From: Hymenobacter sp. CRA2
Lineage (GTDB): Bacteria > Bacteroidota > Bacteroidia > Cytophagales > Hymenobacteraceae
Reading direction: 5' to 3'
Length of the DNA: 64,000 nucleotides
Assembly (NCBI RefSeq): GCF_002007105.1
Contig: NZ_MVBC01000013.1
Coordinates: forward strand, 62,001-126,000
Shown: piece after piece, positions 1-64,000 of the stretch
How positions within the stretch are numbered: position 1 is the stretch's first letter
Layout: every line of letters starts with the position of its first letter
The notes under the pieces: model-generated
What the model was told of the DNA's origin: nothing
The model's input: only the letters and a program-made list of their open reading frames with translations
The model's database searches: none
Position numbers and translations under genes: made by a program

Positions 1-165
1 ATACGCATTGATTTTGGTAGCCACAGCCGCTACGGCCAGCTAACCACCGTGCTGGACCTGATGCTGCGCTACGACATCAAGCAGTACATGCTCGACATTT
101 ACCGCTCTGAGCCGGTGCTTTACGTGTGGAACGGCCATTGGTCGTCTGGCCAAGGGCGTTATTAG
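1..165 (+). CDS. C-terminal end of an unidentified protein (partial)
   Basis: An open frame runs in from the left edge and stops at TAG 163-165, leaving the last 54 residues. The visible part reads as a mixed alpha/beta segment with a run LTTVLDLMLRYDIKQYMLDIY followed by a hydrophobic strand. The pattern loosely recalls the periplasmic domain of ExbD/TolR-type proteins, but no diagnostic motif is visible, so no function is assigned. The upstream portion lies outside the window. It precedes the symporter gene by about 50 bases on the same strand. Confidence 0.5.
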   Translation: MRIDFGSHSRYGQLTTVLDLMLRYDIKQYMLDIYRSEPVLYVWNGHWSSGQGRY

Positions 166-216
166 CTTCGGCGCGGAAAGCATTACCTAATTTGGCGCTT
201 TCCCGTAACGCCCCGC

Positions 217-1533
217 ATGAAGTTCTTCACCCGCAACCTCACCGTTCAGGTTCTTACCGCCATTGCCCTGGGCGTGCTCGTCGGGGCGCTGCTGCCGGCG
301 GTGGGCTCGGCGCTGAAGCCGGTGGGTGAGACGTTCATCCGGCTCATCAAGATGCTCATCGCGCCCATCATCTTCCTGACGGTGGTGCTCGGCATCGGCA
401 GCATCGGCTCGCTGAAAAAGGTGGGGCGCGTGGGCGGTAAGGCCCTGCTGTACTTCGAGCTGATTACCACGTTTGCCCTCGTCATCGGGGTGGCGGCGGC
501 CAACCTGGTGCAGCCCGGCGCGGGCGTGGATACCTCGGCGGCCACGGCCAAAGCGGCCGAAACGCAGAAGTACGCCGAGCAGGCCGCCGGCATGGACTGG
601 GTAGCTTTCTTTACCCACATCGTGCCCGAAAACCTGGTGGGCGCCTTCGCGCAGGGCGAGGTGCTGCAGGTGCTGCTGGTGGCCGTGCTCTTTGGGCTGG
701 CCCTCACGCGGGTGCCCGAGGCGGTGGGTCGGCCGCTGCTCAGCACCTTCGAGCGGCTGAGCCACGTGCTGTTCGGGGTGCTGGGCATGGTGATGAAGCT
801 GGCGCCGCTGGGGGCCTTCGGGGGCATGGCCTACACCATCGGCACGTACGGGCTGCACACGCTGCTGCCGCTGGCCAAGCTCATGGCCTCGGTGTACCTG
901 ACCATGGCCCTGTTCATCTTCGGCGTGCTGGGGCTGGTGGCGCGCTACTACCGGTTCAGCATTTTCCGGCTGCTGGGCTTCATCAAGGAAGAGCTGCTGA
1001 TTGTACTCGGCACGTCCTCGTCGGAGTCGGCCCTGCCGCGGCTCATCGACAAGCTCACGGCCTTCGGCTGCTCCCGCTCGGTGGCCGGGCTGGTCATCCC
1101 CACGGGCTACTCCTTCAACCTCGATGGCACCACCATCTACCTGTCGATGGCTAGTATTTTTCTGGCCCAAGCGTTTAACATTCCGCTCACGCTCGGGCAG
1201 CAGCTCACCATCATCGGCATCCTGATGCTCACCAGCAAAGGCGCGGCGGGCGTCACGGGCTCAGGCTTTGTAGTGCTGGCCTCCACCCTGGCGGCTACCA
1301 AAACGATTCCCGTTGAGGGCATGGCCTTGTTGCTGGGCGTCGACCGGTTTATGTCCGAAGCGCGGGCCATTACCAACATCATCGGCAACGCCGTGGCCAC
1401 GGTGGTGGTAGCCAAAAGCGAAAACGAGTTCGACGAGGCGCAAAACCAACGCGCGCTGGCCGGCATCGTACAGCCCGAAAGCACGGCACTAGCCGAGCAG
1501 CCCGAGCACGCGCTGCCTCTGGACCGGCGCTAA
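217..1533 (+). CDS. dctA: DctA-type dicarboxylate/amino acid:cation symporter
   Basis: This 438-residue inner-membrane protein belongs to the DAACS family, which couples uptake of C4-dicarboxylates or acidic amino acids to H+ or Na+. The re-entrant hairpin 1 serine-rich motif GTSSSESALPRLIDKL (about residue 266 on) is followed by IPTGYSFNLDGTTIY, the substrate- and cation-binding signature. A second hairpin, GAAGVTGSGFVVLAS, follows near residue 343. The wording of the first two motifs is closer to DctA than to GltP, so C4-dicarboxylates such as succinate, fumarate and malate are the likelier substrates. The length is typical and hydrophobic helices span the protein. It stands alone, with no adjacent DctB/DctR-type regulator. 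Family assignment is firm; the substrate is inferred. Confidence 0.93.
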   Translation: MKFFTRNLTVQVLTAIALGVLVGALLPAVGSALKPVGETFIRLIKMLIAPIIFLTVVLGIGSIGSLKKVGRVGGKALLYFELITTFALVIGVAAANLVQPGAGVDTSAATAKAAETQKYAEQAAGMDWVAFFTHIVPENLVGAFAQGEVLQVLLVAVLFGLALTRVPEAVGRPLLSTFERLSHVLFGVLGMVMKLAPLGAFGGMAYTIGTYGLHTLLPLAKLMASVYLTMALFIFGVLGLVARYYRFSIFRLLGFIKEELLIVLGTSSSESALPRLIDKLTAFGCSRSVAGLVIPTGYSFNLDGTTIYLSMASIFLAQAFNIPLTLGQQLTIIGILMLTSKGAAGVTGSGFVVLASTLAATKTIPVEGMALLLGVDRFMSEARAITNIIGNAVATVVVAKSENEFDEAQNQRALAGIVQPESTALAEQPEHALPLDRR

Positions 1534-1668
1534 CGGCGGTGCCTGACTTCCGTACCGCTCAGTTGCCGGCCGCCAGGCTCAGCTAGTTGCGTTGCTGACG
1601 GAAAAAACTGCACTTTCGGAAGCAAAAAAGGATGCACGCGTGTTATTTCGCTGTATCCAATTGACTGC

Positions 1669-2229
1669 ATGGCTTCTTTACCCCCCGCTTTACGCAAAGC
1701 TCTCCTGAACCTGCCCCAAAAGGAAAAGGACCAGCTCCTGGCGCGCCTCGTGTGCCAGGATAAGGTGCTGACCGAGCAACTGCAGTTTCGGTTGCTGGAG
1801 GGCCCCGAGGCGCTGGAGGAGCGCCGGGCGCGCCTGCGCGAGCGGCTCGATGACCCTGTGCGCGGCTACCACCAGACGCCCAACGACTTACTACTCATCC
1901 TGCGGCAGCTGCAACACCAGATCAGCTACCACAGCAAGATTACCGGCGACCAGTTCGGCGAAGTGGAGCTGACGGTGCGCCTGCTCAACAACGTTTTCCG
2001 GCACCAGCCAGCCGCTGTGGCCCGGCTCACCGGCACCACCCAGCCCCTGCTCAGCCACCTCGTGCGCCGCGCCGACACCGCCCTGCGCCTGGCCGACAAG
2101 CTGGAGCAGGACTACCACCTGGAGCTGGCTGACGCCGTGAACGAGCTGCTGACCAACATCTGGGGCACCGCCGCCGCCCCGCTGGCCCGCGACCTGGGCC
2201 TGCCCCGCCAGTGGGGCGTGTACCAGTAG
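1669..2229 (+). CDS. Conserved hypothetical helical protein
   Basis: A 186-residue protein with no signal peptide and no membrane segment. It is rich in Leu, Gln, Arg and Glu and looks almost wholly alpha-helical. It begins MASLPPALRKALLNLPQKEK, then a charged helix region (residues 45-65), and it ends in a segment containing WGTAAAPLARDLGLPRQWG. I do not recognise a domain. It converges with the next gene, leaving only 28 bases between the stops. The start ATG follows an AT-richer 135-base gap after the symporter. Function unknown; probably cytoplasmic. Confidence 0.75.
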   Translation: MASLPPALRKALLNLPQKEKDQLLARLVCQDKVLTEQLQFRLLEGPEALEERRARLRERLDDPVRGYHQTPNDLLLILRQLQHQISYHSKITGDQFGEVELTVRLLNNVFRHQPAAVARLTGTTQPLLSHLVRRADTALRLADKLEQDYHLELADAVNELLTNIWGTAAAPLARDLGLPRQWGVYQ

Positions 2230-2257
2230 GCGTTACGCCGCGCCAACGCAGCGCGCC

Positions 2258-3049
2258 TTACGGCTCGCCCAGGTCTATATCCTGGTACATCTGCCGGATT
2301 TCGGCCCGCAGCGTTGTGTCCAGCTGAGCAGTTTCCTGCTCTCGGGTTAGCCGCTCGTGGTAAATAGCCGAAATACGCTCGTGTGCTTCTCGCCATGCGG
2401 CCCACTGCCGGGGAGTAAGCGAGGGATTGGTGCGCAGGGCCATTCGGTACTCGCGTAGGGCTGTGCTGCCCAGCTTATCCAGCTCTTTGGGCGGGCGCAG
2501 GTGGGGCCAGACGCCAAAGGCTTCGCCGTCATAGGTTTCGCTCCAGCGTAGCGCCTGGTTTTTCAAGGGGTGCCGCAACGCCCAAAGCACCTGATCCAGC
2601 CAGGGACCGAGCAGAGCTGGTTCGCGTTGCACGTCGGCTACTTGCGCGGCCGTCAGGGGTCCGGGCAAGACGCGGCTGCCCCGGTTATGTTCCAGGTGGA
2701 CTTCCCCGTGCAGGTAACCTTCGCGGAAATAGACCTCGATGTCATGCTTACGAAACCGGCGTTGGTGTTCGGGGTAATCTTCGATGCGCAGCCGCTCGGA
2801 TAAGGTAAACACTAGATTGGCCAGCTGTCGGGCCAGTTCGGGTGTCAGAGGCAGCACGCGCCCGGTTTCGCGGGCTCTTACCACGTGCCCCTCGCCCGTC
2901 TCCGCTGGCTCCACGTGCCAGAGGTAGCTTTCGGCCAGTGGGCTTGCGGGGTTGTTGCGGCCGATGGCCGTCGTCCACATGCCTTCTCGCAGCGGATAAC
3001 GCGCCCAGTAGCTGGGAAATAAGTCCAGTGATTCGGGGTCGGGTAGCAT
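2258..3049 (-). CDS. Hypothetical protein, 263 residues
   Basis: A soluble protein without signal peptide or membrane helix. The N-terminal half mixes beta-type segments (ESYLWHVEPAE, HDIEVYFREGYLHGEVHLEH). The C-terminal half is helical and rich in Trp, Arg and Glu. No catalytic motif or known family is recognised. It is convergent with the hypothetical gene ending at 2229 and lies tail-to-head after the TonB-C gene on the same strand, with about 50 bases between. The coding character is supported by normal composition and an ATG start with a stop shortly upstream. Confidence 0.7.
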   Translation of the reverse strand: MLPDPESLDLFPSYWARYPLREGMWTTAIGRNNPASPLAESYLWHVEPAETGEGHVVRARETGRVLPLTPELARQLANLVFTLSERLRIEDYPEHQRRFRKHDIEVYFREGYLHGEVHLEHNRGSRVLPGPLTAAQVADVQREPALLGPWLDQVLWALRHPLKNQALRWSETYDGEAFGVWPHLRPPKELDKLGSTALREYRMALRTNPSLTPRQWAAWREAHERISAIYHERLTREQETAQLDTTLRAEIRQMYQDIDLGEP

Positions 3050-3100
3050 AGCGGCGAAAGTTGACTAGCTAAGCTACGTAACGACTTGACAAGTGGCCTG

Positions 3101-3580
3101 CTACTCCAGCGCGCGAAATACGATGGGCAGCGTCATCTGCACTTTCACCGGCTGCCCGCCGACGAGGCCCGGCGTCCACCAGGGCATGATGCGCACCAGA
3201 CGCAGGGCTTCGGCGTCGAGGTCGGGGCCGAGGCCGCGCACCACTTTGGGGTCGAGCAGGTGGCCGCGCTCATCCACGATAAACTGCACCAGCACCTTGC
3301 CCGAGAGCCCCCGGCGCAGGGCCTCGTCGGGGAAGTGCAGCTTTTCGCGCAGAAAGGCCAGCTGGGCCGGTGCGCCGCCGGGGAAGCTGGGCATCACGTC
3401 GGCGGCGTAGTACAGGGTAGGGCTTTTGGCATCCGTTGCGGCCGGGCTGCCTTCGGCGGCGGGTGGGGCGGCACTGTCGGTATCGGGGGTGCCGGCCAGG
3501 CTAGAGGTTTGCTGAGCCCGGGCCGGGTGCGCGGCGCCGGCCAGCAGCAGGGCAAATAGTAGCGTGACAGGGCGTTGCAT
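3101..3580 (-). CDS. Secreted TonB C-terminal domain protein
   Basis: The 159-residue product starts with a signal peptide (hydrophobic core LLFALLLAGAAHPARA, cleavage expected near residue 22). A low-complexity Ala/Pro/Ser linker follows to about residue 55. The rest is a TonB-type C-terminal domain (about 60-159), with the typical GKVLVQFIVDERGHLLDPKVVRGL strand-turn-strand and a final VKVQMTLPIVF strand. Unlike a full TonB it has no proline-rich spacer and no uncleaved N-terminal anchor. It is therefore more likely a periplasmic stand-alone TonB-C protein, common in Bacteroidota, than the energy transducer itself. A candidate promoter box lies 31 bases upstream. Confidence 0.8.
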   Translation of the reverse strand: MQRPVTLLFALLLAGAAHPARAQQTSSLAGTPDTDSAAPPAAEGSPAATDAKSPTLYYAADVMPSFPGGAPAQLAFLREKLHFPDEALRRGLSGKVLVQFIVDERGHLLDPKVVRGLGPDLDAEALRLVRIMPWWTPGLVGGQPVKVQMTLPIVFRALE

Positions 3581-3610
3581 ACGGCGGCGAGCAGCGGGGC
3601 GGAGACGCGG

Positions 3611-3619
3611 GCAAAGCTA
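3611..3619 (-). promoter_or_regulatory. Candidate Bacteroidota -7 promoter box
   Basis: Read on the minus strand this is TAGCTTTGC, an exact match to the TAnnTTTG -7 consensus of the Bacteroidota housekeeping sigma factor. It would start transcription about 25 bases before the TonB-C protein start at 3580. The -33 element about 20 bases further up is only TTTAC, so it is weak. Confidence 0.45.
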
Positions 3620-3765
3620 GCGTGGCCGCCGGGCCAGCCGGTAAAGCCGACGTTACCGTTTGGTTGCCGTTAGGTTGGTAACATGGCGAGGCATCTTTTC
3701 GGCGGCAAGGGCAGTACAATGCCCTAGGGCTGGCCGTGGCCGCCCCTTCTCTCTTGCTTACCGCC

Positions 3766-4077
3766 ATGACCTACACGCCCAACCCCGACCACATGCGTGC
3801 GCCCAGCCACCTCAGCCGCACCGAGCTGCAACAGGCCCTGGAAGAGCTGGATTCCAAAATCAAGATGCTGCACGCCCGCGCCAATGCCACCACCGCCGAC
3901 TCGCCGCATCACTACCATGAGCACATCGCGGCCCTGGAAGTGAAGCGCCGCAAGCTGGGCGAGCAGCTGGGTACCACCGACAGCGCCGAGGACCCCGCCG
4001 ACGAGCACGGCAGCGTCTGGACCGACCTGAAACGCGGCATCGATACGCTGCGCGAGGACATCAGCAAACTCCTCTAG
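3766..4077 (+). CDS. Small coiled-coil protein
   Basis: A 103-residue charged helical protein from ATG 3766. I chose this over the more upstream in-frame codons because the sequence before it (AAPSLLLTA) looks non-coding. Residues 15-75 form amphipathic helices (TELQQALEELDSKIKMLHAR and ALEVKRRKLGEQL), a likely coiled coil. The C-terminus VWTDLKRGIDTLREDISKLL is a second amphipathic helix resembling the tail of small stress-response coiled-coil proteins, but that is only a loose likeness. No signal peptide is seen. The next gene starts 4 bases after its stop, so the two are probably co-transcribed. Confidence 0.7.
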   Translation: MTYTPNPDHMRAPSHLSRTELQQALEELDSKIKMLHARANATTADSPHHYHEHIAALEVKRRKLGEQLGTTDSAEDPADEHGSVWTDLKRGIDTLREDISKLL

Positions 4078-4081
4078 CCCT

Positions 4082-4420
4082 ATGATTGCCAAACGACTCC
4101 TCGGCCTGCTGCTGCTGGTCTTGCTGGGCTGGGCCCTGCACGCCTGCACGGCGCAGGAAAGCTTCAAAAACGCCACCGCCTGCACCAAAATCGAAGTGGG
4201 CATGACGCAGGAGCAGGTACGCGGGACCATGGGCGAGCCAGAAGGCGACGACGCCACCGCCGACGGCGGCCACAAGTGGTCGTACATGTTCGGCAGCGCC
4301 ACCGATACCCAACCCATCATCATCAACTTCGGCCCCGATGGGCGCGTGACGAGCAAGGAATGCGCCCCCGAAGCTCGCGGCGACATCCGGCCCGACGCCA
4401 ACACCTCCAAGGCCGAGTAA
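4082..4420 (+). CDS. Small BamE/SmpA-like lipoprotein
   Basis: A 112-residue lipoprotein. The N-terminus has a positively charged start, a Leu-rich core, and the lipobox LHAC with the lipidated Cys at residue 21. The segment IEVGMTQEQVRGTMGEPEGD (about residues 38-57) is the characteristic opening of the SmpA/OmlA/BamE fold: V-x-x-G-M-T-x-x-Q-V, then a G-x-P turn. It is followed by WSYMFG and a beta-strand IIINFGPDGRVTS. The family sits at the inner face of the outer membrane. Here it could be an envelope-maintenance lipoprotein, but a role in the BAM complex is not shown. It lies directly after the coiled-coil gene. Confidence 0.75.
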   Translation: MIAKRLLGLLLLVLLGWALHACTAQESFKNATACTKIEVGMTQEQVRGTMGEPEGDDATADGGHKWSYMFGSATDTQPIIINFGPDGRVTSKECAPEARGDIRPDANTSKAE

Positions 4421-4447
4421 GCAGCGCTCAGGCTTTCCGAAAGCCCA

Positions 4448-4555
4448 CCGTCTGTCATCCTGACGAAGGAAGGACCTTATCACCCCAGAACGACCATCGT
4501 TGTTACGACTCGTTCTGGCGTGGTAAGGTCCTTCCTTCGTCAGGATGACAGACGG
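4448..4555. repeat. Long inverted repeat, REP-like element A
   Basis: The left arm (about 4448-4493, beginning CCGTCTGTCATCCTGACGAA) is nearly perfectly complementary to the right arm (about 4509-4555). There are a few mismatches and a short loop of about 15 bases. This would fold as a hairpin of over 40 base pairs downstream of the lipoprotein gene. There is no T-tract, so it is more like an intergenic palindromic repeat than a simple terminator. A related architecture (element B) is at 46721-46833. Confidence 0.8.
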
Positions 4556-4593
4556 CAGGTTTTATCTAACCTAAGTTGCGGGCAGAGCTACAG

Positions 4594-4760
4594 CTAGCTC
4601 CCCTCCTCAGCTGAGGAGGGGCTGGGGGTGGTTGAAAGGTTAGGGTTAAGGTTACTATCTGATGTCAGCACGCTTGATGCGCGACATGACGTTCTGTTTC
4701 AAACGCCCTAACCCGAGGCCAACCACCCCTAACCCCTCCTCAGCTGAGGAGGGGAACTAG
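4594..4760. repeat. MITE-like palindromic element, copy 1
   Basis: The element is 167 bases and bounded by CTAG at both ends. Each end carries about 40 bases of terminal inverted repeat containing the self-complementary core CCCCTCCTCAGCTGAGGAGG and a GGGGGTGGTTG or reverse segment. The ends match those of the element at 56403-56534, but the centres differ. No open frame lies inside. Together with element A it fills the 540-base gap between the lipoprotein and hydrolase genes. The remaining 200 bases (4761-4961) show nothing recognisable. Confidence 0.8.
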
Positions 4761-4961
4761 CCTTAGTTTCTAGCTTCAAGCTACTATGCCACTTGGGTTA
4801 TTTACCCAGTTCCTAAGCCCCGAATTACCTATTCGTCCACTGCCATTCGCCCCCGCTTTTTGGCCACTCGGGCAGGGCCCTTACCGCTCGGCCAGGTTTT
4901 ACTACCGCCCGGCGGGGCGTTGCCGCACCTTTGAGTCATCAATCACGCCTCCAAACCCCTG

Positions 4962-5918
4962 ATGACCATGAAACGCTTTGCTACCGCCCTCCGCCCCTTC
5001 TGCGCCGCCCTGCTGCTGGCGGCCGCTGCTACTACCGCTCCAATTGCTGCTCGGGCTACCCAACCCGCGACCACGGCGGCCGCCGACAACCCCGCTCAGC
5101 ACCCCAACTTCACGGTACGGGTGGTGGGCAAGGGCCAACCCGTGCTGCTGATTCCGGGCCTGACCTGCCCCGGTGCCGTGTGGGACGAAACGGTGGCCCA
5201 CTACCAGAAGCAGTACCAGTGCCACATTGTGTCGCTGGCCGGCTTCGGCGGCGTGGCAGCCCCGGCCAGCACCGATAAGCTGCTGCAAAACGTGCGCGAC
5301 CAGCTGCTGGCCTACATCAAAACGCAGAAGCTCGCCCGCCCCGCCGTCATCGGCCACAGCCTCGGCGGCTTCATGGCCCTGTGGATGAGCGCCACGCAGC
5401 CCGAGGCCGTGGGCCCGCTGGTCATCGTGGATTCGCTGCCCTTCCTCTCCGCCATCCAGAACCCGGCCATGACCGCCGAGCAAGCCAAGCCTATGGCCGA
5501 GGGCATGCGCCAGCAAATGAGCAAAGGCGGCCCCATGCCCGCCGCCCAGCAGCGCCAGATGGTGGCCTCCATGATTACCGATACGGCCCGCCAGACCGTG
5601 GCCGCCCGCTGGGGCCGCCTCTCCGACCCCGCTACCGTGGGCCAGGTCATGTACGATATGTACACCACCGACCTGCGCCAGGACGTGGCCCGCATCAAGC
5701 AGCCGGTGCTGGTGCTCGGCTCCTGGGCGGCTTACAAAGACTACGGCTCGACCAAGGAAAGCACCCGCGCCATCTTCGCGCAGCAGTACGCCAAGCTGCC
5801 CCAGCACCGCATCGAAATGTCGGAAGCCGGCCGCCACTTCCTGATGTGGGACGACACGCAGTGGTTCTTTGCCCAGTCCGACGCCTTCCTGCAGCAGCAC
5901 GCCCTGGCCAAGAAATAA
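4962..5918 (+). CDS. Secreted alpha/beta hydrolase
   Basis: A 318-residue alpha/beta-hydrolase-fold protein with an N-terminal signal peptide (MKRF..., Ala/Leu-rich core, cleavage near residue 35), so probably periplasmic. The oxyanion-side motif VLLIPGLTCPGAVWD comes first. The nucleophile elbow GHSLGGF has Ser133. The late GRHFLMWD segment supplies the expected catalytic His. The acid residue probably follows the strand VLVLGSW. Substrate cannot be told: esterases, lipases and peptidases of this fold look alike. Two in-frame ATGs (4962, 4968) both keep the signal peptide. It stands alone and is followed by a strong hairpin. Confidence 0.88.
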   Translation: MTMKRFATALRPFCAALLLAAAATTAPIAARATQPATTAAADNPAQHPNFTVRVVGKGQPVLLIPGLTCPGAVWDETVAHYQKQYQCHIVSLAGFGGVAAPASTDKLLQNVRDQLLAYIKTQKLARPAVIGHSLGGFMALWMSATQPEAVGPLVIVDSLPFLSAIQNPAMTAEQAKPMAEGMRQQMSKGGPMPAAQQRQMVASMITDTARQTVAARWGRLSDPATVGQVMYDMYTTDLRQDVARIKQPVLVLGSWAAYKDYGSTKESTRAIFAQQYAKLPQHRIEMSEAGRHFLMWDDTQWFFAQSDAFLQQHALAKK

Positions 5919-5926
5919 ATTGCCTA

Positions 5927-5965
5927 GCTTCGGAGGCCTGCCCCGCGTGGACAAGCCTCCGAAGC
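5927..5965 (+). terminator. Hairpin after the hydrolase gene
   Basis: An 11-base perfect stem (GCTTCGGAGGC / GCCTCCGAAGC) with a 17-base loop starts 8 bases after the hydrolase stop. The T-rich tail is weak, so this is probably a terminator or mRNA-end stabiliser. Confidence 0.55.
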
Positions 5966-6012
5966 CATAATTTGGCTTGCTCTCCCTGCTAACAAACGCT
6001 TCGCCTAGAGTT

Positions 6013-6576
6013 ATGTCTGCCGCTGCCCTCGACGTGTACCGCCTCGAACTTTCAGCCAAAGCCCGCAACGGAGTGCACTTTCTTGCGGCAGCTACCCTAG
6101 TGTGGCTGCTCATTGCCGGCATCTGGGCCCTGCCCTATGGCCCGACCCTGAAGAGCTTCATAACCTTCTTTGCCGGCTGCCTGGTACTGCCGCTGGCTTT
6201 CGGGTTCGGGCGGCTGCTGGGCGCGGCGTGGACGGTCCCCGATAACCCGCTGCAGCCCCTGGGCCTGTGGCTGAACTTCGCGCAGCTGTTTTACTTCCCC
6301 GTACTGATTTTCATGTACATGCGGGCCCCGCAGCACTTCGTAATACGGCATCATCACTGGGGCGCACTTCTTTCCCTACGCCTGGCTGTACCTTACCCGC
6401 GCCTACGCCGTTATGGCTGGCCTGATTGCCGCCAGCTGTATGGTGCTGGAGCTGACGGCCGCTGCGGCCCGGCCTACCTGATTTCGATGTTTGTGGCCCT
6501 GCTGACGGGCCTGGCCTACGCCGCGTACGGCCGCTACCAAACGGCCACCGCCCCGGCGCGGGCGGCCTTGGCGTAA
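6013..6576 (+). CDS. Membrane protein with two compensating frame disturbances
   Basis: The frame stays open for 187 residues from ATG 6013, with membrane segments at about residues 24-42 (LAAATLVWLLIAGIWALPY), 46-64, 87-103 and at the C-terminus (AYLISMFVALLTGLAYAAY). Between about 6344 and 6476, however, the in-frame product is basic and not membrane-like (HHHWGALLSLRLAVPYPRLR). The +1 frame there encodes a convincing membrane segment, YGIITGAHFFPYAWLYLTRA, then YAVMAGLIAASCMVLEL. The likely original protein therefore used the +1 frame in the middle, and two small indels near 6343 and 6475 flip the frame out and back. The likely family is a five- or six-helix integral membrane protein (DUF7010-like, not certain). 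Sequencing error or real mutation cannot be told apart. Confidence 0.7.
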   Translation: MSAAALDVYRLELSAKARNGVHFLAAATLVWLLIAGIWALPYGPTLKSFITFFAGCLVLPLAFGFGRLLGAAWTVPDNPLQPLGLWLNFAQLFYFPVLIFMYMRAPQHFVIRHHHWGALLSLRLAVPYPRLRRYGWPDCRQLYGAGADGRCGPAYLISMFVALLTGLAYAAYGRYQTATAPARAALA

Positions 6577-6595
6577 GCCGCTTACTCCTTACGGC

Positions 6596-7741
6596 ATGAG
6601 CTCAACTGCTTTTTCCTCGCCCCAGCGCCGCCGCCTGTACTGGCTGTTTCAGATTGTTGGCTGGGTGCTCTACGGTGTGCTGGGCCTGATCCTGGTGATG
6701 GTATTCAGCCACAGCTTCCAGCCCTTTATCCTACTGGTAGAGCTTTACGTAGCCGTCACCCTACTGGGCCTCAGCCACGCCATGCGCAACTACGTGAAGC
6801 GCTACGGCTGGGTCAACCTCTCCATCGGGGCACTGCTGCCGCGGCTGCTGCTGGCCCACACGGTGGTGGCCGTGCTCAGCCAGATCATCATCGGGCTGTT
6901 GTCTGCCTCGTCGGCGCAGCTGCTGATGGGCAGCTCGGCCCGCTCCTACGACTGGACGATGCTCATCGGCTACGCCATCAACGTGGAGTTTGTCATGATG
7001 CTGTGGTCGACGCTGTACTTCGGGCAGCACTACCTGGAGCGCTACCGGCAGGCCGAAATCGACAAGTGGAAGCTGACCGCCGCCGTGCGCGAGGCCGAAA
7101 TGCAGACGCTTAAGGCTCAGATCAACCCGCATTTCCTCTTCAACGGCCTGAACAACATCCGCGCCCTCATCGGGGAAGACCCCGAATGCGCCCGCCGCAT
7201 GCTCTCGCACCTTTCGGAGCTGCTGCGCTACGCCATTCAGCTGAACCGCACCGAGCAGGTGCCGCTGAGCCGTGAGCTAGCCGTGGTGCGCGACTACCTG
7301 CAGCTGGAGTCCTTGCAGCTGGAGGAGCGCCTGCACTACACCCTTGATGTGCCGGAGGAGTGCCTGGGCGTATCGGTGCCGCCCATGCTGGTGCAGGCCT
7401 TGGTCGAAAACGCCATCAAGCACGGCATTGCGCCCCGGCCGGCGGGCGGCGAGCTGCGCGTGCAGGCCTGGTGCACCGGCCCCGAGCTGCGCATGACGGT
7501 GGAAAATACCGGCTCGCTCACCGCTGCTGCCGATGCCCCCCGCCCCGACGGCACCGGCACCGGCCTGCGCAACGCCCGCGAGCGGCTGCGGCTGCTCTTT
7601 GGCTCCGCTGCCGAGCTTACCCTGACGCAAACCGCCCCCGATATCGTGGCCGCCACGGTGCGCCTGCCGATTCTTCGGGAAGAATCCAGAATGCAGAATG
7701 AGGAAATAATGTCCCGGCAGCTATCGGGGCTACCTGGCTGA
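6596..7741 (+). CDS. LytS/YehU-family sensor histidine kinase
   Basis: A 381-residue inner-membrane kinase. Four hydrophobic helices occupy about residues 15-150. They are followed by a short linker and the His_kinase signature LKAQINPHFLFNGLNNIRAL, with the phospho-accepting His179. The ATPase domain follows, with N-box VQALVENAIKHGI (about 265-277) and G-box GTGTGLRNARERL (about 320-332). This family pairs with LytTR response regulators, and exactly such a regulator starts 56 bases downstream. No extracytoplasmic sensor domain is obvious, so the signal is probably sensed within or through the membrane helices. Confidence 0.93.
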   Translation: MSSTAFSSPQRRRLYWLFQIVGWVLYGVLGLILVMVFSHSFQPFILLVELYVAVTLLGLSHAMRNYVKRYGWVNLSIGALLPRLLLAHTVVAVLSQIIIGLLSASSAQLLMGSSARSYDWTMLIGYAINVEFVMMLWSTLYFGQHYLERYRQAEIDKWKLTAAVREAEMQTLKAQINPHFLFNGLNNIRALIGEDPECARRMLSHLSELLRYAIQLNRTEQVPLSRELAVVRDYLQLESLQLEERLHYTLDVPEECLGVSVPPMLVQALVENAIKHGIAPRPAGGELRVQAWCTGPELRMTVENTGSLTAAADAPRPDGTGTGLRNARERLRLLFGSAAELTLTQTAPDIVAATVRLPILREESRMQNEEIMSRQLSGLPG

Positions 7742-7797
7742 TCCTCATTGCTTCCGGCCCATTCTTCATTCCCCCTTTTTTCCTCCTTTATTGCCTT

Positions 7798-8532
7798 ATG
7801 AACGTTCTGCTCGTTGACGACTCGCGCCTGGCCCGCCAGGAGCTACGCCGCCTGCTACAACGCCACCCCGATGTGGCGGTGGTGGGCGAAGCCGCCAACG
7901 CCGACGAAGCCGTGGCCAGCATTCAGGCCCTGAACCCGGATCTGCTGCTGCTCGACATTCACATGCCGGGCCGCACCGGTTTTGAGCTGCTGGCTGGCCT
8001 CCACGGAGCCGCCCCGCAGGTCATCTTCACCACCGCCTTCGACCAATATGCCGTGCAGGCCTTCGAGGTAAATGCACTGGATTACCTGCTCAAGCCCGTG
8101 GACGAACAGCGCCTGGCCGCCGCCCTGGCCAAAGCCCGCGCCGCCCTGGTCGCCGATGCGGAGGGCGCCGAGCCCGCCGTGCCGCACCGCGACCTGCTAC
8201 GCGAAACCGATCAGGTATTCGTGAAGGACGGGGAACGGTGCTGGTTTGTGCGCCTGCAGGACGTGAAACTGCTGGAGGTGGCCGACAACTACACCCGCCT
8301 GCACTTCCACGACGTGCACCCGCTCATCCCGCGCACCTTGCAGCAGCTCGAAGCCCGCCTCGACCCGGCGGTATTCTTCCGCGTCAACCGCCAGCAGATC
8401 GTCAATCTGAAATGGATTGAGCACATCGAGCCGTGGTTCAGCAGCACCCTGAAAATCATGCTCCGCGGCGGCGGCGAAGTGGAAGTATCGCGGCAGCAAT
8501 CCATGCGCTTCCGGGAGGCGCTCAGTTTTTGA
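7798..8532 (+). CDS. LytTR-family response regulator
   Basis: A 244-residue two-domain regulator. The N-terminal receiver (about 1-120) has the acidic pair in LLVDDSR, the phospho-acceptor Asp53 in LLLLDIHMPG, the conserved T in FTTAFD, and the Lys in YLLKPVDE. The C-terminal LytTR DNA-binding domain (about 138-244) shows the typical FVKDGERCWFVRLQDVKLLE opening and FFRVNRQQIVNLKWIEHIEP. It is the cognate partner of the kinase ending at 7741. Target genes are unknown; LytTR proteins usually bind direct repeats, and none was identified here. Confidence 0.94.
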   Translation: MNVLLVDDSRLARQELRRLLQRHPDVAVVGEAANADEAVASIQALNPDLLLLDIHMPGRTGFELLAGLHGAAPQVIFTTAFDQYAVQAFEVNALDYLLKPVDEQRLAAALAKARAALVADAEGAEPAVPHRDLLRETDQVFVKDGERCWFVRLQDVKLLEVADNYTRLHFHDVHPLIPRTLQQLEARLDPAVFFRVNRQQIVNLKWIEHIEPWFSSTLKIMLRGGGEVEVSRQQSMRFREALSF

Positions 8533-8664
8533 GCGCCGGCACAGCAACGCTGATTAATATTTTTATTTTTCGTTTTAATATAATTTTAACACTATATAAT
8601 ACAAAGCCCAGTTAAATTTCGGTTGCCGCTGCACCATCTTCACTTTCCGCAAGCACCGCCGCTT

Positions 8665-9591
8665 ATGATTACGTTTAGTGTCCTGATGGATTTCACGCCC
8701 GAAGCCGAAAACGCGCTGGCGTATGCCGTTGCCCTGACCCGGAACCTGGTAAGCCGCCAACTTCGGGCGGAGGTGTACCTGATAGTGCCGCTACCGACGG
8801 CCACCGACCCGGCGGCGCCGTACTTCCCTCACACGGCCGGGCTGCGCCCCGCCGGGGCGGCGCGGCGCCTGCACCAGCACACCTACTCGGTAGCCCAGCA
8901 GGTGCCCTGCCGCTCCCAGCTGCTCACCGGCCCCCTCGATGAGTCGCTGCCGGCGCTGCTCGACGGTAGCCGCTCCAACGTGGTGGTGCTGGGCCGCCCT
9001 GCCGACGATGACGGCACCGCCGCGCCAGCTACGGCCCTGTACCTGGTGCAACTGCTACAGCAGCCCCTGCTCATCGTGCCCGCCGACTTTGCCGCGCCCG
9101 CTGCGGCGCCCTCACGCGTGGCCCTCGACACGGACTGCCAACCGGTGCGGCTGCCCGCCAACGCCCGCCACGTATCGGAGCTGCTGCTGTGCCTGCTGCA
9201 GGACAGCCGCGTGCTCTACCTGGGGGCCGGGCGCAAGGCCGCCGCGCGCCTGCTGACGGAGCTTATCCCGAAGGCTGTGGGCATTCACGTGTACACGGCC
9301 AACGAAACCGCCCCGGCGCCCGAACAGCTGCTGCAGCGCTTCGACGAAATGGGCTTTCTGCACGAGCTGCCCCACACCGTACAGACCACTTACCATTCCT
9401 GCGTGGAGGAAGGCATCATCGAAACGGCCCTGGCCAACGGGGCCGAGCTGCTGCTGTTTGTGGCCCGGCAGCGCACCCTCGCGGGGCAGCGCTTCGAGGA
9501 CAGCGCCACCGCGCAGCTGATGCAGCATTGTCCCATCCCGGCCCTGGTAGTGCCCGAGGCCGCCCCCGTCCGCTGGACGCGCTACGCCTGA
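8665..9591 (+). CDS. Tandem universal stress protein (UspA) domain protein
   Basis: From ATG 8665 the product is 308 residues and carries two Usp-like halves, about 1-140 and 165-308. The first opens with the strand ITFSVLMDFTPEAENALAYA and ends near LYLVQLLQQPLLIVPADF. The second ends with a typical Usp tail, LFVARQRTLAGQRF...STAQLMQHCPIPALVVPE. The canonical ATP-binding G-x2-G-x9-G(S/T) loop is not clearly present, so nucleotide binding is uncertain. The region before it (8533-8664) is strikingly AT-rich, with TATAATAC-like runs, and probably holds its promoter. An upstream in-frame start at 8623 was not favoured because MPLHHLHFPQAPPL does not fit the fold. Confidence 0.82.
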   Translation: MITFSVLMDFTPEAENALAYAVALTRNLVSRQLRAEVYLIVPLPTATDPAAPYFPHTAGLRPAGAARRLHQHTYSVAQQVPCRSQLLTGPLDESLPALLDGSRSNVVVLGRPADDDGTAAPATALYLVQLLQQPLLIVPADFAAPAAAPSRVALDTDCQPVRLPANARHVSELLLCLLQDSRVLYLGAGRKAAARLLTELIPKAVGIHVYTANETAPAPEQLLQRFDEMGFLHELPHTVQTTYHSCVEEGIIETALANGAELLLFVARQRTLAGQRFEDSATAQLMQHCPIPALVVPEAAPVRWTRYA

Positions 9592-9734
9592 AAAGCCCGG
9601 CTCACTACTCGCGGAGTCGAGTATGTTAGAGTAACCGGCCTATATCTTTTTGGTGGCAATCGGAGTAAAAGGCAATGGCAACAAGCTAATAAGCTGGCAC
9701 ATTGCCCAATCTTTTCTCCCCGACTCCACCGCCC

Positions 9735-10004
9735 ATGAAACCGCTACTTTACTTCCTGTTTTCTGCCCTGCTGCTGCTCAGCGGCACTTCCTGCTCGCGC
9801 AGCGGCGACGCCACCATGCAGAACCCGCGCAACTATAAGTCCGCGGCGAACAGAGCACCCCACCGCGAAAATGACCGCCGCCAATACAAGCAAACCCGCG
9901 GCGGCAGCGTCGGGCTGGGCATCGATACCAAGGCGAACAACCCCTACCAGTTCCGCACGGTGAAAGCCCCCAAGAAATACAAGTACACCAAGGGCCGCGA
10001 GTAA
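9735..10004 (+). CDS. Small basic lipoprotein
   Basis: An 89-residue product from ATG 9735. It has a short signal peptide and the lipobox LSGTSC (Cys at residue 20). The mature part is very basic and rich in Lys, Arg, Asn and Tyr (NRAPHRENDRRQYKQ and KAPKKYKYTKGRE), with no recognised domain. Small lipoproteins of this kind recur in Bacteroidota genomes without known function. A hairpin follows the stop within 25 bases, so it is probably a single-gene unit. Confidence 0.75.
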   Translation: MKPLLYFLFSALLLLSGTSCSRSGDATMQNPRNYKSAANRAPHRENDRRQYKQTRGGSVGLGIDTKANNPYQFRTVKAPKKYKYTKGRE

Positions 10005-10026
10005 GCGTGCGCGGCTTCAATTGCTC

Positions 10027-10056
10027 AATGGCCCGTGGAAAACTCTGCGGGCCATT
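10027..10056 (+). terminator. Terminator-like hairpin
   Basis: A 9-base stem (AATGGCCCG / CGGGCCATT) with a 12-base loop follows the small lipoprotein gene. The tail is not a clean T-run, so termination is likely but not certain. Confidence 0.5.
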
Positions 10057-10254
10057 TGCATTTGGGGCCAGCAGGGGCAAGTATGAGTGCGCACAAGGCC
10101 TACTGCCCCCAACCCGCGTGTGCGCGTTGGGCGAGGAGCGTGGAACAGTGAGCCAGCCCTGCCCATGCCTGAGCAAAATCCGCCGGAAGCGCACCGCTCA
10201 GCTGTTACATTTACGTATGCTATCCACCCCGGCTTTATTCCACCGACTGCCGTT

Positions 10255-13062
10255 ATGCACAAACTTTTACGTCTGCTAGCTGCGGCGGGCAGCCTGCTAA
10301 GCGCCTCTGCGGCCCCTGCCCTGGCCCAGCTACCAGCGGCCTCATCCGCCGCACCTTCGCCCACGGTGCCCGGACTGGCCGTTCTCAAGCTGCAGCCCGG
10401 CGCTTCGCTGGCAGCCGTGGAAGCCACTCTGCGCCAGCTCGGGGCCGCGGGCGTGGCGCAGAAGTACCCAAAGGCGCAAGCCCCGTCGCCGGAGCGGCCG
10501 GGCAGCGTGGAGCTGCGCACCATCTACCAGTTCAGCTACCCCACCGCCCTGCCGCTGGCCAAAGTGCGGCAGGCCCTGCTGGCCACGGGCGCCGTGGCCT
10601 ACGTGGAGCCTCTCTACCAACGCGCGCCGCTCTACCAGCCCAACGACCCCGGTGCCGACTCCACCGGCACCAACCCGGCCCTGACGCAGTACTACCTGAA
10701 GAATATCCAGGCCTACCGGGGCTGGGACCTCAGCCGCGGCGACTCTACCGTGGTCATCGGCATCAGTGACACGGGCACGCGCTTTACGCACGAGGACCTG
10801 CGCGGGCAGCTCAAGCACAACTACGCCGACCCCATCGACGGCCGCGACAACGACAACGACGGCTACGTGGACAACTTCCAGGGCTGGGACCTAGCCGACA
10901 ACGACAACAACCCCACTGCCGAAGCGCCCTACGGCGGCCACGGCGTGCTGGTGGCCGGCTGCGTCGTGGCCCGCCCCGACAACGGCAAGGGCCTGGCGGG
11001 CGTGGGCTTCAACTGCCGCTACCTGCCGCTGAAAGTGTACCCCAGCACCGCCGGCGGCGTGTTTGGCGGCTACGAATCGGTGGTGTACGGCGCCGACCAC
11101 GGCTGCCGCATCATCAACCTGTCCTGGGGCGGCACCGGCGGCAAGTCGCAGTACGAGCAGGACATCATCAACTACGCCGCCCTGAACAAGGACGTGCTGG
11201 TGGTGGCGGCGGCCGGCAACGCCAACGCCGAGCTGGATTTCTACCCGGCGTCCTACGACAACGTGGTATCGGTGGCCGGTGTCTCGCCCACCGACCGGCA
11301 GGTGCTCACCTACAGCTACCGCGTGGCCCTCTCGGCGCCCGGCGACTTTATCCTGACCACCGAAGCCAGCAACGACAGCTCCTACATTCCCGTGGCCGGC
11401 TCGTCGTTTGCCGCCCCCATCGTAGCCGGCGCGGCGGGACTGGTGCGCAGCAAGTACCCGCAGTTGTCGGCGGCGCAGGTAGCGGCCGTGCTGCGCCGCA
11501 CCACCGACGACATCTACAGCCTCCCGGGCAATACCGCCTTGGTGGGCAAGCTGGGTACAGGCCGCCTCAACGTGCGCCGGGCGCTGGCACTGGGCCCGAA
11601 TCAGACTGCTGTGCGCGTGCTCAGCCAGCGCCTGAGCCGCCCCCGCCTGCTGCCCGCCGACACGGCCCGCCTCACGCTCACCATACAGAACCTGCTGCAA
11701 CCGGTGCAGGGCCTCACGCTGAGCGTCAGCTCGCTCACGCCGCAGCTCAGCGTCAGCGGTGGCGCTACCCTGGGCAGCTTGGCTACCAGCGCCACTGCCA
11801 CGGTGCCGCTGCAGCTGAGCGTAGCGGCTGGCACGCCCGCTGGCACCCGCGCCGTGCTGCGCTGCCGCTTCACGGCCTCGGGCGACTACCAAGACGACCA
11901 GTACGTGGTGCTGGAGCTGAACCCCGACTACGTGGTGCTCACCGCCAACGACCTGCACCTGACTGTGACCAGCCGCGGCAACCTGGGCTACGACGGCACC
12001 GACAACCAGATCGGCGCCAGCATTACTTACCGCAACTCGCCCAACCTGCTCAGCGAGGGCGGCCTGCTGGTGGCCACGGGCCCCGCCAAGGTGATGGACC
12101 ACCTGCGCAGCGCCCCGCTCTACACCACCGATGCGGATTTTCTCACGCGTCAACCGATCCGCATGGTGGCCGAAACCCCGGCCCGCCAGCAGGCAGCCGG
12201 TGCCTTTCAGGACTCGCTGCCCAGCCTGAGCCGGGGCCGTACGCTGGGCATCCGGGTGCGGCAGCGGGCCTGGGCCTGGTCGGCACCAGCCACCGACCGC
12301 GACTACGCCATCGTGGAATACACGGTGCGCAACGTCTCGGCCGATACGCTGCGGCCGCTGCACGCGGGCCTGTTTATGGACTGGGACCTACCCGGCGACG
12401 CCGGCCACAACGTGGCCAATTGGGACTCCACGCGCTACCTCGGCTACGTAGCCGACGCGGTCCGGCCGACGGTATTTGCCGGGCTGCGGCTTCTGCAGCC
12501 CACCGCCCGCCCGGCCGTGCGCTACTACGCCATCAATAACGCCGCCGGCCCCACGGCGCCCTTATCCTTTGCCGATGGCTTTTCCTCCGCCGAAAAATTC
12601 CTGACGCTTAATTCCGGCACCCGCCAAAACCGCGCGGGCGGCACCGTCGGCTCGGATGTATCGCACGTGCTGGGCGCCGCCCTGGGCCGCCTCGCCCCCA
12701 ACGACTCCGTCACGGTGGCCTTTGCCGTAGTGGCCGCGCCCACCCTGGCGCAGTTGCAGGCTGCCGCCGACGCAGCCCAGATTCGGTATCAGCAGGTGCT
12801 GCCTACCCGCGCGCCCGCGGCTGCGCTGACCTGGCAGGTGTACCCCAATCCTACCACGGGCCAGGTGCGCGTCATCCTGCCGATTGCCGCCGCTGAGCGT
12901 CAGGCCGAATTGCTGGATGCGCTGGGCCGTAGCGTGGGGCATTGGCCCGTACCGGCCACTACCAACGACCTGAACCTGGGTCGGATATCACCGGGTGTGT
13001 ATTCGCTGCGCATCCGCTCCGACGCGGGCTGGCAGGTGCAGCGCGTGGTGTTGCAGCGCTGA
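10255..13062 (+). CDS. Secreted S8 (subtilisin-like) peptidase with type IX sorting domain
   Basis: From ATG 10255 the product is 935 residues. It has a signal peptide (LLRLLAAAGSLLSASAAPALA), a propeptide (about 35-120, with VAYVEPLYQ), and a peptidase S8 domain (about 150-430). The catalytic triad is Asp172 in GISDTGTRF, His229 in GGHGVLVAG, and Ser384 in GSSFAAP. Beta-sandwich segments follow. The C-terminal type A Por/T9SS sorting domain (about 860-935) begins WQVYPNPTTGQVRVILP and ends SPGVYSLRIRSDAGWQVQRVV. The protein is therefore exported by Sec, crosses the outer membrane by the type IX system, and loses its tail. The upstream in-frame start at 10087 would place non-signal sequence before the signal peptide and was rejected. 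Confidence 0.93.
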   Translation: MHKLLRLLAAAGSLLSASAAPALAQLPAASSAAPSPTVPGLAVLKLQPGASLAAVEATLRQLGAAGVAQKYPKAQAPSPERPGSVELRTIYQFSYPTALPLAKVRQALLATGAVAYVEPLYQRAPLYQPNDPGADSTGTNPALTQYYLKNIQAYRGWDLSRGDSTVVIGISDTGTRFTHEDLRGQLKHNYADPIDGRDNDNDGYVDNFQGWDLADNDNNPTAEAPYGGHGVLVAGCVVARPDNGKGLAGVGFNCRYLPLKVYPSTAGGVFGGYESVVYGADHGCRIINLSWGGTGGKSQYEQDIINYAALNKDVLVVAAAGNANAELDFYPASYDNVVSVAGVSPTDRQVLTYSYRVALSAPGDFILTTEASNDSSYIPVAGSSFAAPIVAGAAGLVRSKYPQLSAAQVAAVLRRTTDDIYSLPGNTALVGKLGTGRLNVRRALALGPNQTAVRVLSQRLSRPRLLPADTARLTLTIQNLLQPVQGLTLSVSSLTPQLSVSGGATLGSLATSATATVPLQLSVAAGTPAGTRAVLRCRFTASGDYQDDQYVVLELNPDYVVLTANDLHLTVTSRGNLGYDGTDNQIGASITYRNSPNLLSEGGLLVATGPAKVMDHLRSAPLYTTDADFLTRQPIRMVAETPARQQAAGAFQDSLPSLSRGRTLGIRVRQRAWAWSAPATDRDYAIVEYTVRNVSADTLRPLHAGLFMDWDLPGDAGHNVANWDSTRYLGYVADAVRPTVFAGLRLLQPTARPAVRYYAINNAAGPTAPLSFADGFSSAEKFLTLNSGTRQNRAGGTVGSDVSHVLGAALGRLAPNDSVTVAFAVVAAPTLAQLQAAADAAQIRYQQVLPTRAPAAALTWQVYPNPTTGQVRVILPIAAAERQAELLDALGRSVGHWPVPATTNDLNLGRISPGVYSLRIRSDAGWQVQRVVLQR

Positions 13063-13119
13063 TTTGCTGCCTGGCGCTGTAGCGTGGGTGAGCGGGTAAA
13101 AATCCGGTGTAGCCACTTT

Positions 13120-13175
13120 GCCATCAAAAAGCCCGCAGTTACCGAGGAGTCGGTAGCTGCGGGCTTTTTGATGGC
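13120..13175. terminator. Bidirectional terminator between convergent genes
   Basis: A 26-base-pair stem (13120-13145 with 13150-13175, one G-U type mismatch) closed by a GGAG loop. It carries AAAAA on the left arm and TTTTT on the right, so it can terminate transcription of both the protease gene and the facing beta-propeller gene. Confidence 0.8.
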
Positions 13176-13222
13176 AGGGCGTGGTATACTGGCGGGCTTG
13201 GGTGGCCGGCTCTTGGCGTGAT

Positions 13223-14665
13223 TTAGTAAATATCAGCCGTCATGCGCGCTGGGAACATGGCCCGGCCGATAAAAACCTGGGGCGTGACTTCGTCGACGGA
13301 GTTTGCGCCAAAGCTCGTGGCGGCGCCTACCGTACCGCCGACAAACAAATCACCTGATGGACTGGGCTTGATGGAGTTGGCTTCGTCGGTGGCGGTGCTG
13401 CCAGCCGAGAGGAAGTCCAGCCACCTGCCGCTCCTGGTCAGCCGCGCCACGAAAACGTCGGTGCTGCCTTTGCTGGCCAGGCTGATGCTGCCGTACTGGG
13501 CGCCCCGGCTGAAGTGCCCGGAAATATAGATGCTGCCGCCCGCCCCCAGACAGATGCCGGTGCCTTCTTCCAGGGCGCTGCCGCTCAGGGTGTATACCCA
13601 GTCCCAGCGCCCGGTTTTGTTGAGCCGCGCCACGTAGGCATCGGAGCCGCCGCGGCTTACCAACTCGTTGGTCCCCAGTGAGGCCCGTCCGGAAAAGGAG
13701 CCGGTCACGAACACATTGCCATCGGCCCCGACGGCAACAGCGTGGGCGTAGTCGGTGCTGGCGCCGCCGCCGGCGGTAGCCCACTGCCATTGCCCGGCGG
13801 CCGTGGTTTTGGCCACGAAAGCGTCGTGCGTGCCGGCGCTGGTCAGCGTGGTGCTGCCAAAGCGCGTGCCCCCGCCAAAGTAGCCGGCGGCGTACACGCT
13901 TCCTGCCTCATCCACGGCCAGCCCCTGAATTACGGTCTGGTCGTCGCCGTTGGTCTGGCTGGCCCAGGCCCATTCGCCCTGCGGAGTGAGTTTGGCAATA
14001 AAGGCATCGGACGCGGCCTGGCTCTGCAGCGTGGTTGTGCCGAAGCTGGCAGTGCCGCGGAAGCGCCCGGCCACGTAGATGTTGTGGTGCGCGTCCATGG
14101 CCAGGTCCAGTATCTGGTCCTGCTCCTCTCCGCCGGCCGTGGTCACCGACTGCCACTGGCCGCTGGGCGACAGCACGCCCACGAACATATCGAGGCTGCC
14201 CTGGCTGCTGCGGGTGAGGGCGCCAAACCGGGCTGTGGCGGCAAAGGAACCGGTTACGATGACGTTGCCCTGCGGATCGACTTCGATTCCGCTGGCTATA
14301 TCGGCCCCGTCGCCGCCGGCCGACACGGCCCATTGCCACTGGCCATCGGCCGATACTTTGGCCACGAATACGTCGCTGCTGCCGGTGCTTTTCAGCTCAA
14401 ATGCCCCAAACCGTACCTGCCGGCTGAAACGGCCTGCGACGTAGCCGTTGCCGGCCGCGTCGGCGGCCACTTTTTGCACCATGGCCGCTCCGCTTTCGGA
14501 AGAATGGGCAACCCAGCGCCAATCCGGGGTCTGGCCGTGGGTGGGCTGATAAGCTGCGAGCAGAACCGCAAGGGCCGAGGCTGCTTTAAGCTGACGTAGT
14601 GCCCTGACACCTATCCACGTGGCCGGACGAAACGCAGCAGCGCTGGAAAGGGTAGATAAGAACAT
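13223..14665 (-). CDS. Secreted beta-propeller (SBBP-repeat) protein
   Basis: A 480-residue protein with an N-terminal signal region (LKAASALAVLLAAYQPTHGQ, cleavage near residue 45). It then has about eight imperfect repeats of about 50 residues. Each carries V-D-x-x-G-N-(V/I)-Y-V-(A/T)-G-x-F, then FG...L.S.G..D.FVAKL and G.W.WA. This is the SBBP/beta-propeller repeat pattern, for example GNVIVTGSFAATARFG and GSIYISGHFSRGAQYG. The C-terminus (FPARMTADIY) is not a type IX sorting domain, so retention in the periplasm or another route is expected. Function is unknown; such proteins are often surface or carbohydrate-associated. It faces the S8 protease across the shared terminator. Confidence 0.85.
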   Translation of the reverse strand: MFLSTLSSAAAFRPATWIGVRALRQLKAASALAVLLAAYQPTHGQTPDWRWVAHSSESGAAMVQKVAADAAGNGYVAGRFSRQVRFGAFELKSTGSSDVFVAKVSADGQWQWAVSAGGDGADIASGIEVDPQGNVIVTGSFAATARFGALTRSSQGSLDMFVGVLSPSGQWQSVTTAGGEEQDQILDLAMDAHHNIYVAGRFRGTASFGTTTLQSQAASDAFIAKLTPQGEWAWASQTNGDDQTVIQGLAVDEAGSVYAAGYFGGGTRFGSTTLTSAGTHDAFVAKTTAAGQWQWATAGGGASTDYAHAVAVGADGNVFVTGSFSGRASLGTNELVSRGGSDAYVARLNKTGRWDWVYTLSGSALEEGTGICLGAGGSIYISGHFSRGAQYGSISLASKGSTDVFVARLTRSGRWLDFLSAGSTATDEANSIKPSPSGDLFVGGTVGAATSFGANSVDEVTPQVFIGRAMFPARMTADIY

Positions 14666-14811
14666 AAGAACACAGAATGGGGTGGAAAGAAGGAACGAGG
14701 AGCCTGTTCGGGATTAGGCTCCGGTTTCTACCTGCCAATGCGGGACCAATCCTTGCCAGGAACTCAGCACCCTGATTGCTAGGCGCATACCTATTACGGC
14801 GCTAGCGCACG

Positions 14812-14847
14812 TTATCCAGCAACTGGATAAATCATCCAGCGAATAGA
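14812..14847. promoter_or_regulatory. Putative activator-binding sites, distal pair
   Basis: TTATCCAGCAACTGGATAA at 14812-14830 is a perfect 8+3+8 palindrome. A second, one-mismatch version TCCAGCGAATAGA starts 20 bases further on (14835), on the same face of the helix. The shared core is TCCA-N5-TGGA, also found at 15054 and 23407. I infer enhancer sites for the NtrC-type activator encoded at 31282. Confidence 0.55.
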
Positions 14848-15053
14848 CCCAGCAATTACCGTGGCAGACGCCGCTTCGCACCGGCTGGCCCCTGCCACCT
14901 CCGCCAAAGGTTAGGCTGCTTTTACCCGTTGCAACAGGCTAGTACAACTTCCGTGGGCTTCCCCCGCAACGCCCCTTCGTGCCACCGCCGGACGGTAACC
15001 GCGCGGCCAGTTACTGCAATTAACCCATGGCCTTGCAAGCGGCCAGGTTCCTA

Positions 15054-15085
15054 TCCAGCATTTGGACCAAAGTCCAGAATGCAGA
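15054..15085. promoter_or_regulatory. Putative activator-binding sites, proximal pair
   Basis: TCCAGCATTTGGA at 15054-15066 matches the TCCA-N5-TGGA core exactly. A degenerate copy TCCAGAATGCAGA follows at 15073, 19 bases later. The pair sits about 90-125 bases before the predicted start of transcription, the usual place for enhancers of sigma54 activators. Confidence 0.55.
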
Positions 15086-15148
15086 GCAACAGATTTGTGG
15101 GCCATGAAATAACCAACTGATAATAAGACATATAAATAAAAAAGTCAC

Positions 15149-15165
15149 TTTGGTATGCTCCTGGC
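15149..15165 (+). promoter_or_regulatory. Candidate sigma54 (-24/-12) promoter of the export operon
   Basis: TTTGGTATGCTCCTGGC contains the invariant GG (15152-15153) and GC (15164-15165) separated by exactly 10 bases, the hallmark of RpoN promoters. The -12 element is TGGC rather than the common TTGC. Transcription would begin near 15177, 13 bases before the receiver gene. No TAnnTTTG housekeeping box was seen in this position. Confidence 0.5.
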
Positions 15166-15189
15166 CTAAGGCGGGCCAAACCGATTCTT

Positions 15190-15627
15190 ATGCCAATGGA
15201 GCAACCTAAAATCTTTCTGGTAGACGACGACCCGTTCTGCCTTAAGCTGATGGAGCACACCCTCAAGAGCAACGGCTTGCAGCGGGTACACACATTTGAA
15301 AACGGCGGGGCGTGCCTCAACGCGCTGACCGACGAGCCCGACATCGTGTTCCTGGACCAGGTGATGGACAGCGTATCGGGCACCGACACGCTCAAGGCAA
15401 TTAAGCGCTTCAACCCCGACATCTACGTGGTGTTCGTGAGCGGGCAGCAGCAGGTGGAAGTGGCCGTCGAGTCGCTCAAATTCGGCGCCTTCGACTACAT
15501 CGTCAAAGACGAGCACATGACCAGCAAGCTCAGCGCAGTACTGGAAAAAATCATGCTCATGCGCACGCTGCTGGCCCGCAAGCAGACCAACCGCTCTTCC
15601 CGGCTTTTCTCCTTCTTCAACTTCTAA
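15190..15627 (+). CDS. Stand-alone receiver-domain response regulator
   Basis: A 145-residue protein that is a single receiver domain. Its acidic pair lies in FLVDDDPFC, the phospho-acceptor is Asp56 in IVFLDQVMD, the switch Ser lies in FVSGQQ, and Lys in DYIVKDEH. The last 25 residues are a basic tail (TLLARKQTNRSSRLFSFFNF) without a DNA-binding domain. Its DY(I/L)VKDE ending and overall wording resemble the receiver of the NtrC-type regulator at 31282, suggesting duplication. It is the first gene of the exopolysaccharide locus. Inferred role: a phosphate sink, or a protein-protein switch acting on polysaccharide assembly, driven by the hybrid kinase at 32640. Confidence 0.9.
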   Translation: MPMEQPKIFLVDDDPFCLKLMEHTLKSNGLQRVHTFENGGACLNALTDEPDIVFLDQVMDSVSGTDTLKAIKRFNPDIYVVFVSGQQQVEVAVESLKFGAFDYIVKDEHMTSKLSAVLEKIMLMRTLLARKQTNRSSRLFSFFNF

Positions 15628-15633
15628 CCACGC

Positions 15634-15657
15634 GCGCCGTCCGACGCGGACGGGCGC
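15634..15657 (+). terminator. Hairpin between receiver and export genes
   Basis: A GC-rich stem of about 10 pairs with one bulged base (GCGCCGTCCG, loop ACG, CGGACGGGCGC) lies in the 53-base gap. There is no T-tract, so it may attenuate transcription or protect the receiver mRNA rather than fully terminate it. Confidence 0.35.
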
Positions 15658-15680
15658 CAGACACATCCTTTAAAAGTACC

Positions 15681-16418
15681 ATGAAACAACTCCTACAAAC
15701 GGGGTGCCTGTTGCTGCTGTGCCTGCTGACCAGCTGCACGCAGAACCTCTTTCAATCAGCAAGCAAAACCGAGTACAAAAAGCTCACGCTCGACCCCGAG
15801 TACCAGTACCAGATCCGCAAAGACGACAAGCTGAGCGTGAGCGTGTGGGACCACGAGGAACTGAGCGTGGGCTCCATCTACAGCATTTACAACTCCAACG
15901 AGGTATATGGCAAGTGGCTGCTCGTCGATGCCCAGGGCAAGGTAGCGCTACCGAAGGTGGGCCCCTTCCAGGTGGAAGGCCTGACCGTGCCCGAAGCCGA
16001 AGCCAACCTCAAGCAGGTGCTGAGCCAGTGGGTCGTCAATCCGCAGGTCAACATCAAGGTGCTCAACAAGCAGGTGACCGTACTCGGCGAGGTAAACACG
16101 CCCGGCAACCTGCTGCTGGAAAAGGAGCGCAACACGCTGGTGGAAGTGCTCGGCCGCTCCGGCGACTTCAACGAGTACGCCGACAAAGAGCACGTGAAGG
16201 TGCTCCGCTCCATCGGGGCCCAGGTGCACGAGCTGGAAGTTGACCTTACGCGGGCCGACAATCTGGACCTCACCAACATCGTGGTGCTGCCCAGCGACGT
16301 GGTATTCGTGCCCGCCCGCAACGGCAAGCAATTCAACAAAAAGTCTGGCTCCACGCTGGCCGTGGCGTCGAGCATTACCGCCTTCATCGTTCTCACCCGC
16401 CTGATTTTCTCCCTATGA
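15681..16418 (+). CDS. Wza/OtsA-type polysaccharide export lipoprotein
   Basis: A 245-residue outer-membrane polysaccharide export protein. It has a signal peptide with lipobox LLTSC (Cys19). The polysaccharide-export domain (about 40-135) has YQIRKDDKLSVSVWDHEELS and VDAQGKVALPKVGPFQVEGL. An SLBB domain follows (about 140-220), with VTVLGEVNTPGNLLLEKERN. The C-terminal hydrophobic helix TLAVASSITAFIVLTRLIF could be the membrane-spanning tail. It forms the outer channel with the copolymerase encoded next, whose start overlaps its stop by 4 bases (ATGA), so the two are translationally coupled. Confidence 0.93.
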   Translation: MKQLLQTGCLLLLCLLTSCTQNLFQSASKTEYKKLTLDPEYQYQIRKDDKLSVSVWDHEELSVGSIYSIYNSNEVYGKWLLVDAQGKVALPKVGPFQVEGLTVPEAEANLKQVLSQWVVNPQVNIKVLNKQVTVLGEVNTPGNLLLEKERNTLVEVLGRSGDFNEYADKEHVKVLRSIGAQVHELEVDLTRADNLDLTNIVVLPSDVVFVPARNGKQFNKKSGSTLAVASSITAFIVLTRLIFSL

Positions 16419-18529
16419 GCGAGCTGAACCAAACCCTGCGCCTGGTGCGCCCGCTCTGGCGCGGCTTGCCCGTTATTCTGCTCTGCACGGCCCTGGCCGT
16501 GGTGGGCGCCTACCAGTACCTGCGCTACGCCACGCCGCAGTACGAAAGCACGGCCAAAATCAAGCTGGCCGAAACCAACGAAAGCGCCATCAGCACCAAC
16601 CTGGTAAAGACTACGGACGTTTTCGCCCAGAACAACAAGATCGGGGCCGAGGTAGAGCTGCTCAAGTCGCGGCTGCTGCTGGACAAGGCCCTGCAAACCC
16701 TGCGCTTCGAGCTGAGCACCTACCGGGTGGGCGACATCCGCAAGACCGAGCTCTACAAGCAGAGCCCCTTCGCCGTCGAGCTGAAGCTGAGCAACCCGCG
16801 CTGGCAGGACCAAGCATTCAAGCTCGACATCATCTCCGACGACGAGCTGACGCTGACCGCGCCCTCGGGCGAAACCAAGCAGGGCCGCTTCGGGCAGGTG
16901 CTGCTCTTTAGCGGGGCGGAAGTGACCATTGCCAAAAACCGGACGCTGCTGGCCGAAAAGCCCGACCTGGCCCTGGCCGATACCTACGAGTTTGTGCGCC
17001 ACTCGCACGACCGGCTCCTGCAGGACGTGCTCGACCGCCTCGACATCACCAGCGTCGACAAGGACGTGGCCGTAATCCGGGTGAGCTTCCGCAGCCCGGT
17101 GCCCGACAAGGCCGCCGACCTGGTGAATGCCCTGACCCAGGTGTACATGCAGGATTACCTGGAAAACAAATACAAGGTGGCCAACACCTCGGTGGACTTC
17201 ATCGACCAGCGCCTGCAGGCGGTGGGCCAGACCCTGGCCCAGTCGGAAAACTCCATCGAAGGCTACCGCGACCAGAAGCGCATCGTGAACATCGGCCAGG
17301 AAACCGACACGGAGCTGCACAAGATTGCCGAGCTGAAGATGCAGCGCGCCAACCTGCGCATGAGCCTGGCCGCGGCCACCAAGCTGTACCAGTACATGAC
17401 CTCGGGCGAGCAGAACGTGCTGGAGCTGGCCCCCAACTTCGAGGCCTTCAACGACCTGCTCTCCAACGAAATCGTGAAGAAGATGAAGGATCTGCAGGCC
17501 GATAAGCGCGACCTGCTGCTGCGCTTCAAGCCCGAAGACGAGAAAGTGGTGGCCATCGACCAGAAGCTGGCCGACCTGAACAGCTACCTCACCGAGAGCA
17601 TCAAGAACACCCGCAACGCGCTGCAGGTGAAGTACGCCGAAATTGACCAGGCCATTCAGCAGTCGGAAAAGGCCTTCGTGGGCCTGCCCACCCGCGAGAA
17701 AAACCTGGCCATTCTGGAGCGCAACTTCCAGCTGAACGAGAAGCTCTACACCATGCTGCACGAGAAGAAAACGGAGGCCGAAATTGCCAAGGCCGCCCCG
17801 ACTTCTTACCACCGCATCATTTCCGAGGGCGTACCGGCCACCGAGCCCATCGCGCCGAACCACCTGCTGGTGCTGCTGGTATCGGGCTTCCTGGGCCTGG
17901 TAGCGGGCACGGCGCTGGTGTACCTGTTCTCGGCCGCCCGCGCTACCCCGAACGATACCTTGCAGATTCAGAAGGAGTCGCGCATTCCGGTGGCCGTGAG
18001 CATTCCGTTTCTGCCCGCTGGGGCCCAGCGCGTGGCCTACTTCCGCCAGCTGGCTACCCGCCTGGAGCTGAAAGGCCTGCTGAACCAGGGGCAGAAAGTG
18101 GTGGTAAGCTCTTTCGAGGAGCAGGAAGGCTCCGGTTTCTTCTTTGAGAACCTGACCTCCACGCTGAACGCGCAGGGCAAGAAGCTGCGCGGCATCCACA
18201 TCACCGACCCGCAGACGCTGAACCCGGCGGCCCTGGACTCGGAGCTGATGCTGGTGCGTAACCTGCCCCTGAACGAGGACAGCCACGCCTTGGCCGTGAT
18301 GGCCGGCGCCGACGTGAACCTGGTGCTGCTCGACGGCTGCACTACCCCGCTGGCTCGCATCAAGCAGCTGGAAGAACTGGTGGAGGAGTACAAGCTGCCG
18401 AACGTGCACTTCTGCCTGAACCGCGAAGGCTACCGCCCGGGCTTGTTCCGCCGCTTTGGGAAGCGCCCGGCCAAACAGGCCAGCTGGAAGTTTGGCGAAG
18501 CCCGTGCTGGCGCCCACGCTACCGCGTAA
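16415..18529 (+). CDS. Wzc/GumC-type polysaccharide copolymerase with degenerate kinase domain
   Basis: A 704-residue inner-membrane protein. The Wzz domain lies at the N-terminus, with a first membrane helix at about 17-35 (GLPVILLCTALAVVGAYQYL). A long periplasmic coiled-coil region (about 230-460) follows. A second helix is at about 485-505 (LLVLLVSGFLGLVAGTALVYLF). A cytoplasmic domain follows that corresponds to a BY-kinase. At the Walker A position (about 565-575) it reads SSFEEQEGSGF instead of the G-x-GKS/T loop. At Walker B it reads LVLLDGCTTPL. There is no terminal Tyr cluster. It therefore probably controls chain length and export without phosphorylating itself. It overlaps the export gene before it and the flippase gene after it. 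Confidence 0.9.
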   Translation: MSELNQTLRLVRPLWRGLPVILLCTALAVVGAYQYLRYATPQYESTAKIKLAETNESAISTNLVKTTDVFAQNNKIGAEVELLKSRLLLDKALQTLRFELSTYRVGDIRKTELYKQSPFAVELKLSNPRWQDQAFKLDIISDDELTLTAPSGETKQGRFGQVLLFSGAEVTIAKNRTLLAEKPDLALADTYEFVRHSHDRLLQDVLDRLDITSVDKDVAVIRVSFRSPVPDKAADLVNALTQVYMQDYLENKYKVANTSVDFIDQRLQAVGQTLAQSENSIEGYRDQKRIVNIGQETDTELHKIAELKMQRANLRMSLAAATKLYQYMTSGEQNVLELAPNFEAFNDLLSNEIVKKMKDLQADKRDLLLRFKPEDEKVVAIDQKLADLNSYLTESIKNTRNALQVKYAEIDQAIQQSEKAFVGLPTREKNLAILERNFQLNEKLYTMLHEKKTEAEIAKAAPTSYHRIISEGVPATEPIAPNHLLVLLVSGFLGLVAGTALVYLFSAARATPNDTLQIQKESRIPVAVSIPFLPAGAQRVAYFRQLATRLELKGLLNQGQKVVVSSFEEQEGSGFFFENLTSTLNAQGKKLRGIHITDPQTLNPAALDSELMLVRNLPLNEDSHALAVMAGADVNLVLLDGCTTPLARIKQLEELVEEYKLPNVHFCLNREGYRPGLFRRFGKRPAKQASWKFGEARAGAHATA

Positions 18530-19787
18530 GCTTGCCGCCCTGCCGGCCCGCTACTGGGTAGTAGCGGGCCAGGCAGTGGTCAGCGCCACGTCCTTTCTCA
18601 CCAATGTCTTCCTGGCCCGGCTCTGCGGCCTGACGGTGTTTGGCGAGTACAGTGCCTGGCAGATGGTGCTGCTGCTGGCCCTGGCGGTGCAGGGCGCGCT
18701 CATCTCGCAGCCCATGCAGATCGTGCACGGGCAGACGGCGGCCGCCCGGCGCCCGGCCTACCGGCAGGCGCTGCTGACCATGCAGCTGGTCTTCAGCTTG
18801 GTAGCTGCACTAGCCGTGGCCGGCGTCAGCCTGGCGGTGCCGGTCGCCACGGCGGCGCTACCGGCCTTTCTGGTGTGCCTGGTAGCTACCTGTGGGCAGG
18901 ATACCGCCCGCAAGCTGCTGCTGGCCGAGGGCCAGGTGCAGGTAGCGCTGCTAAGCGACGTGCTATCGGGCGCGGGGCAGCTGCTGGTGCTGCTGTACTG
19001 GGCCGTGGGCCGCGTGGCCGTGCCGCTGCCGGCCGTGCTCTGGGCCGTGGGGCTGACCACCGTGCCGGCCCTGCTGCTTTCGGCCGCTGCGCTGCGCTGG
19101 CGGCCGGGCTTCGCAGCCGGGGCCCTGCGCGAATTCGCGGGGGCGCACGGCCGGCAGGCCCGCTGGCTGCTGCCCACTGTGCTGCTGCAGTGGACCTCTG
19201 CCAACGCCTTGCTGGCTTTTGCCGGCTGGGCCGGCAGCGCGGCCACGCTCGGCATCCTGCGCCTGGCCCAGACGCTGATGGGCATCTTCAACGTGGGCCT
19301 GCAGGCGGCCGAAAACTACGTGCTGCCCAAGCTCAGCCAGAGCTTTGCGCGGCAGCCGCGGCTGTTCGAGCAGCAGCGCGCCCGCCTCACGCGCACCATG
19401 CTGCTGCTGGCGGCCGGGCCCATTGTGCTGCTCTTCGTGCTGGCCGGGCCCATCGTAGGTTGGCTGCAGGCCGATGCGCTGCAGTACAGCAACGTGCTGC
19501 GCTGGTGCTGCGTGCTGTACGTGGTGATTCTGCTGGTGTACCCGCTGCGCCTGACCGTGCGCCTGCTCGATGGCTCGCGGCCCTACTTCGTGGGCTACGT
19601 GCTCAGCATCGGCGTGTCGTTCGGGCTGGGGCGCTGGCTGATCGGGCAGTGGCAGGCCAGCGGCGTGGTGCTGGGCTGGATAGTGGCGCAGGTGGTGCTG
19701 GGCCTGTACTGGGGCCTGACCGTGTGGCGGGCCCAACGCAACAACTCAACTGAACCGGGCGGCCTGGCTGCCCTCGAAACGCAATGA
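18504..19787 (+). CDS. Wzx-type lipopolysaccharide/oligosaccharide flippase
   Basis: A membrane protein of 427 residues from GTG 18504, with about 12 hydrophobic helices and very few charged residues. The N-terminus VVAGQAVVSATSFLTNVFLARLCGLTVFGEYSAW is the MATE/Wzx-type opening found in polysaccharide flippases. It would move undecaprenyl-linked repeat units across the inner membrane. The open frame extends to a TTG at 18456. GTG 18504 is preferred because it limits the overlap with the copolymerase gene to 26 bases and gives a sensible short basic N-terminus (LPRKLAALPARYW). The next gene starts at the stop (ATGA overlap). Confidence 0.85.
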   Translation: MLAPTLPRKLAALPARYWVVAGQAVVSATSFLTNVFLARLCGLTVFGEYSAWQMVLLLALAVQGALISQPMQIVHGQTAAARRPAYRQALLTMQLVFSLVAALAVAGVSLAVPVATAALPAFLVCLVATCGQDTARKLLLAEGQVQVALLSDVLSGAGQLLVLLYWAVGRVAVPLPAVLWAVGLTTVPALLLSAAALRWRPGFAAGALREFAGAHGRQARWLLPTVLLQWTSANALLAFAGWAGSAATLGILRLAQTLMGIFNVGLQAAENYVLPKLSQSFARQPRLFEQQRARLTRTMLLLAAGPIVLLFVLAGPIVGWLQADALQYSNVLRWCCVLYVVILLVYPLRLTVRLLDGSRPYFVGYVLSIGVSFGLGRWLIGQWQASGVVLGWIVAQVVLGLYWGLTVWRAQRNNSTEPGGLAALETQ

Positions 19788-20905
19788 AAGTTATTCACCT
19801 CATCCTGGGCAAAGCCAACCCGGAGCGCATGAACGGCGTGAACAAGGTGGTGCACGCCCTGGCCACCGAGCAAAGCCGCGCCGGCTGGGACGTGGAGGTC
19901 TGGGGCATTACCCGGGACGTGGCCGAAAACTACCCGCCCCGGGAGTTTCGCACCCGCCTGTTTGCCGCGGGCCGCAACCCCTTCCGGCTGCCCGGGGCGC
20001 TGACGCACGCCCTGCACGACGCGGCCCGGCCCGCCGTGGTACACCTGCACGGCGGCTTCATCCCGACGTACTACGCGGCGGCCCGCCAGCTGCGCACCTT
20101 GGGCCTGCCCTACATCGTGACGCCCCACGGCAGCTACGGCCCCCAGGCCCTGCGCAAAAACCAGCTGGCCAAGCGCGTGTACCTGCGCCTCTGCGAGCAG
20201 TACGTGCTCCGGCACGCCGCCCGGGTGCATTGCCTGGGCCAGAGCGAGGTGCAGGGCCTGCAGGCCCTCAACCCCGCGCTGCCCACCAGCCTGCTGCCCT
20301 ACGGCTTTGAGCTGCCGGCCGCCGGCCCGCCGCCCGTGCCCACGCCGGGCCAGGTCTTCCGCGTGGGCTTCTGCGGGCGCCTCGACGAAAGCCACAAGGG
20401 CCTGAGTTGCCTCATTGCCGGCTTCGGCGAATTTGCCCGCCGGCAGCCCGGGGCCGAACTATGGATTATCGGCGACGGCCCCGACCGGGAGCGGGTGGAG
20501 CGCTGGGCCGCCGCCGCGCCCGCCGGCACCATCAAGGTGCTCGGCAGCCGCTTCGGCGAGGAGAAGTTCGACCTGCTGCGCCAGCTCGACGCCTTCGCGC
20601 ACACCTCCCACTACGAGGGCCTGCCCGTGTCCATCCTGGAAGCGGCTGCGCTGGGCATTCCGTGCGTGGTGACCGAGGCCACCAACATGGGCCCGTACAT
20701 CCGCCGCTTCGAGTGCGGGCAGGTGCTGGCCGAAGCCCAGCCCGGGCAGTTTGCCGCTGGCCTGCAGCGCTGCTTCGAGCAGTGGAAGAGCACGCCGCGT
20801 CCGCAGCTGCGCCAGCGGTGCCGCGACATGGTGAGCACGGCCTTCGCCTGGCCCACCCTGCTGCACGATTATCAGCGCATGTATCAGCAAGCCCTTTATG
20901 CGTAG
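19784..20905 (+). CDS. Family 4 glycosyltransferase
   Basis: A 373-residue GT-B fold enzyme, cytoplasmic or membrane-associated. The N-terminal acceptor domain (about 1-175) includes the Gly-free opening MKVIHLILGKANPERMNGVN, HLHGGFIPTYYAAARQL and PYIVTPHGSYGPQAL. The C-terminal Rossmann domain (about 185-370) has VGFCGRLDESHKG, ELWIIGDGPDRERVE, and the E-x7-E region HYEGLPVSILEAAALGIPCV. It would transfer an activated sugar to the growing lipid-linked repeat unit. The donor sugar cannot be read from sequence. It overlaps the flippase gene by 4 bases and the polymerase gene by 8. Confidence 0.92.
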   Translation: MKVIHLILGKANPERMNGVNKVVHALATEQSRAGWDVEVWGITRDVAENYPPREFRTRLFAAGRNPFRLPGALTHALHDAARPAVVHLHGGFIPTYYAAARQLRTLGLPYIVTPHGSYGPQALRKNQLAKRVYLRLCEQYVLRHAARVHCLGQSEVQGLQALNPALPTSLLPYGFELPAAGPPPVPTPGQVFRVGFCGRLDESHKGLSCLIAGFGEFARRQPGAELWIIGDGPDRERVERWAAAAPAGTIKVLGSRFGEEKFDLLRQLDAFAHTSHYEGLPVSILEAAALGIPCVVTEATNMGPYIRRFECGQVLAEAQPGQFAAGLQRCFEQWKSTPRPQLRQRCRDMVSTAFAWPTLLHDYQRMYQQALYA

Positions 20906-22193
20906 CACTTCTCCCCCCGACCACCGCCGGTTTCTGCGCCTGCTGCAGGTGCTGCTCACGCTGGTGCTGCTCGTCAAGCTGGCCGGCTTCTTCACCTGGA
21001 GCGAAGACGTGGGCTTCACGCGCGCCTTCAAAATGGTCAGCCGCCTCTCCATGACGGCCGCCGCCTACGGACTGTACCGGCTGATTCTGAGTCGCGGCGC
21101 CGTCGACTCGTTTCGCTGGCACAACAGCCTGGCCCCCATCCTCTACGCGGGCTACCTGCTGCTGGGCCTGGCCTCGCTGCTCTGGTCCACCGACGCGGCG
21201 TACTCGCTGCTGCAGCTGGTGATGGACGTGGAGAGCCTCGTCTTCGCGTTCTACTTCGTGAAGTGCTTTCTGCTGCTCGATGCGTTTTTCCCCACCAGCC
21301 GCATCAGCTTGCCCAACGTGGTCGGCAACGCCTCGTTTGGGCTGATTGCGGTATTCTTAGGGGGCATGCTGGTAGCGCCCGAGGTGTTTTACCGCCTCAC
21401 CCACAACGGCGAGGAGGCCCGCCTCGGCGGCTTCCTGATGAACCCCAACGAGCTGGGCATGCTCTGCGTGGTGGGCATCTCCTGCCTGAGCTTCAATTTC
21501 TACCGCGGCTACCACCCCCTGCTGACGGCCCTGAAAATCCTGCCCCTGTTCTATGCCCTGCTGCTCACCGGCTCGCGCTCCTCGCTCGTGGGCTTCCTGC
21601 TGATTGCGCTGCTGCACGTATTCCAGTCGGGCCACCGGCGGCTGCAGTGGGCTACCGCGGCCGCCGCGCTGCTGGCCGTACCGGTGGCCGTACGCACCCT
21701 GTTCATCAAGCAGGGCGGCGTGGAGGAAGTGCTGAGCCTGACCGGCCGCCTGCCCTTCTGGCACGCCCTGCTCACCGAAGGGCTGCCCAAGGAGCCTCTG
21801 CTGGGCTACGGTTTCATGCGCATTGCTTACGGCGACTATTTTCAGAGCACCCACACCTACGCCGCCCAGATGACGCACAACACGTTCATTCAGGTGCTGC
21901 TGAACCTGGGGCTGGTAGGTTTCGCGCTGGTGCTGGCTCAGCTCACGCTCACCCTGCGCGGCTTCGTACGCACCCGGCAGACCGAGCGGCGCCTGCTCTT
22001 CTTCGGCCTGCTCATCCCCATCCTGATCAACTCGTTCACCGAGTTTGGCATCTTCGGACAGACCAACTACGGCATTCTGTTCTACCAGCTGCTGATTTTC
22101 CTCATCAGCCTGCGCTACCACCCGCTGCTCTCCACGGCCGAAAAGCTGCTGCTCAAGCGCAAGCGCCCCGAGCTGCCGCTGCTGCCAGCCTGA
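20898..22193 (+). CDS. Wzy/O-antigen ligase-family polysaccharide polymerase
   Basis: A 431-residue integral membrane protein with about 10-12 helices. It has a large periplasmic loop in the second half containing GRLPFWHALLTEGLPKEPLLGYG and HTYAAQMTHNTFIQVLLNLG. These match the O-antigen ligase/Wzy-C motif (G-x-G...H(N)-x-(F/Y)-(L/I)). The cytoplasmic tail is basic (LLLKRKRPELPLL). In this operon setting, next to Wzx and Wza/Wzc homologues, polymerase is the natural role; ligases share the same fold. It begins 8 bases before the glycosyltransferase stop. Confidence 0.9.
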   Translation: MRSTSPPDHRRFLRLLQVLLTLVLLVKLAGFFTWSEDVGFTRAFKMVSRLSMTAAAYGLYRLILSRGAVDSFRWHNSLAPILYAGYLLLGLASLLWSTDAAYSLLQLVMDVESLVFAFYFVKCFLLLDAFFPTSRISLPNVVGNASFGLIAVFLGGMLVAPEVFYRLTHNGEEARLGGFLMNPNELGMLCVVGISCLSFNFYRGYHPLLTALKILPLFYALLLTGSRSSLVGFLLIALLHVFQSGHRRLQWATAAAALLAVPVAVRTLFIKQGGVEEVLSLTGRLPFWHALLTEGLPKEPLLGYGFMRIAYGDYFQSTHTYAAQMTHNTFIQVLLNLGLVGFALVLAQLTLTLRGFVRTRQTERRLLFFGLLIPILINSFTEFGIFGQTNYGILFYQLLIFLISLRYHPLLSTAEKLLLKRKRPELPLLPA

Positions 22194-22431
22194 TGCACCC
22201 TCTGCGGCCGGCACACCAGTTCAGTGCCTAGATGGACCGGGCCCGGCCAGCGCGCATTCCTCTTTCCTCACTGACGCACGCTTTCCGGGCCTCCGCCGGG
22301 GCAGCTGCCTGCGCCCTGTTGCCAGCCCGGCCGCCCGTTTCGCAGCCGCCCAAATACCGCCCCACTCTTTCCACAGCCTTCCCCACCGGTGCCTGCACCG
22401 CATTTTTTCCGGCTTTTCACATCCCATTTTT

Positions 22432-23004
22432 ATGAAGACACTACTAAACAACTCTCACCGCGTGGCCAGGCTGCTGGGCCTGCTGCCACCCCTGATGCTG
22501 ATGGGCCTGCTCCTCTTTGCGCGCGAAATCCGGTCGGCGCGCCGCCCGGTGCTGCCGGCCAGCACTACAGTGCTGCTGGTATGCCACGGCGAAAAAGCCC
22601 CAGTAGGCACCAGCGGTACCCCGCTGGCCCCAGCCGGGCAGGTCCGTGCCCAAGCCCTGGCCGATTTGCTGAGCCAGCGCGGAGTCGCAGCCGTGTTTAC
22701 GCCGCCGGTGCCCAGCTGCCGGGCCACCGTGGCGCCGCTGGCGCAGAGCATCCACCTGACGCCCCTGGTGTACAATGCCACGCAACCCAGCGCGGTAGCC
22801 AGCCGCATCACCCAGCAGTACGCCGGCAAAACCGTGGTCGTGGTCGGCGAGCCTGCTACCCTGCTGCCGCTGGTCGATGCGCTGGGCGTGCCCCGGCCCG
22901 TGAGCAGCGTAGCCGAAACCGACCACGACCTGCTGCTGGAAGTACGGCTACCGGCCGATGGCTTCCCGATGGTGCTGACGCGCCGCTACGGCGCCTCGGA
23001 GTAG
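22432..23004 (+). CDS. Membrane-anchored histidine-phosphatase-fold protein, probably inactive
   Basis: A 190-residue protein with one N-terminal membrane anchor (about 15-31, LLGLLPPLMLMGLLLFA). The domain at about 45-188 follows the histidine phosphatase (SixA-like) layout. The RHG-type motif reads LLVCHGEKAP, keeping His but replacing the catalytic Arg by Cys. The second catalytic segment, normally VVGH, reads VVVVGEPAT, replacing His by Glu. An expected G-x-x-L/Q-A-x-x-L helix is kept (GQVRAQALADLLSQRGV). Loss of two key residues argues for a non-catalytic binding role or a changed activity. It sits 238 bases after the polymerase gene on the same strand. That gap shows nothing recognisable. 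Confidence 0.8.
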   Translation: MKTLLNNSHRVARLLGLLPPLMLMGLLLFAREIRSARRPVLPASTTVLLVCHGEKAPVGTSGTPLAPAGQVRAQALADLLSQRGVAAVFTPPVPSCRATVAPLAQSIHLTPLVYNATQPSAVASRITQQYAGKTVVVVGEPATLLPLVDALGVPRPVSSVAETDHDLLLEVRLPADGFPMVLTRRYGASE

Positions 23005-23170
23005 CCTCGCTTCCACTCCCGTTGGCATGTGTCGCCCAAAGACGAAGCCCTATCTGAGCGAGCTAAAAAGCCCGTTCCGAGGCACCCGGCCGCATCTGGC
23101 TCAGCGAGCGGCGTAAACGGAAGCAGGTCGCAACTGACCTGCTTCCGTTTATAGCGGCTGGGTAAACACT

Positions 23171-23244
23171 TGTAGCGCGTGCTTCGGCCCGCGTCCGTCC
23201 GCACGATTACGTGCGGACGGACGCGGGCCGAAGCACGCGCTACA
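23171..23244. repeat. Perfect 74-base palindromic element
   Basis: Two 35-base arms (starting TGTAGCGCGTGCTTCGGCCC) are perfectly complementary around a 4-base ATTA loop. There is no T-tract. A shorter hairpin with a related GCGTCCG/CGGACGG core occurs at 62012-62043, so this probably belongs to a genomic repeat family. It lies in the 578-base gap between the phosphatase-like gene and the three-domain protein and could also separate the two transcription units. Confidence 0.85.
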
Positions 23245-23406
23245 CCATTTGCGGACAGCTGTGGAAAGTAGCATTCAGGTCATGCAGACTGGTCTTTGAG
23301 CGGCGGGGAGCTATTGCCTAAGTAACACTCCGGCTCGACCGGTAGCCCGCCCGCGCCGCCGTTTGGGTAGCGCGGGCCGGGGTATTTTTTCGCTGTCCAA
23401 CACCAA

Positions 23407-23491
23407 TCCAAGCGCTGGATCAGGCTGTCCGAGCCCCCCCCAGCACTTGGACTAGGGCTCCAAACCCGGGAGTGATAGTCCAGCTCATAGA
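23407..23491. promoter_or_regulatory. Putative activator-binding sites, three copies
   Basis: TCCAAGCGCTGGA (23407-23419) is an exact TCCA-N5-TGGA site. CCCAGCACTTGGA (23439) and TCCAGCTCATAGA (23479) each have one mismatch. Spacings are 32 and 40 bases, near whole helical turns. They lie about 90-175 bases before the predicted start of transcription at 23582, as expected of sigma54 enhancers, and match the sites before 15190. Confidence 0.55.
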
Positions 23492-23555
23492 CTGGCAGGA
23501 CGAATCATTAAAATATACTCATTGATTACCAGATCGTTATCTGCAAAATAATTTC

Positions 23556-23570
23556 TGGCCCTGCCTTGGC
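23556..23570 (+). promoter_or_regulatory. Candidate sigma54 (-24/-12) promoter
   Basis: TGGCCCTGCCTTGGC has GG (23557-23558) and GC (23569-23570) exactly 10 bases apart, the RpoN spacing, with -24 element TGGCC and -12 element TTGGC. Transcription would start near 23582, leaving almost no leader before ATG 23583. This suggests either a near-leaderless mRNA or a start at the in-frame ATG 23634. Confidence 0.5.
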
Positions 23571-23582
23571 ATCAGGGCCGGC

Positions 23583-26036
23583 ATGCACACAACTACCCTA
23601 TCCGATGATGATCAGCAACTGCTGACCAGCCTGATGGCCAAGCTGGGCTATGCGGCGGTTAGCCAGGGCGGCATCCAGCTGCGCGGCTTACGCAACCCCG
23701 GCGGCAGCCTGCGCTGGGTGTGGCCGGCCCGGCTGCGCCAGCCGCTCTTCCTGGAGTTCTATAATGCCTCGTCGCCCAAGGCCCGGCTGTTCTGCGCTCT
23801 GGTGCGGCTGGTGTTTGCCTGCGGGCTCACGCGCTGGCTGTTTCCGGTGTTGCCTGGCCGTTTCGCCAGCACTGGCACGCGCAGCTGGCCCGCCACCGAT
23901 TTTGCCCTGTTTACGGGCACGCCCGGCCCGTACCGCAAAGCCGTGTGCTGCTCCGTCGACAAGGCCGGCCGCCGTACGTTTGCCAAGCTGCCGCTCACCG
24001 CGGCGGCGGCCCATAAGGTGCAGGCCGAAGCCCGGGCGCTGCAGGCCCTGGCCAAGCGCCCGGCCGCTTCGTTCTGCGTGCCCGAAGTACTGGCCGCGCA
24101 ACCGGGCTTTCTGCTGCAGCGCGGCGTGAAGCCGGTCCGGGCCCGGCGCGCCAGCCAGCTCACCGGCCAGCACCTGGCTTACCTGCGCGAGCAGTTGCAG
24201 GCCGCCACCGCACATCCGCTCGCCGAAACCGAGTTCTGGCAGACGGTGCAGCGCCAGGTTGCGCGCCTGCAGGACCTGCCCGACACGCGCATTCCCTTCG
24301 GGCTGCGCACCAAGCTGCAGTTGCTGCTGGAGCGCATCGAGCCGGGGCAGGTTCTGCCGCTGGCCTTTGCCCACGGCGACTTCACGCCCTGGAACTGCTG
24401 GCTGGCTCCCGACCACCTCGCCCTCTACGACCTGGAGTTTGCCCTGCCCGCCGCCCCACTGCTCTACGACCTGTTTCATTTCCACGTGCAGCAGGGCCTG
24501 CTGGTGAGCCGGCAGCCCGCCGCACAGATCCGCAAGCAGCTCTGGCAGCAGGCCCGCACGCATTTCCCCGAGTTGACCGAGGAGTCGTTGCGCACGGCCC
24601 TGCAGCTGTACCTGCTGCACCAGGTATCCAGCTACGCGCTGGTGTACCACGCCCAGGAGCAGTGGCACACGCAGGTGCAGTGGCTGCTGGCCGGCTGGAA
24701 CGAGCTGCTGACCCTGGAGCTGGCCGCCCACGTGGAGCACCGCCAGCTTTGCCTCTACGACCTGCTCGACGGCCTGCCCGCCCGCGGCGGGGTGGTGCTC
24801 AAGCAGCGCGCCGCCAACGCTTATTACCCCGCCGCCACCTCCGACGTGGACCTGCTGCTCCCGCATGCGCAGGTGCAGGCCACGGCGGCCTTTCTGCGCC
24901 GCTTCCCGCTGGTGCGCTCGGCGGCCGTGCGCCGGCAGGCCCACATGGCGTCCGTCGACTGTTTTTTCCACGACGGCTCCTTCCTCTCGGTCGACCTGCT
25001 GCACCAGGTGCTGCGCAAGGCCGTGCAGATGGTCGACAGCGCCGAAATGCTGGCCGGGGCCCGCGTGGCTTCGGCCGGGGTACCGGTGCCAGCCCTCTGG
25101 CACGACTTCGAGTACACCTGGCTGTTTTATTGGCTCAACGGCAGCGACGTGCCGGCCCCGCACCGCCGGTTTTTCGAGCAGCGCAGCCCGCAGGAGCAGC
25201 GCATGCTGCTGGATTACCTGGTCGATAAGTACTGCCTGCACTTCGACAGCGTGGCCTCGGCCTGCACGTACCAGCCGCTGATAGCCGTGCAGCTGCGCCT
25301 GATGGTGCACGCCCAGGCCGGCAATGGCTACTGGCAGCTACAATGGCGCAACCTGCGCTACGCACTGCACACGGCAGCCTCGTTTTTCCGGCCCCACGGC
25401 TTCGTCATCACCTTCAGCGGCGTCGACGGGGCGGGCAAGTCCACGGTCATCGAGCACATCAAGGAGCGGCTGGAGAAGAAGTGGCGCAAGCGCGTGGTGG
25501 TCATCCGCCACCGGCCGTCGGTGCTGCCCATCCTCAGCGCTTGGAAGTACGGTAAGGCCGAAGCCGAGCAGCGTGCCGTGCAGACGCTGCCCCGCCAGGG
25601 CGAAAACCAGAAGCTCAGCTCCTCGCTCGTCCGCTTCGGGTATTACTACCTCGATTACCTGCTGGGCCAGGTCGTGGTGTGGCTTAAGTACACCCGCCGC
25701 GGCATCGTGGTGCTCTACGACCGGTACTACTTCGACTTCATCAACGACAGCCGGCGCAGCAACATTAGCCTGCCCGAGCCGCTCACGCGGGGCCTGTACG
25801 CCTTCGTCAACAAGCCCCGGCTGAACTTCTTCCTCTACGCCGACCCGGAGGAAATCCTGCGCCGCAAGCAGGAGCTGTCGGGCGACACCATCCGCGAGCT
25901 GACGCAGAAGTACCAGACGCTGTTCGGGCAGCTCGCGGGCAAGTACCGCCAGTCGCAGTACGTGCCCATCGAAAACCATAACCTGGACGACACGCTGGCG
26001 CTGATCGGGCGCTACATCCAAGCCGAAATTCAATGA
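23583..26036 (+). CDS. Three-domain protein: APH-like kinase, nucleotidyltransferase-like, thymidylate-kinase-like
   Basis: An 817-residue cytoplasmic protein. Residues about 110-400 follow the aminoglycoside-phosphotransferase/choline-kinase pattern, with the catalytic loop AHGDFTPWN (His264, Asp266) and the metal-binding acid in LALYDLEFA. Residues about 405-520 contain TSDVDLLLPHAQ (Asp421, Asp423) and ASVDCFFHDGSFLSVDLL, the acidic layout of nucleotidyltransferase-fold proteins. Residues about 600-815 form a P-loop kinase of thymidylate-kinase type with Walker A SGVDGAGKST (Lys619) and a DR-Y motif LYDRYYFDF. The substrate is not known; phosphorylation or activation of a sugar or lipid precursor is a guess from the exopolysaccharide context. 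Overlaps the acyltransferase start (ATGA). Confidence 0.85.
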   Translation: MHTTTLSDDDQQLLTSLMAKLGYAAVSQGGIQLRGLRNPGGSLRWVWPARLRQPLFLEFYNASSPKARLFCALVRLVFACGLTRWLFPVLPGRFASTGTRSWPATDFALFTGTPGPYRKAVCCSVDKAGRRTFAKLPLTAAAAHKVQAEARALQALAKRPAASFCVPEVLAAQPGFLLQRGVKPVRARRASQLTGQHLAYLREQLQAATAHPLAETEFWQTVQRQVARLQDLPDTRIPFGLRTKLQLLLERIEPGQVLPLAFAHGDFTPWNCWLAPDHLALYDLEFALPAAPLLYDLFHFHVQQGLLVSRQPAAQIRKQLWQQARTHFPELTEESLRTALQLYLLHQVSSYALVYHAQEQWHTQVQWLLAGWNELLTLELAAHVEHRQLCLYDLLDGLPARGGVVLKQRAANAYYPAATSDVDLLLPHAQVQATAAFLRRFPLVRSAAVRRQAHMASVDCFFHDGSFLSVDLLHQVLRKAVQMVDSAEMLAGARVASAGVPVPALWHDFEYTWLFYWLNGSDVPAPHRRFFEQRSPQEQRMLLDYLVDKYCLHFDSVASACTYQPLIAVQLRLMVHAQAGNGYWQLQWRNLRYALHTAASFFRPHGFVITFSGVDGAGKSTVIEHIKERLEKKWRKRVVVIRHRPSVLPILSAWKYGKAEAEQRAVQTLPRQGENQKLSSSLVRFGYYYLDYLLGQVVVWLKYTRRGIVVLYDRYYFDFINDSRRSNISLPEPLTRGLYAFVNKPRLNFFLYADPEEILRRKQELSGDTIRELTQKYQTLFGQLAGKYRQSQYVPIENHNLDDTLALIGRYIQAEIQ

Positions 26037-26755
26037 AACAACTGTTAGAAAGCCTCGTGCGCCGGCGCAACCCGCACTTCGCCATTCACCCGGCCGTATC
26101 GGTGGGCTGGCTGGCGGGCTTTGCCGGGCGCACGGCCGCGGCGCTGCTGCGCGGCCAGAAGCTGTGGCTGCGCGGCCGCCGCCCGCACGGGGCCCTGCTG
26201 GGCCGCGGCGTGCGCTTCGAGTACCTGAGCCGCATGCGCTTCGGGCGCTGGCTGAAGGCCGGCGACGGGGTGCGTTTCAGCGCCCTCTCCACCCGCGGCC
26301 TCTCCCTGGGCGACAACGTGAGCATCGGCGCCTTCAGCCAGGTGGTCGTGTCCACGTCGTTGCAGGAGCCGGGCGCCTTCATCCACATCGGCAACTCGGT
26401 GGGCATCGGCGAATTTGCCTACCTCGGCGGCGCCGGCGGCCTTTCCATCGACGACCATTGCATCATCGGCCAGTACTTCAGCTGCCATCCCGAAAACCAC
26501 GTGCACGCCGACATGGAGCGGCCCATTCGCCTGCAGGGCGTCACGCGCCGCGGCATTCACATCGGGGCCAACTGCTGGATCGGCAGCAAGGTCACGGTCC
26601 TCGACGGGGTGAGCATCGGTGAGGGCTGCGTGGTGGCCGCCGGGGCCATGGTGACGCGCCCGGTGCCCCCGCGCTGCGTGGTGGCTGGCGTGCCGGCCCG
26701 CATCATTTCCCTGCGCGAGCCCGCAGCCGTGCCGAACGAACCCGTATCCGCCTGA
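26033..26755 (+). CDS. Hexapeptide-repeat acyltransferase
   Basis: A 240-residue left-handed beta-helix protein. Hexapeptide-type repeats run from about 75 to 225, such as LGDNVSIGAFSQVVVS, IHIGNSVGIGEFAYLGG, IHIGANCWIGSKVTVLDGV and SIGEGCVVAAGAMVTRPV. The catalytic His expected in the CoA-dependent acetyltransferase group is probably in FSCHPENHVHAD. The end VVAGVPARIISLRE is the classic tail of WcaF/maltose-O-acetyltransferase-type enzymes. It would add acetyl or another acyl group to a sugar of the polysaccharide. It is coupled to its neighbours: 4 bases overlap before, 1 base after (TGATG). Confidence 0.9.
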   Translation: MKQLLESLVRRRNPHFAIHPAVSVGWLAGFAGRTAAALLRGQKLWLRGRRPHGALLGRGVRFEYLSRMRFGRWLKAGDGVRFSALSTRGLSLGDNVSIGAFSQVVVSTSLQEPGAFIHIGNSVGIGEFAYLGGAGGLSIDDHCIIGQYFSCHPENHVHADMERPIRLQGVTRRGIHIGANCWIGSKVTVLDGVSIGEGCVVAAGAMVTRPVPPRCVVAGVPARIISLREPAAVPNEPVSA

Positions 26756-27993
26756 TGAACACCGTGCTGATGACGGCTTACGCCGTCAACCCCTACAAAG
26801 GCTCGGAGGACGCGACGGGCTGGAACCTGATTCTGCAGGCGGCCCGCACGCACCGCGTGGTGGCCGTCACGCGCGAAAACAACCAGCCGCCCATCGAGCG
26901 GTACCTGCTCGCGCACCCCGAGCTGGCCTGGGTGCGCGAGCAGGTCGAATTCCGCTACTTCGACCTGCCGGCCTGGACGCGCTGGTGGAAAAAAGGCCCG
27001 CTGCTCTCGGTGCTCTACTTCTATCTGTGGCAGCTCGGGCTGGCCCTGTGGCTGTGGCGCCGCCCCCCGGCCGTCGACCTGGTGCACAACCTCAACTTCC
27101 ACAGCGACTGGACGCCCTCGTTTCTGTGGCTGCTGCGTCGGCCGCTGGTGTGGGGCCCCATCGGGCACCACGCGCCCATCCCGGCCAGCCACCTGCGCCC
27201 CCACGGCCGCCGCGCCTACTGCCAGGACCGCCTGTTGAGCTTGGTAAAACGGGGATTCTGGCGCCTGGACCCGTTTTTGCGCCTGACGCGCCGCCGCGCG
27301 CGGCGCGTGCTCTGCGTCAACTCCACGGTGGCCCCGCAGCTGCGCCTGCGCCCGGGCAAGTTTGAAATCGTGCCGGCCGTGGCCGTGGACCTGCCCGCCA
27401 CTGCTCCCCGCCCCGCTACCAACGGCATATTTACGGTGATGATAGCCGGGCGCATGGTGCCGCTGAAGGGCTTCGACGTGGTGGTGCAGGCCTTCGGGCG
27501 CTTCTACCACCGGCTCGGCCCTTCGCAGCAGCGCAACGTGCGGCTGCTGCTCATCGGCAGCGGCCCGGAAGAGGCCCGGCTGCGGCAGTTGGTCACGGCT
27601 CAGGGCCTGGACCTCTGCACCGAGCACCGCCCCTGGCTGGAGCGCGCCGAGCTGCTCACGCTGTACGGCCGGGCTTCCGTGTTCTTCTTCCCCTCGCACG
27701 AAGGCGCCGGTATGGTGGTGCTCGAAGCCCAGAGCTACGGCGTGCCCGTGCTCTGCTACCAAAACGAAGGCCCGGGCGAGTTGGTGCCCGCCGCTTCCGG
27801 CCTGAAAGTGCCCTACGCCTCCCGCGAACAAAACCTCAATGACTTTGCCGCGCAGCTGCAGCGCCTGTTTGCCGACCCGGCCCTGCAAGCGGCCGAGGCC
27901 GAGCTGAGCCGGGCCCACGTGGCCGCCCACCACACCTGGGCGCGCCGCGGCCAGCAGTTGCAGCGCATTTACCAGCACGTATTGCCCCAATGA
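26755..27993 (+). CDS. Family 4 glycosyltransferase
   Basis: A 412-residue GT-B enzyme. The N-terminal domain starts MNTVLMTAYAVNPYKGSEDA, with the KGSE glycine/serine motif typical of this branch (acceptor side). It has a hydrophobic patch (about 82-102) that may anchor it to the membrane, and GPIGHHAPIPASHL. The C-terminal domain (about 225-410) includes FTVMIAGRMVPLKGFDVVV, VRLLLIGSGPEEARLR and the E-x7-E segment SHEGAGMVVLEAQSYGVPVL. It is part of the tightly packed operon 23583-29105. The donor sugar is not readable. Confidence 0.9.
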   Translation: MNTVLMTAYAVNPYKGSEDATGWNLILQAARTHRVVAVTRENNQPPIERYLLAHPELAWVREQVEFRYFDLPAWTRWWKKGPLLSVLYFYLWQLGLALWLWRRPPAVDLVHNLNFHSDWTPSFLWLLRRPLVWGPIGHHAPIPASHLRPHGRRAYCQDRLLSLVKRGFWRLDPFLRLTRRRARRVLCVNSTVAPQLRLRPGKFEIVPAVAVDLPATAPRPATNGIFTVMIAGRMVPLKGFDVVVQAFGRFYHRLGPSQQRNVRLLLIGSGPEEARLRQLVTAQGLDLCTEHRPWLERAELLTLYGRASVFFFPSHEGAGMVVLEAQSYGVPVLCYQNEGPGELVPAASGLKVPYASREQNLNDFAAQLQRLFADPALQAAEAELSRAHVAAHHTWARRGQQLQRIYQHVLPQ

Positions 27994-29105
27994 AGAGAGT
28001 TATTGCCGCCCACCTGCTCAACGACCGTAGCGGCAGCCCGCTGGTGCTGCGCACCGCCCTGCAGAGCCTGCACGCCGCCGGCTTCCGCCTGGAGCTGCTG
28101 ACGGCCACCGGCGCCGAGCCTGGCTTTCTGAGCGACCTGCCCGGCGTGACCACGCACCCGCTGCCCTACCGCTGGAGCCCGAACAAGTGGCTGACGCTGC
28201 TCTACTTCCTGCGTGCCCAAGTGCTGCTGTTCGTCAAGGTGCTGCGCCTGGCCGGGCCCGGCACGGTGGTGTACGTCAACTCCCTGCTGCCGGCCGGGGC
28301 CGCGCTGGCCGCATGGTGCCGCGGCGCCCGCGTGGTGTACCACCTGCACGAAGTGTCCATCCGGCCTGCGCTGCTGATGCGCCTGCTCTGCCTGGTAGCC
28401 AATATCACCGCCGACCGGGCGCTGTTCGTGTCGTGCTACGTGAAGCGCACCCTGGGCCTGCGGGTGCCGCAGCAGCACGTGGTGCCCAACGCCCTGTCGG
28501 CGGCCTTCGTGGCCGAGGCCCTGGGCGCGCGGGCCCGCCCCGCCACCGCCCCGTTTGTGGTGCTGATGGCCTGCTCGCTCAAGGACTACAAGGGCGTGCC
28601 GGAGTTCCTGCAGCTGGCCCGCGCCCTGCCCGATATGCAGTTTGAGCTGGTGCTCAATGCCCCGGCGGCCCAGGTGCAGCACTACCAGCGCCACGGCGCC
28701 GTGCCCGCCAACCTGACGCTGTTTTCGGCTACCCAGGACATGCACCCGTTTTACCGCCGCGCCGCCGTGGTGCTGAACCTCTCGCGCCCGGCGGAGTGGG
28801 TCGAAACCTTCGGCATGACCATCCTAGAGGCCCTGCAGTACGGCCGGCCCGTCGTCGTGCCCACGGTTGGTGGCGTGGCCGAAGTCAACCAGGCCGGGCA
28901 GACCGGCTTCGCCATCGACGGACGCAACCTGCCCGCCCTGCGAGCTGCCCTGACCCTGCTGCACCACAACGCCCAGACCTACCAGCGCATGGCCAGTGCC
29001 TGCCGGCTGCGGGCGGCCGAGTTTGCCCCGGCCCGCTTTGCCCAGCAGATTCAGCAGCACTTCCAGGCCGAGTGCGCGGCGGCCCCGGGGCTGCCCGCCA
29101 GCTAA
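27990..29105 (+). CDS. Family 4 glycosyltransferase
   Basis: A 371-residue GT-B enzyme that overlaps the preceding glycosyltransferase by 4 bases. The N-terminal half has a SGSPLVLRTALQ motif, the helix LRAQVLLFVKVLRL, and VYHLHEVSIRPALLMRLL, probably lying against the membrane. The C-terminal domain has FVVLMACSLKDYKGVPEFLQ, FELVLNAPAAQVQ, and the nucleotide-sugar-binding stretch EWVETFGMTILEALQYGRPVV. It is likely to be the last gene of the ATGA-linked operon; a 116-base gap follows, with no clear promoter in it. Donor and acceptor are not known. Confidence 0.9.
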   Translation: MKRVIAAHLLNDRSGSPLVLRTALQSLHAAGFRLELLTATGAEPGFLSDLPGVTTHPLPYRWSPNKWLTLLYFLRAQVLLFVKVLRLAGPGTVVYVNSLLPAGAALAAWCRGARVVYHLHEVSIRPALLMRLLCLVANITADRALFVSCYVKRTLGLRVPQQHVVPNALSAAFVAEALGARARPATAPFVVLMACSLKDYKGVPEFLQLARALPDMQFELVLNAPAAQVQHYQRHGAVPANLTLFSATQDMHPFYRRAAVVLNLSRPAEWVETFGMTILEALQYGRPVVVPTVGGVAEVNQAGQTGFAIDGRNLPALRAALTLLHHNAQTYQRMASACRLRAAEFAPARFAQQIQQHFQAECAAAPGLPAS

Positions 29106-29221
29106 CCGGTCCACACCTGCTACTGCTTTCCGGCGGCTGCCCGCCGCTTTCACGCTTACCCGTCGGCCAAGCACCGCCGGCCCTGCTCCCTTCCTGATTG
29201 ACTTCTACTCTTACCCCACGC

Positions 29222-30436
29222 ATGACACGCAAGAAAGTCGCCGTTATCGGCACCGTCGGCCTGCCGGCCTGCTACGGCGGATTTGAAACCCTCACGGCCT
29301 ACCTGACCAAGCACCTGCACCAGGAGCACGAGCTGACGGTGTACTGCAGCGGCAAAAAATACCCCAAGGAAAAGCGCCAGCGCACCTACGAAGGCGCCCG
29401 GCTGGTGTACCTGCCCTTCGATGCCAACGGCGCCCAGAGCGTCATCTACGACTGCCTTTCCATTCTGCACGCGCTGTTTTTTGCCGACGTACTCCTCATT
29501 CTCGGCGTGCCGGGCGGCATTCTGCTGCCCTTCGTGAAGCTGTTTACCCGCAAGAAAATCATCATTTCCATCGACGGGCTGGAGTGGCGCCGCGACAAGT
29601 GGAGCCCGGCGGCCAAGTGGTACCTGCGCTTCGCCGAAAACCTGGCCGTGAAGTTTTCGCACGCCGACATTTCCGACAACGACGCCATCCAGAACTACAC
29701 GGCCCGCACCTACAGCACGCGCAGCAGCGTCATCGAGTACGGCGGCGACCATGCCGTGTGGCAGCCAATTACCCGGGGGCACAAAAAAACGTATCCCTTT
29801 TTGGGACACCCCTACGCCTTTAAGGTCTGCCGGATCGAGCCCGAAAACAACGTGCAACTGATTTTGGAGGCTTTTGCCGAGCTACCGGACTATCCGTTTG
29901 TGCTCGTTGGCAACTGGGCCAACAGCGAATTTGGCCGCCAGCTCAAGGCGCACTACAGCGAGTACCCCAACCTGCACCTGCTCGACCCGATTTACAACCA
30001 GCAAGAGCTGGATGTGCTCCGCAGCAACTGCTTCGTGTACGTGCACGGACACAGCGCCGGCGGCACCAATCCCTCGCTGGTGGAGGCCATGTACCTAGGC
30101 CTACCCGTGCTGGCCTTCGACGTGTCGTTCAACAAAGCCACGACCGAACACCGGGCCCTGTATTTTGCTTCGAAAGAGGAGCTGAAGGAGCGCATCCGCA
30201 GCACACCGTACGCTACCTGGAAAACCCTGGGCGCCAATATGCTGGCCATTGCCCAGCGGCGCTACACCTGGGCCGTGGTAGCCCGCAAGTATAATCACCT
30301 GATTTACAAAGTCTGTTCGGCCACGCAGAAGGGCAGCATCCGACCCCGCCTAAGCCAGCTTACGCGGCGCGACCTACTGGAACATCAGCTCGGGCATTAC
30401 CACGCGCTGACACTGTTTCACGAGGACGAACGGTAA
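29222..30436 (+). CDS. DUF1972-type glycosyltransferase (rhamnosyltransferase-like)
   Basis: From ATG 29222 the product is 404 residues. The N-terminus KKVAVIGTVGLPACYGGFET is the DUF1972 signature, seen in a group of GT4 enzymes that includes rhamnosyltransferases of capsule and O-antigen loci. It is followed by LTVYCSGKKYPKEKR and IISIDGLEWRRDKWS. The C-terminal domain carries YAFKVCRIEPENNVQLILEA and HGHSAGGTNPSLVEAMYLGLPV, with a conserved E in NPSLVEAM. An upstream start at 29198 is possible but adds only MTSTLTPR. It completes the run of biosynthetic genes of the locus. Confidence 0.9.
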   Translation: MTRKKVAVIGTVGLPACYGGFETLTAYLTKHLHQEHELTVYCSGKKYPKEKRQRTYEGARLVYLPFDANGAQSVIYDCLSILHALFFADVLLILGVPGGILLPFVKLFTRKKIIISIDGLEWRRDKWSPAAKWYLRFAENLAVKFSHADISDNDAIQNYTARTYSTRSSVIEYGGDHAVWQPITRGHKKTYPFLGHPYAFKVCRIEPENNVQLILEAFAELPDYPFVLVGNWANSEFGRQLKAHYSEYPNLHLLDPIYNQQELDVLRSNCFVYVHGHSAGGTNPSLVEAMYLGLPVLAFDVSFNKATTEHRALYFASKEELKERIRSTPYATWKTLGANMLAIAQRRYTWAVVARKYNHLIYKVCSATQKGSIRPRLSQLTRRDLLEHQLGHYHALTLFHEDER

Positions 30437-30492
30437 GCAAGCCGCCGAGGAAGCCAGCTAGGGCACAACCACTTCTTATCGGCAGAAGCCAA

Positions 30493-30535
30493 GCGGGTAG
30501 CTTGGGAAGAGCAAATATCTTCCCAAGCTACCCGC
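30493..30535. repeat. Perfect 18-bp hairpin
   Basis: GCGGGTAGCTTGGGAAGA (30493-30510) pairs exactly with 30518-30535 around a GCAAATA loop, 56 bases after the DUF1972 glycosyltransferase stop. There is no T-tract. It probably marks the end of the biosynthetic transcript or is another interspersed palindrome. Confidence 0.7.
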
Positions 30536-30984
30536 GTTATGTGCCGTCCACGCATCGGGGCAGCTCTCGTGGGCTCCAGTTTGGGTATCACCCCAAGCAT
30601 GACCAAGTAATCTAGCTGGATAGTTTGCTTCCGCCCCCGAACCGGCCTGTGTAAGCACGCGGAACGCCCCGGCGGTGACTGGGCTGCCGTGCTTGTTGCT
30701 GGGCGCAAGATGCTTCGCCTCCGTGGATGTTGGCTGATGCAGGAAATTTGAAATATTTTCAGGAATGGCTTAACCAAAAGATATGAGGCACATGATACAC
30801 GTCATGGCTTTTTCAGCAAAAAAGTGCAATACGCATGCGCTTATATTGCGAATATTTTCAACCTGTTTCATTTTGGCAAAAAGCCTCCCATAAACGGAAA
30901 TACAGCACTAATTCAGTCTGTTTATCGAGAATAACCCAATAATATTTAGATACGTAGCTATACGTATGTGGAACAAATAAATCA

Positions 30985-30993
30985 TACTTTTGC
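30985..30993 (+). promoter_or_regulatory. Candidate Bacteroidota -7 promoter box
   Basis: TACTTTTGC matches TAnnTTTG exactly, inside an AT-rich stretch. It points toward the NtrC-type regulator, implying a leader of about 280 bases. No good -33 TTG lies at the right distance. Confidence 0.4.
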
Positions 30994-31281
30994 ACCCGCT
31001 TTGCCGCAGACATCCCTCCTGAGTCTCAGCCACTTTTTAGTCCTGTAGGAATCAGACAGCCGTGTCGTGGCCGGGCCCTGCCTACGCCGAAACCACTGCC
31101 CAATCTCTGCCCCGTGCTCCGTTGCCGTCAGGTACGCTGATGCATCGACGGACTTCGGTCTGCGGGCTCTTGCAGGACGTTGCGTCCATTCCCATCCGGC
31201 CGTCGTGCTTAGTTGGCTGTTTGCACAGCTACCGGGCACCGCATGCCTTCATTTTTGCCCCAGCGGCTCACCCCAGACGAG

Positions 31282-32640
31282 ATGAAAGCTGATACCAGCA
31301 CCACGTTCAACATTTGCATTGTTGAGGACGACCCCTGGTACGGGCAACTGCTACAGTACCAACTCTCGCTCAACCCCGATTACGAGGTTTCGCTTTACAA
31401 CTCGGGCAAGGAATTCTTCGATGCGGTGCGCAAACAGCCCGACGTTGTTACGATTGATTACTCGCTGCCCGATATCGACGGCGAAAAGCTGCTGCAGAAG
31501 CTACGGGAGCTGTATCCGGAGCTGCCAGTCATCGTCATCAGCGCCCAGAACAAGATTGCCACGGCCGTGGAGCTGCTCAAGCTCGGGGCTACCGATTACC
31601 TCGTGAAGGACGAGTACACCAAGCAGCTGCTGTGGAACGCCGTGCAGCGTATTCGCGAAAACGCGGGGCTGCGCCAGAAGGTGCAGCGCCTGGAAAAGCA
31701 GCTGGCCGACAAGTACAACTTCACCACTTTGCTCAAGGGCAACAGCCCGGCCATGCAAGCCACATTTGCCCTGATGGAGCGCGCCGCCCAAACGCCGGTC
31801 AACGTGTCCATCAACGGTGAAACCGGCACGGGCAAGGAACTGGTGGCCAAGGCCATTCACATGAATTCCGAGCGGCAGAAAGGCCCGTTCGTGGCCCTGA
31901 ACATGGCTGCCATCCCGGCCGAGCTGGTGGAAAGCGAGCTGTTCGGCCACGAGAAGGGCGCCTTCACCGGGGCCCACAGCCGCAAAATCGGCAAGTTTGA
32001 GGAGGCCCACAACGGCACGCTGTTCCTGGATGAGATTGGCGAGTTGCCCCTGAGCATTCAGGCCAAACTGCTGCGCGTGCTACAGGAGCGGGAACTGCAG
32101 CGCGTAGGGGGCAGCGAGAAAATCCGGCTGAACGTGCGCCTGGTAACGGCCACCCACAAGAACCTGGCGGAAGAAGTCAAGAAGGGCACCTTCCGCGAGG
32201 ACTTGTATTACCGCGTCATCGGCCTGCCCATCGTGCTGCCCTCGCTGCGCGAGCGAAGCACCGACATCATTCTGCTGGCCAAACACTTCCTCGACGAGTT
32301 CTGCCGGGACTACCGCAAGGCCTCCATCACGCTGGCGCCGGCCGCCCACGACAAGCTCCTGCGCTACGACTACCCCGGCAACGTGCGCGAGCTGAAAACG
32401 GCCATCGAGCTGGCCGCCGTGCTCAGCGACGGGCAGCAAGTGCAGCCGGCCGACATTGTTTTTGCCCCCTCGGCCCGGCAGGAGGGCCTGTTCGGCGAGG
32501 AAAAAACCCTGCGTGAACACACCCGCACCATCGTGCGCCATTACCTCGACAAGTACCAGAACAACGTGCCCTTGGTGGCCCAGCGGCTCGACATTGGCCG
32601 TTCCACGATTTACAAGATGATACAGGACGGGGAGCTGTAA
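31282..32640 (+). CDS. NtrC-family sigma54-dependent response regulator
   Basis: From ATG 31282 the product is 452 residues. The receiver domain (about 8-125) has IVEDDPWY, phospho-acceptor Asp59 in [18 protein letters not shown], and YLVKDE. The AAA+ sigma54-interaction domain (about 150-375) has Walker [10 protein letters not shown] (Lys185), an intact GAFTGA loop at 226-231, Walker B-type [13 protein letters not shown], and an R-finger region FREDLYYRV. The C-terminal Fis-type helix-turn-helix (about 410-452) reads [20 protein letters not shown]. It activates RpoN promoters when phosphorylated. Its stop overlaps the hybrid kinase start (TAATG), so the two form a coupled pair. Likely targets are the two exopolysaccharide units (see sites at 14812, 15054, 23407). 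Confidence 0.95.
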
Positions 32641-35600
32641 TGGAGAACAACTACGCAGAACTAGCGGCGCTGAAAGCCGAAAATGCCCGCCTGCGGGCCG
32701 CCCTGGCCGAGCAGCAGGCCGCCGGGCCCGCCGCGGCCGGGCTACCCGGCAGCCACAACCCCGCCGACCTGAGCCAGCTGCTGTTTCTGGCCGAGGAGGT
32801 CTTCGCCGCCGTGTTCCTGACCGATGCGCGGGGCATTATCACCTGGGTGAACCGGGGCTTTACCCAGCTCTGCGGGTTCGAGGCCGCGCAGGCCGTGGGT
32901 CAGTCAGCCGAGGCGGTGTTTGCCCAGCCGCCGGCCGGCAGCGCCGAACCGGCGCCCATTACCAGCTGCTGGGCGCAGCAGCTGCCCTGGCGCTTCGACG
33001 TGCAAAACCCCTGCGCCGACGGTACTGCGGATTGGCTTCGGGTCAAGCTCCAGCCCATTTTCGGGCCCGCGGGCGCGTTGCTGTTCTACGCAGGCCTGAT
33101 CGAGGACATCACGGAGTGGAAGCGCGCCGAACTGGAGCTGGCCCGCAACGAAAGCCGCTACCGCCGGCTGATCGAAAACGCCCCCGGTGTGCTCTTTGAG
33201 TGGCGCGAAAACTTCGACGGCACCAGCCACTTCGTGTACGCCAGCCCCAAGCTGCAGGAAATCTTCGGCATCGATGCCCCCCACGCAAACCTCATCACCT
33301 CCTACATTCACCCCGACGACCGGCCCCGGTTTGTGCAGTCGATTCTGGACGCCAAAAGCCAGCGCAGCACCTGGACGTTTGAGGGCCGGCTGGCCGTGCC
33401 GGGCCAACCAATGCGCTGGTTCCGGAGCAACTCCATCTTTTCCGGCGCCGACGAGCTGGGCTTGTCGTTCCAGGGCCTTCTGCAGGACATTACCGCTTCG
33501 GGGCTGGCGGCGGCGGCCGTTCGCGAAAGTGAGCAGCGCTGGCGCCAGGCCATGGAGGGCATCGGCAACACTACCTGGGAATACGAGTTTGGTACGGGTC
33601 GGATGCAGCTTTCGCCCGAGTACAAGCGCTTGTTTGGCTACCGCGATGAGCTGGTGCACCTCAGTGAGAACGGATACCAGTATCCCAATGCCTATCCCGG
33701 CGAGGCCGTAGCGGCCCGAGACGCTTTGGCGGCGTATTTGCGGGGCGAAACGCCCCACTATTCGGCCACTATCCGGCTGCACGGCCCCGACGGGCAGGAC
33801 CATTGGGTGTTGTCGCAGGGAATGATAACCAAGCGCGATGCGCAGGGCAACCCGGTGCTGCTCACCGGCTCACACACCGACGTGACCGACATTACCCGGG
33901 CGCAGCTGGCCCTGGAGGTATCGTCGCGGCGGCTGGCCAGCACCATTGCCAACCTGCAGCGGGCCGTGCTGCTGGAAGACGAACACGGGAAGATTATTCT
34001 CGTCAATGAAGCGTTTTGCCGCATGTTCCGCCTGCCCTACCAGCCCGAGCAGCTCACCGGCATCGACTGCAAGGTGCTGCTGGAAATGGCCCGGCCCCAT
34101 TTCAGCGACGAAGACGGCTTTGTGAAGGGCATTGCCCGCCGCCAGCAGCAGCGCCAGCCCCGGCAGGGCGACCTGCTGGCCCTGAAAGACGGCCGCATTC
34201 TGGAGGGCGAGTCCACGCCGATTTATGCCCAGGGCCAGTACGCGGGCTACCTCTGGAAGTACGAGGACATCAGCAAGCGCAAAAACGACGAAGAAGCCCT
34301 CAAGCGCCGCGAGGAGAAGTACCGCCGCATCCTGGAAAACCTGAACCTGGGTTTGGTCGAAACCGACCGCGACGGCAAGGTCATGTTTGTCAACGACAGC
34401 TACTGCGAAATTACCGGCTATTCCCAGGCCGAGCTGCTGCACCAGAGCATCGAGCTGATGCTGGTAAACCAGCAGGGACAGCAGCAGATGCGCGAAAAGC
34501 GCGCCCTGCACGCCCAGGGCATTTCGGATACCTACGAGCTGCCCATCAAAACCAAGCGCGGCGACCTGAAGTGGCTGCTGGTGAGCGGCGCCCCGCTCTA
34601 CAACGAAGACAAGGAGCACATCGGCTCCATCGGGGTGCACCTGGATATCTCGCACCAGAAGCAGCTGGAGGGCAAGCTGCGCACGGCCAAGCGCCACGCC
34701 GAGGAATCGGCGCAGGCCAAGGAGATGTTTCTGGCCAACATGAGCCACGAGATGCGCACGCCCATGAATGCCATCCTGGGCATGAGCCAGCTGCTGGCCA
34801 AGACGCCGCTGGTGGCGCAGCAGAAAAACTACCTGCACGCCATTTCCACCTCGGCCGAAAACCTGCTCGTCATCATCAACGACATTCTCGACTTATCCAA
34901 GATCGAGGCCGGGCGGATGCCCATTGAAACCATCGGTTTCAACCTGCGGAAGGTATGCGAGCAGGTGGAAAAAACCCTGCGCTACAAGGCCGAAGACAAA
35001 GGCCTGAGCCTGCTCATCCAGGTGAGTCCCGACATCCCGGAGGTGCTGCTGGGCGACCCGCACCGCATCACGCAGGTGCTGCTCAACCTGGCCGGCAACT
35101 CGGTGAAGTTCACGGAGAAAGGCGAAATAAAAGTGGAGTGCGAGCTGGCGGGCATGCTGGGCCACGAAATCGTGGTGCAATTTCGCGTCAGCGACACGGG
35201 CATCGGCATCGACCCGCAGTACCTCAAGAGCCTGTTCAAGGACTTCAGCCAGGAGGATTCATCCGTTTCGCGCAAGTTTGGCGGTACTGGCTTGGGACTG
35301 AGCATCTCGCGTAGCCTGGTGAACCTGATGGGCGGCGAAATTCAGATCCAGAGCGAGAAGCACCGCGGCACCGTCAGCCGTTTCTCCCTGCTGCTGCCCA
35401 TCGGCACGGTCACGGATCTGCCGCGCCGCGAGGTGGCCGTCAGCTCGCGTATGCTGGTGGAGGCCTTGCGCGGCAAGCGCGTGCTGCTGGTGGAAGACAA
35501 CGAGTACAACCGCATGCTGGCCCAGTCCTTTCTGCGGCACGCCCAGATCGAGGTGACCGAGGCCGATAACGGCGCGGTAGCGGTGGAGCTGGCCCGCCAG

Positions 35601-36200
35601 CAGGAATTTGATCTGATCCTGATGGACGTGCAAATGCCCATCATGGACGGCTACGATGCCACGGTGCAGCTGCGTCAGGAGTTGGGCCTGCAGATACCCA
35701 TCATCGCCCTGACGGCCAACGCCATCCGCGGCGACGACCAGAAGTGTCTGGCCGTGGGCATGAATGACTACCTGTCCAAACCTTTCCACGAAGAAGAGCT
35801 GCTCAAAATCGTGCACGAGTGGCTGCAGCCCAACGCCAAGAGTGGCGAAGAGGTCCAGCTTTACCGGCTCGACATCCTGCAGGAAGCGGCCAACAACGAC
35901 CACAGGTTCGTTGCGGTCATGCTGCGCACCTTCCTCAAGAGCAGCGAGGACGTGCTGGCGAGCATGCGGGCAGGCCTGGCAGCAAGCGACATGCGCGTGC
36001 TGAAGGCCGCCGCGCACAAGATTAAGCCAAGCCTGACTCACCTGCACATCTACCAAGTGCTCGAGCCGGTGGAGCAGCTCGACAGCTGGGAAGGCCCCTT
36101 CGATCAGCCCGCCGTTGCTTCCCTGGTCGAAATCACCGAAAAGCTCCTGCGGCAAGTTATGTCGCGCATTGCCCTGGACCTGAAGGCCGACAGTGCTTAG
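32640..36200 (+). CDS. Multi-PAS hybrid histidine kinase with receiver and Hpt domains
   Basis: An 1186-residue protein with no membrane helix. It has an N-terminal coiled coil (about 2-30) and about five PAS/PAC domains between residues 40 and 690 (PAC tails such as YAGLIEDITEWKRAE and YLWKYEDISKRKNDE). The HisKA domain has His703 in ANMSHEMRTPMN. The ATPase domain (about 800-930) has N-box LLNLAGNSVKF and G-boxes DTGIGI and GGTGLGLSIS. The receiver has Asp996 in LILMDVQMP. A C-terminal Hpt-like domain has His1126 in AAAHKIKPS. It is thus a full His-Asp-His relay in one chain, able to pass phosphate to the NtrC-type regulator encoded directly before it. PAS domains suggest a cytoplasmic ligand, redox or light-linked cue. 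Confidence 0.95.
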   Translation: MENNYAELAALKAENARLRAALAEQQAAGPAAAGLPGSHNPADLSQLLFLAEEVFAAVFLTDARGIITWVNRGFTQLCGFEAAQAVGQSAEAVFAQPPAGSAEPAPITSCWAQQLPWRFDVQNPCADGTADWLRVKLQPIFGPAGALLFYAGLIEDITEWKRAELELARNESRYRRLIENAPGVLFEWRENFDGTSHFVYASPKLQEIFGIDAPHANLITSYIHPDDRPRFVQSILDAKSQRSTWTFEGRLAVPGQPMRWFRSNSIFSGADELGLSFQGLLQDITASGLAAAAVRESEQRWRQAMEGIGNTTWEYEFGTGRMQLSPEYKRLFGYRDELVHLSENGYQYPNAYPGEAVAARDALAAYLRGETPHYSATIRLHGPDGQDHWVLSQGMITKRDAQGNPVLLTGSHTDVTDITRAQLALEVSSRRLASTIANLQRAVLLEDEHGKIILVNEAFCRMFRLPYQPEQLTGIDCKVLLEMARPHFSDEDGFVKGIARRQQQRQPRQGDLLALKDGRILEGESTPIYAQGQYAGYLWKYEDISKRKNDEEALKRREEKYRRILENLNLGLVETDRDGKVMFVNDSYCEITGYSQAELLHQSIELMLVNQQGQQQMREKRALHAQGISDTYELPIKTKRGDLKWLLVSGAPLYNEDKEHIGSIGVHLDISHQKQLEGKLRTAKRHAEESAQAKEMFLANMSHEMRTPMNAILGMSQLLAKTPLVAQQKNYLHAISTSAENLLVIINDILDLSKIEAGRMPIETIGFNLRKVCEQVEKTLRYKAEDKGLSLLIQVSPDIPEVLLGDPHRITQVLLNLAGNSVKFTEKGEIKVECELAGMLGHEIVVQFRVSDTGIGIDPQYLKSLFKDFSQEDSSVSRKFGGTGLGLSISRSLVNLMGGEIQIQSEKHRGTVSRFSLLLPIGTVTDLPRREVAVSSRMLVEALRGKRVLLVEDNEYNRMLAQSFLRHAQIEVTEADNGAVAVELARQQEFDLILMDVQMPIMDGYDATVQLRQELGLQIPIIALTANAIRGDDQKCLAVGMNDYLSKPFHEEELLKIVHEWLQPNAKSGEEVQLYRLDILQEAANNDHRFVAVMLRTFLKSSEDVLASMRAGLAASDMRVLKAAAHKIKPSLTHLHIYQVLEPVEQLDSWEGPFDQPAVASLVEITEKLLRQVMSRIALDLKADSA

Positions 36201-36298
36201 CGGCCTGGCAGCAGCGGTGCGCCCGTGCTCAAGCCGCCAAACCAGATTGCCCGGTGGCGTGATGGTGGGCCTGGCCAGCGTGCCGTAAGCGGGCAGCC

Positions 36299-36763
36299 CT
36301 ATTCCGGCAATGCCCCCAGGAGCGGGTCTTCGGCCGGGTCGGTGTAGCGCTCAATGAACTCCAGCAGCATGTGCACCAGCGCCGGGCGGGAAGGCGCCAG
36401 CACGGGCAGCAGCGTGCGCAGCCGGCTCAGTTCCACGTAGCCGGGCACGGTGTGCAGGTCGCTTTGCTCGTCGGTCAGAAAACCCATGCGCCAGTTCGGA
36501 AAGCTGCGCCGCGACCAAGGCCCTTCGCTCAGCACGACGCAATCGTGGTGGCGCGCATCCACCGCGATACGCTCATAATACAGGTGCCGGACCTCGTCTT
36601 CGCCGCCTTCCAGCACTTGCATAAACTGCTGATTGGGTGTGTAAAGCAGCAGGCCCGTAATGTCGTGGGCCGCGTTGAAAGCACGGGATTGTTCCAGCAG
36701 TTCGGTTAGCTGCGGGGTGTCAAAGGCCATTCGGGCCTGACTGTGGTAAATGAGGTGATACAA
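36299..36763 (-). CDS. BLUF-domain blue-light sensor
   Basis: A 154-residue protein consisting of a BLUF (FAD-binding blue-light) domain at 1-95 and a C-terminal helical extension. The flavin-contacting residues are present: Tyr6 in YHLIYHSQA, Asn30 in FNAAHDITGLLLY, Gln at position 49 or thereabouts in FMQVLEGG, and a Trp/Met pair in FPNWRMGF. The start is TTG at 36763; no in-frame ATG lies between it and an upstream stop, and BLUF proteins typically begin right at this strand. There is no output domain, so it should act by binding a partner. It converges on the hybrid kinase gene with about 100 bases between stops. Confidence 0.88.
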   Translation of the reverse strand: MYHLIYHSQARMAFDTPQLTELLEQSRAFNAAHDITGLLLYTPNQQFMQVLEGGEDEVRHLYYERIAVDARHHDCVVLSEGPWSRRSFPNWRMGFLTDEQSDLHTVPGYVELSRLRTLLPVLAPSRPALVHMLLEFIERYTDPAEDPLLGALPE

Positions 36764-37310
36764 AAGGTGTGTGTATTAAGGGACAGGAGAGCAATACGGT
36801 CCTGTTTCGGGCAGAAATCGGGAACCGTAACTCAAAATTACAATTCCGAATAATGTAACATATTAACGCAGTGGAATATAATTGGCCTGCATGAGCTGCT
36901 CCATCCATAAAGAAAGCACTGGGCATTACTCGAACGGATAATTGTGCGGGCTTCTACCACCTTTATCCAGCCCGCGTGAGGCTCAAAGCTACTCGAATCA
37001 ACCCGCCCGCACGGCCATCGAGGGCCGTCGGGGTACTTAGGCCCGCTGCCTTTGCGGCGAGAGGATTTCGGAGCCTGGCACCTCCAAGGAGGCGCCCCCG
37101 CTTCTGGCTCCTGCTCTTGCAGCTGTTCGGGCTACTTCAGAATTGTGCACGAGACTTCTGCCTCACACGGCTCTGCCGTGTGCACCGCTGCAATCAGCGA
37201 CCAGCCAACCATCTGCCGCCCTACGGTACCTGCTGTTTAGCTGTGTCCGCTCAACAGTTCCAGGTCATCCGCAGAGCTGTAGTTTGCTTCACAGGCATGG
37301 CAGAGCGTCG
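36764..37310. other. Gene-free stretch between BLUF and UmuD genes
   Basis: 547 bases in which I find no credible gene. A 112-codon open frame on the plus strand (36976-37314) has the Arg/Pro/Cys-rich composition of noise. The first 150 bases are AT-rich and probably include the BLUF promoter. A small hairpin CACACGGC-TCT-GCCGTGTG lies at about 37163-37181. Confidence 0.45.
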
Positions 37311-37778
37311 CTAGAGGTGTCTGGCCGGCGTAGCCAGGCCGCGGGACTTGCGAAAGGCGTGGATAACGTGCGTCACCACCCCGAACACCACGAGGCTGCT
37401 GCCTTCATTCAAGCGAATAATCGGGTAGCGACGATTATCGGGCTCCAGCCAGGTTTGGGTGCCCTGTTGGCGCAGCCGCTTCACGGTCTGTTCCCCGTCC
37501 AGCACCGCTACCACGATGCTACCGTCCTGGGGCTTCAGGGCACGATCCACTGCAATGATGTCGTCGTGCCGAATGCCGGCGCCCGTCATGGAGTCGCCGG
37601 ATACCCGGGCCAGAAAAACGGACGCGGGGTGCGCAAACAGCAGCTCGTGCAGATTAAGCGGAGCGTCGAGGTGGTCGTCGGCCGGCGAGGGAAAGCCGGT
37701 CGGTATGGCGCAGGCAAACAGGGGCAAAGGCATTCCGGCCCAGTCCGTGTGGATAGCAAAAGGGGAAACGCGCGGCAT
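37311..37778 (-). CDS. umuD: UmuD-like autoproteolytic protein (S24 peptidase)
   Basis: A 155-residue LexA/UmuD-family Ser-Lys protease. The cleavage-site region reads AIPTGFPSPADDHLD, close to the UmuD C-GFPSP site, with Gly28 as the new N-terminus. The catalytic Ser63 is in VSGDSMTGAG and the Lys100 in DGEQTVKRL. The tail VFGVVTHVIHAFR also matches. On DNA damage, RecA filaments would trigger self-cleavage to UmuD', the partner of the UmuC subunit of polymerase V. Unusually, no umuC follows: downstream on this strand is a 547-base gap and then the BLUF gene. It may serve a umuC elsewhere. A strong pair of inverted repeats sits before the start. Confidence 0.9.
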   Translation of the reverse strand: MPRVSPFAIHTDWAGMPLPLFACAIPTGFPSPADDHLDAPLNLHELLFAHPASVFLARVSGDSMTGAGIRHDDIIAVDRALKPQDGSIVVAVLDGEQTVKRLRQQGTQTWLEPDNRRYPIIRLNEGSSLVVFGVVTHVIHAFRKSRGLATPARHL

Positions 37779-37785
37779 AAAACGG

Positions 37786-37840
37786 GCCGTACTGCTTGCG
37801 TTTAGCAGTACGGCACCGCTATTTACTAATTATTTTAGTA
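37786..37840 (-). promoter_or_regulatory. Candidate operator of umuD
   Basis: Two perfect inverted repeats precede the umuD start. The first is GCCGTACTGCT - 7 bases - AGCAGTACGGC (37786-37814), ending 8 bases from the start codon. The second is TACTAA-TTATT-TTAGTA (37824-37840), inside the AT-rich promoter zone. Either could be the binding site of LexA or another damage-responsive repressor. This is inferred from position; the local LexA consensus is not known to me. Confidence 0.5.
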
Positions 37841-38009
37841 TACAGTTGTCGGCTTACTGAAAAATGGTTCCCTATACCGGAACTTTTTTGCCTGAAGCAT
37901 TTCGCTTCATCTGTTTTTCATCCCATTAAAAGATGATTAAACAGCAGAAATTCTTCTAATTTTTCTACCTAATATTTTTAGTTGCGACTGAATATCCTTA
38001 TTTTTGGAT

Positions 38010-38267
38010 ATGCGCAGAACGAAGAAGAGTCAACTTCCAACTCCCCTCCCCGTCCAGCAGTATGCCCGTTGCGTGGACGCCACCAGCCGCCCCTCGGACC
38101 ACATCGGCGACTGGCCCCAAAAAGGCCAGGTATATCCGGTGGAGTACCGTACGAATGCCCGCACCGGCCAACCGCAGGTGCACGTGCTCGGCTTCTACGC
38201 CGAGCGCCCGTACGGTGCCTTCGCCACCCGCCGCTTCGAGCCCTTGGCCGAAGTGTGGTTGAATTAG
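38010..38267 (+). CDS. Small conserved hypothetical protein
   Basis: An 85-residue soluble protein from ATG 38010 with a basic start (MRRTKKSQLPTPLPVQQYAR) and a compact mixed domain: GQVYPVEYRTN, QVHVLGFYAERP, FATRRFEPLAEVWLN. The strand pattern suggests a small beta-barrel or SH3-like fold, but no family is recognised. An AT-rich upstream region (37920-38005) probably contains its promoter; a TATTTTTGG box immediately before the ATG would leave no leader. It ends at a textbook terminator. Confidence 0.7.
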   Translation: MRRTKKSQLPTPLPVQQYARCVDATSRPSDHIGDWPQKGQVYPVEYRTNARTGQPQVHVLGFYAERPYGAFATRRFEPLAEVWLN

Positions 38268-38293
38268 GTTTTCACCCGTTTCTGTTCCTCAGC

Positions 38294-38320
38294 CGGCCGC
38301 CTCGCGCGGCCGTTTTTTTT
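38294..38320 (+). terminator. Rho-independent terminator
   Basis: A 7-base GC stem (CGGCCGC / GCGGCCG) with a 5-base loop is followed by eight T residues, 26 bases after the stop of the small hypothetical gene. Confidence 0.85.
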
Positions 38321-38365
38321 GGTGGTTGGCCAAGGGCCTCTTTTTGTTCAGCCTGCCGCACTTAG

Positions 38366-38887
38366 TCAAGCCCGGCGGCGCCACAGCTGCACGGCCCCCA
38401 CGGCCAGCGCCGTGGGCAGCCACAGCCATTTCAGCTCGCTTAGCACCGTGGTTACGCCGCGCGCCGAGAAGAAGCCCGCCCCGACGGGCGACACCTGCAC
38501 CGGCCGCCACGGAAAAAAGAACCGCTCGGCGCTGAACGGCGCCAGCAGCGCTACGCCCAGGCCGCCATTGGTGAGCATATCCAGCAACGGATGTGAGGCC
38601 GTGGCCAGGAAAAACCAGAGCACCAGCGGCGCCCGGCAGGTAGTGCGGGGCCACGCGCCGTAGGCCAGCAGCAGGCCCAGCAAGGCAGCAAACACCAGCG
38701 AATGGGTAAAGCCGCGGTGCCCCCACATGCTCGCGTAAGGGATGCCGAGCTTGAACGTGACGGCGTCGAAGTCGGGAGCAATGGCGCACAAGGCGGTGAG
38801 CAGCCAGAAACGCGTGGGCAACTGCCGGGCGTAGCGGATGCGACCAAGACCGAGAGCCACGGCGGCGTGGGTAAAGATGGTGGGCAT
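38366..38887 (-). CDS. YdjM/DUF457-type membrane-bound metal-dependent hydrolase
   Basis: A 173-residue membrane protein of the YdjM (LexA-regulated, membrane-bound hydrolase, DUF457) family. The expected metal-binding pattern is present: His7 in MPTIFTHAAVALG, acidic APDFDAV (about 38-44), HRGFTHS (about 57-63) and ASHPLLDMLTNGG (about 97-109). Four or so hydrophobic helices surround these. The activity of the family is not established. The gene that follows on this strand ends in the small hypothetical gene's terminator. Its neighbour UmuD makes a damage-response link possible but unproven. Confidence 0.88.
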   Translation of the reverse strand: MPTIFTHAAVALGLGRIRYARQLPTRFWLLTALCAIAPDFDAVTFKLGIPYASMWGHRGFTHSLVFAALLGLLLAYGAWPRTTCRAPLVLWFFLATASHPLLDMLTNGGLGVALLAPFSAERFFFPWRPVQVSPVGAGFFSARGVTTVLSELKWLWLPTALAVGAVQLWRRRA

Positions 38888-38937
38888 GGGGCGGCAAATA
38901 AGCCGTGGCGACCCAGACGGCCAAAACCGGCCCCAAC

Positions 38938-39624
38938 TCAGCGGTAATGCCGGAAGATGCCGTGGTCGAAGGGCGTCCAGAGGGCGGCGCGCTGCCCGGC
39001 CTTTTTCAGGGCAGCATTGGCCCAGGAATTACAGGTGTAAAACAGGTTGTAGGTTCCCTCGGCTTCATAGAACGCGTCGTGGGCGCCGTAGCTGTAGCCT
39101 CGGATGTGCTGCACCCGGCCGCGGGCATCGTACTCAAAGCTGCGCTTGATAAAGCGGATGAGGCGGGCGTACTCGGCACGGGTAAGCAGGATGCGCACGC
39201 ACTCGGGCCCTTCGGCGGGGCGGTGGTGAAAAGTGGCGTGCATGGCCGTGGTGCTCAGCCAGAACATGGCCCGCACGGCAGTGCTGGCCTTGAGCTCGGC
39301 CCAGGTGGGCGTGTTCAGGTAGAATCCCTTGTCGCCCCAGCCGAAGCCGATGTAGTCCATGGTGCTGTCGGCGGCGGGCGTGTCGGCGTAGGCCACCATG
39401 GTGCGCCAGTCCATCTGCTCGGTACGCACGGGCAGCACGATGTCGGTGTGCACGCCGTTGGAGAGGATAAACGCCTCGATAACCTGCGGGCCTTTGGGCG
39501 AACGGCGGCGCACGGGAATGCGCGAGAGGGTGACGGCGGCCGTGAAATACAGGGCCAGCGCGCCGAGCAAGCCGCCGCCGGCGTAGGCTGCGCCCTTGGC
39601 GGCTTTCTGCAGAATAATTGCCAT
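38938..39624 (-). CDS. TIGR02117/DUF2459-like membrane-anchored protein
   Basis: A 228-residue protein with one N-terminal membrane helix (about 14-32, YAGGGLLGALALYFTAAVTL) and an extracytoplasmic domain. It matches the pattern of the TIGR02117/DUF2459 group, with ILSNGVHTDIVLPV, IGFGWGDKGFYL, a SYSYGAH-like segment, and YTCNSWANAALKKAG near the end. The conserved His of the first and Cys of the last motif look like a Cys-His catalytic pair of NlpC/P60-like folds, but activity is not known. It precedes the YdjM-type gene by about 50 bases on the same strand, so the pair is probably one operon. Confidence 0.8.
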   Translation of the reverse strand: MAIILQKAAKGAAYAGGGLLGALALYFTAAVTLSRIPVRRRSPKGPQVIEAFILSNGVHTDIVLPVRTEQMDWRTMVAYADTPAADSTMDYIGFGWGDKGFYLNTPTWAELKASTAVRAMFWLSTTAMHATFHHRPAEGPECVRILLTRAEYARLIRFIKRSFEYDARGRVQHIRGYSYGAHDAFYEAEGTYNLFYTCNSWANAALKKAGQRAALWTPFDHGIFRHYR

Positions 39625-39905
39625 TGAGAGGTCCGTCCGTTTGCTACGACGGGTTGCGCTTCATACGGATGCGCCCCGAAGTCGGCTGCCGAGCTTGGTG
39701 GCCTTCGGTAAGCGCTTGCCTACCCGCTGCCGGGCCTGCACCCGCAGCACCAGCCGGTGCAACATGCTTTCACCAGATAATGAAGCACTTCAGGTAATAG
39801 CATCCTCACTGGGAGTTAAAGTGCTTTTGTATAACCGCTCAACTTGCGCCTACCTGCTACAGTCCTTTTGCGTACGTGCTAGCTCAAGGAGGATGGAGCC
39901 GGCTT

Positions 39906-42746
39906 CTACATCATCACCCGACGCCGACGCAGGTGGTTCAGCCCCAAGCCGGCCCCGGCTACCAACAGCAGTACCGCACCGCCGTCGATGGGAACGGCCG
40001 TGGGCGGGGTTTCTTCGCCGGCATCGAGCGCGGCGTGGGCGCTGAGCACCTGCTCCTGCTTGCGGCGCAGAGCGGCCCGTTGGGCGTCGTTTTCGAGCGA
40101 GAGGTAAGACGTGAGCGGCGTGAGAATACCGGCCCGGAAGCTGGCCCGCACGGCAGGCAGGCGCGCTGCTTCGGCCTCGGCGGGGCGCAGCGCCTGGTGC
40201 TGCCGGTAGCCTTCCAGCAGCAGACCGGTCAGCCACGGCGAGGCGGGCAGCGCATCCGCGGCGGGCATAGCCAGACGTGGTTGATTGAGTACGATAGAGG
40301 CCTGCCCGTCGTCGAGCAGGTAGGCACGGGGCTTACCCGCCGCAGGCCAGGCCCGCACCCGTGCGGCGGTGCCGGGCAGCGGATCGGCCAGCCAGCGCTG
40401 AAAGGATGCCATATCGAGCGCATAAGCTTCGGGCTCCCCGCTCGGCCCCAGAATGTAGTAGGCCGGGCTCTCGGGATAAGCGCTGGCCAGGTCGGCAAAG
40501 TCAGCATCGAGCACGGCGCGGCTTGCGTCGGCCGTGACGAGCACCAGCACGGGATAAGTATCGGCGGGATGCTCCTGCTCGTGGGCCAGAATGCGGCGAA
40601 CGGTACCGGCCAGGTAGAGGCCGCCCGCGTTGGGCTCTTGCCGAAACTGCTGCTGCCAGTCGGCGCCGGCGGGCAAGGACCGCGGGTAGGTATTGACCAG
40701 GGTAAAACGGGGCGGCTCGGGCAGCGGCCGGCGCTGCAACTGGGCCTGCACCTGCGCTGCCAGCGCCGCTTTGTGCGCCTGCTGCCCGGCCGATACATCG
40801 AGCAGGAAGTGATAATAGGGCCGGCGGTGGGCCAGCGGCAGGCGCTGCTTGGCCGCGTGGCTCACGTACATTACCTCCTGGCCGGGTGTGGATACTTCGC
40901 CCACGGCGGGCTGCTGGGTAGCGTCGCCGAGGTGCACCAGCTGGAAATCGAAGCGCAGGTACACGGGCTCCTTGTGCACGAAGCAGATGCCGGTGCGGCG
41001 CACTTCGCGCGGGGCGAAGGGGAATACGCGCAAGCCGAGGCGGTTGCCGGTGAGGTAGTGCAGAATGCCCGGGTCGCGGCGGGTGTTCAGGCTCTGCGCA
41101 TACACCCAGGCGGCGGCTTTTTTCTCGGCCAGCACGCCATGCTCCCGCTTACCGGCAATGTCGAGGTAGTAATCCTGCACCCAGCAACCGGGCGGCACGG
41201 TAAACTCGGTAGCATACTCCAGCTGCTGCCCCCACTGCGTGGAGTCGGGGCAGGTCAGCTCCAGATCCACCCAGCTCACCCAGTGGCCCTGGCGGGCGTC
41301 GTAGGTGCTGCGGTGGCTGAGCCTGGTGAGCTGGGGCCGCTGCTGGGCCACGGGCTCGGCCTCAAGATTCTCAGCCGTACCCTCGCCGGTGAAGATGCGC
41401 TGTAGGCGGTTCAGCTTGTCGTCCGACAGGGTGAGGTTGTCGAGCACCAGCCAGTTGAAATACCGGGACAGGTAAGGCTGGCCTTTGGTGGCAAACTCTA
41501 CGTCGGGGACTTTGTGCTGCTGCACTATTTCCAGCGTGCGAGCCAGCGCATCGGCGTCGAGGTGGTACTCGCGGCGGAAGTCGGGAGCGTACACGTAGTC
41601 CAGGGCGGCGTGCAGGGTGCGGCGGTAGTGCCAGTACTCGGCCGTGAGGGCCAGCGGCAGCACCAGCAGGCCTGCTCCTACCACGGCCGCCAGCGTGCGG
41701 GGCGCAAAGGTGCCGCGTAGCGCGTCCAGGTCGCGGCCCAGCTGGGCGAGGTGCACCAGCAACAGCAGCGGTGCGAGCATCAGCAGGCCCGTGGCAAACA
41801 ACAGTAGCGCCACCACCGACAGCGGCAGCCAAGGCAGAAACACCAGGAAGAAGTACAGCGTGTAGGTGAGCGTGACGCTGCGGGCCGCCAGCAGCGCCAG
41901 CCGCGTCCAGCGGCCGGCCGGGGTGGGCAAGCACAGCAGCACGGCGTTGAGCACGGCCAGGATGTAAAACCACGGGCTGTGGAAGTCGCCGAAAATACCG
42001 CTGTTGCCGCCACCCAGCTTCTGGAACAAGCCGTTGTTGAGCGCCAGGCCCGCCAGCGGCAGCACGCCCGCAATCAGCGCCGTCCACACCACGCGGTAGT
42101 GCGGCCACAGCCCCGATTTGCGGCTCACGATGATGTAAAGGCCGCGGGCAATGGCCAGCAAAAACAGCAGCGTACCCAAGATAAAGCCAGTAGCCAGCAG
42201 CACGCTCTCCACGGCGCGCCCAAACGGCGTCGAGGGGTCCCACCACGAAACCGGGCTCATCAGCACTCCAAGCCCTACCGGCACCAGCGGCGCCACTACA
42301 AAGTTCGGCCACGCCGACGCGGGCCTATCCGTCGGCACCGAGCGGATGATGAGTACCAGCGCCGCGTGCGCCACGGTGGGCATCAGGAAGGTGCACGCGT
42401 AAAGCCAGGTTTCGCTGCCGACCATCCAGGTGGGCACTTCTGGGGGAAATAGCTCGCTGGCGCCGGCTACCAGGTAGCCACACATGAAGCCGAGGTTGAG
42501 TACCAGCGCCGCCACCGCGTAGAGCACCGACAAAGGCTGCCGCCGCCACAGGCACCACGCAGCGTAACCGGCGTGCATAGCAGCCAAGCTGATCAGCGCC
42601 ACCCACAACCACTTCCAGGCAAGCAGGCTGGCCGGCGGCAGCAAGGAGTGAATAACGCGGAACTCCCCGCCCAGCAGCAGGAGCAGCGCCAGCAGGGGCA
42701 GGGAGTTCAGCACGAACAGCCACTTCGGATTGAGCAGATTGCGCAT
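39906..42746 (-). CDS. VIT-domain membrane protein with exosortase-type sorting tail
   Basis: From ATG 42746 the product is 946 residues; the frame also offers an ATG at 42803 (965). I prefer 42746 because MRNLLNPKWLFVLNSLPL makes a natural first helix. About ten membrane helices fill residues 1-370. A VIT-like domain follows (about 475-620), with FTVPPGCWVQDYYLDIAGKR and GVLAEKKAAAWVYA. A VWA-like region (FLLDVSAGQQAHKAALAAQV) and a helical region come next. The C-terminus is a tripartite sorting signal: PIDGG, hydrophobic LLLVAGAGLGL, then NHLRRRR. This layout fits the MSEP-CTERM/XrtN-system VIT proteins of Bacteroidota. No exosortase gene is in the window. Confidence 0.82.
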   Translation of the reverse strand: MRNLLNPKWLFVLNSLPLLALLLLLGGEFRVIHSLLPPASLLAWKWLWVALISLAAMHAGYAAWCLWRRQPLSVLYAVAALVLNLGFMCGYLVAGASELFPPEVPTWMVGSETWLYACTFLMPTVAHAALVLIIRSVPTDRPASAWPNFVVAPLVPVGLGVLMSPVSWWDPSTPFGRAVESVLLATGFILGTLLFLLAIARGLYIIVSRKSGLWPHYRVVWTALIAGVLPLAGLALNNGLFQKLGGGNSGIFGDFHSPWFYILAVLNAVLLCLPTPAGRWTRLALLAARSVTLTYTLYFFLVFLPWLPLSVVALLLFATGLLMLAPLLLLVHLAQLGRDLDALRGTFAPRTLAAVVGAGLLVLPLALTAEYWHYRRTLHAALDYVYAPDFRREYHLDADALARTLEIVQQHKVPDVEFATKGQPYLSRYFNWLVLDNLTLSDDKLNRLQRIFTGEGTAENLEAEPVAQQRPQLTRLSHRSTYDARQGHWVSWVDLELTCPDSTQWGQQLEYATEFTVPPGCWVQDYYLDIAGKREHGVLAEKKAAAWVYAQSLNTRRDPGILHYLTGNRLGLRVFPFAPREVRRTGICFVHKEPVYLRFDFQLVHLGDATQQPAVGEVSTPGQEVMYVSHAAKQRLPLAHRRPYYHFLLDVSAGQQAHKAALAAQVQAQLQRRPLPEPPRFTLVNTYPRSLPAGADWQQQFRQEPNAGGLYLAGTVRRILAHEQEHPADTYPVLVLVTADASRAVLDADFADLASAYPESPAYYILGPSGEPEAYALDMASFQRWLADPLPGTAARVRAWPAAGKPRAYLLDDGQASIVLNQPRLAMPAADALPASPWLTGLLLEGYRQHQALRPAEAEAARLPAVRASFRAGILTPLTSYLSLENDAQRAALRRKQEQVLSAHAALDAGEETPPTAVPIDGGAVLLLVAGAGLGLNHLRRRRVMM

Positions 42747-42823
42747 AAGCACACAAGTAATGCCGACAGGTATAGCAACCCGGATAAGGAACGGCACAAA
42801 CATATATCAAAGAACTTTGCATT

Positions 42824-42832
42824 ACAAAGTTA
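42824..42832 (-). promoter_or_regulatory. Candidate promoter of the VIT-domain gene
   Basis: On the minus strand TAACTTTGT matches the TAnnTTTG -7 consensus, placing a start of transcription near 42818. The -33 element is not clear. Confidence 0.5.
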
Positions 42833-42890
42833 AGTCATAAAAATATTGCCCGCCCCGACTAGCGGGGCGCTGGTAGCTGATTCCGGCCTG

Positions 42891-42899
42891 TATTTTTGC
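42891..42899 (+). promoter_or_regulatory. Candidate promoter of the small membrane protein gene
   Basis: TATTTTTGC matches TAnnTTTG exactly, 22 bases before the ATG at 42922. It is divergent from the VIT-domain promoter 60 bases away. Confidence 0.5.
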
Positions 42900-42921
42900 C
42901 TCCCCTACTCTGCTTTGCTCT

Positions 42922-43341
42922 ATGGAATCCGCCAGCAACGACCCGATCTACGCCATTCCTGCCTCCTTCCGGCGCATGGAAAACCTGCACATCGTGTTCT
43001 GGCTGCTCAAGGACGTGAGCTGGTGCATGGTGTGGAAGCCGCTGGGCCTGCTCATGATTGTGCCCACGCTGGTTATTGCCGTGGTCATTGCGTGGCGCAC
43101 CCGGCACCTGGCCTCGGAGCTGGCCCACAACTTGGCCATTGTGCTCTGGATTTCAGCCAACTCTTACTGGATGATCAGCGAGTTTTTCCACTTCGACGAG
43201 GTGCTGGTGTGGCACCAGGTCACGGGCAAGCACATGGCCATCATCCCCTTCACGCTGGGCCTGCTCGTGCTGGCCTACTACTACCTGGTGCAGAAGCCGC
43301 GCGAAGCCAGCACGCAGCCCGAGCAAGTGGCCACGCTCTAG
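42922..43341 (+). CDS. Small four-helix membrane protein, unknown function
   Basis: A 139-residue membrane protein with helices at about 22-40, 42-60 (GLLMIVPTLVIAVVIAW), 70-86 and 105-125 (IIPFTLGLLVLAYYYLV). His and Trp are frequent in the loops (HLASELAHNLAIVLWISANSYW, FFHFDEVLVWHQ), which could bind a metal or heme, but this is only a suggestion. No family is recognised. It is divergently placed against the VIT-domain protein gene and ends at a strong terminator. Confidence 0.75.
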   Translation: MESASNDPIYAIPASFRRMENLHIVFWLLKDVSWCMVWKPLGLLMIVPTLVIAVVIAWRTRHLASELAHNLAIVLWISANSYWMISEFFHFDEVLVWHQVTGKHMAIIPFTLGLLVLAYYYLVQKPREASTQPEQVATL

Positions 43342-43365
43342 CGGCAGCCAGATTGGTGTAGTACC

Positions 43366-43403
43366 AAAAAAGGCCGCTTTCCTGGCAGGAAAGCGGCCTT
43401 TTT
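43366..43403. terminator. Bidirectional terminator
   Basis: A 13-base perfect stem (GGCCGCTTTCCTG / CAGGAAAGCGGCC) is flanked by AAAAAA on the left and TTTTT on the right. It sits between convergent genes and can end transcripts in both directions. Confidence 0.9.
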
Positions 43404-43423
43404 AACGCCGGTTAAGGCTATGC

Positions 43424-43660
43424 CTAGTTTGAAGCCGGCTTGTCTGCGCCACCTTCCATGCCGTTGGTCTGGTCACTGTCGCCGTAGCCGCCGCGCTGGC
43501 CGCTGCCGTCGCCCATGTTGCCCTGCGTCGGGGCGGACTGAGCCGAGTCGGTGCTGGTAGAGGCCACGTCGGGAGCCTGCTGCGCGTCTTCGCGGCGGCC
43601 CTGGGCTTCGCTGGATTCGTTAGGGGTGCTTTGGTTGGGTTGTTCTTGGTCGGGGAGCAT
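43424..43660 (-). CDS. Small low-complexity acidic protein
   Basis: A 78-residue protein made almost entirely of Asn, Gln, Ser, Asp, Gly and Ala (QPNQSTPNESSEAQ, GDGSGQRGGYGDSDQT), probably disordered. It has no signal peptide and no known domain. Support for it being real: an ATG start, a shared terminator placed correctly after its stop, and independent spacing from both neighbours. Function unknown. Confidence 0.6.
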   Translation of the reverse strand: MLPDQEQPNQSTPNESSEAQGRREDAQQAPDVASTSTDSAQSAPTQGNMGDGSGQRGGYGDSDQTNGMEGGADKPASN

Positions 43661-43771
43661 GGCAAAGAGGAGTTAAGGAAAACAGCGCAGCCGATACGGC
43701 CGCTGCACCCTATGCTCTACGCCTGCCGCCCGGCGGAGTTGGGCTAAGGCCTTGCTCCGCCGCCCGCCAAC

Positions 43772-44749
43772 CTAGATAAACCAGAGGTCTTCGGCCGCCA
43801 GCTGCAGGTGCACTGCCGCGCCGGCCGTCAGGCCGCGGGCGGTGGTCTTTACGGCCAAGTGGCTGCCCGCCAGGGTCACGCGCAACTCGAAGTAGCTGCC
43901 GAAAAACGTCACGGCCTCTACCGTAGCGGCCACGCCCTGCCCGGGCGCCGTGAGCTGGAGGCTTTCGGGCCGCACCAGCAGGCGCTTGCGGTTGGGTTTG
44001 GCACCGGCCTGCTGCACCAGCGCCTTGGCGGCAGCACCGGACAGCACGTTGTAGTCGCCGAAGAGGCCAGCTACGTACTCGCTGGCGGGCTGTCGGTAAA
44101 TCTGCGCCGGGGTGCCGCGTTGCACAAGGCGCCCGGCCTGCATCACCAGGATTTCATCGGCCCACGACAAGGTATCCAGCGGGTCGTGCGAAATCAGGGT
44201 GCAGGTAATGTCCAGCTCGGCGCTGATGTGCTGAATGACGGCTTTCAGGGTGCGCTTGTGGGCGCTGTCGAGGTTGGAAAACGGCTCGTCGAGCAGCAGC
44301 AGCCGTGGCGAACCGAGCAGCAAGCGGGCCAGGGCAATGCGCTGCCGCTCCCCGCCCGAGAGCTGGTTGGTTTTGCGCGCCAGCAGGTGGTCGATCTGGC
44401 ACAGCTCGTAGAGCTCGGCGGCGTCGGTGCCCAGCTTGTTGGCGTAGCGCAGCACCTGCTCCACCCGCAGAAACTTCGGCAGCTCGTATTGCTGCGAGAG
44501 GTAGGCAATGCCGGGGTGGCCCGGAATCAGCTTTTCGTGCGGGTCTTCCACCAGCTCGCCGGCAAAGCGCACCTCTCCCGCGCTGGGCGCCGCCAGCCCG
44601 GCAATGATTTGCAGCAGGGTGCTTTTGCCCGCGCCGGTTTCGCCCGCCACAGCAATTTTCTGGAATTGGTGCTGCGTAAAGCTGATGTCGTGCAGGCCGA
44701 AATTGCCGGCTTCCTGAAAGCTGATGTGTGAAACGCGCAGTAAATCCAT
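43772..44749 (-). CDS. ABC transporter ATP-binding protein with TOBE-like domain
   Basis: A 325-residue ATPase subunit. Walker A is GETGAGKST (about 37-45), the Q-loop lies in YLSQQYELPK, the signature is LSGGERQRIALARLL (about 134-148), Walker B is LLLLDEPFSNLD, and the switch His lies in LISHDPLDTL. A C-terminal domain of about 90 residues (about 235-325), ending AVHLQLAAEDLWFI, is of the TOBE type found in importer ATPases such as PotA, FbpC and ModC. No permease or binding protein is encoded nearby, so the substrate is open. The upstream neighbour on this strand is an outer-membrane protein gene 43 bases away. Confidence 0.92.
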   Translation of the reverse strand: MDLLRVSHISFQEAGNFGLHDISFTQHQFQKIAVAGETGAGKSTLLQIIAGLAAPSAGEVRFAGELVEDPHEKLIPGHPGIAYLSQQYELPKFLRVEQVLRYANKLGTDAAELYELCQIDHLLARKTNQLSGGERQRIALARLLLGSPRLLLLDEPFSNLDSAHKRTLKAVIQHISAELDITCTLISHDPLDTLSWADEILVMQAGRLVQRGTPAQIYRQPASEYVAGLFGDYNVLSGAAAKALVQQAGAKPNRKRLLVRPESLQLTAPGQGVAATVEAVTFFGSYFELRVTLAGSHLAVKTTARGLTAGAAVHLQLAAEDLWFI

Positions 44750-44792
44750 ACCGCAAAGCTCGGCACAAAACGGCGGGGCGCCGCCTACTTTA

Positions 44793-45542
44793 TTACTGCC
44801 GCTTGCCGAACAGGTAAGCCACCGACAGCTGCCAGGTGCGCAGCTTGTAAGTCGGTCCCTTGAAGCCGCCGTCTTCCACGTATGGAGGAAACAGGTCCGT
44901 AAGCCCCCGGCTGTAGCTCAGCTGCACCTGCAGCCCGCCCCACTGATAGCCCATGCCGCCCTGCACGCCAAAATCCCAGGGCTTGGAATAGAGCGGCGGG
45001 TTGGGGTCGTTGAAATCCGGATCGGCAGTTTCGCCCGCCGCTTTGATGTCGGTTTTGCCTTGCCTATCGTAGGCCTGCGCCCCAACGTTGGTCTGCAGCA
45101 CGTAGGAGTTGTTGTAAGTGGAGCTGCCGCCCAGCAGCCGGCTCACGTAACCGCCCGCAAACACCTGCAGCTCCTGGCCGTTGGCGCGTTGGGCAAATAC
45201 CACGTTCAGCGGCAGCGTCAGGTAGTTCAGGCGGAATGTTTGCTTGGTGGTGATGCGCGTAAAACGGACGCCCGGTCCGGGGTCCTGGTAGTCGTCATCA
45301 AGCCGAAAGCCCTTTTGTGCGTACAGCACCGACGCCTGCGCCACCCAGTGCTGCCACCCCACGCTTGCCGTGCCGCCCGCGGCGCCGCGCGTCAGGGGCT
45401 CCGCGTTGAACTCTCTTTCCGCCCCGGTGTACTTGGCCGTAGCTACGTTCAGTCCGACCTGCGGCCCGGCTGCAAAACGAACCTGGCTATGAGCATTCAG
45501 AGCGCCGAATAGGGCAAATGATAGCGTAACCCAATATTTCAT
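44793..45542 (-). CDS. Outer-membrane beta-barrel protein (PorT-like)
   Basis: A 249-residue protein with a signal peptide (WVTLSFALFGALNAHSQ, cleavage near residue 20). Alternating-hydrophobicity strands follow, such as VRFAAGPQVGLNVATAKY, QVFAGGYVSRLLG and WGGLQVQLSYSRGLTDL. It ends with the aromatic-containing strand LRTWQLSVAYLFGKRQ. This is the OMP_b-brl/PorT-like layout common in Bacteroidota. A TATTTTTGC promoter box lies only 4 bases before the ATG, so either it is not used or the leader is minimal. Ligand unknown. Confidence 0.8.
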   Translation of the reverse strand: MKYWVTLSFALFGALNAHSQVRFAAGPQVGLNVATAKYTGAEREFNAEPLTRGAAGGTASVGWQHWVAQASVLYAQKGFRLDDDYQDPGPGVRFTRITTKQTFRLNYLTLPLNVVFAQRANGQELQVFAGGYVSRLLGGSSTYNNSYVLQTNVGAQAYDRQGKTDIKAAGETADPDFNDPNPPLYSKPWDFGVQGGMGYQWGGLQVQLSYSRGLTDLFPPYVEDGGFKGPTYKLRTWQLSVAYLFGKRQ

Positions 45543-45608
45543 AAAGCAAAAATAGCCCGTTACGTCCCTGGCTCCATGTTACCTGTTCCGAATAAGCTCA
45601 CCGCCGCG

Positions 45609-46637
45609 CTAAGGCTGCACCGTCACGTTTTCCAGCTTGGCCGTCAGCAGCGGCTGCAGGCTGCCCTTCTTTCCCTTCGCTGCGGCGGTCAGGTTTAGCG
45701 TTTTGGTGCCGGCGCGCGCTGTTACGGTCATATGCCCGTCGGCTGCTTCGCGGATTTCGTACTGCGCCGCGCCGTTGCTGAAGCGCAGGCTGAGGCCCGC
45801 TGCCGACTTGCGCAGCGTAAAGGGCTGGGGTTCTTCGGTGCCGTCGGTAGGGTAAACAAACTCCAGCGTCTCGTCCTTGCGCAGCAGCACGTAGTACAGT
45901 TGGGTGTTGTCGGTGGTCAGCAGCACTACCGTCTTGCCGTTTTCGACCAGCGGAAACGAGCACACCTCCTGCGTGTTGCCGCCTTCGGTAGCTAGGAAGC
46001 GGGTGGTTTTCTTTACCATGCGGCGGCCGTCCCAGGTTTCCTCGGTGTTGATGCCGAAGGGAAATTGCATCAGGTCTTCCTCTACCCGCTTCACGAGAAA
46101 AGGCGCGCCGGCGCGCACCACAAACTCGGAGTATTCGTGCCAGCAGCAGCCGCTTTTGGTAGACACACTCAACTTTTTGGCTTTGGCATCAATCTGAAAC
46201 ATGCCGCAGTACTCCTGCGCCAGCCGGGTAAACGCCTCACTTAACTGAAAGCCCGTAGCCGTGGCCAGATACACCTGAAACGACGGCCCGTGGTAGCAGC
46301 TGTTCTGCCCGTCCTCGATGGCTAGGTCCTTGCGCCCGTCGAAGTTGAAGTCCTCGCTGATAATCACGCTCTGCTCGCCGTAAGGCAGCTGCTTCACGTT
46401 GGATTTGGGCTGGCCCTCGTGCAGCTCCACGGCCAGCTCCTCCGATTCTACCTTGATTACCTGCTTGCGGGTTTTCTTGTCGTAGATGGCCACCCAGCCG
46501 GGGCTGAACACCTCCGTGGGCTGCTCGATATGGATTTTGCCGTAGTAGCTGGGCGAAAAGTCATTGACGGTAAACTCCTCCTGGGCGTGGGCCGTCAAAG
46601 CGGAGAATAGCAGCGGTAGAGACAGATAGCGGTGCAT
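45609..46637 (-). CDS. Secreted hypothetical protein (XAC2610-like repeat)
   Basis: A 342-residue exported protein with signal peptide LSLPLLFSALTAHAQ. The N-terminal half contains IISEDFNFDGRKDLAIEDG, a calcium-type FG-GAP/XAC2610 repeat, then YHGPSFQVYLATATGFQLSE and CGMFQIDAKAKKLSVSTKSG, matching the XAC2610-related layout. Four Cys (in SCYHG, YCGM, GCCW) may form disulphides. The C-terminal 130 residues are beta-rich and include a predicted sandwich (TLRKSAAGLSLRFSNGAAQY). Function is not known. It stands upstream of the porin-like gene on the same strand, 66 bases apart. Confidence 0.78.
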   Translation of the reverse strand: MHRYLSLPLLFSALTAHAQEEFTVNDFSPSYYGKIHIEQPTEVFSPGWVAIYDKKTRKQVIKVESEELAVELHEGQPKSNVKQLPYGEQSVIISEDFNFDGRKDLAIEDGQNSCYHGPSFQVYLATATGFQLSEAFTRLAQEYCGMFQIDAKAKKLSVSTKSGCCWHEYSEFVVRAGAPFLVKRVEEDLMQFPFGINTEETWDGRRMVKKTTRFLATEGGNTQEVCSFPLVENGKTVVLLTTDNTQLYYVLLRKDETLEFVYPTDGTEEPQPFTLRKSAAGLSLRFSNGAAQYEIREAADGHMTVTARAGTKTLNLTAAAKGKKGSLQPLLTAKLENVTVQP

Positions 46638-46720
46638 GTAGCATTGGGAGTTCAGCGCAAAGAAAGCGTGTCATCGGCAGCCCAGCCGCAACGGTGCCGG
46701 CGTCGTTGCACGTCAGTAAT

Positions 46721-46833
46721 AGCCCATCATGTCGAGCTTGTCGAGACATCTTGCCTGCTGATGGCCGATAGTAAACCCAACGAATAGATTACTATTAAGC
46801 GAGATGTCTCGGCTGCGCTCGACATGATGGGCT
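46721..46833. repeat. Long inverted repeat, REP-like element B
   Basis: The left arm AGCCCATCATGTCGAGC...CGAGACATCT (46721-46753) is complementary to the right arm (46802-46833) except for a short central mismatch. About 50 unrelated bases lie between the arms. It resembles element A in layout but not sequence. It lies in the 310-base gap between the hypothetical and aconitase genes. Confidence 0.75.
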
Positions 46834-46886
46834 GCTTTCCTTGTCCATCCTCAACTCGACTGAGGTTCTGATTTTCACCTAAACCC

Positions 46887-46923
46887 AAACCGGCCGCCTC
46901 CCTACTCGGGAAACGGCCGGTTT
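46887..46923 (-). terminator. Terminator of the aconitase gene
   Basis: A 10-base stem (AAACCGGCCG / CGGCCGGTTT) with a 17-base loop starts 25 bases beyond the aconitase stop on the minus strand. The tail is TTTGGGTTT. Confidence 0.65.
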
Positions 46924-46947
46924 CTTATTCAGGCCAATGCCTCAGAA

Positions 46948-49242
46948 TTACTTCTGCGACAAGTTGCTGCCCGAAGCTTGCTGCTGGCGGATCAGGTTCA
47001 GGGCCGAGCCGGCTTTGAACCACTCGATCTGGCCCTCGTTGTAGGTGTGGTTCACCGTGATGAGGTCCGTGTCGCCGTCGGCGTGGTGCAGGCGGATCTG
47101 CAGGGGCTTGCCGGGGGCAAACTCCGTCAGGCCGAGGATGTCGATGGTGTCGCCCTCCTCGATCAGGTCGTAGTCAGCCTTGTTGGCGAAGGTCAGGGCC
47201 AGCATGCCCTGCTTCTTCAGGTTCGTTTCGTGGATACGAGCGAAGCTCTTCACCAGGATGGCGCGCACGCCCAGGTGGCGGGGCTCCATGGCGGCGTGCT
47301 CACGGGAGGAGCCTTCGCCGTAGTTTTCGTCGCCCACCACGATGGTGCCGATGCCCATGGCCTTGTAGTTACGGGCCACTTGCGGCACGGCGTTGTAGCC
47401 GTCACCCTGGGTCACGTAATCCCGCACGCTGTTGGCTTCGCCGTTGAAGGCGTTGATGGCGCCGATCAGCATGTTGTTCGAGATGTTGTCGAGGTGGCCG
47501 CGGTACTTCAGCCAGGGGCCGGCCATGGAAATGTGGTCGGTGGTGCACTTACCCTGGGCTTTGATCAGCAGACGCAGGCCCATCAGATCGGTGCCTTCCC
47601 ACGGCTTGAAGGGGTCCAGCAGCTCCAGGCGGTCGGAGTTCGGGTCCACGATTACCTGCACGCCCGAGCCGTTTTCGGCGGGCGCCTGGTAGCCGGCGTC
47701 TTCCACGGCGTAGCCCTGCGGGGGCATTTCCAGGCCGCGCGGCTCGTCAAGCTTCACCTGCTGGCCTTCCTTGTTGGTCAGCGTGTCGGTCAGCGGGTTG
47801 AAAGTCAAATCACCGGCAATGGCGAAGGCCGTCACGATTTCGGGCGAGGCCACGAAGGCGTGGGTGTTCGGGTTGCCGTCGTTGCGCTTGGCGAAGTTGC
47901 GGTTGAACGAGGTGATAATCGAGTTGCGACGCTTGGGGTCGTCGGTGTGGCGGGCCCACTGGCCGATGCACGGACCGCAGGCGTTGGCCAGCACCACCCC
48001 ACCCATTTGGGCAAACGTGTCGAGCAGACCGTCGCGCTGCACGGTGTAGCGCACAAGTTCGGAACCCGGGGTTACCGTAAACTCGGCATTCACGGCCAGG
48101 CCTTTCGATACGGCTTGCTCGGCAATGGAAGCGGCGCGGGTGATGTCCTCGTACGACGAGTTGGTGCACGAGCCGATCAGGCCTACTTCCAGCTTCTCGG
48201 GCCAGCCGTGCTCTTTTACGGCCGCCGCAAACTGCGAAATCGGCCAGGCAGCGTCCGGGGTGAAGGGGCCGTTCACGTGCGGTTCCAGCTCCGAGAGGTT
48301 GATTTCGATCAGCTGATCGTAGTAGGTAGCCGGGTCGGCGTACACTTCCGCGTCGGGGCGCAGGTGCGCGGCCACAGCGTTGGCAGCTTCGGCAATATCG
48401 GCGCGGCCGGTGCCCGAGAGGTACTCCACCATCGACTGGTCGAAGGCGAATACCGAGGTGGTAGCCCCGATTTCGGCGCCCATGTTGCAGATGGTGGCCT
48501 TGCCGGTGCATGACATGTTCTCCGAACCCTCGCCGAAGTACTCGACGATGGCGCCGGTACCGCCTTTCACGGTCAGGATGCCGGCCACTTTCAGGATGAC
48601 GTCCTTAGGCGAAGCCCAACCCGACAGCTTGCCGGTCAGCTTCACACCGATGAGTTTCGGGAATTTCAGCTCCCAGGCCATACCGGCCATTACGTCCACC
48701 GCGTCAGCACCGCCGACGCCGATGGCCAGCATGCCGAGGCCGCCGGCGTTGGGGGTGTGCGAGTCGGTGCCGATCATCATGCCGCCGGGGAAGGCGTAGT
48801 TTTCGAGCACCACCTGGTGGATGATGCCGGCGCCGGGCTTCCAGAAGCCGATGCCGTATTTATTGGATACGGAAGCCAAGAAGTCGTACACTTCCTTGTT
48901 TTCCGAGTTGGCAATGGCCAAATCCTCTTCAGCGCCTTCTTTGGCCTGAATCAGGTGGTCGCAGTGCACCGTGGAGGGCACCGATACCTTCACTTTGCCG
49001 GCCTGCATGAACTGCAGCAGGGCCATCTGCGCGGTGGCGTCCTGCATGGCCACGCGGTCGGGAGCGAAGTCAACGTAGGAAACGCCGCGCTCGAATGCCT
49101 TGCCGGGCGCGCCGTTGTAGAGGTGGGCGTATAGGATTTTTTCGGCCAGCGTGAGGGGGCGGCCCACTACGCGGCGGGCAGCTTCAACTCGCTCGCCCAG
49201 ACCGTTATACACGGTCTTGATCATTTCCAGGTCAAACGCCAT
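46948..49242 (-). CDS. acn: Aconitate hydratase
   Basis: A 764-residue aconitase of the mitochondrial-type family, interconverting citrate and isocitrate in the TCA cycle. The three [4Fe-4S] ligands are Cys359 in [13 protein letters not shown] and Cys422 and Cys425 in [11 protein letters not shown]. Other family signatures are [30 protein letters not shown], and the swivel-domain [19 protein letters not shown] and [18 protein letters not shown]. The length is as expected for this family and no residue looks lost. It is a single-gene unit with its own promoter and terminator. Confidence 0.97.
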
Positions 49243-49293
49243 GGGATATCAGCGGGAAAAGGGTGACAAAACCAAGCCTAGAATGGCTAAGGC

Positions 49294-49326
49294 GCAAATA
49301 TAGGCCCCCACTCACCGGCCGGCAAA
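49294..49326 (-). promoter_or_regulatory. Aconitase promoter (Bacteroidota -33/-7)
   Basis: On the minus strand TTTG (49326-49323) is followed after exactly 20 bases by TATATTTGC (49302-49294). Both elements and the spacing fit the Bacteroidota consensus. The leader to the ATG at 49242 would be about 45 bases. Confidence 0.7.
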
Positions 49327-49426
49327 CTTTATATTCGCCGCGGAGTTGTACGCGGGTTCGACCACTGGGGTCGGCAACGGAGTGTACTTTTTCGGGTCTT
49401 TTTGCGCCCATCTACCTTAGTAACAG

Positions 49427-50770
49427 ATGACTTTTCAATTCGTTTCGGGCCGCCTGCTCTTGGGCAGCGCCGCCCTGCTGGCGTCGGTACTGACGGCTTG
49501 TAACTCAGGTGGTGATAAAAATGCCACCGGCTCGGAAGGCGGCTCGGCTGCGGCTACCAACTCGGCCCTGACGGCCGGCACGTGGCGCGGGGTGCTGTCG
49601 GCGCAGGGGCAGGAAATACCGTTCCTCTTCGACGTGGCTACCGACGGCGGCAAGCCCACCGCGACCTTGCGCAACGGCGAGGAGCGGCTGAAGCTGGACG
49701 AAATAACCACGGCCGGCGACTCTACTACCATCCGCCTGGGCGTATTCGACGCGGCATTGGTGGTGCGGGCCGATGGGGCCGACAAGCTCAAAGGCGCCTG
49801 GGTGAAGTACGATGCGAAGGAGCCGTACCGGGTGGCGTTCAGCGCGACGAAGGGGGAAAATCAGTCCCTATTCCCTTCAAGCGAATCAGAGCGCAAGTTT
49901 ACGCCTGAAATTACCGGCATTTCCCAAGGGAAGAACTATGCCGTGCAGTTCACGGATGGGCAAGATTCGTATCAAGCCGTAGGGGTATTTAAGCACGATT
50001 CTGGTAGCCTTGATATAACCGGCACCTTCCTGACTAGCACAGGAGATTACCGATACCTAGCGGGGGAAATAGTAGAGCGGCAAGACGGACCTCACCTGAT
50101 GCTGTCCACCTTTGATGGTAGCCACGCCTTCCTGTTCGACGCTGTCGACGCTGGCGGAGGCTTTACCACTATGAAGGGTGACTTCTACAGTGGCAAATCG
50201 GGCCACGAAACCTGGACGGCCAAGCTGGACCCGAACGCCAAGCTGCCCGACGCTAACGCGCTGACCGGCATGAAGCCGGGGCAGAAGCGGCTGGACTTCA
50301 AGTTTCCGAACATCTTCGAGGGCGGCAGCATCTCCCCTACCGACCCCAAGTACAAGGGCAAGGTGGTGGTGGTGCAGATTCTGGGCTCGTGGTGCCCGAA
50401 TTGCATGGACGAGACGAACTTCCTGGCGCCCTGGTACGAGCAAAACAAGCAGCGCGGGGTGGAAATCATCGGCTTGGGCTTTGAGCGCACGCCCGATCAG
50501 AAGCTGGCCTCGCAGAAGCTGCTGAAGATGAAGCAGCGCATGAACATCGGCTACGACCTGGCCGTGGCGGGCATGGCCAATAAGGATTCGGCGAGTGCGG
50601 CGCTGCCGCAGCTGGCCAAGGTGCTGGCCTTCCCGACGACCATCTTCCTGGACAAGAAGGGCGAGGTGCGCAAGATTCACACGGGCTTCTCGGGGCCGGG
50701 CACGGGCAAGTACTACGAGCAGGAAACGGCGGAATTCGAGAAGACGGTGGCGCAGCTGCTGGCGGAGTAG
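49427..50770 (+). CDS. TlpA-like thioredoxin-fold lipoprotein
   Basis: A 447-residue lipoprotein with signal peptide and lipobox LTAC (Cys about residue 25, ahead of NSGGDKN). Residues about 45-285 are an all-beta domain of the kind fused to TlpA in Bacteroidota (GVLSAQGQEIPFLFDVATDG). The C-terminal thioredoxin domain (about 290-445) carries the redox motif WCPNC (Cys323, Cys326) in ILGSWCPNCMDETNFLAPWY and the cis-Pro region FPTTIFLDKKG. It probably reduces or isomerises disulphides in the periplasm or at the outer membrane. It is transcribed divergently from aconitase and ends at two hairpins. Confidence 0.9.
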   Translation: MTFQFVSGRLLLGSAALLASVLTACNSGGDKNATGSEGGSAAATNSALTAGTWRGVLSAQGQEIPFLFDVATDGGKPTATLRNGEERLKLDEITTAGDSTTIRLGVFDAALVVRADGADKLKGAWVKYDAKEPYRVAFSATKGENQSLFPSSESERKFTPEITGISQGKNYAVQFTDGQDSYQAVGVFKHDSGSLDITGTFLTSTGDYRYLAGEIVERQDGPHLMLSTFDGSHAFLFDAVDAGGGFTTMKGDFYSGKSGHETWTAKLDPNAKLPDANALTGMKPGQKRLDFKFPNIFEGGSISPTDPKYKGKVVVVQILGSWCPNCMDETNFLAPWYEQNKQRGVEIIGLGFERTPDQKLASQKLLKMKQRMNIGYDLAVAGMANKDSASAALPQLAKVLAFPTTIFLDKKGEVRKIHTGFSGPGTGKYYEQETAEFEKTVAQLLAE

Positions 50771-50796
50771 AGGCTTGGCGTGCGCCTCCCCCCCGG

Positions 50797-50821
50797 CCCC
50801 CTCTCCGAAAAGGAGAGGGGG
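50797..50821. repeat. Short GC-rich palindrome
   Basis: CCCCCTCTCC - GAAAA - GGAGAGGGGG, a perfect 10-base stem just after the TlpA-like gene. It is probably another small interspersed palindrome; no T-tract follows. Confidence 0.6.
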
Positions 50822-50852
50822 AGCCGGACGATTTGTGCTTCGGCCGGACGCC

Positions 50853-50885
50853 AAGGCCCGCTTTCTGACGAAAGCGGGCCTTTTT
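50853..50885 (+). terminator. Rho-independent terminator
   Basis: AAGGCCCGCTTT pairs with AAAGCGGGCCTT around a 6-base loop and is followed by a T-run, 83 bases after the TlpA-like gene. It also faces the acetyltransferase gene and may serve both. Confidence 0.85.
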
Positions 50886-50944
50886 GCTGCTAAGAATATG
50901 GGCGGCGAGGCGGTGGGAACGGGCGGCGAGGCGGTGGATGAGGT

Positions 50945-51508
50945 CTATTGGCCGCCGTGGGGGCGCTCCAGCAGCATAATTTCGTTGCCGTGGTAGGGCG
51001 AGCGGGCGAATTCGCGGTAGCCGAACTTGTGAGCCAGCCGCAGGGAGGCTTCGTTGTCGGGGGCGATGATGCAGGTGGTGCGGGGCACGGGCAGGTGCTC
51101 GTCGGCCCAGTGGAGGGCGGCTTGCACGGCCTGGCTGGCGTAGCCGCGGCCGTGTACGCGCGGGGCCAGCACCCAGCCGGCTTCGGGCGTGCCCTTGAGG
51201 GAGGGCGTCAGCTCGCGCTGGAAGTCGAAGAAGCCGGTGGTGCCGATGTAGCGCCCGGTGGCTTTTTCCTCGATGGACCAGCTGCCGTAGCCGAGCAGGC
51301 CCCAGAGACCTTGCTGCGCCAGGATGCGGCGCCACACGGTTTCCTCATCGTTGGGGTTGTTGCCGAGGTAGCGGTAAAAGGCGGGGTCCTGGTGCATGGC
51401 GGCGGCCTCGGGCAGGTCGTCGGGGCGGGGGCCGCGCAGGAGGAGGTCGGGCGTTTCGAGCACGGGCACGGCGGGCACGGGTGCGGCGAGAAGGCGGAAC
51501 AGCTGCAT
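50945..51508 (-). CDS. GNAT-family (RimJ/RimL-type) N-acetyltransferase
   Basis: From ATG 51508 the product is 187 residues. The frame begins earlier (51577), but MQLFRLLAAP is the natural start and the extra 23 residues have no family likeness. The GNAT core is LLLRGPRPDDLPEAAAMHQ, then IGTTGFFDFQR, with the acetyl-CoA-binding motif RVHGRGYASQAVQAALHWA (R/Q-x-x-G-x-G/A) and the late NEASLRLAHKFGYREF. Members acetylate ribosomal protein N-termini, antibiotics or small molecules; the substrate cannot be told here. Confidence 0.9.
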   Translation of the reverse strand: MQLFRLLAAPVPAVPVLETPDLLLRGPRPDDLPEAAAMHQDPAFYRYLGNNPNDEETVWRRILAQQGLWGLLGYGSWSIEEKATGRYIGTTGFFDFQRELTPSLKGTPEAGWVLAPRVHGRGYASQAVQAALHWADEHLPVPRTTCIIAPDNEASLRLAHKFGYREFARSPYHGNEIMLLERPHGGQ

Positions 51509-51619
51509 GGCGGCAAAGTAGCAAAAGGAGCCCGAGTGCGCACGGCTGGTAGCGGCTGGCCGTAGCGTGTCGCGCACGGCGCAGCGTTTCAGGGGGTTGA
51601 GGGCTGCTACCGCCCGGAT

Positions 51620-53095
51620 TTACCTGGCCGGGGTAGCTCCAAGTTTGGCGAGCCAATCCCGCGCATTCTGGTTTGCGGGGTTGAGGGCCAGCGAGTGGTG
51701 GTAGTTGGCAATGGCGGCTTTGGGGTTGCCGAGGAGCGCATAGGCTTCGGCCAGGCTGTCGTAGGTGTTCCAGCCGGCCGGGTACAGGCGTACGTTCAGC
51801 TTGAAGATTTCGAGGGCTTGCGGCAGGTTACCGGCTCTGGCCAGGGTATAACCCCAGTTGTTGACGTAGTCTTCGGCCAGAAACAGCTCAGGGTGCGTGC
51901 GCCGCACCTGCCGCACGGCCGCTGGCGCCTGCGCGTAGCCGCGCTGGTGCAGGGCCGCACGCAGGGCCGTCAGGGCGGCCGGCTCGCCGTACAGCGCTAC
52001 TAGTATCTGCTCCGAAAGCGTCTGCAGCGCGTCCTGCGTGGCCGGGTCTGATTCGTTGGCCAGCAGCACCAGGCCGGTGGCCTGATCGGGGTATAGGTCG
52101 CAGAAGCTGGCAAACCCGAACGTGCCACCGGAGTGGCGCAGGCGCCGCTTGCTGTCTACCGTTTTGCTCACGGTCCAGTTCAGGCCAATGGCCTGAGTGG
52201 TGGGCGTACCCCAGGCCGGCTGGTGGCTTAGGGCCACGGCTGCCTGCGTTTCGTCCAGCTGGTAGGCAACGTAGCGCAGCATATCGGCCGGACTGTAGCG
52301 CAGGGCACCGGCACTTAGCACGTCGGCCTCCGTGTAAGGGGGCATGGGCAGGCCGCGGTCGTTGTAGCCGCTGGCGGCCAGCGCCGTCGGCGCGGCGGTG
52401 CTGGGCTGCATAGCCAGGGGCTGTTCGAGCCTGGACTTTAGCAGCTGGGACAAGGGCTGCTGGTACACGCGCTCCAGGATGTAGCCCAGCAGCTTGGCCG
52501 CAACGTTGGAATGGCGGGGCTGCTGGCCGGGCTCCATCGGAAGTTTCACCAAGGCCAACTCGCGGAAGAATTGCTGCCGGGTGTAGGTAGCGGCCGTGCG
52601 CGCCAGCACCGGCACCAGCGAGTCGGCGGGCACCTCCTTGAAGGCTTCCGGCCCCGGAAAGTTATCCGGCAGGCCCGACGTGGTATTGGCTAGGTGGACG
52701 AGCTGAATGGGCTTGCCCTCGTAGGCCAGGTTGGGGTAGTCGCCGTCGAGGTACTGGCGAATGTCGTCGGTGAGGCGCACGCGCTTTTCCACCACGGCCT
52801 GTGCCAATAGGAGACTGGTGAACGTCTTGCTGATGGAGCCGATTTCGTAGACCGTCTGCGCTGTGGGCGTCTGCGGTTGGTCTTTGCGCGTCGAGCCGAA
52901 ATGGTAAAGGCGCGTCTGGCCGTGGCGGATGATGCCGACCGAGAGGCCCACGTGCCCCGGCGCCTGCACGAAGGCGGTGCCGAGCCGGCGGATAGCAGCA
53001 TCGGTGGCAGCTGCTTCCGGGCCGGACTGGGCCAGGACCAGGGACGGTATCAGCGCCAACAGGCTGGCAGCAAAAAGAACGAGTTTATCAGTCAT
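51620..53095 (-). CDS. Secreted serine hydrolase (class C beta-lactamase fold) with TPR-like tail
   Basis: From ATG 53095 the product is 491 residues (the longer frame uses a TTG). It has a signal peptide (LVLFAASLLALIPSLVLAQ). A beta-lactamase/transpeptidase-like domain (about 30-350) has the SxxK motif SISKTF and the third motif HSGG. The second motif, normally YxN, reads HSN in PRHSNVAAKLLGYILE, so the catalytic Tyr is replaced by His. The C-terminal 130 residues include TPR-like helices (NPKAAIANYHHSLALNPANQ). Family members are DD-peptidases, esterases or class C beta-lactamases. The His change makes activity uncertain, since such hydrolases often need the Tyr as base. Confidence 0.85.
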   Translation of the reverse strand: MTDKLVLFAASLLALIPSLVLAQSGPEAAATDAAIRRLGTAFVQAPGHVGLSVGIIRHGQTRLYHFGSTRKDQPQTPTAQTVYEIGSISKTFTSLLLAQAVVEKRVRLTDDIRQYLDGDYPNLAYEGKPIQLVHLANTTSGLPDNFPGPEAFKEVPADSLVPVLARTAATYTRQQFFRELALVKLPMEPGQQPRHSNVAAKLLGYILERVYQQPLSQLLKSRLEQPLAMQPSTAAPTALAASGYNDRGLPMPPYTEADVLSAGALRYSPADMLRYVAYQLDETQAAVALSHQPAWGTPTTQAIGLNWTVSKTVDSKRRLRHSGGTFGFASFCDLYPDQATGLVLLANESDPATQDALQTLSEQILVALYGEPAALTALRAALHQRGYAQAPAAVRQVRRTHPELFLAEDYVNNWGYTLARAGNLPQALEIFKLNVRLYPAGWNTYDSLAEAYALLGNPKAAIANYHHSLALNPANQNARDWLAKLGATPAR

Positions 53096-53426
53096 AAGGA
53101 GCAAATGAGCCTAGGCAGTGGGGGATTGTGCGGCGGGGAACTGAGCTTGCGCGAAAAGGTTACCGGCAGCGTTTGGCACTACCTCTTCGACAGGAAGTAT
53201 CAGCCGGCCGAATCACCCATTCAACTGGCGACGCAGCTGGTGCCCCCTGCGAACCAGCCGCCTCGGATAGCCGAGTAAACGCGGGGGTTCGTCGGTATTT
53301 CGGGGGCGATGCTAGAGAACCGGCCGCGGGTGCGGGCACTTCGGCACCGGGCTTGCAAAGAGACTGGCAAGGACGCAGCGTCCTGATTTCCAAAAGAGAA
53401 ACCACCCTCCCCAACCGTTTTCAGCC
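53096..53426. other. Gene-free divergent promoter region
   Basis: 331 bases between two divergently transcribed genes. No hairpin, repeat or credible small gene was found. An open frame on the plus strand (52877-53278) runs into the hydrolase gene and is an antisense artefact. Confidence 0.4.
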
Positions 53427-53924
53427 ATGAAAAAGCAACTCTTCAGCCTCGCTCTTATCCTCGGTCTTGCTGGCTCGTTTGCCGGTTCTTCCTTCGCCGC
53501 CGACTTTGGCAAAGACCACGACAAGGACCGCCGCGCGCTGCGCCAGGACCGCGACCGTGACGGCCGCCAGGACAAAGGCCGTAAGCAGGACCGCAAAGAC
53601 GACGCCCAGCGCCGGCAGCAGCGCCTCGACCGGATGGCCAAGGAGCTTGACCTGAGCAAGAAGCAGCAGGAAAAAGTAGCCAAGATCTTCCAGGATCAGC
53701 AGCAGCAAATGCAGGCCCTGCGCGGCCGCTCGCAGGGTGCCGACCGCGGCGCCCGCATGGCCGACGCCAAGCGCATCCGCGAGACCGGCGACAAGCAGCT
53801 GAAGGACGTGCTGTCGAAAAAGCAGTACGCGCAGTTTGAGGCCAAGCGCCAGGAACGCCTGAAGCAGATGCAGCAGCGCCACGGCCAGCACGACCAGCGC
53901 CGCGACTTCGGCCGCCGCAGCTAA
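53427..53924 (+). CDS. Secreted charged helical protein (Spy/CpxP-like layout)
   Basis: A 165-residue exported protein with a clear signal peptide (LFSLALILGLAGSFAGSSFA). Strongly charged Lys/Arg/Asp/Gln-rich helices follow, including LDRMAKELDLSKKQQEKVAKI and DAKRIRETGDKQLKDVLSKKQYAQFEAK. The pattern of LTP-like helix pairs resembles the Spy/CpxP group of periplasmic chaperones and the DUF4890 proteins of Bacteroidota. The exact LTPEQ motif is not present (LDLSKKQQ instead). Probably a periplasmic, perhaps metal- or stress-related protein. It ends at a strong terminator. Confidence 0.78.
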   Translation: MKKQLFSLALILGLAGSFAGSSFAADFGKDHDKDRRALRQDRDRDGRQDKGRKQDRKDDAQRRQQRLDRMAKELDLSKKQQEKVAKIFQDQQQQMQALRGRSQGADRGARMADAKRIRETGDKQLKDVLSKKQYAQFEAKRQERLKQMQQRHGQHDQRRDFGRRS

Positions 53925-53969
53925 GCTAGCCGCTGCCTGCTCCCTGGTTTGCCTGAATCAGGAGCAGCA

Positions 53970-54006
53970 AAAACCGCCCCGCCGCGTTTGTCGGCGGGGC
54001 GGTTTT
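53970..54006 (+). terminator. Rho-independent terminator
   Basis: A perfect 15-base stem (AAAACCGCCCCGCCG / CGGCGGGGCGGTTTT) with a 7-base loop follows the charged helical protein gene by 45 bases. Confidence 0.88.
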
Positions 54007-54084
54007 GTTATTCTGGCGCCGTCAGCGTAAAGTATTTCGCGTATCATCCCGATTACTTAAGTACGCCGCGCCTCCCTCCTGCCT

Positions 54085-55170
54085 ATGCCGCACCTCAACG
54101 CTTCTGCTGCCCGCTCGGCCCGTTTCTGGGCGGCCCGGCGCCACCTGCTTCAAACCATCGGCAGCGTGGGGGCGGTGTTTGTGGGCGTGCTGCTGGCCAT
54201 GGCGCTGCTGCTGTGGGTGCCGGGGCGGGCGCTGCTGCCGCTGGCCCTGGTGGGGTTGCCCATCGGGTGGGCACTGGGCGTGCTGGAGGCGGTGGTGTTT
54301 CCGGCGCTGGTGCAGCGGTTTTCGCTGCGGGTGGCCTCGCTGCTGAAGTTTCTGGGCCATTTTCCGCTGCTGGGCCTGCTGTACGGCGGCTTTGAGCTGG
54401 TGGCGCAGCGGCTGAACCTGCCCCAGCTCTGGACGGTGCCCGCCGGCCAAACGCCCAGCCTGGTGCTGCACGTGCTGCGGGTGGCTATCATTTACCAGCT
54501 GGCTGTGTTCATAGCCTCGCTGATGCGGCAGCTGCTGCAGCGTATGAGCGGGCGTCGGCTGCGGGAGCTGCTGCAAGGGCGCTACCAGCAGCCCGAGGCC
54601 GAGGACCGCCTTTTTCTGTTCGTCGACCTGAAAGACTCGACCCGGCTGGCCGAGGCCCTGGGCAACGAGCGGTACAGCCGCTTCGTGCGCGACTTTTTCC
54701 GCGACGTGAGCCCGGCCATCACCGCCAGCCGCGGCGAGGTGTACCAGTACGTGGGCGACGAAGTGGTGGTGACGTGGCTTTCCGGCGTGGGGCTGCGCTA
54801 CGCCAACTGCCTGCACTGCTTCTTTGAGATGCAGCGGCTGATAGAAGAGCGGCGCGCCTACTACCAGCGCGAGTACGACGCCGTGCCCACCTTCAAGGCC
54901 GGGGCGCACGGCGGCCTGGTTACCACGGTACTGGTGGGCACCGCGCACCGCGAGCTGGTGCACCACGGCGACGTGCTCAACACCACGGCCCGCATTCAGG
55001 CACAATGCAACGCGCTGGGCAGCCGGTTTCTGATTTCGGCCGCGCTGCGCGAGCAGCTGGGGCTGCAGCCCGAGTTTCACTTTACGCCCCTGGGCGGCCA
55101 CAACCTGCGCGGCAAAATCGGCAGCACCGAGCTGCTGGACGTGCAGGAATACCTTCCGATTCTGGCATGA
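54085..55170 (+). CDS. Membrane class III adenylate/guanylate cyclase
   Basis: A 361-residue protein with four N-terminal membrane helices (about 28-145, for example AVFVGVLLAMALLLWVPG and LPLALVGLPIGWALGVLEAVVF). A cytoplasmic class III nucleotide cyclase domain follows (about 170-350). The two metal-binding Asp residues are present in FLFVDLKDSTRLAE and YVGDEVVVTW. The transition-state Asn and Arg lie in LNTTARIQAQCN. It would make cAMP (or cGMP) from ATP/GTP. The next gene starts within its stop (ATGA overlap), so the cyclase is translationally coupled to a metallo-beta-lactamase-fold protein. Confidence 0.92.
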   Translation: MPHLNASAARSARFWAARRHLLQTIGSVGAVFVGVLLAMALLLWVPGRALLPLALVGLPIGWALGVLEAVVFPALVQRFSLRVASLLKFLGHFPLLGLLYGGFELVAQRLNLPQLWTVPAGQTPSLVLHVLRVAIIYQLAVFIASLMRQLLQRMSGRRLRELLQGRYQQPEAEDRLFLFVDLKDSTRLAEALGNERYSRFVRDFFRDVSPAITASRGEVYQYVGDEVVVTWLSGVGLRYANCLHCFFEMQRLIEERRAYYQREYDAVPTFKAGAHGGLVTTVLVGTAHRELVHHGDVLNTTARIQAQCNALGSRFLISAALREQLGLQPEFHFTPLGGHNLRGKIGSTELLDVQEYLPILA

Positions 55171-56294
55171 GAAAACCTTTCAAAACCGCCGGCCGCTGGG
55201 TGCTGAGCCTGCTGATTTTGCTGCTGCTGGCCGGCGTGGCCTTTGCCAACCTCAGCCCCGAGCTGGGCGGCAAGCCCACCAAGGCCCAGCGCGCGGCCTA
55301 CGCCAAATCGGGCCACTACCGGGACGGGGAGTTTCAGAACCTGGTGCCCACCGAGGTAATGACCGGCGGCAGCACCATGGGCCTGTTGTGGCGCTTTTTG
55401 TTTACGAAGACGCCGCACGAGCGGCCCGCCGCGCCGCTGCCCACCCAGCCGCTGGACTCGGCGCGCATCCGGCAAAAAACCGCCGCAACGCTGCGCGTGA
55501 CGTGGTTTGGCCACTCGGCCAGCCTGGTGGAAATAGCCGGCCACAACGTGCTGCTCGACCCGATGCTGAGCGTAGACATGGGCCCGATTTCGTGGGTGAC
55601 GCCCAAGCGCTACAACCCGCAGCTGGCCATCAGCCCCCAGCAGCTGCCGCGCATTGCGGCCGTGCTCATCTCGCACGACCACTACGACCACCTCGACTAC
55701 AAAACCATCCGTGAGCTACGCGACAAAGTCGACAACTTCTACGTGCCGCTGGGCGTGGGCGCGCACCTGCTGCTATGGGGCGTGGCCCCGACCAAGGTGC
55801 ACGAGCTGGATTGGAACGACTCCGTGCGGCTGCCAGGCCTGACCATCGTCAGCCAGCCCGCGCGGCACTTTTCGGGCCGGGGTCTGACCAACCGCAACTC
55901 CACCTCGTGGTCGTCGTGGGTGCTGAAGGCGGATAACGGGCGGCGCGTGTTCTACAGCGGCGACGGGGGCTACGGGCCGCACTTCGCCGCCATCGGCCGC
56001 AAGCACGGCCCCTTCGATCTGGCCCTGATGGAGTGCGGGCAATATGACCAGAACTGGAGCCAGATCCACATGATGCCCGAGCAGAGCGTGCAGGCCGCCC
56101 TCGATGTGCGCGCCCGCGTGTACCAGCCGGTGCATTGGGGGGCTTTCACCGAAGCCCACCACGCCTGGAACGAGCCCGTGACGCGCGCTGCCGCCGAAGC
56201 TGCACGGCGGCAGCTGTCCATCGCCACGCCCGAGCTGGGCCAGCCCATAACCGTGGGCGTCGGCCCGCTGCCGCAAACGCGCTGGTGGCAGTGA
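55167..56294 (+). CDS. Metallo-beta-lactamase-fold hydrolase (UlaG/NAPE-PLD-like)
   Basis: From ATG 55167 the product is 375 residues, with an N-terminal membrane helix (about 10-27, WVLSLLILLLLAGVAFA) that could be a signal anchor. The MBL domain (about 100-340) begins VTWFGHSASLVEIAGHNVLLDPML, then the metal site ISHDHYDHLD (H-x-H-x-D-H), PARHFSGRGL, and SGDGGYGPHFAAIGR. It resembles the UlaG/NAPE-PLD type rather than beta-lactamases. Substrate not known; phosphodiester or lactone cleavage is plausible. The 4-base overlap with the cyclase gene suggests a shared function. Confidence 0.88.
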   Translation: MRKPFKTAGRWVLSLLILLLLAGVAFANLSPELGGKPTKAQRAAYAKSGHYRDGEFQNLVPTEVMTGGSTMGLLWRFLFTKTPHERPAAPLPTQPLDSARIRQKTAATLRVTWFGHSASLVEIAGHNVLLDPMLSVDMGPISWVTPKRYNPQLAISPQQLPRIAAVLISHDHYDHLDYKTIRELRDKVDNFYVPLGVGAHLLLWGVAPTKVHELDWNDSVRLPGLTIVSQPARHFSGRGLTNRNSTSWSSWVLKADNGRRVFYSGDGGYGPHFAAIGRKHGPFDLALMECGQYDQNWSQIHMMPEQSVQAALDVRARVYQPVHWGAFTEAHHAWNEPVTRAAAEAARRQLSIATPELGQPITVGVGPLPQTRWWQ

Positions 56295-56402
56295 TTAGGT
56301 GGCTATGGCAGCTCCCGCGAAGCAAGGCTATTATACCGAGCCCTGTGCTGAACCAGGACAATGCGAGTTAATCAGATTGCGAGGCCAGCACTAAGGTTAA
56401 GG

Positions 56403-56534
56403 CTAGTTCCCCTCCTCAGCTGAGGAGGGGCTAGGGGTGGTTGACCTTGACGTTTAGCCGTCATCTAACTCTAGACTTTTAGCTCTAATCTTTCAACCAC
56501 CCCCAGCCCCTCCTCATCTGAGGAGGGGAGCTAG
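56403..56534. repeat. MITE-like palindromic element, copy 2
   Basis: 132 bases bounded by CTAG at both ends. The terminal inverted repeats have the same CCCCTCCTCAGCTGAGGAGG core and GGGGTGGTTG flank as copy 1 at 4594-4760; only the middle differs. It lies between the MBL-fold gene and the convergent hybrid kinase gene. Confidence 0.8.
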
Positions 56535-56577
56535 TTTTTAGCTCCGCTGGGCTTGGCTTCTCTGGCTCACTAGCTTT

Positions 56578-58494
<1,917 letters not shown>

Positions 58495-58594
58495 CGGAGC
58501 GAAAGGTAAGTAGGGCCTGATTGTCCGCAGGGTGCGGCCCGTGGACTAAGGCCGCCAAAGTTCGGGCATTCGAGGCAAATGATATTATATCACA

Positions 58595-59953
58595 CTATTG
58601 CCTTTCCGCTGCTACTAGTGGCGCCTCGGCGCCTACCTGCGGCAACAGCAGAATAAACGAGGTACCCAGGCCGGGAATAGAGTTAACCTCTATTTCGATC
58701 TGGTGCGCGTCGGCAATGGTCTTGACGATGGACAAGCCCAGCCCGAATGAATCGGCGTCGGCCGCGGCGCCCTTGTGGAACCGCTCGAACAGGTGCGGCA
58801 GCTGCCCCTTTGGGATGCCCTGGCCGGTGTCGCGCACTTCCAGGGCGTAGCGACCGGTGCCCGGCTGCCGCCCCCCGATGAGGTAGATGTGCCCGTCGGG
58901 GCGGTTGTACTTGATGGCGTTGTTGACGAGGTTGAAGAGCAGGGTGAACAGCAGCCCGCGGTTGGCCTGCGGCAGCAGGTAATCCTCGGCCACTTGCGGG
59001 TGCAGGCTCAGCGTACGTACCAGCAGCCGGTCCTGGATTTCCTCGCTGACTTCTTCCACCAGCTGCCGCACCGAGACGGTGTCGTCGCGCTCGAACTGGT
59101 CGTTTTCCACCTTGGAGATGAGCAGCAGGGACTTGATGACGCCCCGCAGCCGGTGCAGGGTGCGCTGGGACTCCATGATCTTGACCAGGTTTTCGTCCGA
59201 CAGCGTCTCGTCGGTGAGCATGTTGTCGAAGCGGTACTGCAGCACCGCCAGGGGCGTGAGCAGCTCGTGGGACGTGTCGGCAATGAACTTGCGCTCCTTT
59301 TGAAACGAGGCGCGGATGGTGGTCATCATTTCGCGGATACTCTCGTCGAGGTAGCGAAAGTCGTCGGTGCTGGTGCGAATGGGGGCCAGGTTGAAGGCGG
59401 CCGGGTGGCGCACATTGCGCAGGCGCTGGCGGATAATGGTGCCCAGCGGCTCGAGCAGGTAGCGAAAAAAAGCCACGTCGGCCAGGGAGGTGAGTAGGCC
59501 TACCACGAGCAGCAAGACCAGCGCGTACTGACGGAAGTTGCGCTCCGTTTCGCCGATGGAGCCGGTACTGCGCCCGATTTCGAGCAGGTAGTGCCGCCCG
59601 CCCTGCGCAAAGGAGTAGCTCAGCACCCGGTATTCCACGATTTCGTCCTCCACCGCCCGCTTCGAGTCCTCGATAACGTTGATGTTGGGGCCGGGCGGAA
59701 TTTCTTCCAGCGAGATAAACTCTTCCTTGAGCAGGTTGTAGCTGCCGTAGGAAGTCTGCCCCTCGGTGAGCAGCGCCCCAATGCCCTGCCGGTAAATCAG
59801 GCGCAGCACCTTGTCCTTTTTCTGGGCCAGGCGCTGGTCGGTGGTGAGCAGGGCCACGCGGCTCATCACCAGCGGCAGCACGCCCACCAGCAGCACCAGC
59901 AGCAGCAGGCGCGAGACGGCGTTGTAGAGCGAGAACTTGGTTCCGAGCTTCAT
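58595..59953 (-). CDS. Two-helix sensor histidine kinase (OmpR-type pair)
   Basis: A 452-residue inner-membrane kinase. Membrane helices are at about 15-30 (LLLLVLLVGVLPLVM) and 162-180 (LVLLLVVGLLTSLADVAFF). The periplasmic sensor part lies between (about 40-160). HisKA has His229 in ADTSHELLTPLAV. An ATPase domain ends the protein, with NLVNNAIKYN, DTGQGI and SFGLGLSIVKTI. The response regulator gene ends 12 bases before its start on the same strand, so the pair is an operon, regulator first. Sensor ligand unknown. Confidence 0.93.
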   Translation of the reverse strand: MKLGTKFSLYNAVSRLLLLVLLVGVLPLVMSRVALLTTDQRLAQKKDKVLRLIYRQGIGALLTEGQTSYGSYNLLKEEFISLEEIPPGPNINVIEDSKRAVEDEIVEYRVLSYSFAQGGRHYLLEIGRSTGSIGETERNFRQYALVLLLVVGLLTSLADVAFFRYLLEPLGTIIRQRLRNVRHPAAFNLAPIRTSTDDFRYLDESIREMMTTIRASFQKERKFIADTSHELLTPLAVLQYRFDNMLTDETLSDENLVKIMESQRTLHRLRGVIKSLLLISKVENDQFERDDTVSVRQLVEEVSEEIQDRLLVRTLSLHPQVAEDYLLPQANRGLLFTLLFNLVNNAIKYNRPDGHIYLIGGRQPGTGRYALEVRDTGQGIPKGQLPHLFERFHKGAAADADSFGLGLSIVKTIADAHQIEIEVNSIPGLGTSFILLLPQVGAEAPLVAAERQ

Positions 59954-59965
59954 CCCAGCGGGCGG

Positions 59966-60640
59966 CTAGAGCTTGACGCGGTAGCCCAGCCCGCGCACAG
60001 TTTCGAGGAAGTCGGGCTCGGCAAACTGCCCTAGCTTGCGCCGCAGGTTCTTGATGTGCGCGTCGATGTAGTTCGAGTCGAAGCCGGTGTCGGGCAGGTT
60101 GCCCCACACGTGCTCGGTGAGCTGCAGGCGGGTGAGCACGCGGTTGCGGTGCAGCACCAGGTAGCTCAGGATGTCAAACTCCTTCACCGACAGCGCCACC
60201 TCCTGGCCCGCGTGCAGCACGCGCCGCTGCTGCACGTCCAGCTCGAAGCCGCCTACGCGTACGGTGGGCTTGTGCAGCCCGAAGCGGCGACGCGTAATGG
60301 CGTGCATGCGGGCCAGCAGCTCGGGCAGGGAAAAGGGCTTGGCCAGGTAGTCATCGGCACCCAACTCCAGGCCGCGAATACGGTCCTCTACTGCGCCGCG
60401 GGCCGTGAGCACCACCACGGCAGCCGTCAGCTCGTTCTGCTTAGCCTCGGCCAGCAGCTGCAGCCCGTCGCCGTCGGGCAGGCCCAGGTCGAGCAGCACA
60501 AAGTCGTAGCTGCCGCCGGCCAGGCAGTCGGTGGCGGCGCGGGCCGTGCGGGCCACGTCGCAGCTGAAGTTGTGCTGATGCAGGAAAAACGCCAGCTCCT
60601 TGGCCAGCGTCCGCTCGTCTTCCACAATCAAAACGGTCAC
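59966..60640 (-). CDS. OmpR/PhoB-family response regulator
   Basis: A 224-residue regulator with a GTG start at 60640. The receiver has the acidic pair in VEDERTLAK, phospho-acceptor Asp51 in FVLLDLGLPDGDG, the T in VLTARG, and YLAKPFSLPEL. The C-terminal winged-helix domain (about 125-224) has VRVGGFELDVQQRRVLHAG, SVKEFDILSYLVLHRN and DSNYIDAHIKNLRRKLG. It is followed by its kinase gene and preceded, by 11 bases, by the outer-membrane-like protein gene on the same strand. Confidence 0.95.
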   Translation of the reverse strand: MTVLIVEDERTLAKELAFFLHQHNFSCDVARTARAATDCLAGGSYDFVLLDLGLPDGDGLQLLAEAKQNELTAAVVVLTARGAVEDRIRGLELGADDYLAKPFSLPELLARMHAITRRRFGLHKPTVRVGGFELDVQQRRVLHAGQEVALSVKEFDILSYLVLHRNRVLTRLQLTEHVWGNLPDTGFDSNYIDAHIKNLRRKLGQFAEPDFLETVRGLGYRVKL

Positions 60641-60651
60641 GACGGTGCGGA

Positions 60652-61542
60652 TTAGAGGTTGAGCAGCAGGCCCACTGTCCAGTACGAGCGGGCACGGGTC
60701 ACGTCGTCGGGCAGCAGGTTGACGGGGATGGAGTAGCGCCAGGCCGTTTCCACCGCTACTTTGCCCAGGGTGTAAGTCACCGGCACCCGCGCCTCGTAGT
60801 TGAGCACCCGGAAGCGGGTATTGTCGGTGGTGACGGTGGTCGTGGGGCCCTGCCCCTGCCCGCCGTGACCGTTCCCATTTCCGTTGCCGCCGTTGCCGGT
60901 CGGCCGCCGCTCGATGCTGGTCTGGGCGAAGTGCTGGGTACCGGCCAGCACGCTCACCCGCGGCTCGATGGACAAGTAGCCCTGGGGCGTGAACACCCGG
61001 TTGATTTCGAAGTAGCGGGAGTTGTCGAGGATGAGAAAGGCATCGTGGGCGCCGCCGAACAGGCAGCTGCCGCTCAGGCGCGAGTACACGTAGCCCCAGT
61101 CCCAGCCCAGGTAGCCGTCGAGGGAGTTACCCACGGCCGACTTGAGCAGGGGGCTGTTCGGAGCAAAAAAGAAGTGCGAGTAGCTCACCGAGGCGTCCAC
61201 GCTCTTGGATAAGTCGCCGTCCCAGCCCACCGAAGCATCCGTCTCATCGACGAAGCTGGCGGTGTTGAACAGGTCGTAGCTCACCACCGAGCCCCAGAAG
61301 CCGGCGGGCAGCTTATAGGTCAGTTCCCCCGACAAGTAGGGGTAACGCGTGGTCTGGGTACGCCCGAAAAACAAGGAGTTGTTGCCGTAAGTCAGGCCGG
61401 CGGTGAAGCGGCCCTTGCTCGTTTTGCTCGAATCGGCCGCCGCCAGCGGGATACCCGGCGTTGCCGCCCGGGCCATGACGGCCGCGGCCAGCAGCACCAC
61501 TCCAGCCAGCAGGCCACGCCCAAATGCGTAGTAGTTCCGCAT
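60652..61542 (-). CDS. Secreted beta-barrel-like outer-membrane protein
   Basis: From ATG 61542 the product is 296 residues, with a signal peptide (LLAGVVLLAAAVMARA). The longer frame from 61563 adds seven residues ahead of it. Beta-rich sequence with alternating residues follows: GRFTAGLTYGNNSLFFG, SGELTYKLPAGFWGSVVSY, SVDASVSYSHFFF. It ends in YWTVGLLLNL, typical of a final barrel strand. A Gly/Asn-rich insert (NGGNGNGNGHGGQGQG) occurs near residue 215. It lies 11 bases before the regulator start and is probably co-expressed with the OmpR-type pair. Function unknown. Confidence 0.75.
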   Translation of the reverse strand: MRNYYAFGRGLLAGVVLLAAAVMARAATPGIPLAAADSSKTSKGRFTAGLTYGNNSLFFGRTQTTRYPYLSGELTYKLPAGFWGSVVSYDLFNTASFVDETDASVGWDGDLSKSVDASVSYSHFFFAPNSPLLKSAVGNSLDGYLGWDWGYVYSRLSGSCLFGGAHDAFLILDNSRYFEINRVFTPQGYLSIEPRVSVLAGTQHFAQTSIERRPTGNGGNGNGNGHGGQGQGPTTTVTTDNTRFRVLNYEARVPVTYTLGKVAVETAWRYSIPVNLLPDDVTRARSYWTVGLLLNL

Positions 61543-61582
61543 AAATGCCTTGCTAATCATCATCCTTCATTAGCCCGGGCAC

Positions 61583-61888
61583 TTAGTGCCCGCGGCCCCG
61601 TCCGGCCCCTGCCGGTCGGCCCGCGCCGCCCCTGGCCCCGCGGGCCCCAGCGCCACCGTGCAGCCCCCTGCCCCGCGCCGACATACGCGCTCCACGGGCG
61701 CCGCCGGCCTCGTCTACGCGTTCCGGCTTGTTCTGGCGAGCCGCCGGGGGCACGGCCTTCACCGGCGCCTCATCCGCCACGGCAGCTGCCGGCGTCGGCT
61801 GGGCCGGTGCCTGGCTCGGCGGCCCCTGCTGTGCCCGCAGGGCACCGGCGCTACACAGGGCGAAAAAAAGAAGTGCAATCTGACGCAT
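61583..61888 (-). CDS. Small secreted Ala/Pro/Gly/Arg-rich protein
   Basis: A 101-residue product with signal peptide QIALLFFALCSAGALRAQQ. The mature part is low-complexity: Pro/Ala first (PPSQAPAQPTPAAA), then Gly/Arg/Ala at the end (RGLHGGAGARGARGGAGRP). It has no recognised domain and is probably disordered and basic. It lies 40 bases before the barrel-like gene on the same strand and could be part of that operon. Confidence 0.6.
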   Translation of the reverse strand: MRQIALLFFALCSAGALRAQQGPPSQAPAQPTPAAAVADEAPVKAVPPAARQNKPERVDEAGGARGARMSARGRGLHGGAGARGARGGAGRPAGAGRGRGH

Positions 61889-62011
61889 GCAAGCGGCAAG
61901 TAAGCTGAGGATGAACTACAAAAATATCAAAAACAGGCGCGTCTAACCAGACGTCCTGCCCAACGACAGCCCAAATTCTGACCTCCTCACTCCCGGCAGC
62001 GGCTAGTCCTG

Positions 62012-62043
62012 GCGTCCGCCCGCTCCGAACGGCGGACGGACGC
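62012..62043. terminator. GC-rich hairpin
   Basis: GCGTCCGCCCGC pairs with GCGGACGGACGC (one mismatch) around an 8-base loop, 15 bases beyond the stop of the minus-strand gene at 62058. It shares the GTCCG/CGGAC core of the 74-base palindrome at 23171. Confidence 0.55.
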
Positions 62044-62057
62044 GCAGGGTGCGGCGC

Positions 62058-62489
62058 TTAGTGGCCGCGGTGCCCAGCCGTGGCGCGGTGTGTGGCGCCG
62101 TGGCTGGAAGCGGAGGCGTGGGCATGGCCTCCGGTGGTGCTACGGCCGCGGGCGCTGCGCTGGGGGGCGCGGGCCACGTCGGCGGCGTTGTTGCTGCCGT
62201 TGCGCTTGGTGCGGGCCACGGCGCTGATGGCGGCGCCCTTGTCGGCCCCGGTCAGGGTGGTGCTGGCAGCCACGGCGCTGACGTCCTGGCCGTGGTTGCC
62301 CACGGTGGCGCCGCCGTTTTCACCATCCTCGGCGTGCTCGGTCTTGGCGGGCTCGGTCTTGGCGGGCTTCACGCGCTTGGTGTGCGTCTTCTCGGTGTGG
62401 GGCTGCTCGGGCGTCTGGGCAGCAAAGGTTTGGGCTTGGGCACTCAGGGCAAACAGGGCCAGAACGGGCAGCAAGAGGAGCTTCTTCAT
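62058..62489 (-). CDS. Small secreted Thr/Ala/His-rich protein
   Basis: A 143-residue exported protein with a clean signal peptide (KKLLLLPVLALFALSAQAQ). A low-complexity mature region follows, rich in Lys, Thr, Glu and His (EKTHTKRVKPAKTEPAKTEH), ending in a His/Ala/Ser-rich tail (GGHAHASASSHGATHRATAG). The His content could bind metal ions, but no known domain is present. It precedes the Ala/Pro-rich protein gene with a hairpin between them. Confidence 0.6.
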   Translation of the reverse strand: MKKLLLLPVLALFALSAQAQTFAAQTPEQPHTEKTHTKRVKPAKTEPAKTEHAEDGENGGATVGNHGQDVSAVAASTTLTGADKGAAISAVARTKRNGSNNAADVARAPQRSARGRSTTGGHAHASASSHGATHRATAGHRGH

Positions 62490-62627
62490 GGAAGGTGGTC
62501 GGTACAGGTGTGATGATTACGCTGCCAACCTCGCACCCCAACATGAAATGAAAGTGATAAGCCGCCCGGCCACGCTTCGGGAGGCGTTGGCCTTATCCCA
62601 CATGCTAACTCCCTGCACCAAAAGCAA

Positions 62628-62663
62628 CTGCCCCAATCCGGCAGCGGTGGCGGATTGGGGCAG
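62628..62663 (-). terminator. Hairpin downstream of the P450 gene
   Basis: A perfect 13-base stem (CTGCCCCAATCCG / CGGATTGGGGCAG) with a 10-base loop lies 60 bases beyond the cytochrome P450 stop. On the minus strand it is followed by TTGCTTTT, a weak T-tract. Confidence 0.65.
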
Positions 62664-62722
62664 CGTAAAACTTATCAGACGATTCGGTGGCTCCTTTTCA
62701 TGAATCCGGCAACCAAGCGGGT

Positions 62723-64000
62723 TCAGCGCAGCCGGAAGCGTAAGCGGATTTCGGCCCGTGGCCGCAGGGTGATGAGCGGGCGCATCTGCACCGGCGGCTG
62801 CTCCACCCACTCCACCTCAAAGCGGCGCAGCACCTCCAGCAGCACCAGCTGCATTTCGGTGAGGGCAAACTGATTGCCGATGCACAGGCGCGGGCCGCCC
62901 CCGAAGGGCAGGTACGCGTAGGGCGGCTGCTCGCGCTGCTGTTCCTTGCTGAAGCGCGCCGGTCGGAAAGCTTCGGGCTCGGGCCAGAGCCGCGCTAGGT
63001 GGTGCACCCCGTAGAGGTAGGCCGAGATCAGCGTGCCTTTTGGCAATGGCAGGCCGTTGTACTCGTCGTCTTCGGCGGCCTGGCGGTCCACTATCCAGGC
63101 GGGCGGGTACAGGCGCAGCGTTTCCTGCACGACTTGCAGCGAATACGGCAGGGCGGGCAGCTCGGCAAAAGTCGGGCGGCGGGGACCGAGCACCGGCTGG
63201 GTTTCAGCGCGCATCCGGGCTGCTTCTTCGGGGTGCTGGGCCAGCAGGTACCAGAGCCAGGAAAGCGCGTTGGCGGAAGTTTCGTGGCCGGCCACGAGCA
63301 GGATGGCAGCTTCGTCGAGCACCTGCTCGTCGGTCATCGGCTCGCCCGTGTCTTCGTAGCGCGCGTCGAGCAGCATCTGCAGCAGGTCGTCCTTGCCGGC
63401 GCCACCCTCCGCTTTGCGCCGCTGAATGTAGCTCATGATAAGCCGGCGCATTTCGGCGGACAGCGCATCGTGGTGGCGGTACTGGCCCGACACGCCCAGC
63501 CAGGGCCGCAGGTAGGGCTGGCGCAGGGTACGCACGTAGAAGGCCTGGATATCGGTGAGCAGCTGGGCCATGCGCTGCAGCTCGGCCTCCGTCATGCTGG
63601 TGCTGAACACCGAGCGGGCAATGATGCGGAAAGCCGTGGTGGTCATCAGCTCGTGCACCGGCACTTCCACGCTGCCGCCCTGGGCCTGCGCGGCGGCGGC
63701 CACGGGCCCCAGGCACTCCTCGATGACGTCGAGCATCAGCTCGGTGAGGGCCGCGAGGCGCTGGCGGTGAAAACCCGGTTGAATGAGGCGGCGCTGCTGC
63801 AGCCAGTAGCTGCCCTCGGAAGTGAGCAGGCCGTGCCCGAGGTAGCGCGCCACCCCGTGCGACATCTCCGACTTGGGGTAGTTGCGGTGGTTTTTCTGCA
63901 GAATGTGCTGAATCAGGCCCGGGTCGCGGGTGAGCAGCGTGGGGCGCACGCCACCCAGGTGCAACCCGATGGTGTCGCCGAACTGGTCGAGGTAGTCCGA
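62723..64000 (-). CDS. Cytochrome P450 (5' end outside the window)
   Basis: 425 residues are visible and the frame stays open to the window edge (beginning SDYLDQFGDTIG), so the true start lies beyond 64000; the TTG at 63964 is not it. The heme-thiolate motif FGGGPRLCIGNQFA, the I-helix oxygen-activation motif AGHETSA, and the ExxR motif ETLRLYP are all intact, as is the WLQQRRLIQPGFHR C-helix region. No membrane anchor is visible. It is a mono-oxygenase of the bacterial fatty-acid/terpenoid-type group; the substrate is unknown. A redox partner is not encoded in the visible part. Confidence 0.93.
   Translation of the reverse strand, partial: SDYLDQFGDTIGLHLGGVRPTLLTRDPGLIQHILQKNHRNYPKSEMSHGVARYLGHGLLTSEGSYWLQQRRLIQPGFHRQRLAALTELMLDVIEECLGPVAAAAQAQGGSVEVPVHELMTTTAFRIIARSVFSTSMTEAELQRMAQLLTDIQAFYVRTLRQPYLRPWLGVSGQYRHHDALSAEMRRLIMSYIQRRKAEGGAGKDDLLQMLLDARYEDTGEPMTDEQVLDEAAILLVAGHETSANALSWLWYLLAQHPEEAARMRAETQPVLGPRRPTFAELPALPYSLQVVQETLRLYPPAWIVDRQAAEDDEYNGLPLPKGTLISAYLYGVHHLARLWPEPEAFRPARFSKEQQREQPPYAYLPFGGGPRLCIGNQFALTEMQLVLLEVLRRFEVEWVEQPPVQMRPLITLRPRAEIRLRFRLR

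Follow-up and report, generated by a model that had tools for sequence, protein, structure and literature searches.

The exopolysaccharide (EPS) genes in the 64,000-nucleotide stretch of the Hymenobacter sp. CRA2 genome analysed here, hereafter the window, very probably belong to a dedicated sigma-54 regulon, which would comprise an NtrC-type activator encoded at 31282 and three target units. A preliminary description of the window had noticed shared control sites and proposed such a regulon. The observation of shared sites was confirmed and is larger than first thought, and the regulon itself is supported by conservation in relatives, by rpoN and by homologs of the enhancer-binding protein (EBP), whereas the target given for the pair of sites at 14815 was not upheld; the palindrome also proved to vary among lineages.

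Paired palindromes precede three predicted promoters

Exact TCCA-N5-TGGA palindromes had been reported at 14815, 15054 and 23407, and the window contains no others. Shuffled windows contained 0.50 exact sites on average and reached three in 1 of 100 shuffles. All three sites fall in the gaps 14666-15189 and 23058-23582; given 79 sites per 5.88 Mb, about 0.014 would be expected in this 1,049 bp, so the three copies are notable, as had been claimed. The reported near copies were also found, at 14835, 23439 and 23479 with one mismatch and at 15073 with two, together with a one-mismatch palindrome at 23459 that was absent from the earlier list, and the GG-N10-GC pairs at 15152-15165 and 23557-23570 are present. 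The second gap begins after the open frame 22389-23057, for which no Pfam or NCBIfam family was matched.

Upstream of EPS unit 1, on the plus strand, an exact predicted enhancer palindrome lies at 15054-15066, with a second, carrying two mismatches, 19 bp from it (15073-15085). The -24/-12 element of this promoter, P2, is TTTGGTATGCTCCTGGCC (15149-15166), from which a start near 15177 is expected by arithmetic; a weak copy of a middle element (CTGATAATAAG...), recognized by eye, lies between enhancer and promoter at 15117-15138. The unit, entirely on the plus strand, encodes a single-domain response regulator (15190-15627), a Wza-like polysaccharide export protein (15681-16418), a Wzc-like chain-length determinant (16415-18529), a protein without Pfam or NCBIfam match (18456-19787) that is perhaps a Wzx-like flippase, judging from its position and the look of its conserved sequence, a glycosyltransferase (19784-20905) and a Wzy-like polymerase or ligase (20898-22193).

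EPS unit 2 is preceded on the same strand by four predicted enhancer palindromes, one exact (23407-23419) and three with one mismatch (23439-23451, 23459-23471 and 23479-23491), the last of which aligns to the last site in 11 other Hymenobacter. Its promoter, P3, has the -24/-12 element TCTGGCCCTGCCTTGGCA at 23554-23571, 62 nt from the last site, with an arithmetically expected start near 23582, and the IHF-like middle element TTGATTACCAGATCGTTA lies in between (23522-23539). The first gene (23583-26036) encodes a kinase-like fusion with a C-terminal thymidylate-kinase-like domain and an N-terminal part of the APH/choline-kinase type; the remainder of the unit (26033-30436, plus strand) encodes a hexapeptide acyltransferase and three glycosyltransferases, the last with DUF1972.

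The pair at 14815 and 14835 had been grouped with the control of the plus-strand EPS unit. The grouping of sites into two gaps held, but this pair adjoins a minus-strand -24/-12 element, ATTGGTCCCGCATTGGCA (14733-14750; 11.4-11.8 bits), which reads into the minus-strand gene 13223-14665. The predicted enhancer of this promoter, P1, consists on the minus strand of the exact palindrome 14815-14827 and a one-mismatch palindrome 20 bp from it (14835-14847); a middle element was not seen in P1. The gene encodes a beta-propeller-repeat (SBBP) protein of 480 amino acids, probably exported as judged by eye. Since the pair lies 64 nt from the minus-strand element, it is not taken as the enhancer of the plus-strand EPS unit; it belongs to the divergent gene, and there are therefore three promoters here. 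The preliminary reading of the pair as a distant enhancer of the EPS unit at 15190 could appeal to the gap that both genes share and to the long-range action of NtrC-type enhancers, which can work at a distance. We nevertheless regard it as very unlikely, because the 64-nt geometry is that of P2 and P3, the pair is 300-320 nt from the P2 element, and the corresponding gap of Hymenobacter mucosus contains two separate site pairs, one for P1 at 65 nt from the minus-strand -24/-12 element and one for P2 at 64 nt from the plus-strand element. The H. mucosus locus (L083) starts with a minus-strand homolog of 13223-14665 with 59% identity and has a near-identical P1 element and layout (element at 961-978, sites at 1044 and 1064); its exact site is part of P2, and the two sites at the divergent promoter both carry one mismatch. 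A second -24/-12-like match (16.8 bits) occurs at position 1364 of L083, only 2 nt past the last site.

The combination of paired sites and a -24/-12 element is the distinctive feature, not the palindrome by itself. The bare 8-base pattern was not enriched in the 5.88 Mb of the own genome (79 versus 171 for the reversed control), and a palindrome matrix weighted for flanks placed just 3 of its top 30 window matches in the two gaps. Likewise, the -24/-12 matrix alone was unspecific, since 33 positions of the window scored at least 8.5 bits. A search of the whole genome had been suggested in the preliminary description; when all 79 exact sites were examined for a -24/-12-like match (above 8 bits, at least 20 nt away and within 160 bp), six had one, three being the window promoters and three lying inside open frames. 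When two sites 18-22 bp apart were combined with a -24/-12 element 50-75 nt later, this composite pattern had three matches in the window and none in the 2.18 Mb searched outside it, compared with none and one, respectively, for a control palindrome in the same composite. Generic scans yielded 3 sigma-70 promoters (2.3 in shuffles) and 22 terminators (15.1 in shuffles), and an Rfam search of 13000-33000 returned no match.

The sites are conserved before orthologous operons in Bacteroidota

None of seven congeneric genomes carries the 23583 gene and their best Wza homologs are only 29-33% identical, so conservation was tested in wider relatives, using 80 Bacteroidota loci in which the 23583 gene has a homolog. 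These loci contained 124 exact palindromes between open frames, whereas each other spacer from 0 to 11 gave 0-2, and 11 permuted half-sites had 0-2 intergenic copies each. The intergenic count relies on crude open-frame calling, which assigned 66 more sites to coding sequence (11-30 at other spacers) and so probably hides some true ones. A plus-strand gene stands to the right of each of the 124 sites, partly because the loci were oriented that way.

A site was present upstream of the first genes of the three transcription units in 31 of 47, 48 of 80 and 35 of 71 loci, and before inner genes in 0-1 of 46-75 loci; a control palindrome, CCAT-N5-ATGG, precedes one inner gene in 17 of 75. The preliminary description had named random scatter of the sites and poor conservation ahead of orthologous operons as results that would count against its regulon, and the opposite was observed: an exact site stands upstream of at least one orthologous first gene or EBP gene in 58 of the 80 loci, whereas in the other 22 the tested genes lack an exact TCCA site.

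Simple counting of GG-N10-GC, modestly enriched at 58 versus 20-45 at other spacings, was too weak as a test and was replaced by a de novo motif search, whose motif 1 was dropped as probably conserved coding sequence, judged by eye from position and sequence. This search recovered the -24/-12 element in 107 of 115 upstream regions of relatives, and in the interval separating it from the palindrome an IHF-like element. The distance from site to -24/-12 element was 52-54 nt in 44, 71-73 nt in 19 and 62-64 nt in 12 of 104 regions. These results bear on the idea that the palindrome is the operator of an unrelated repressor or activator at promoters used by a housekeeping sigma factor. Many regulators bind palindromes of such a size, and Bacteroidota sigma-A promoters (TAnnTTTG) would still be compatible with the regions; however, the spacing to a -24/-12 element emerged without prior assumption, a score attained by 51-59% of real upstream regions was attained by 2-5% of reversed ones, and the last sites in the window lie 62-64 nt upstream of the element without overlapping it. 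We therefore consider this idea very unlikely and retain sigma-54 control.

In 25 of 26 genomes, TTCCA-N5-TGGAA outnumbered its reversed control. A regulon wider than EPS, which may yet exist, gained no support in two Flavobacterium genomes from the 16 of 46 sites examined: three are intergenic EPS sites, 12 lie in open frames of at least 203 residues, and one has no good -24/-12 match.

An NtrC-type protein encoded in the locus is the likely activator

As the preliminary description had stated, the locus encodes an NtrC-type response regulator with GAFTGA (31282-32640, plus strand), which combines a receiver, an AAA+ domain and a C-terminal helix-turn-helix and is the proposed activator. The adjoining gene (32640-36200, plus strand) encodes a hybrid histidine kinase with PAS, HisKA, receiver and Hpt domains by Pfam, the proposed input. 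The 31282 protein scores below the NCBIfam cut-offs for PrsR (TIGR02915; 376.9 versus 502.6 bits) and NtrC (TIGR01818; 399.7 versus 558.6 bits), and its Fis-type domain HTH_8 (PF02954) reaches 18.1 bits against a Pfam cut-off of 22; the helix-turn-helix was judged by eye and is conserved in orthologs. The genome has a single rpoN.

Of 53 genomes, 50 (26/26 plus 24/27) encode a close homolog of the 31282 protein, the best ones being 49-79% identical, compared with approximately 34-44% for the other full-length paralogs listed and up to 49% for domain-only matches. In 33 of 80 loci an EBP homolog (above 300 bits) lies within the locus, and in one Flavobacterium MAG a site stands 56 bp ahead of the EBP match start. 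Several genomes carry a second copy with 48-58% identity, so the cognate EBP is not certain. Taken with the nine strong sigma-54 activator domains in the own genome, these second copies leave room for a different one of its approximately nine NtrC-type proteins to act at otherwise real sites and -24/-12 elements. We consider this unlikely, in view of the homologs inside loci and across genomes, of a recognition-helix residue that tracks the palindrome class (below) and of a different helix in the four other own-genome activators that were compared, out of eight others. The activator is thus likely to be the 31282 protein.

The sites, their geometry and conservation, the -24/-12 and middle elements in relatives, rpoN and the EBP homologs are read from the sequence itself, and they suggest the following circuit. 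The hybrid kinase would phosphorylate the NtrC-type regulator, which would then bind TCCA-N5-TGGA palindromes, usually two or more about 20 bp apart on one helix face, the last of them at the distance from the -24/-12 element given above for the window promoters. A bending protein of the IHF/HU family, presumably at the TGATTATCAA-type element, may join activator to RNA polymerase-sigma54. Activation as opposed to repression would switch on the divergent gene together with EPS unit 1 (15190-22193) and EPS unit 2 (23583-30436).

The palindrome differs among lineages

The -24/-12 element is often kept in loci without TCCA, and exact TCCC palindromes occur in 10 of 20 such loci, a count judged against all other half-sites since reversal keeps palindromes and makes reversed sequences unusable as a control; the palindrome therefore differs among lineages. 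TCCG and TTTC forms were found at two exact promoters each, plus one-mismatch copies, the TTTC form being tentative because one-mismatch TTTC copies also occur in many TCCA loci.

Where the recognition helix is readable, STIY is followed by N, K or S in 43 of 44 loci with exact TCCA and by R in 8 of 10 with exact TCCC. This two-class count omits 12 exact-TCCA loci whose helix is not readable, 3 one-mismatch TCCA loci, 4 classless loci and 7 TTTC, TCCG or one-mismatch TCCC loci. The exceptions are L094 (exact TCCA with R; a second copy in the genome has N), L087 (TCCC with S) and L149 (TCCC and TCCG with KTTIYK). Tree-based covariation of helix and site was not significant with four independent pairs (averages of 2.5 in agreement, 0 in disagreement and 1.5 showing no difference).

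Across Bacteroidota, one orthologous activator may have stayed with the same EPS promoters as the DNA code was rewritten and the helix changed to match, a reading to which we assign even chances. On this reading, TCCA, TCCC and perhaps TCC(G/C) and TTTC would have replaced each other in the same geometry at several operons together, and N or K after STIY would correspond to TCCA, R to TCCC and KTTIYK to TCCG. If true, the locus would naturally document a regulator and its operator set changing together. Because the same activator and promoters are found with different palindromes in many lineages, the locus offers a comparative system for joint switching of regulator and operator specificity.

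Relation to known systems

A close parallel is PrsR/PrsK of Proteobacteria, where, in the excerpted text, PEP-CTERM genes are preceded by a 17-nt motif, sometimes repeated, then a mean of 62.8 nt and a -24/-12 element (Haft 2006, PMC1569441). PrsR is likewise an NtrC-like response regulator near exopolysaccharide genes, with the same order of motif, spacer and -24/-12 element. Its motif 1, however, ends in TTTACA and is described there as occurring only in Proteobacteria before PEP-CTERM genes (PMC1569441), whereas the motif here is TTCCA-N5-TGGAA and the targets are EPS operons. SypG and LuxO of Vibrio are also EBPs, SypG driving sigma-54-dependent syp promoters and LuxO using 13-bp palindromic sites of similar geometry, but in the portion of the report consulted their sites are TTCTCANNNTGMDWN and TTGCAWWWTGCAA, respectively, in another phylum and gene cluster (PMC10162802). 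In Burkholderia, an EBP, BerB, and RpoN likewise control an exopolysaccharide (Bep); extracts of that study describe action via berA and a response to c-di-GMP (PMC5552954), whereas here the EPS operons themselves carry the sites.

In Bacteroidota, -24/-12 promoters were mapped experimentally for the sigma-54 regulon of Flavobacterium psychrophilum, whose printed selection of targets comprises chaperones, gliding, exported and other proteins; in the portion consulted, neither an EPS operon nor an enhancer palindrome is named (PMC9723704). As far as their excerpts go, two sigma-54 studies covering Bacteroidota name chaperones, gliding and other functions rather than EPS. Among the PubMed Central matches listed, a scope that leaves subscription journals and preprints outside, none was a paper describing the EPS regulon. 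Recurrence at the same promoters across the phylum points to a conserved, undescribed switch for surface polysaccharide, and the predicted circuit is concrete and testable for a surface-polysaccharide cluster common to many Bacteroidota. The exosortase family PF09721 has one match on another contig of the genome, at 38.6 bits (cut-off 25.7) and with one internal stop.

Three predicted paired-palindrome promoters in the window

The preliminary description placed three exact TCCA-N5-TGGA palindromes (14815, 15054 and 23407) and near copies (14835, 15073, 23439 and 23479) before two exopolysaccharide (EPS) units. Unit 1 spans 15190-22193 and unit 2 spans 23583-30436. All of the palindromes were found again, with an additional near copy at 23459, and the window contains no other exact match. 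Since the whole 5.88 Mb genome, in which the window occupies positions 62001-126000 of contig C4, holds 79 exact sites, 0.014 would be expected by chance in the gaps before the two units (1,049 bp together), where three were observed. A palindrome pair, 19-20 bp apart, is present in each of three predicted sigma-54 promoters. The -24/-12 elements of P2 (15149-15166) and P3 (23554-23571) lie on the plus strand, 63 and 62 nt after the last palindrome, whereas that of P1, ATTGGTCCCGCATTGGCA, lies on the minus strand at 14733-14750, 64 nt from its nearest palindrome. P1 reads into 13223-14665, which encodes a 480-aa product with beta-propeller repeats.

The pair 14815/14835 had been regarded as an enhancer of an EPS unit. 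In the plus direction its distance to the P2 element would amount to 300-320 nt, whereas it is 64 nt from the minus-strand element facing 13223-14665, and we therefore reassigned it to that divergent gene. The corresponding gap of Hymenobacter mucosus carries both promoters: a minus-strand element, GTTGGTCCCGCATTGGCA (961-978 of the excised locus), whose sites, at 1044 and 1064, each have one mismatch, and a plus-strand element, TTTGGTATGCATGTGGTA (1426), with an exact site at 1330 and a one-mismatch site at 1349. The nearest sites are, by arithmetic, 65 and 64 nt away, and the minus strand encodes a homolog of the 13223-14665 protein (59% identical). The minus-strand element together with the matching H. 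mucosus gap indicates that the window has three such promoters, not two. The H. mucosus gap also contains, at 1364-1381, another strong match of -24/-12 type (16.8 bits), which starts 2 nt past the last P2 palindrome and 62 nt upstream of the P2 element.

We scanned for two palindromes 18-22 bp apart followed 50-75 nt later by a match to a -24/-12 matrix, which was trained on relatives with the window sequences left out. Matches in the window were exactly P1, P2 and P3, and none occurred in 2.18 Mb of the remaining genome; the same scan with a control palindrome gave none in the window and one in the remaining 2.18 Mb. By itself the matrix is unspecific, with 33 window positions scoring at least 8.5 bits. 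The start predicted from the P3 element (about 23582; region 23554-23585) coincides with the annotated ATG of the kinase-fusion gene (23583-26036), and 11 further Hymenobacter keep the element-to-ATG spacing to within 1 nt; the mRNA may therefore be leaderless, or the real start codon may lie further downstream.

Conservation across Bacteroidota

The 23583 gene was absent from seven congeneric genomes searched. Of 204 genomes examined in the family, 14 others carried a full-length homolog. A wider scan, of GTDB genomes, yielded 114 relatives, and the best 80 were analysed. In these 80 loci, TCCA-N5-TGGA occurred 124 times between open frames, versus 0-2 times for every alternative spacer of 0-11 and for each of eleven other arrangements of the half-site letters; its extended consensus is (T)TTCCA-AAWTW-TGGAA(A). 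The usual gene order is response regulator, Wza, Wzc, a protein of unknown family, glycosyltransferase and Wzy, followed by the kinase fusion, acyltransferase and glycosyltransferases, and then a DUF1972 glycosyltransferase. An exact site lay upstream of the first genes of the three units in 31 of 47, 48 of 80 and 35 of 71 cases, and upstream of inner genes in 0-1 of 46-75; the gene for the proposed activator had one in 4 of 34 and the kinase gene in 0 of 24. Control palindromes upstream of the same genes numbered 0-2, except for CCAT-N5-ATGG, which preceded three glycosyltransferase genes (17/75, 5/60 and 5/71). At least one site before the tested first genes or the activator gene was present in 58 of the 80 loci. 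Three loci (L079, L080 and L122) have, about 550 bp before the kinase-fusion gene, a divergent sigma-54-like promoter on the minus strand that carries a palindrome pair of its own.

Expectation-maximisation on 115 regions 3' of the last site recovered TTTGGCAY-N4-TTTGGCA in 107 (>6 bits), at a median of 54 nt from the site; a simple GG-N10-GC count gave a modest excess only (58 versus 20-45). Among 104 aligned regions the distance was 52-54 nt in 44, 71-73 nt in 19 and 62-64 nt in 12, and the longer distances may conceal an imperfect additional site. A second conserved element, TAAA-N3-YTGATTATCAA, lies between site and promoter (>6 bits in 95 of 115). Matches to the IHF-type consensus WATCARNNNNTTR were present in 18 of the 104 regions on one strand and in 16 on the opposite strand, versus 0.5 and 0.7 in mononucleotide shuffles. 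This middle element is clear in P3 and weak in P2, and none was seen on inspection of P1. With a bending protein bound there, whose identity we infer, enhancer, bend and -24/-12 element would all be present, as in the classic arrangement.

These sequence comparisons support the main proposal of the preliminary description, a dedicated sigma-54 EPS regulon, which appears to be undescribed and kept across many Bacteroidota. Among the matches listed in PubMed Central, no published description of a TCCA-N5-TGGA EPS regulon was found. The proposed regulon shares its design with PrsR/PrsK of Proteobacteria (PMC1569441), SypG/LuxO of Vibrio (PMC10162802) and BerB of Burkholderia (PMC5552954), and differs from them in DNA site, phylum and gene cluster. 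PMC9850573 confirms RpoN dependence of a PEP-CTERM gene. In two sigma-54 studies including Bacteroidota (PMC12316311 and PMC9723704), the genes reported for that phylum include those for chaperones, gliding and other functions; in the main text of PMC12316311 the word "exopolysaccharide" is absent, and polysaccharide-export genes are given for Myxococcia.

The proposed activator and a probable change of enhancer code

The 31282 protein (31282-32640) combines a receiver domain with a GAFTGA-bearing AAA+ domain and, at the C-terminus, a helix-turn-helix, which scores 18.1 bits against the Pfam Fis model (below the cut-off of 22), and its gene adjoins that of a hybrid kinase with an Hpt domain (32640-36200). 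Assignment of the protein as PrsR or NtrC was ruled out by NCBIfam cut-offs. The CRA2 genome has a single rpoN and nine strong activator domains. A homolog of the 31282 protein above 300 bits lies within 33 of the 80 loci. All of 26 genomes and 24 of 27 others yielded a best homolog of 49-79% identity, while other full-length paralogs among the matches listed reached about 34-44% and domain-only matches up to 49%; a second, close copy (48-58%) turned up in several genomes. One Flavobacterium MAG has a site 56 bp upstream of where the activator match starts. A lone receiver-domain protein (15190-15627 in the window) opens EPS unit 1 in many loci; a feedback role in the phosphorelay is possible.

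The exact TCCA site was missing before the genes tested in 22 of 80 loci, in which 51% of 49 upstream regions had a strong -24/-12 element versus 2% of reversed regions. In 20 loci without TCCA, exact TCCC-N5-GGGA was present at 15 of 41 promoters, in 10 loci (L087, L089, L118, L128, L134, L139, L145, L146, L148 and L149), versus 4 for the runner-up half-site. Two further forms are tentative replacements: TCCG or mixed TCC(G/C) in the related loci L147 and L149, and TTTC-N5-GAAA in L086, L101, L117 and L131 (Labilibaculum and Ancylomarina included), exact in two promoters only. In the recognition helix, the residue that follows STIY was N (22 loci), K (20), S (1) or R (1) in the 44 exact-TCCA loci whose helix could be read; in 10 exact-TCCC loci it was R (8), K (1) or S (1). 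On the kinase-fusion protein tree, palindrome class and helix residue change four times each. Four independent pairs (on average 2.5 agreeing, 0 disagreeing and 1.5 not differing) cannot give significance, and the apparent match of helix residue to palindrome class is a strong lead rather than proof. A history of shifting enhancer specificity is likely.

The kinase fusion and gap repeats

The predicted structure of the 23583-26036 product (mean pLDDT 87.8) gave thymidylate kinases and macrolide phosphotransferases as top PDB matches, with choline-kinase and aminoglycoside-kinase relatives lower. The thymidylate-kinase part is C-terminal according to Pfam; by elimination, and from the motif HGDFTPWN...DWE in the alignment, which we take to be typical of the APH/choline-kinase type, the N-terminal half would have the APH/choline-kinase-like fold. 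The protein resembles resistance enzymes in fold only, and the fusion is common to many Bacteroidota EPS clusters. A perfect inverted repeat (23171-23244; 35-nt arms, 4-nt spacer) lies in the gap that separates EPS units 1 and 2, and a 24-base piece of it has one further genome match with 2 mismatches. EPS unit 2 is followed, ahead of the regulator gene, by a perfect hairpin with 18-nt arms (30493-30535). Elsewhere in the genome (contig C8, 90816-91370), an exosortase-like match (PF09721, 38.6 bits) contains one internal stop.
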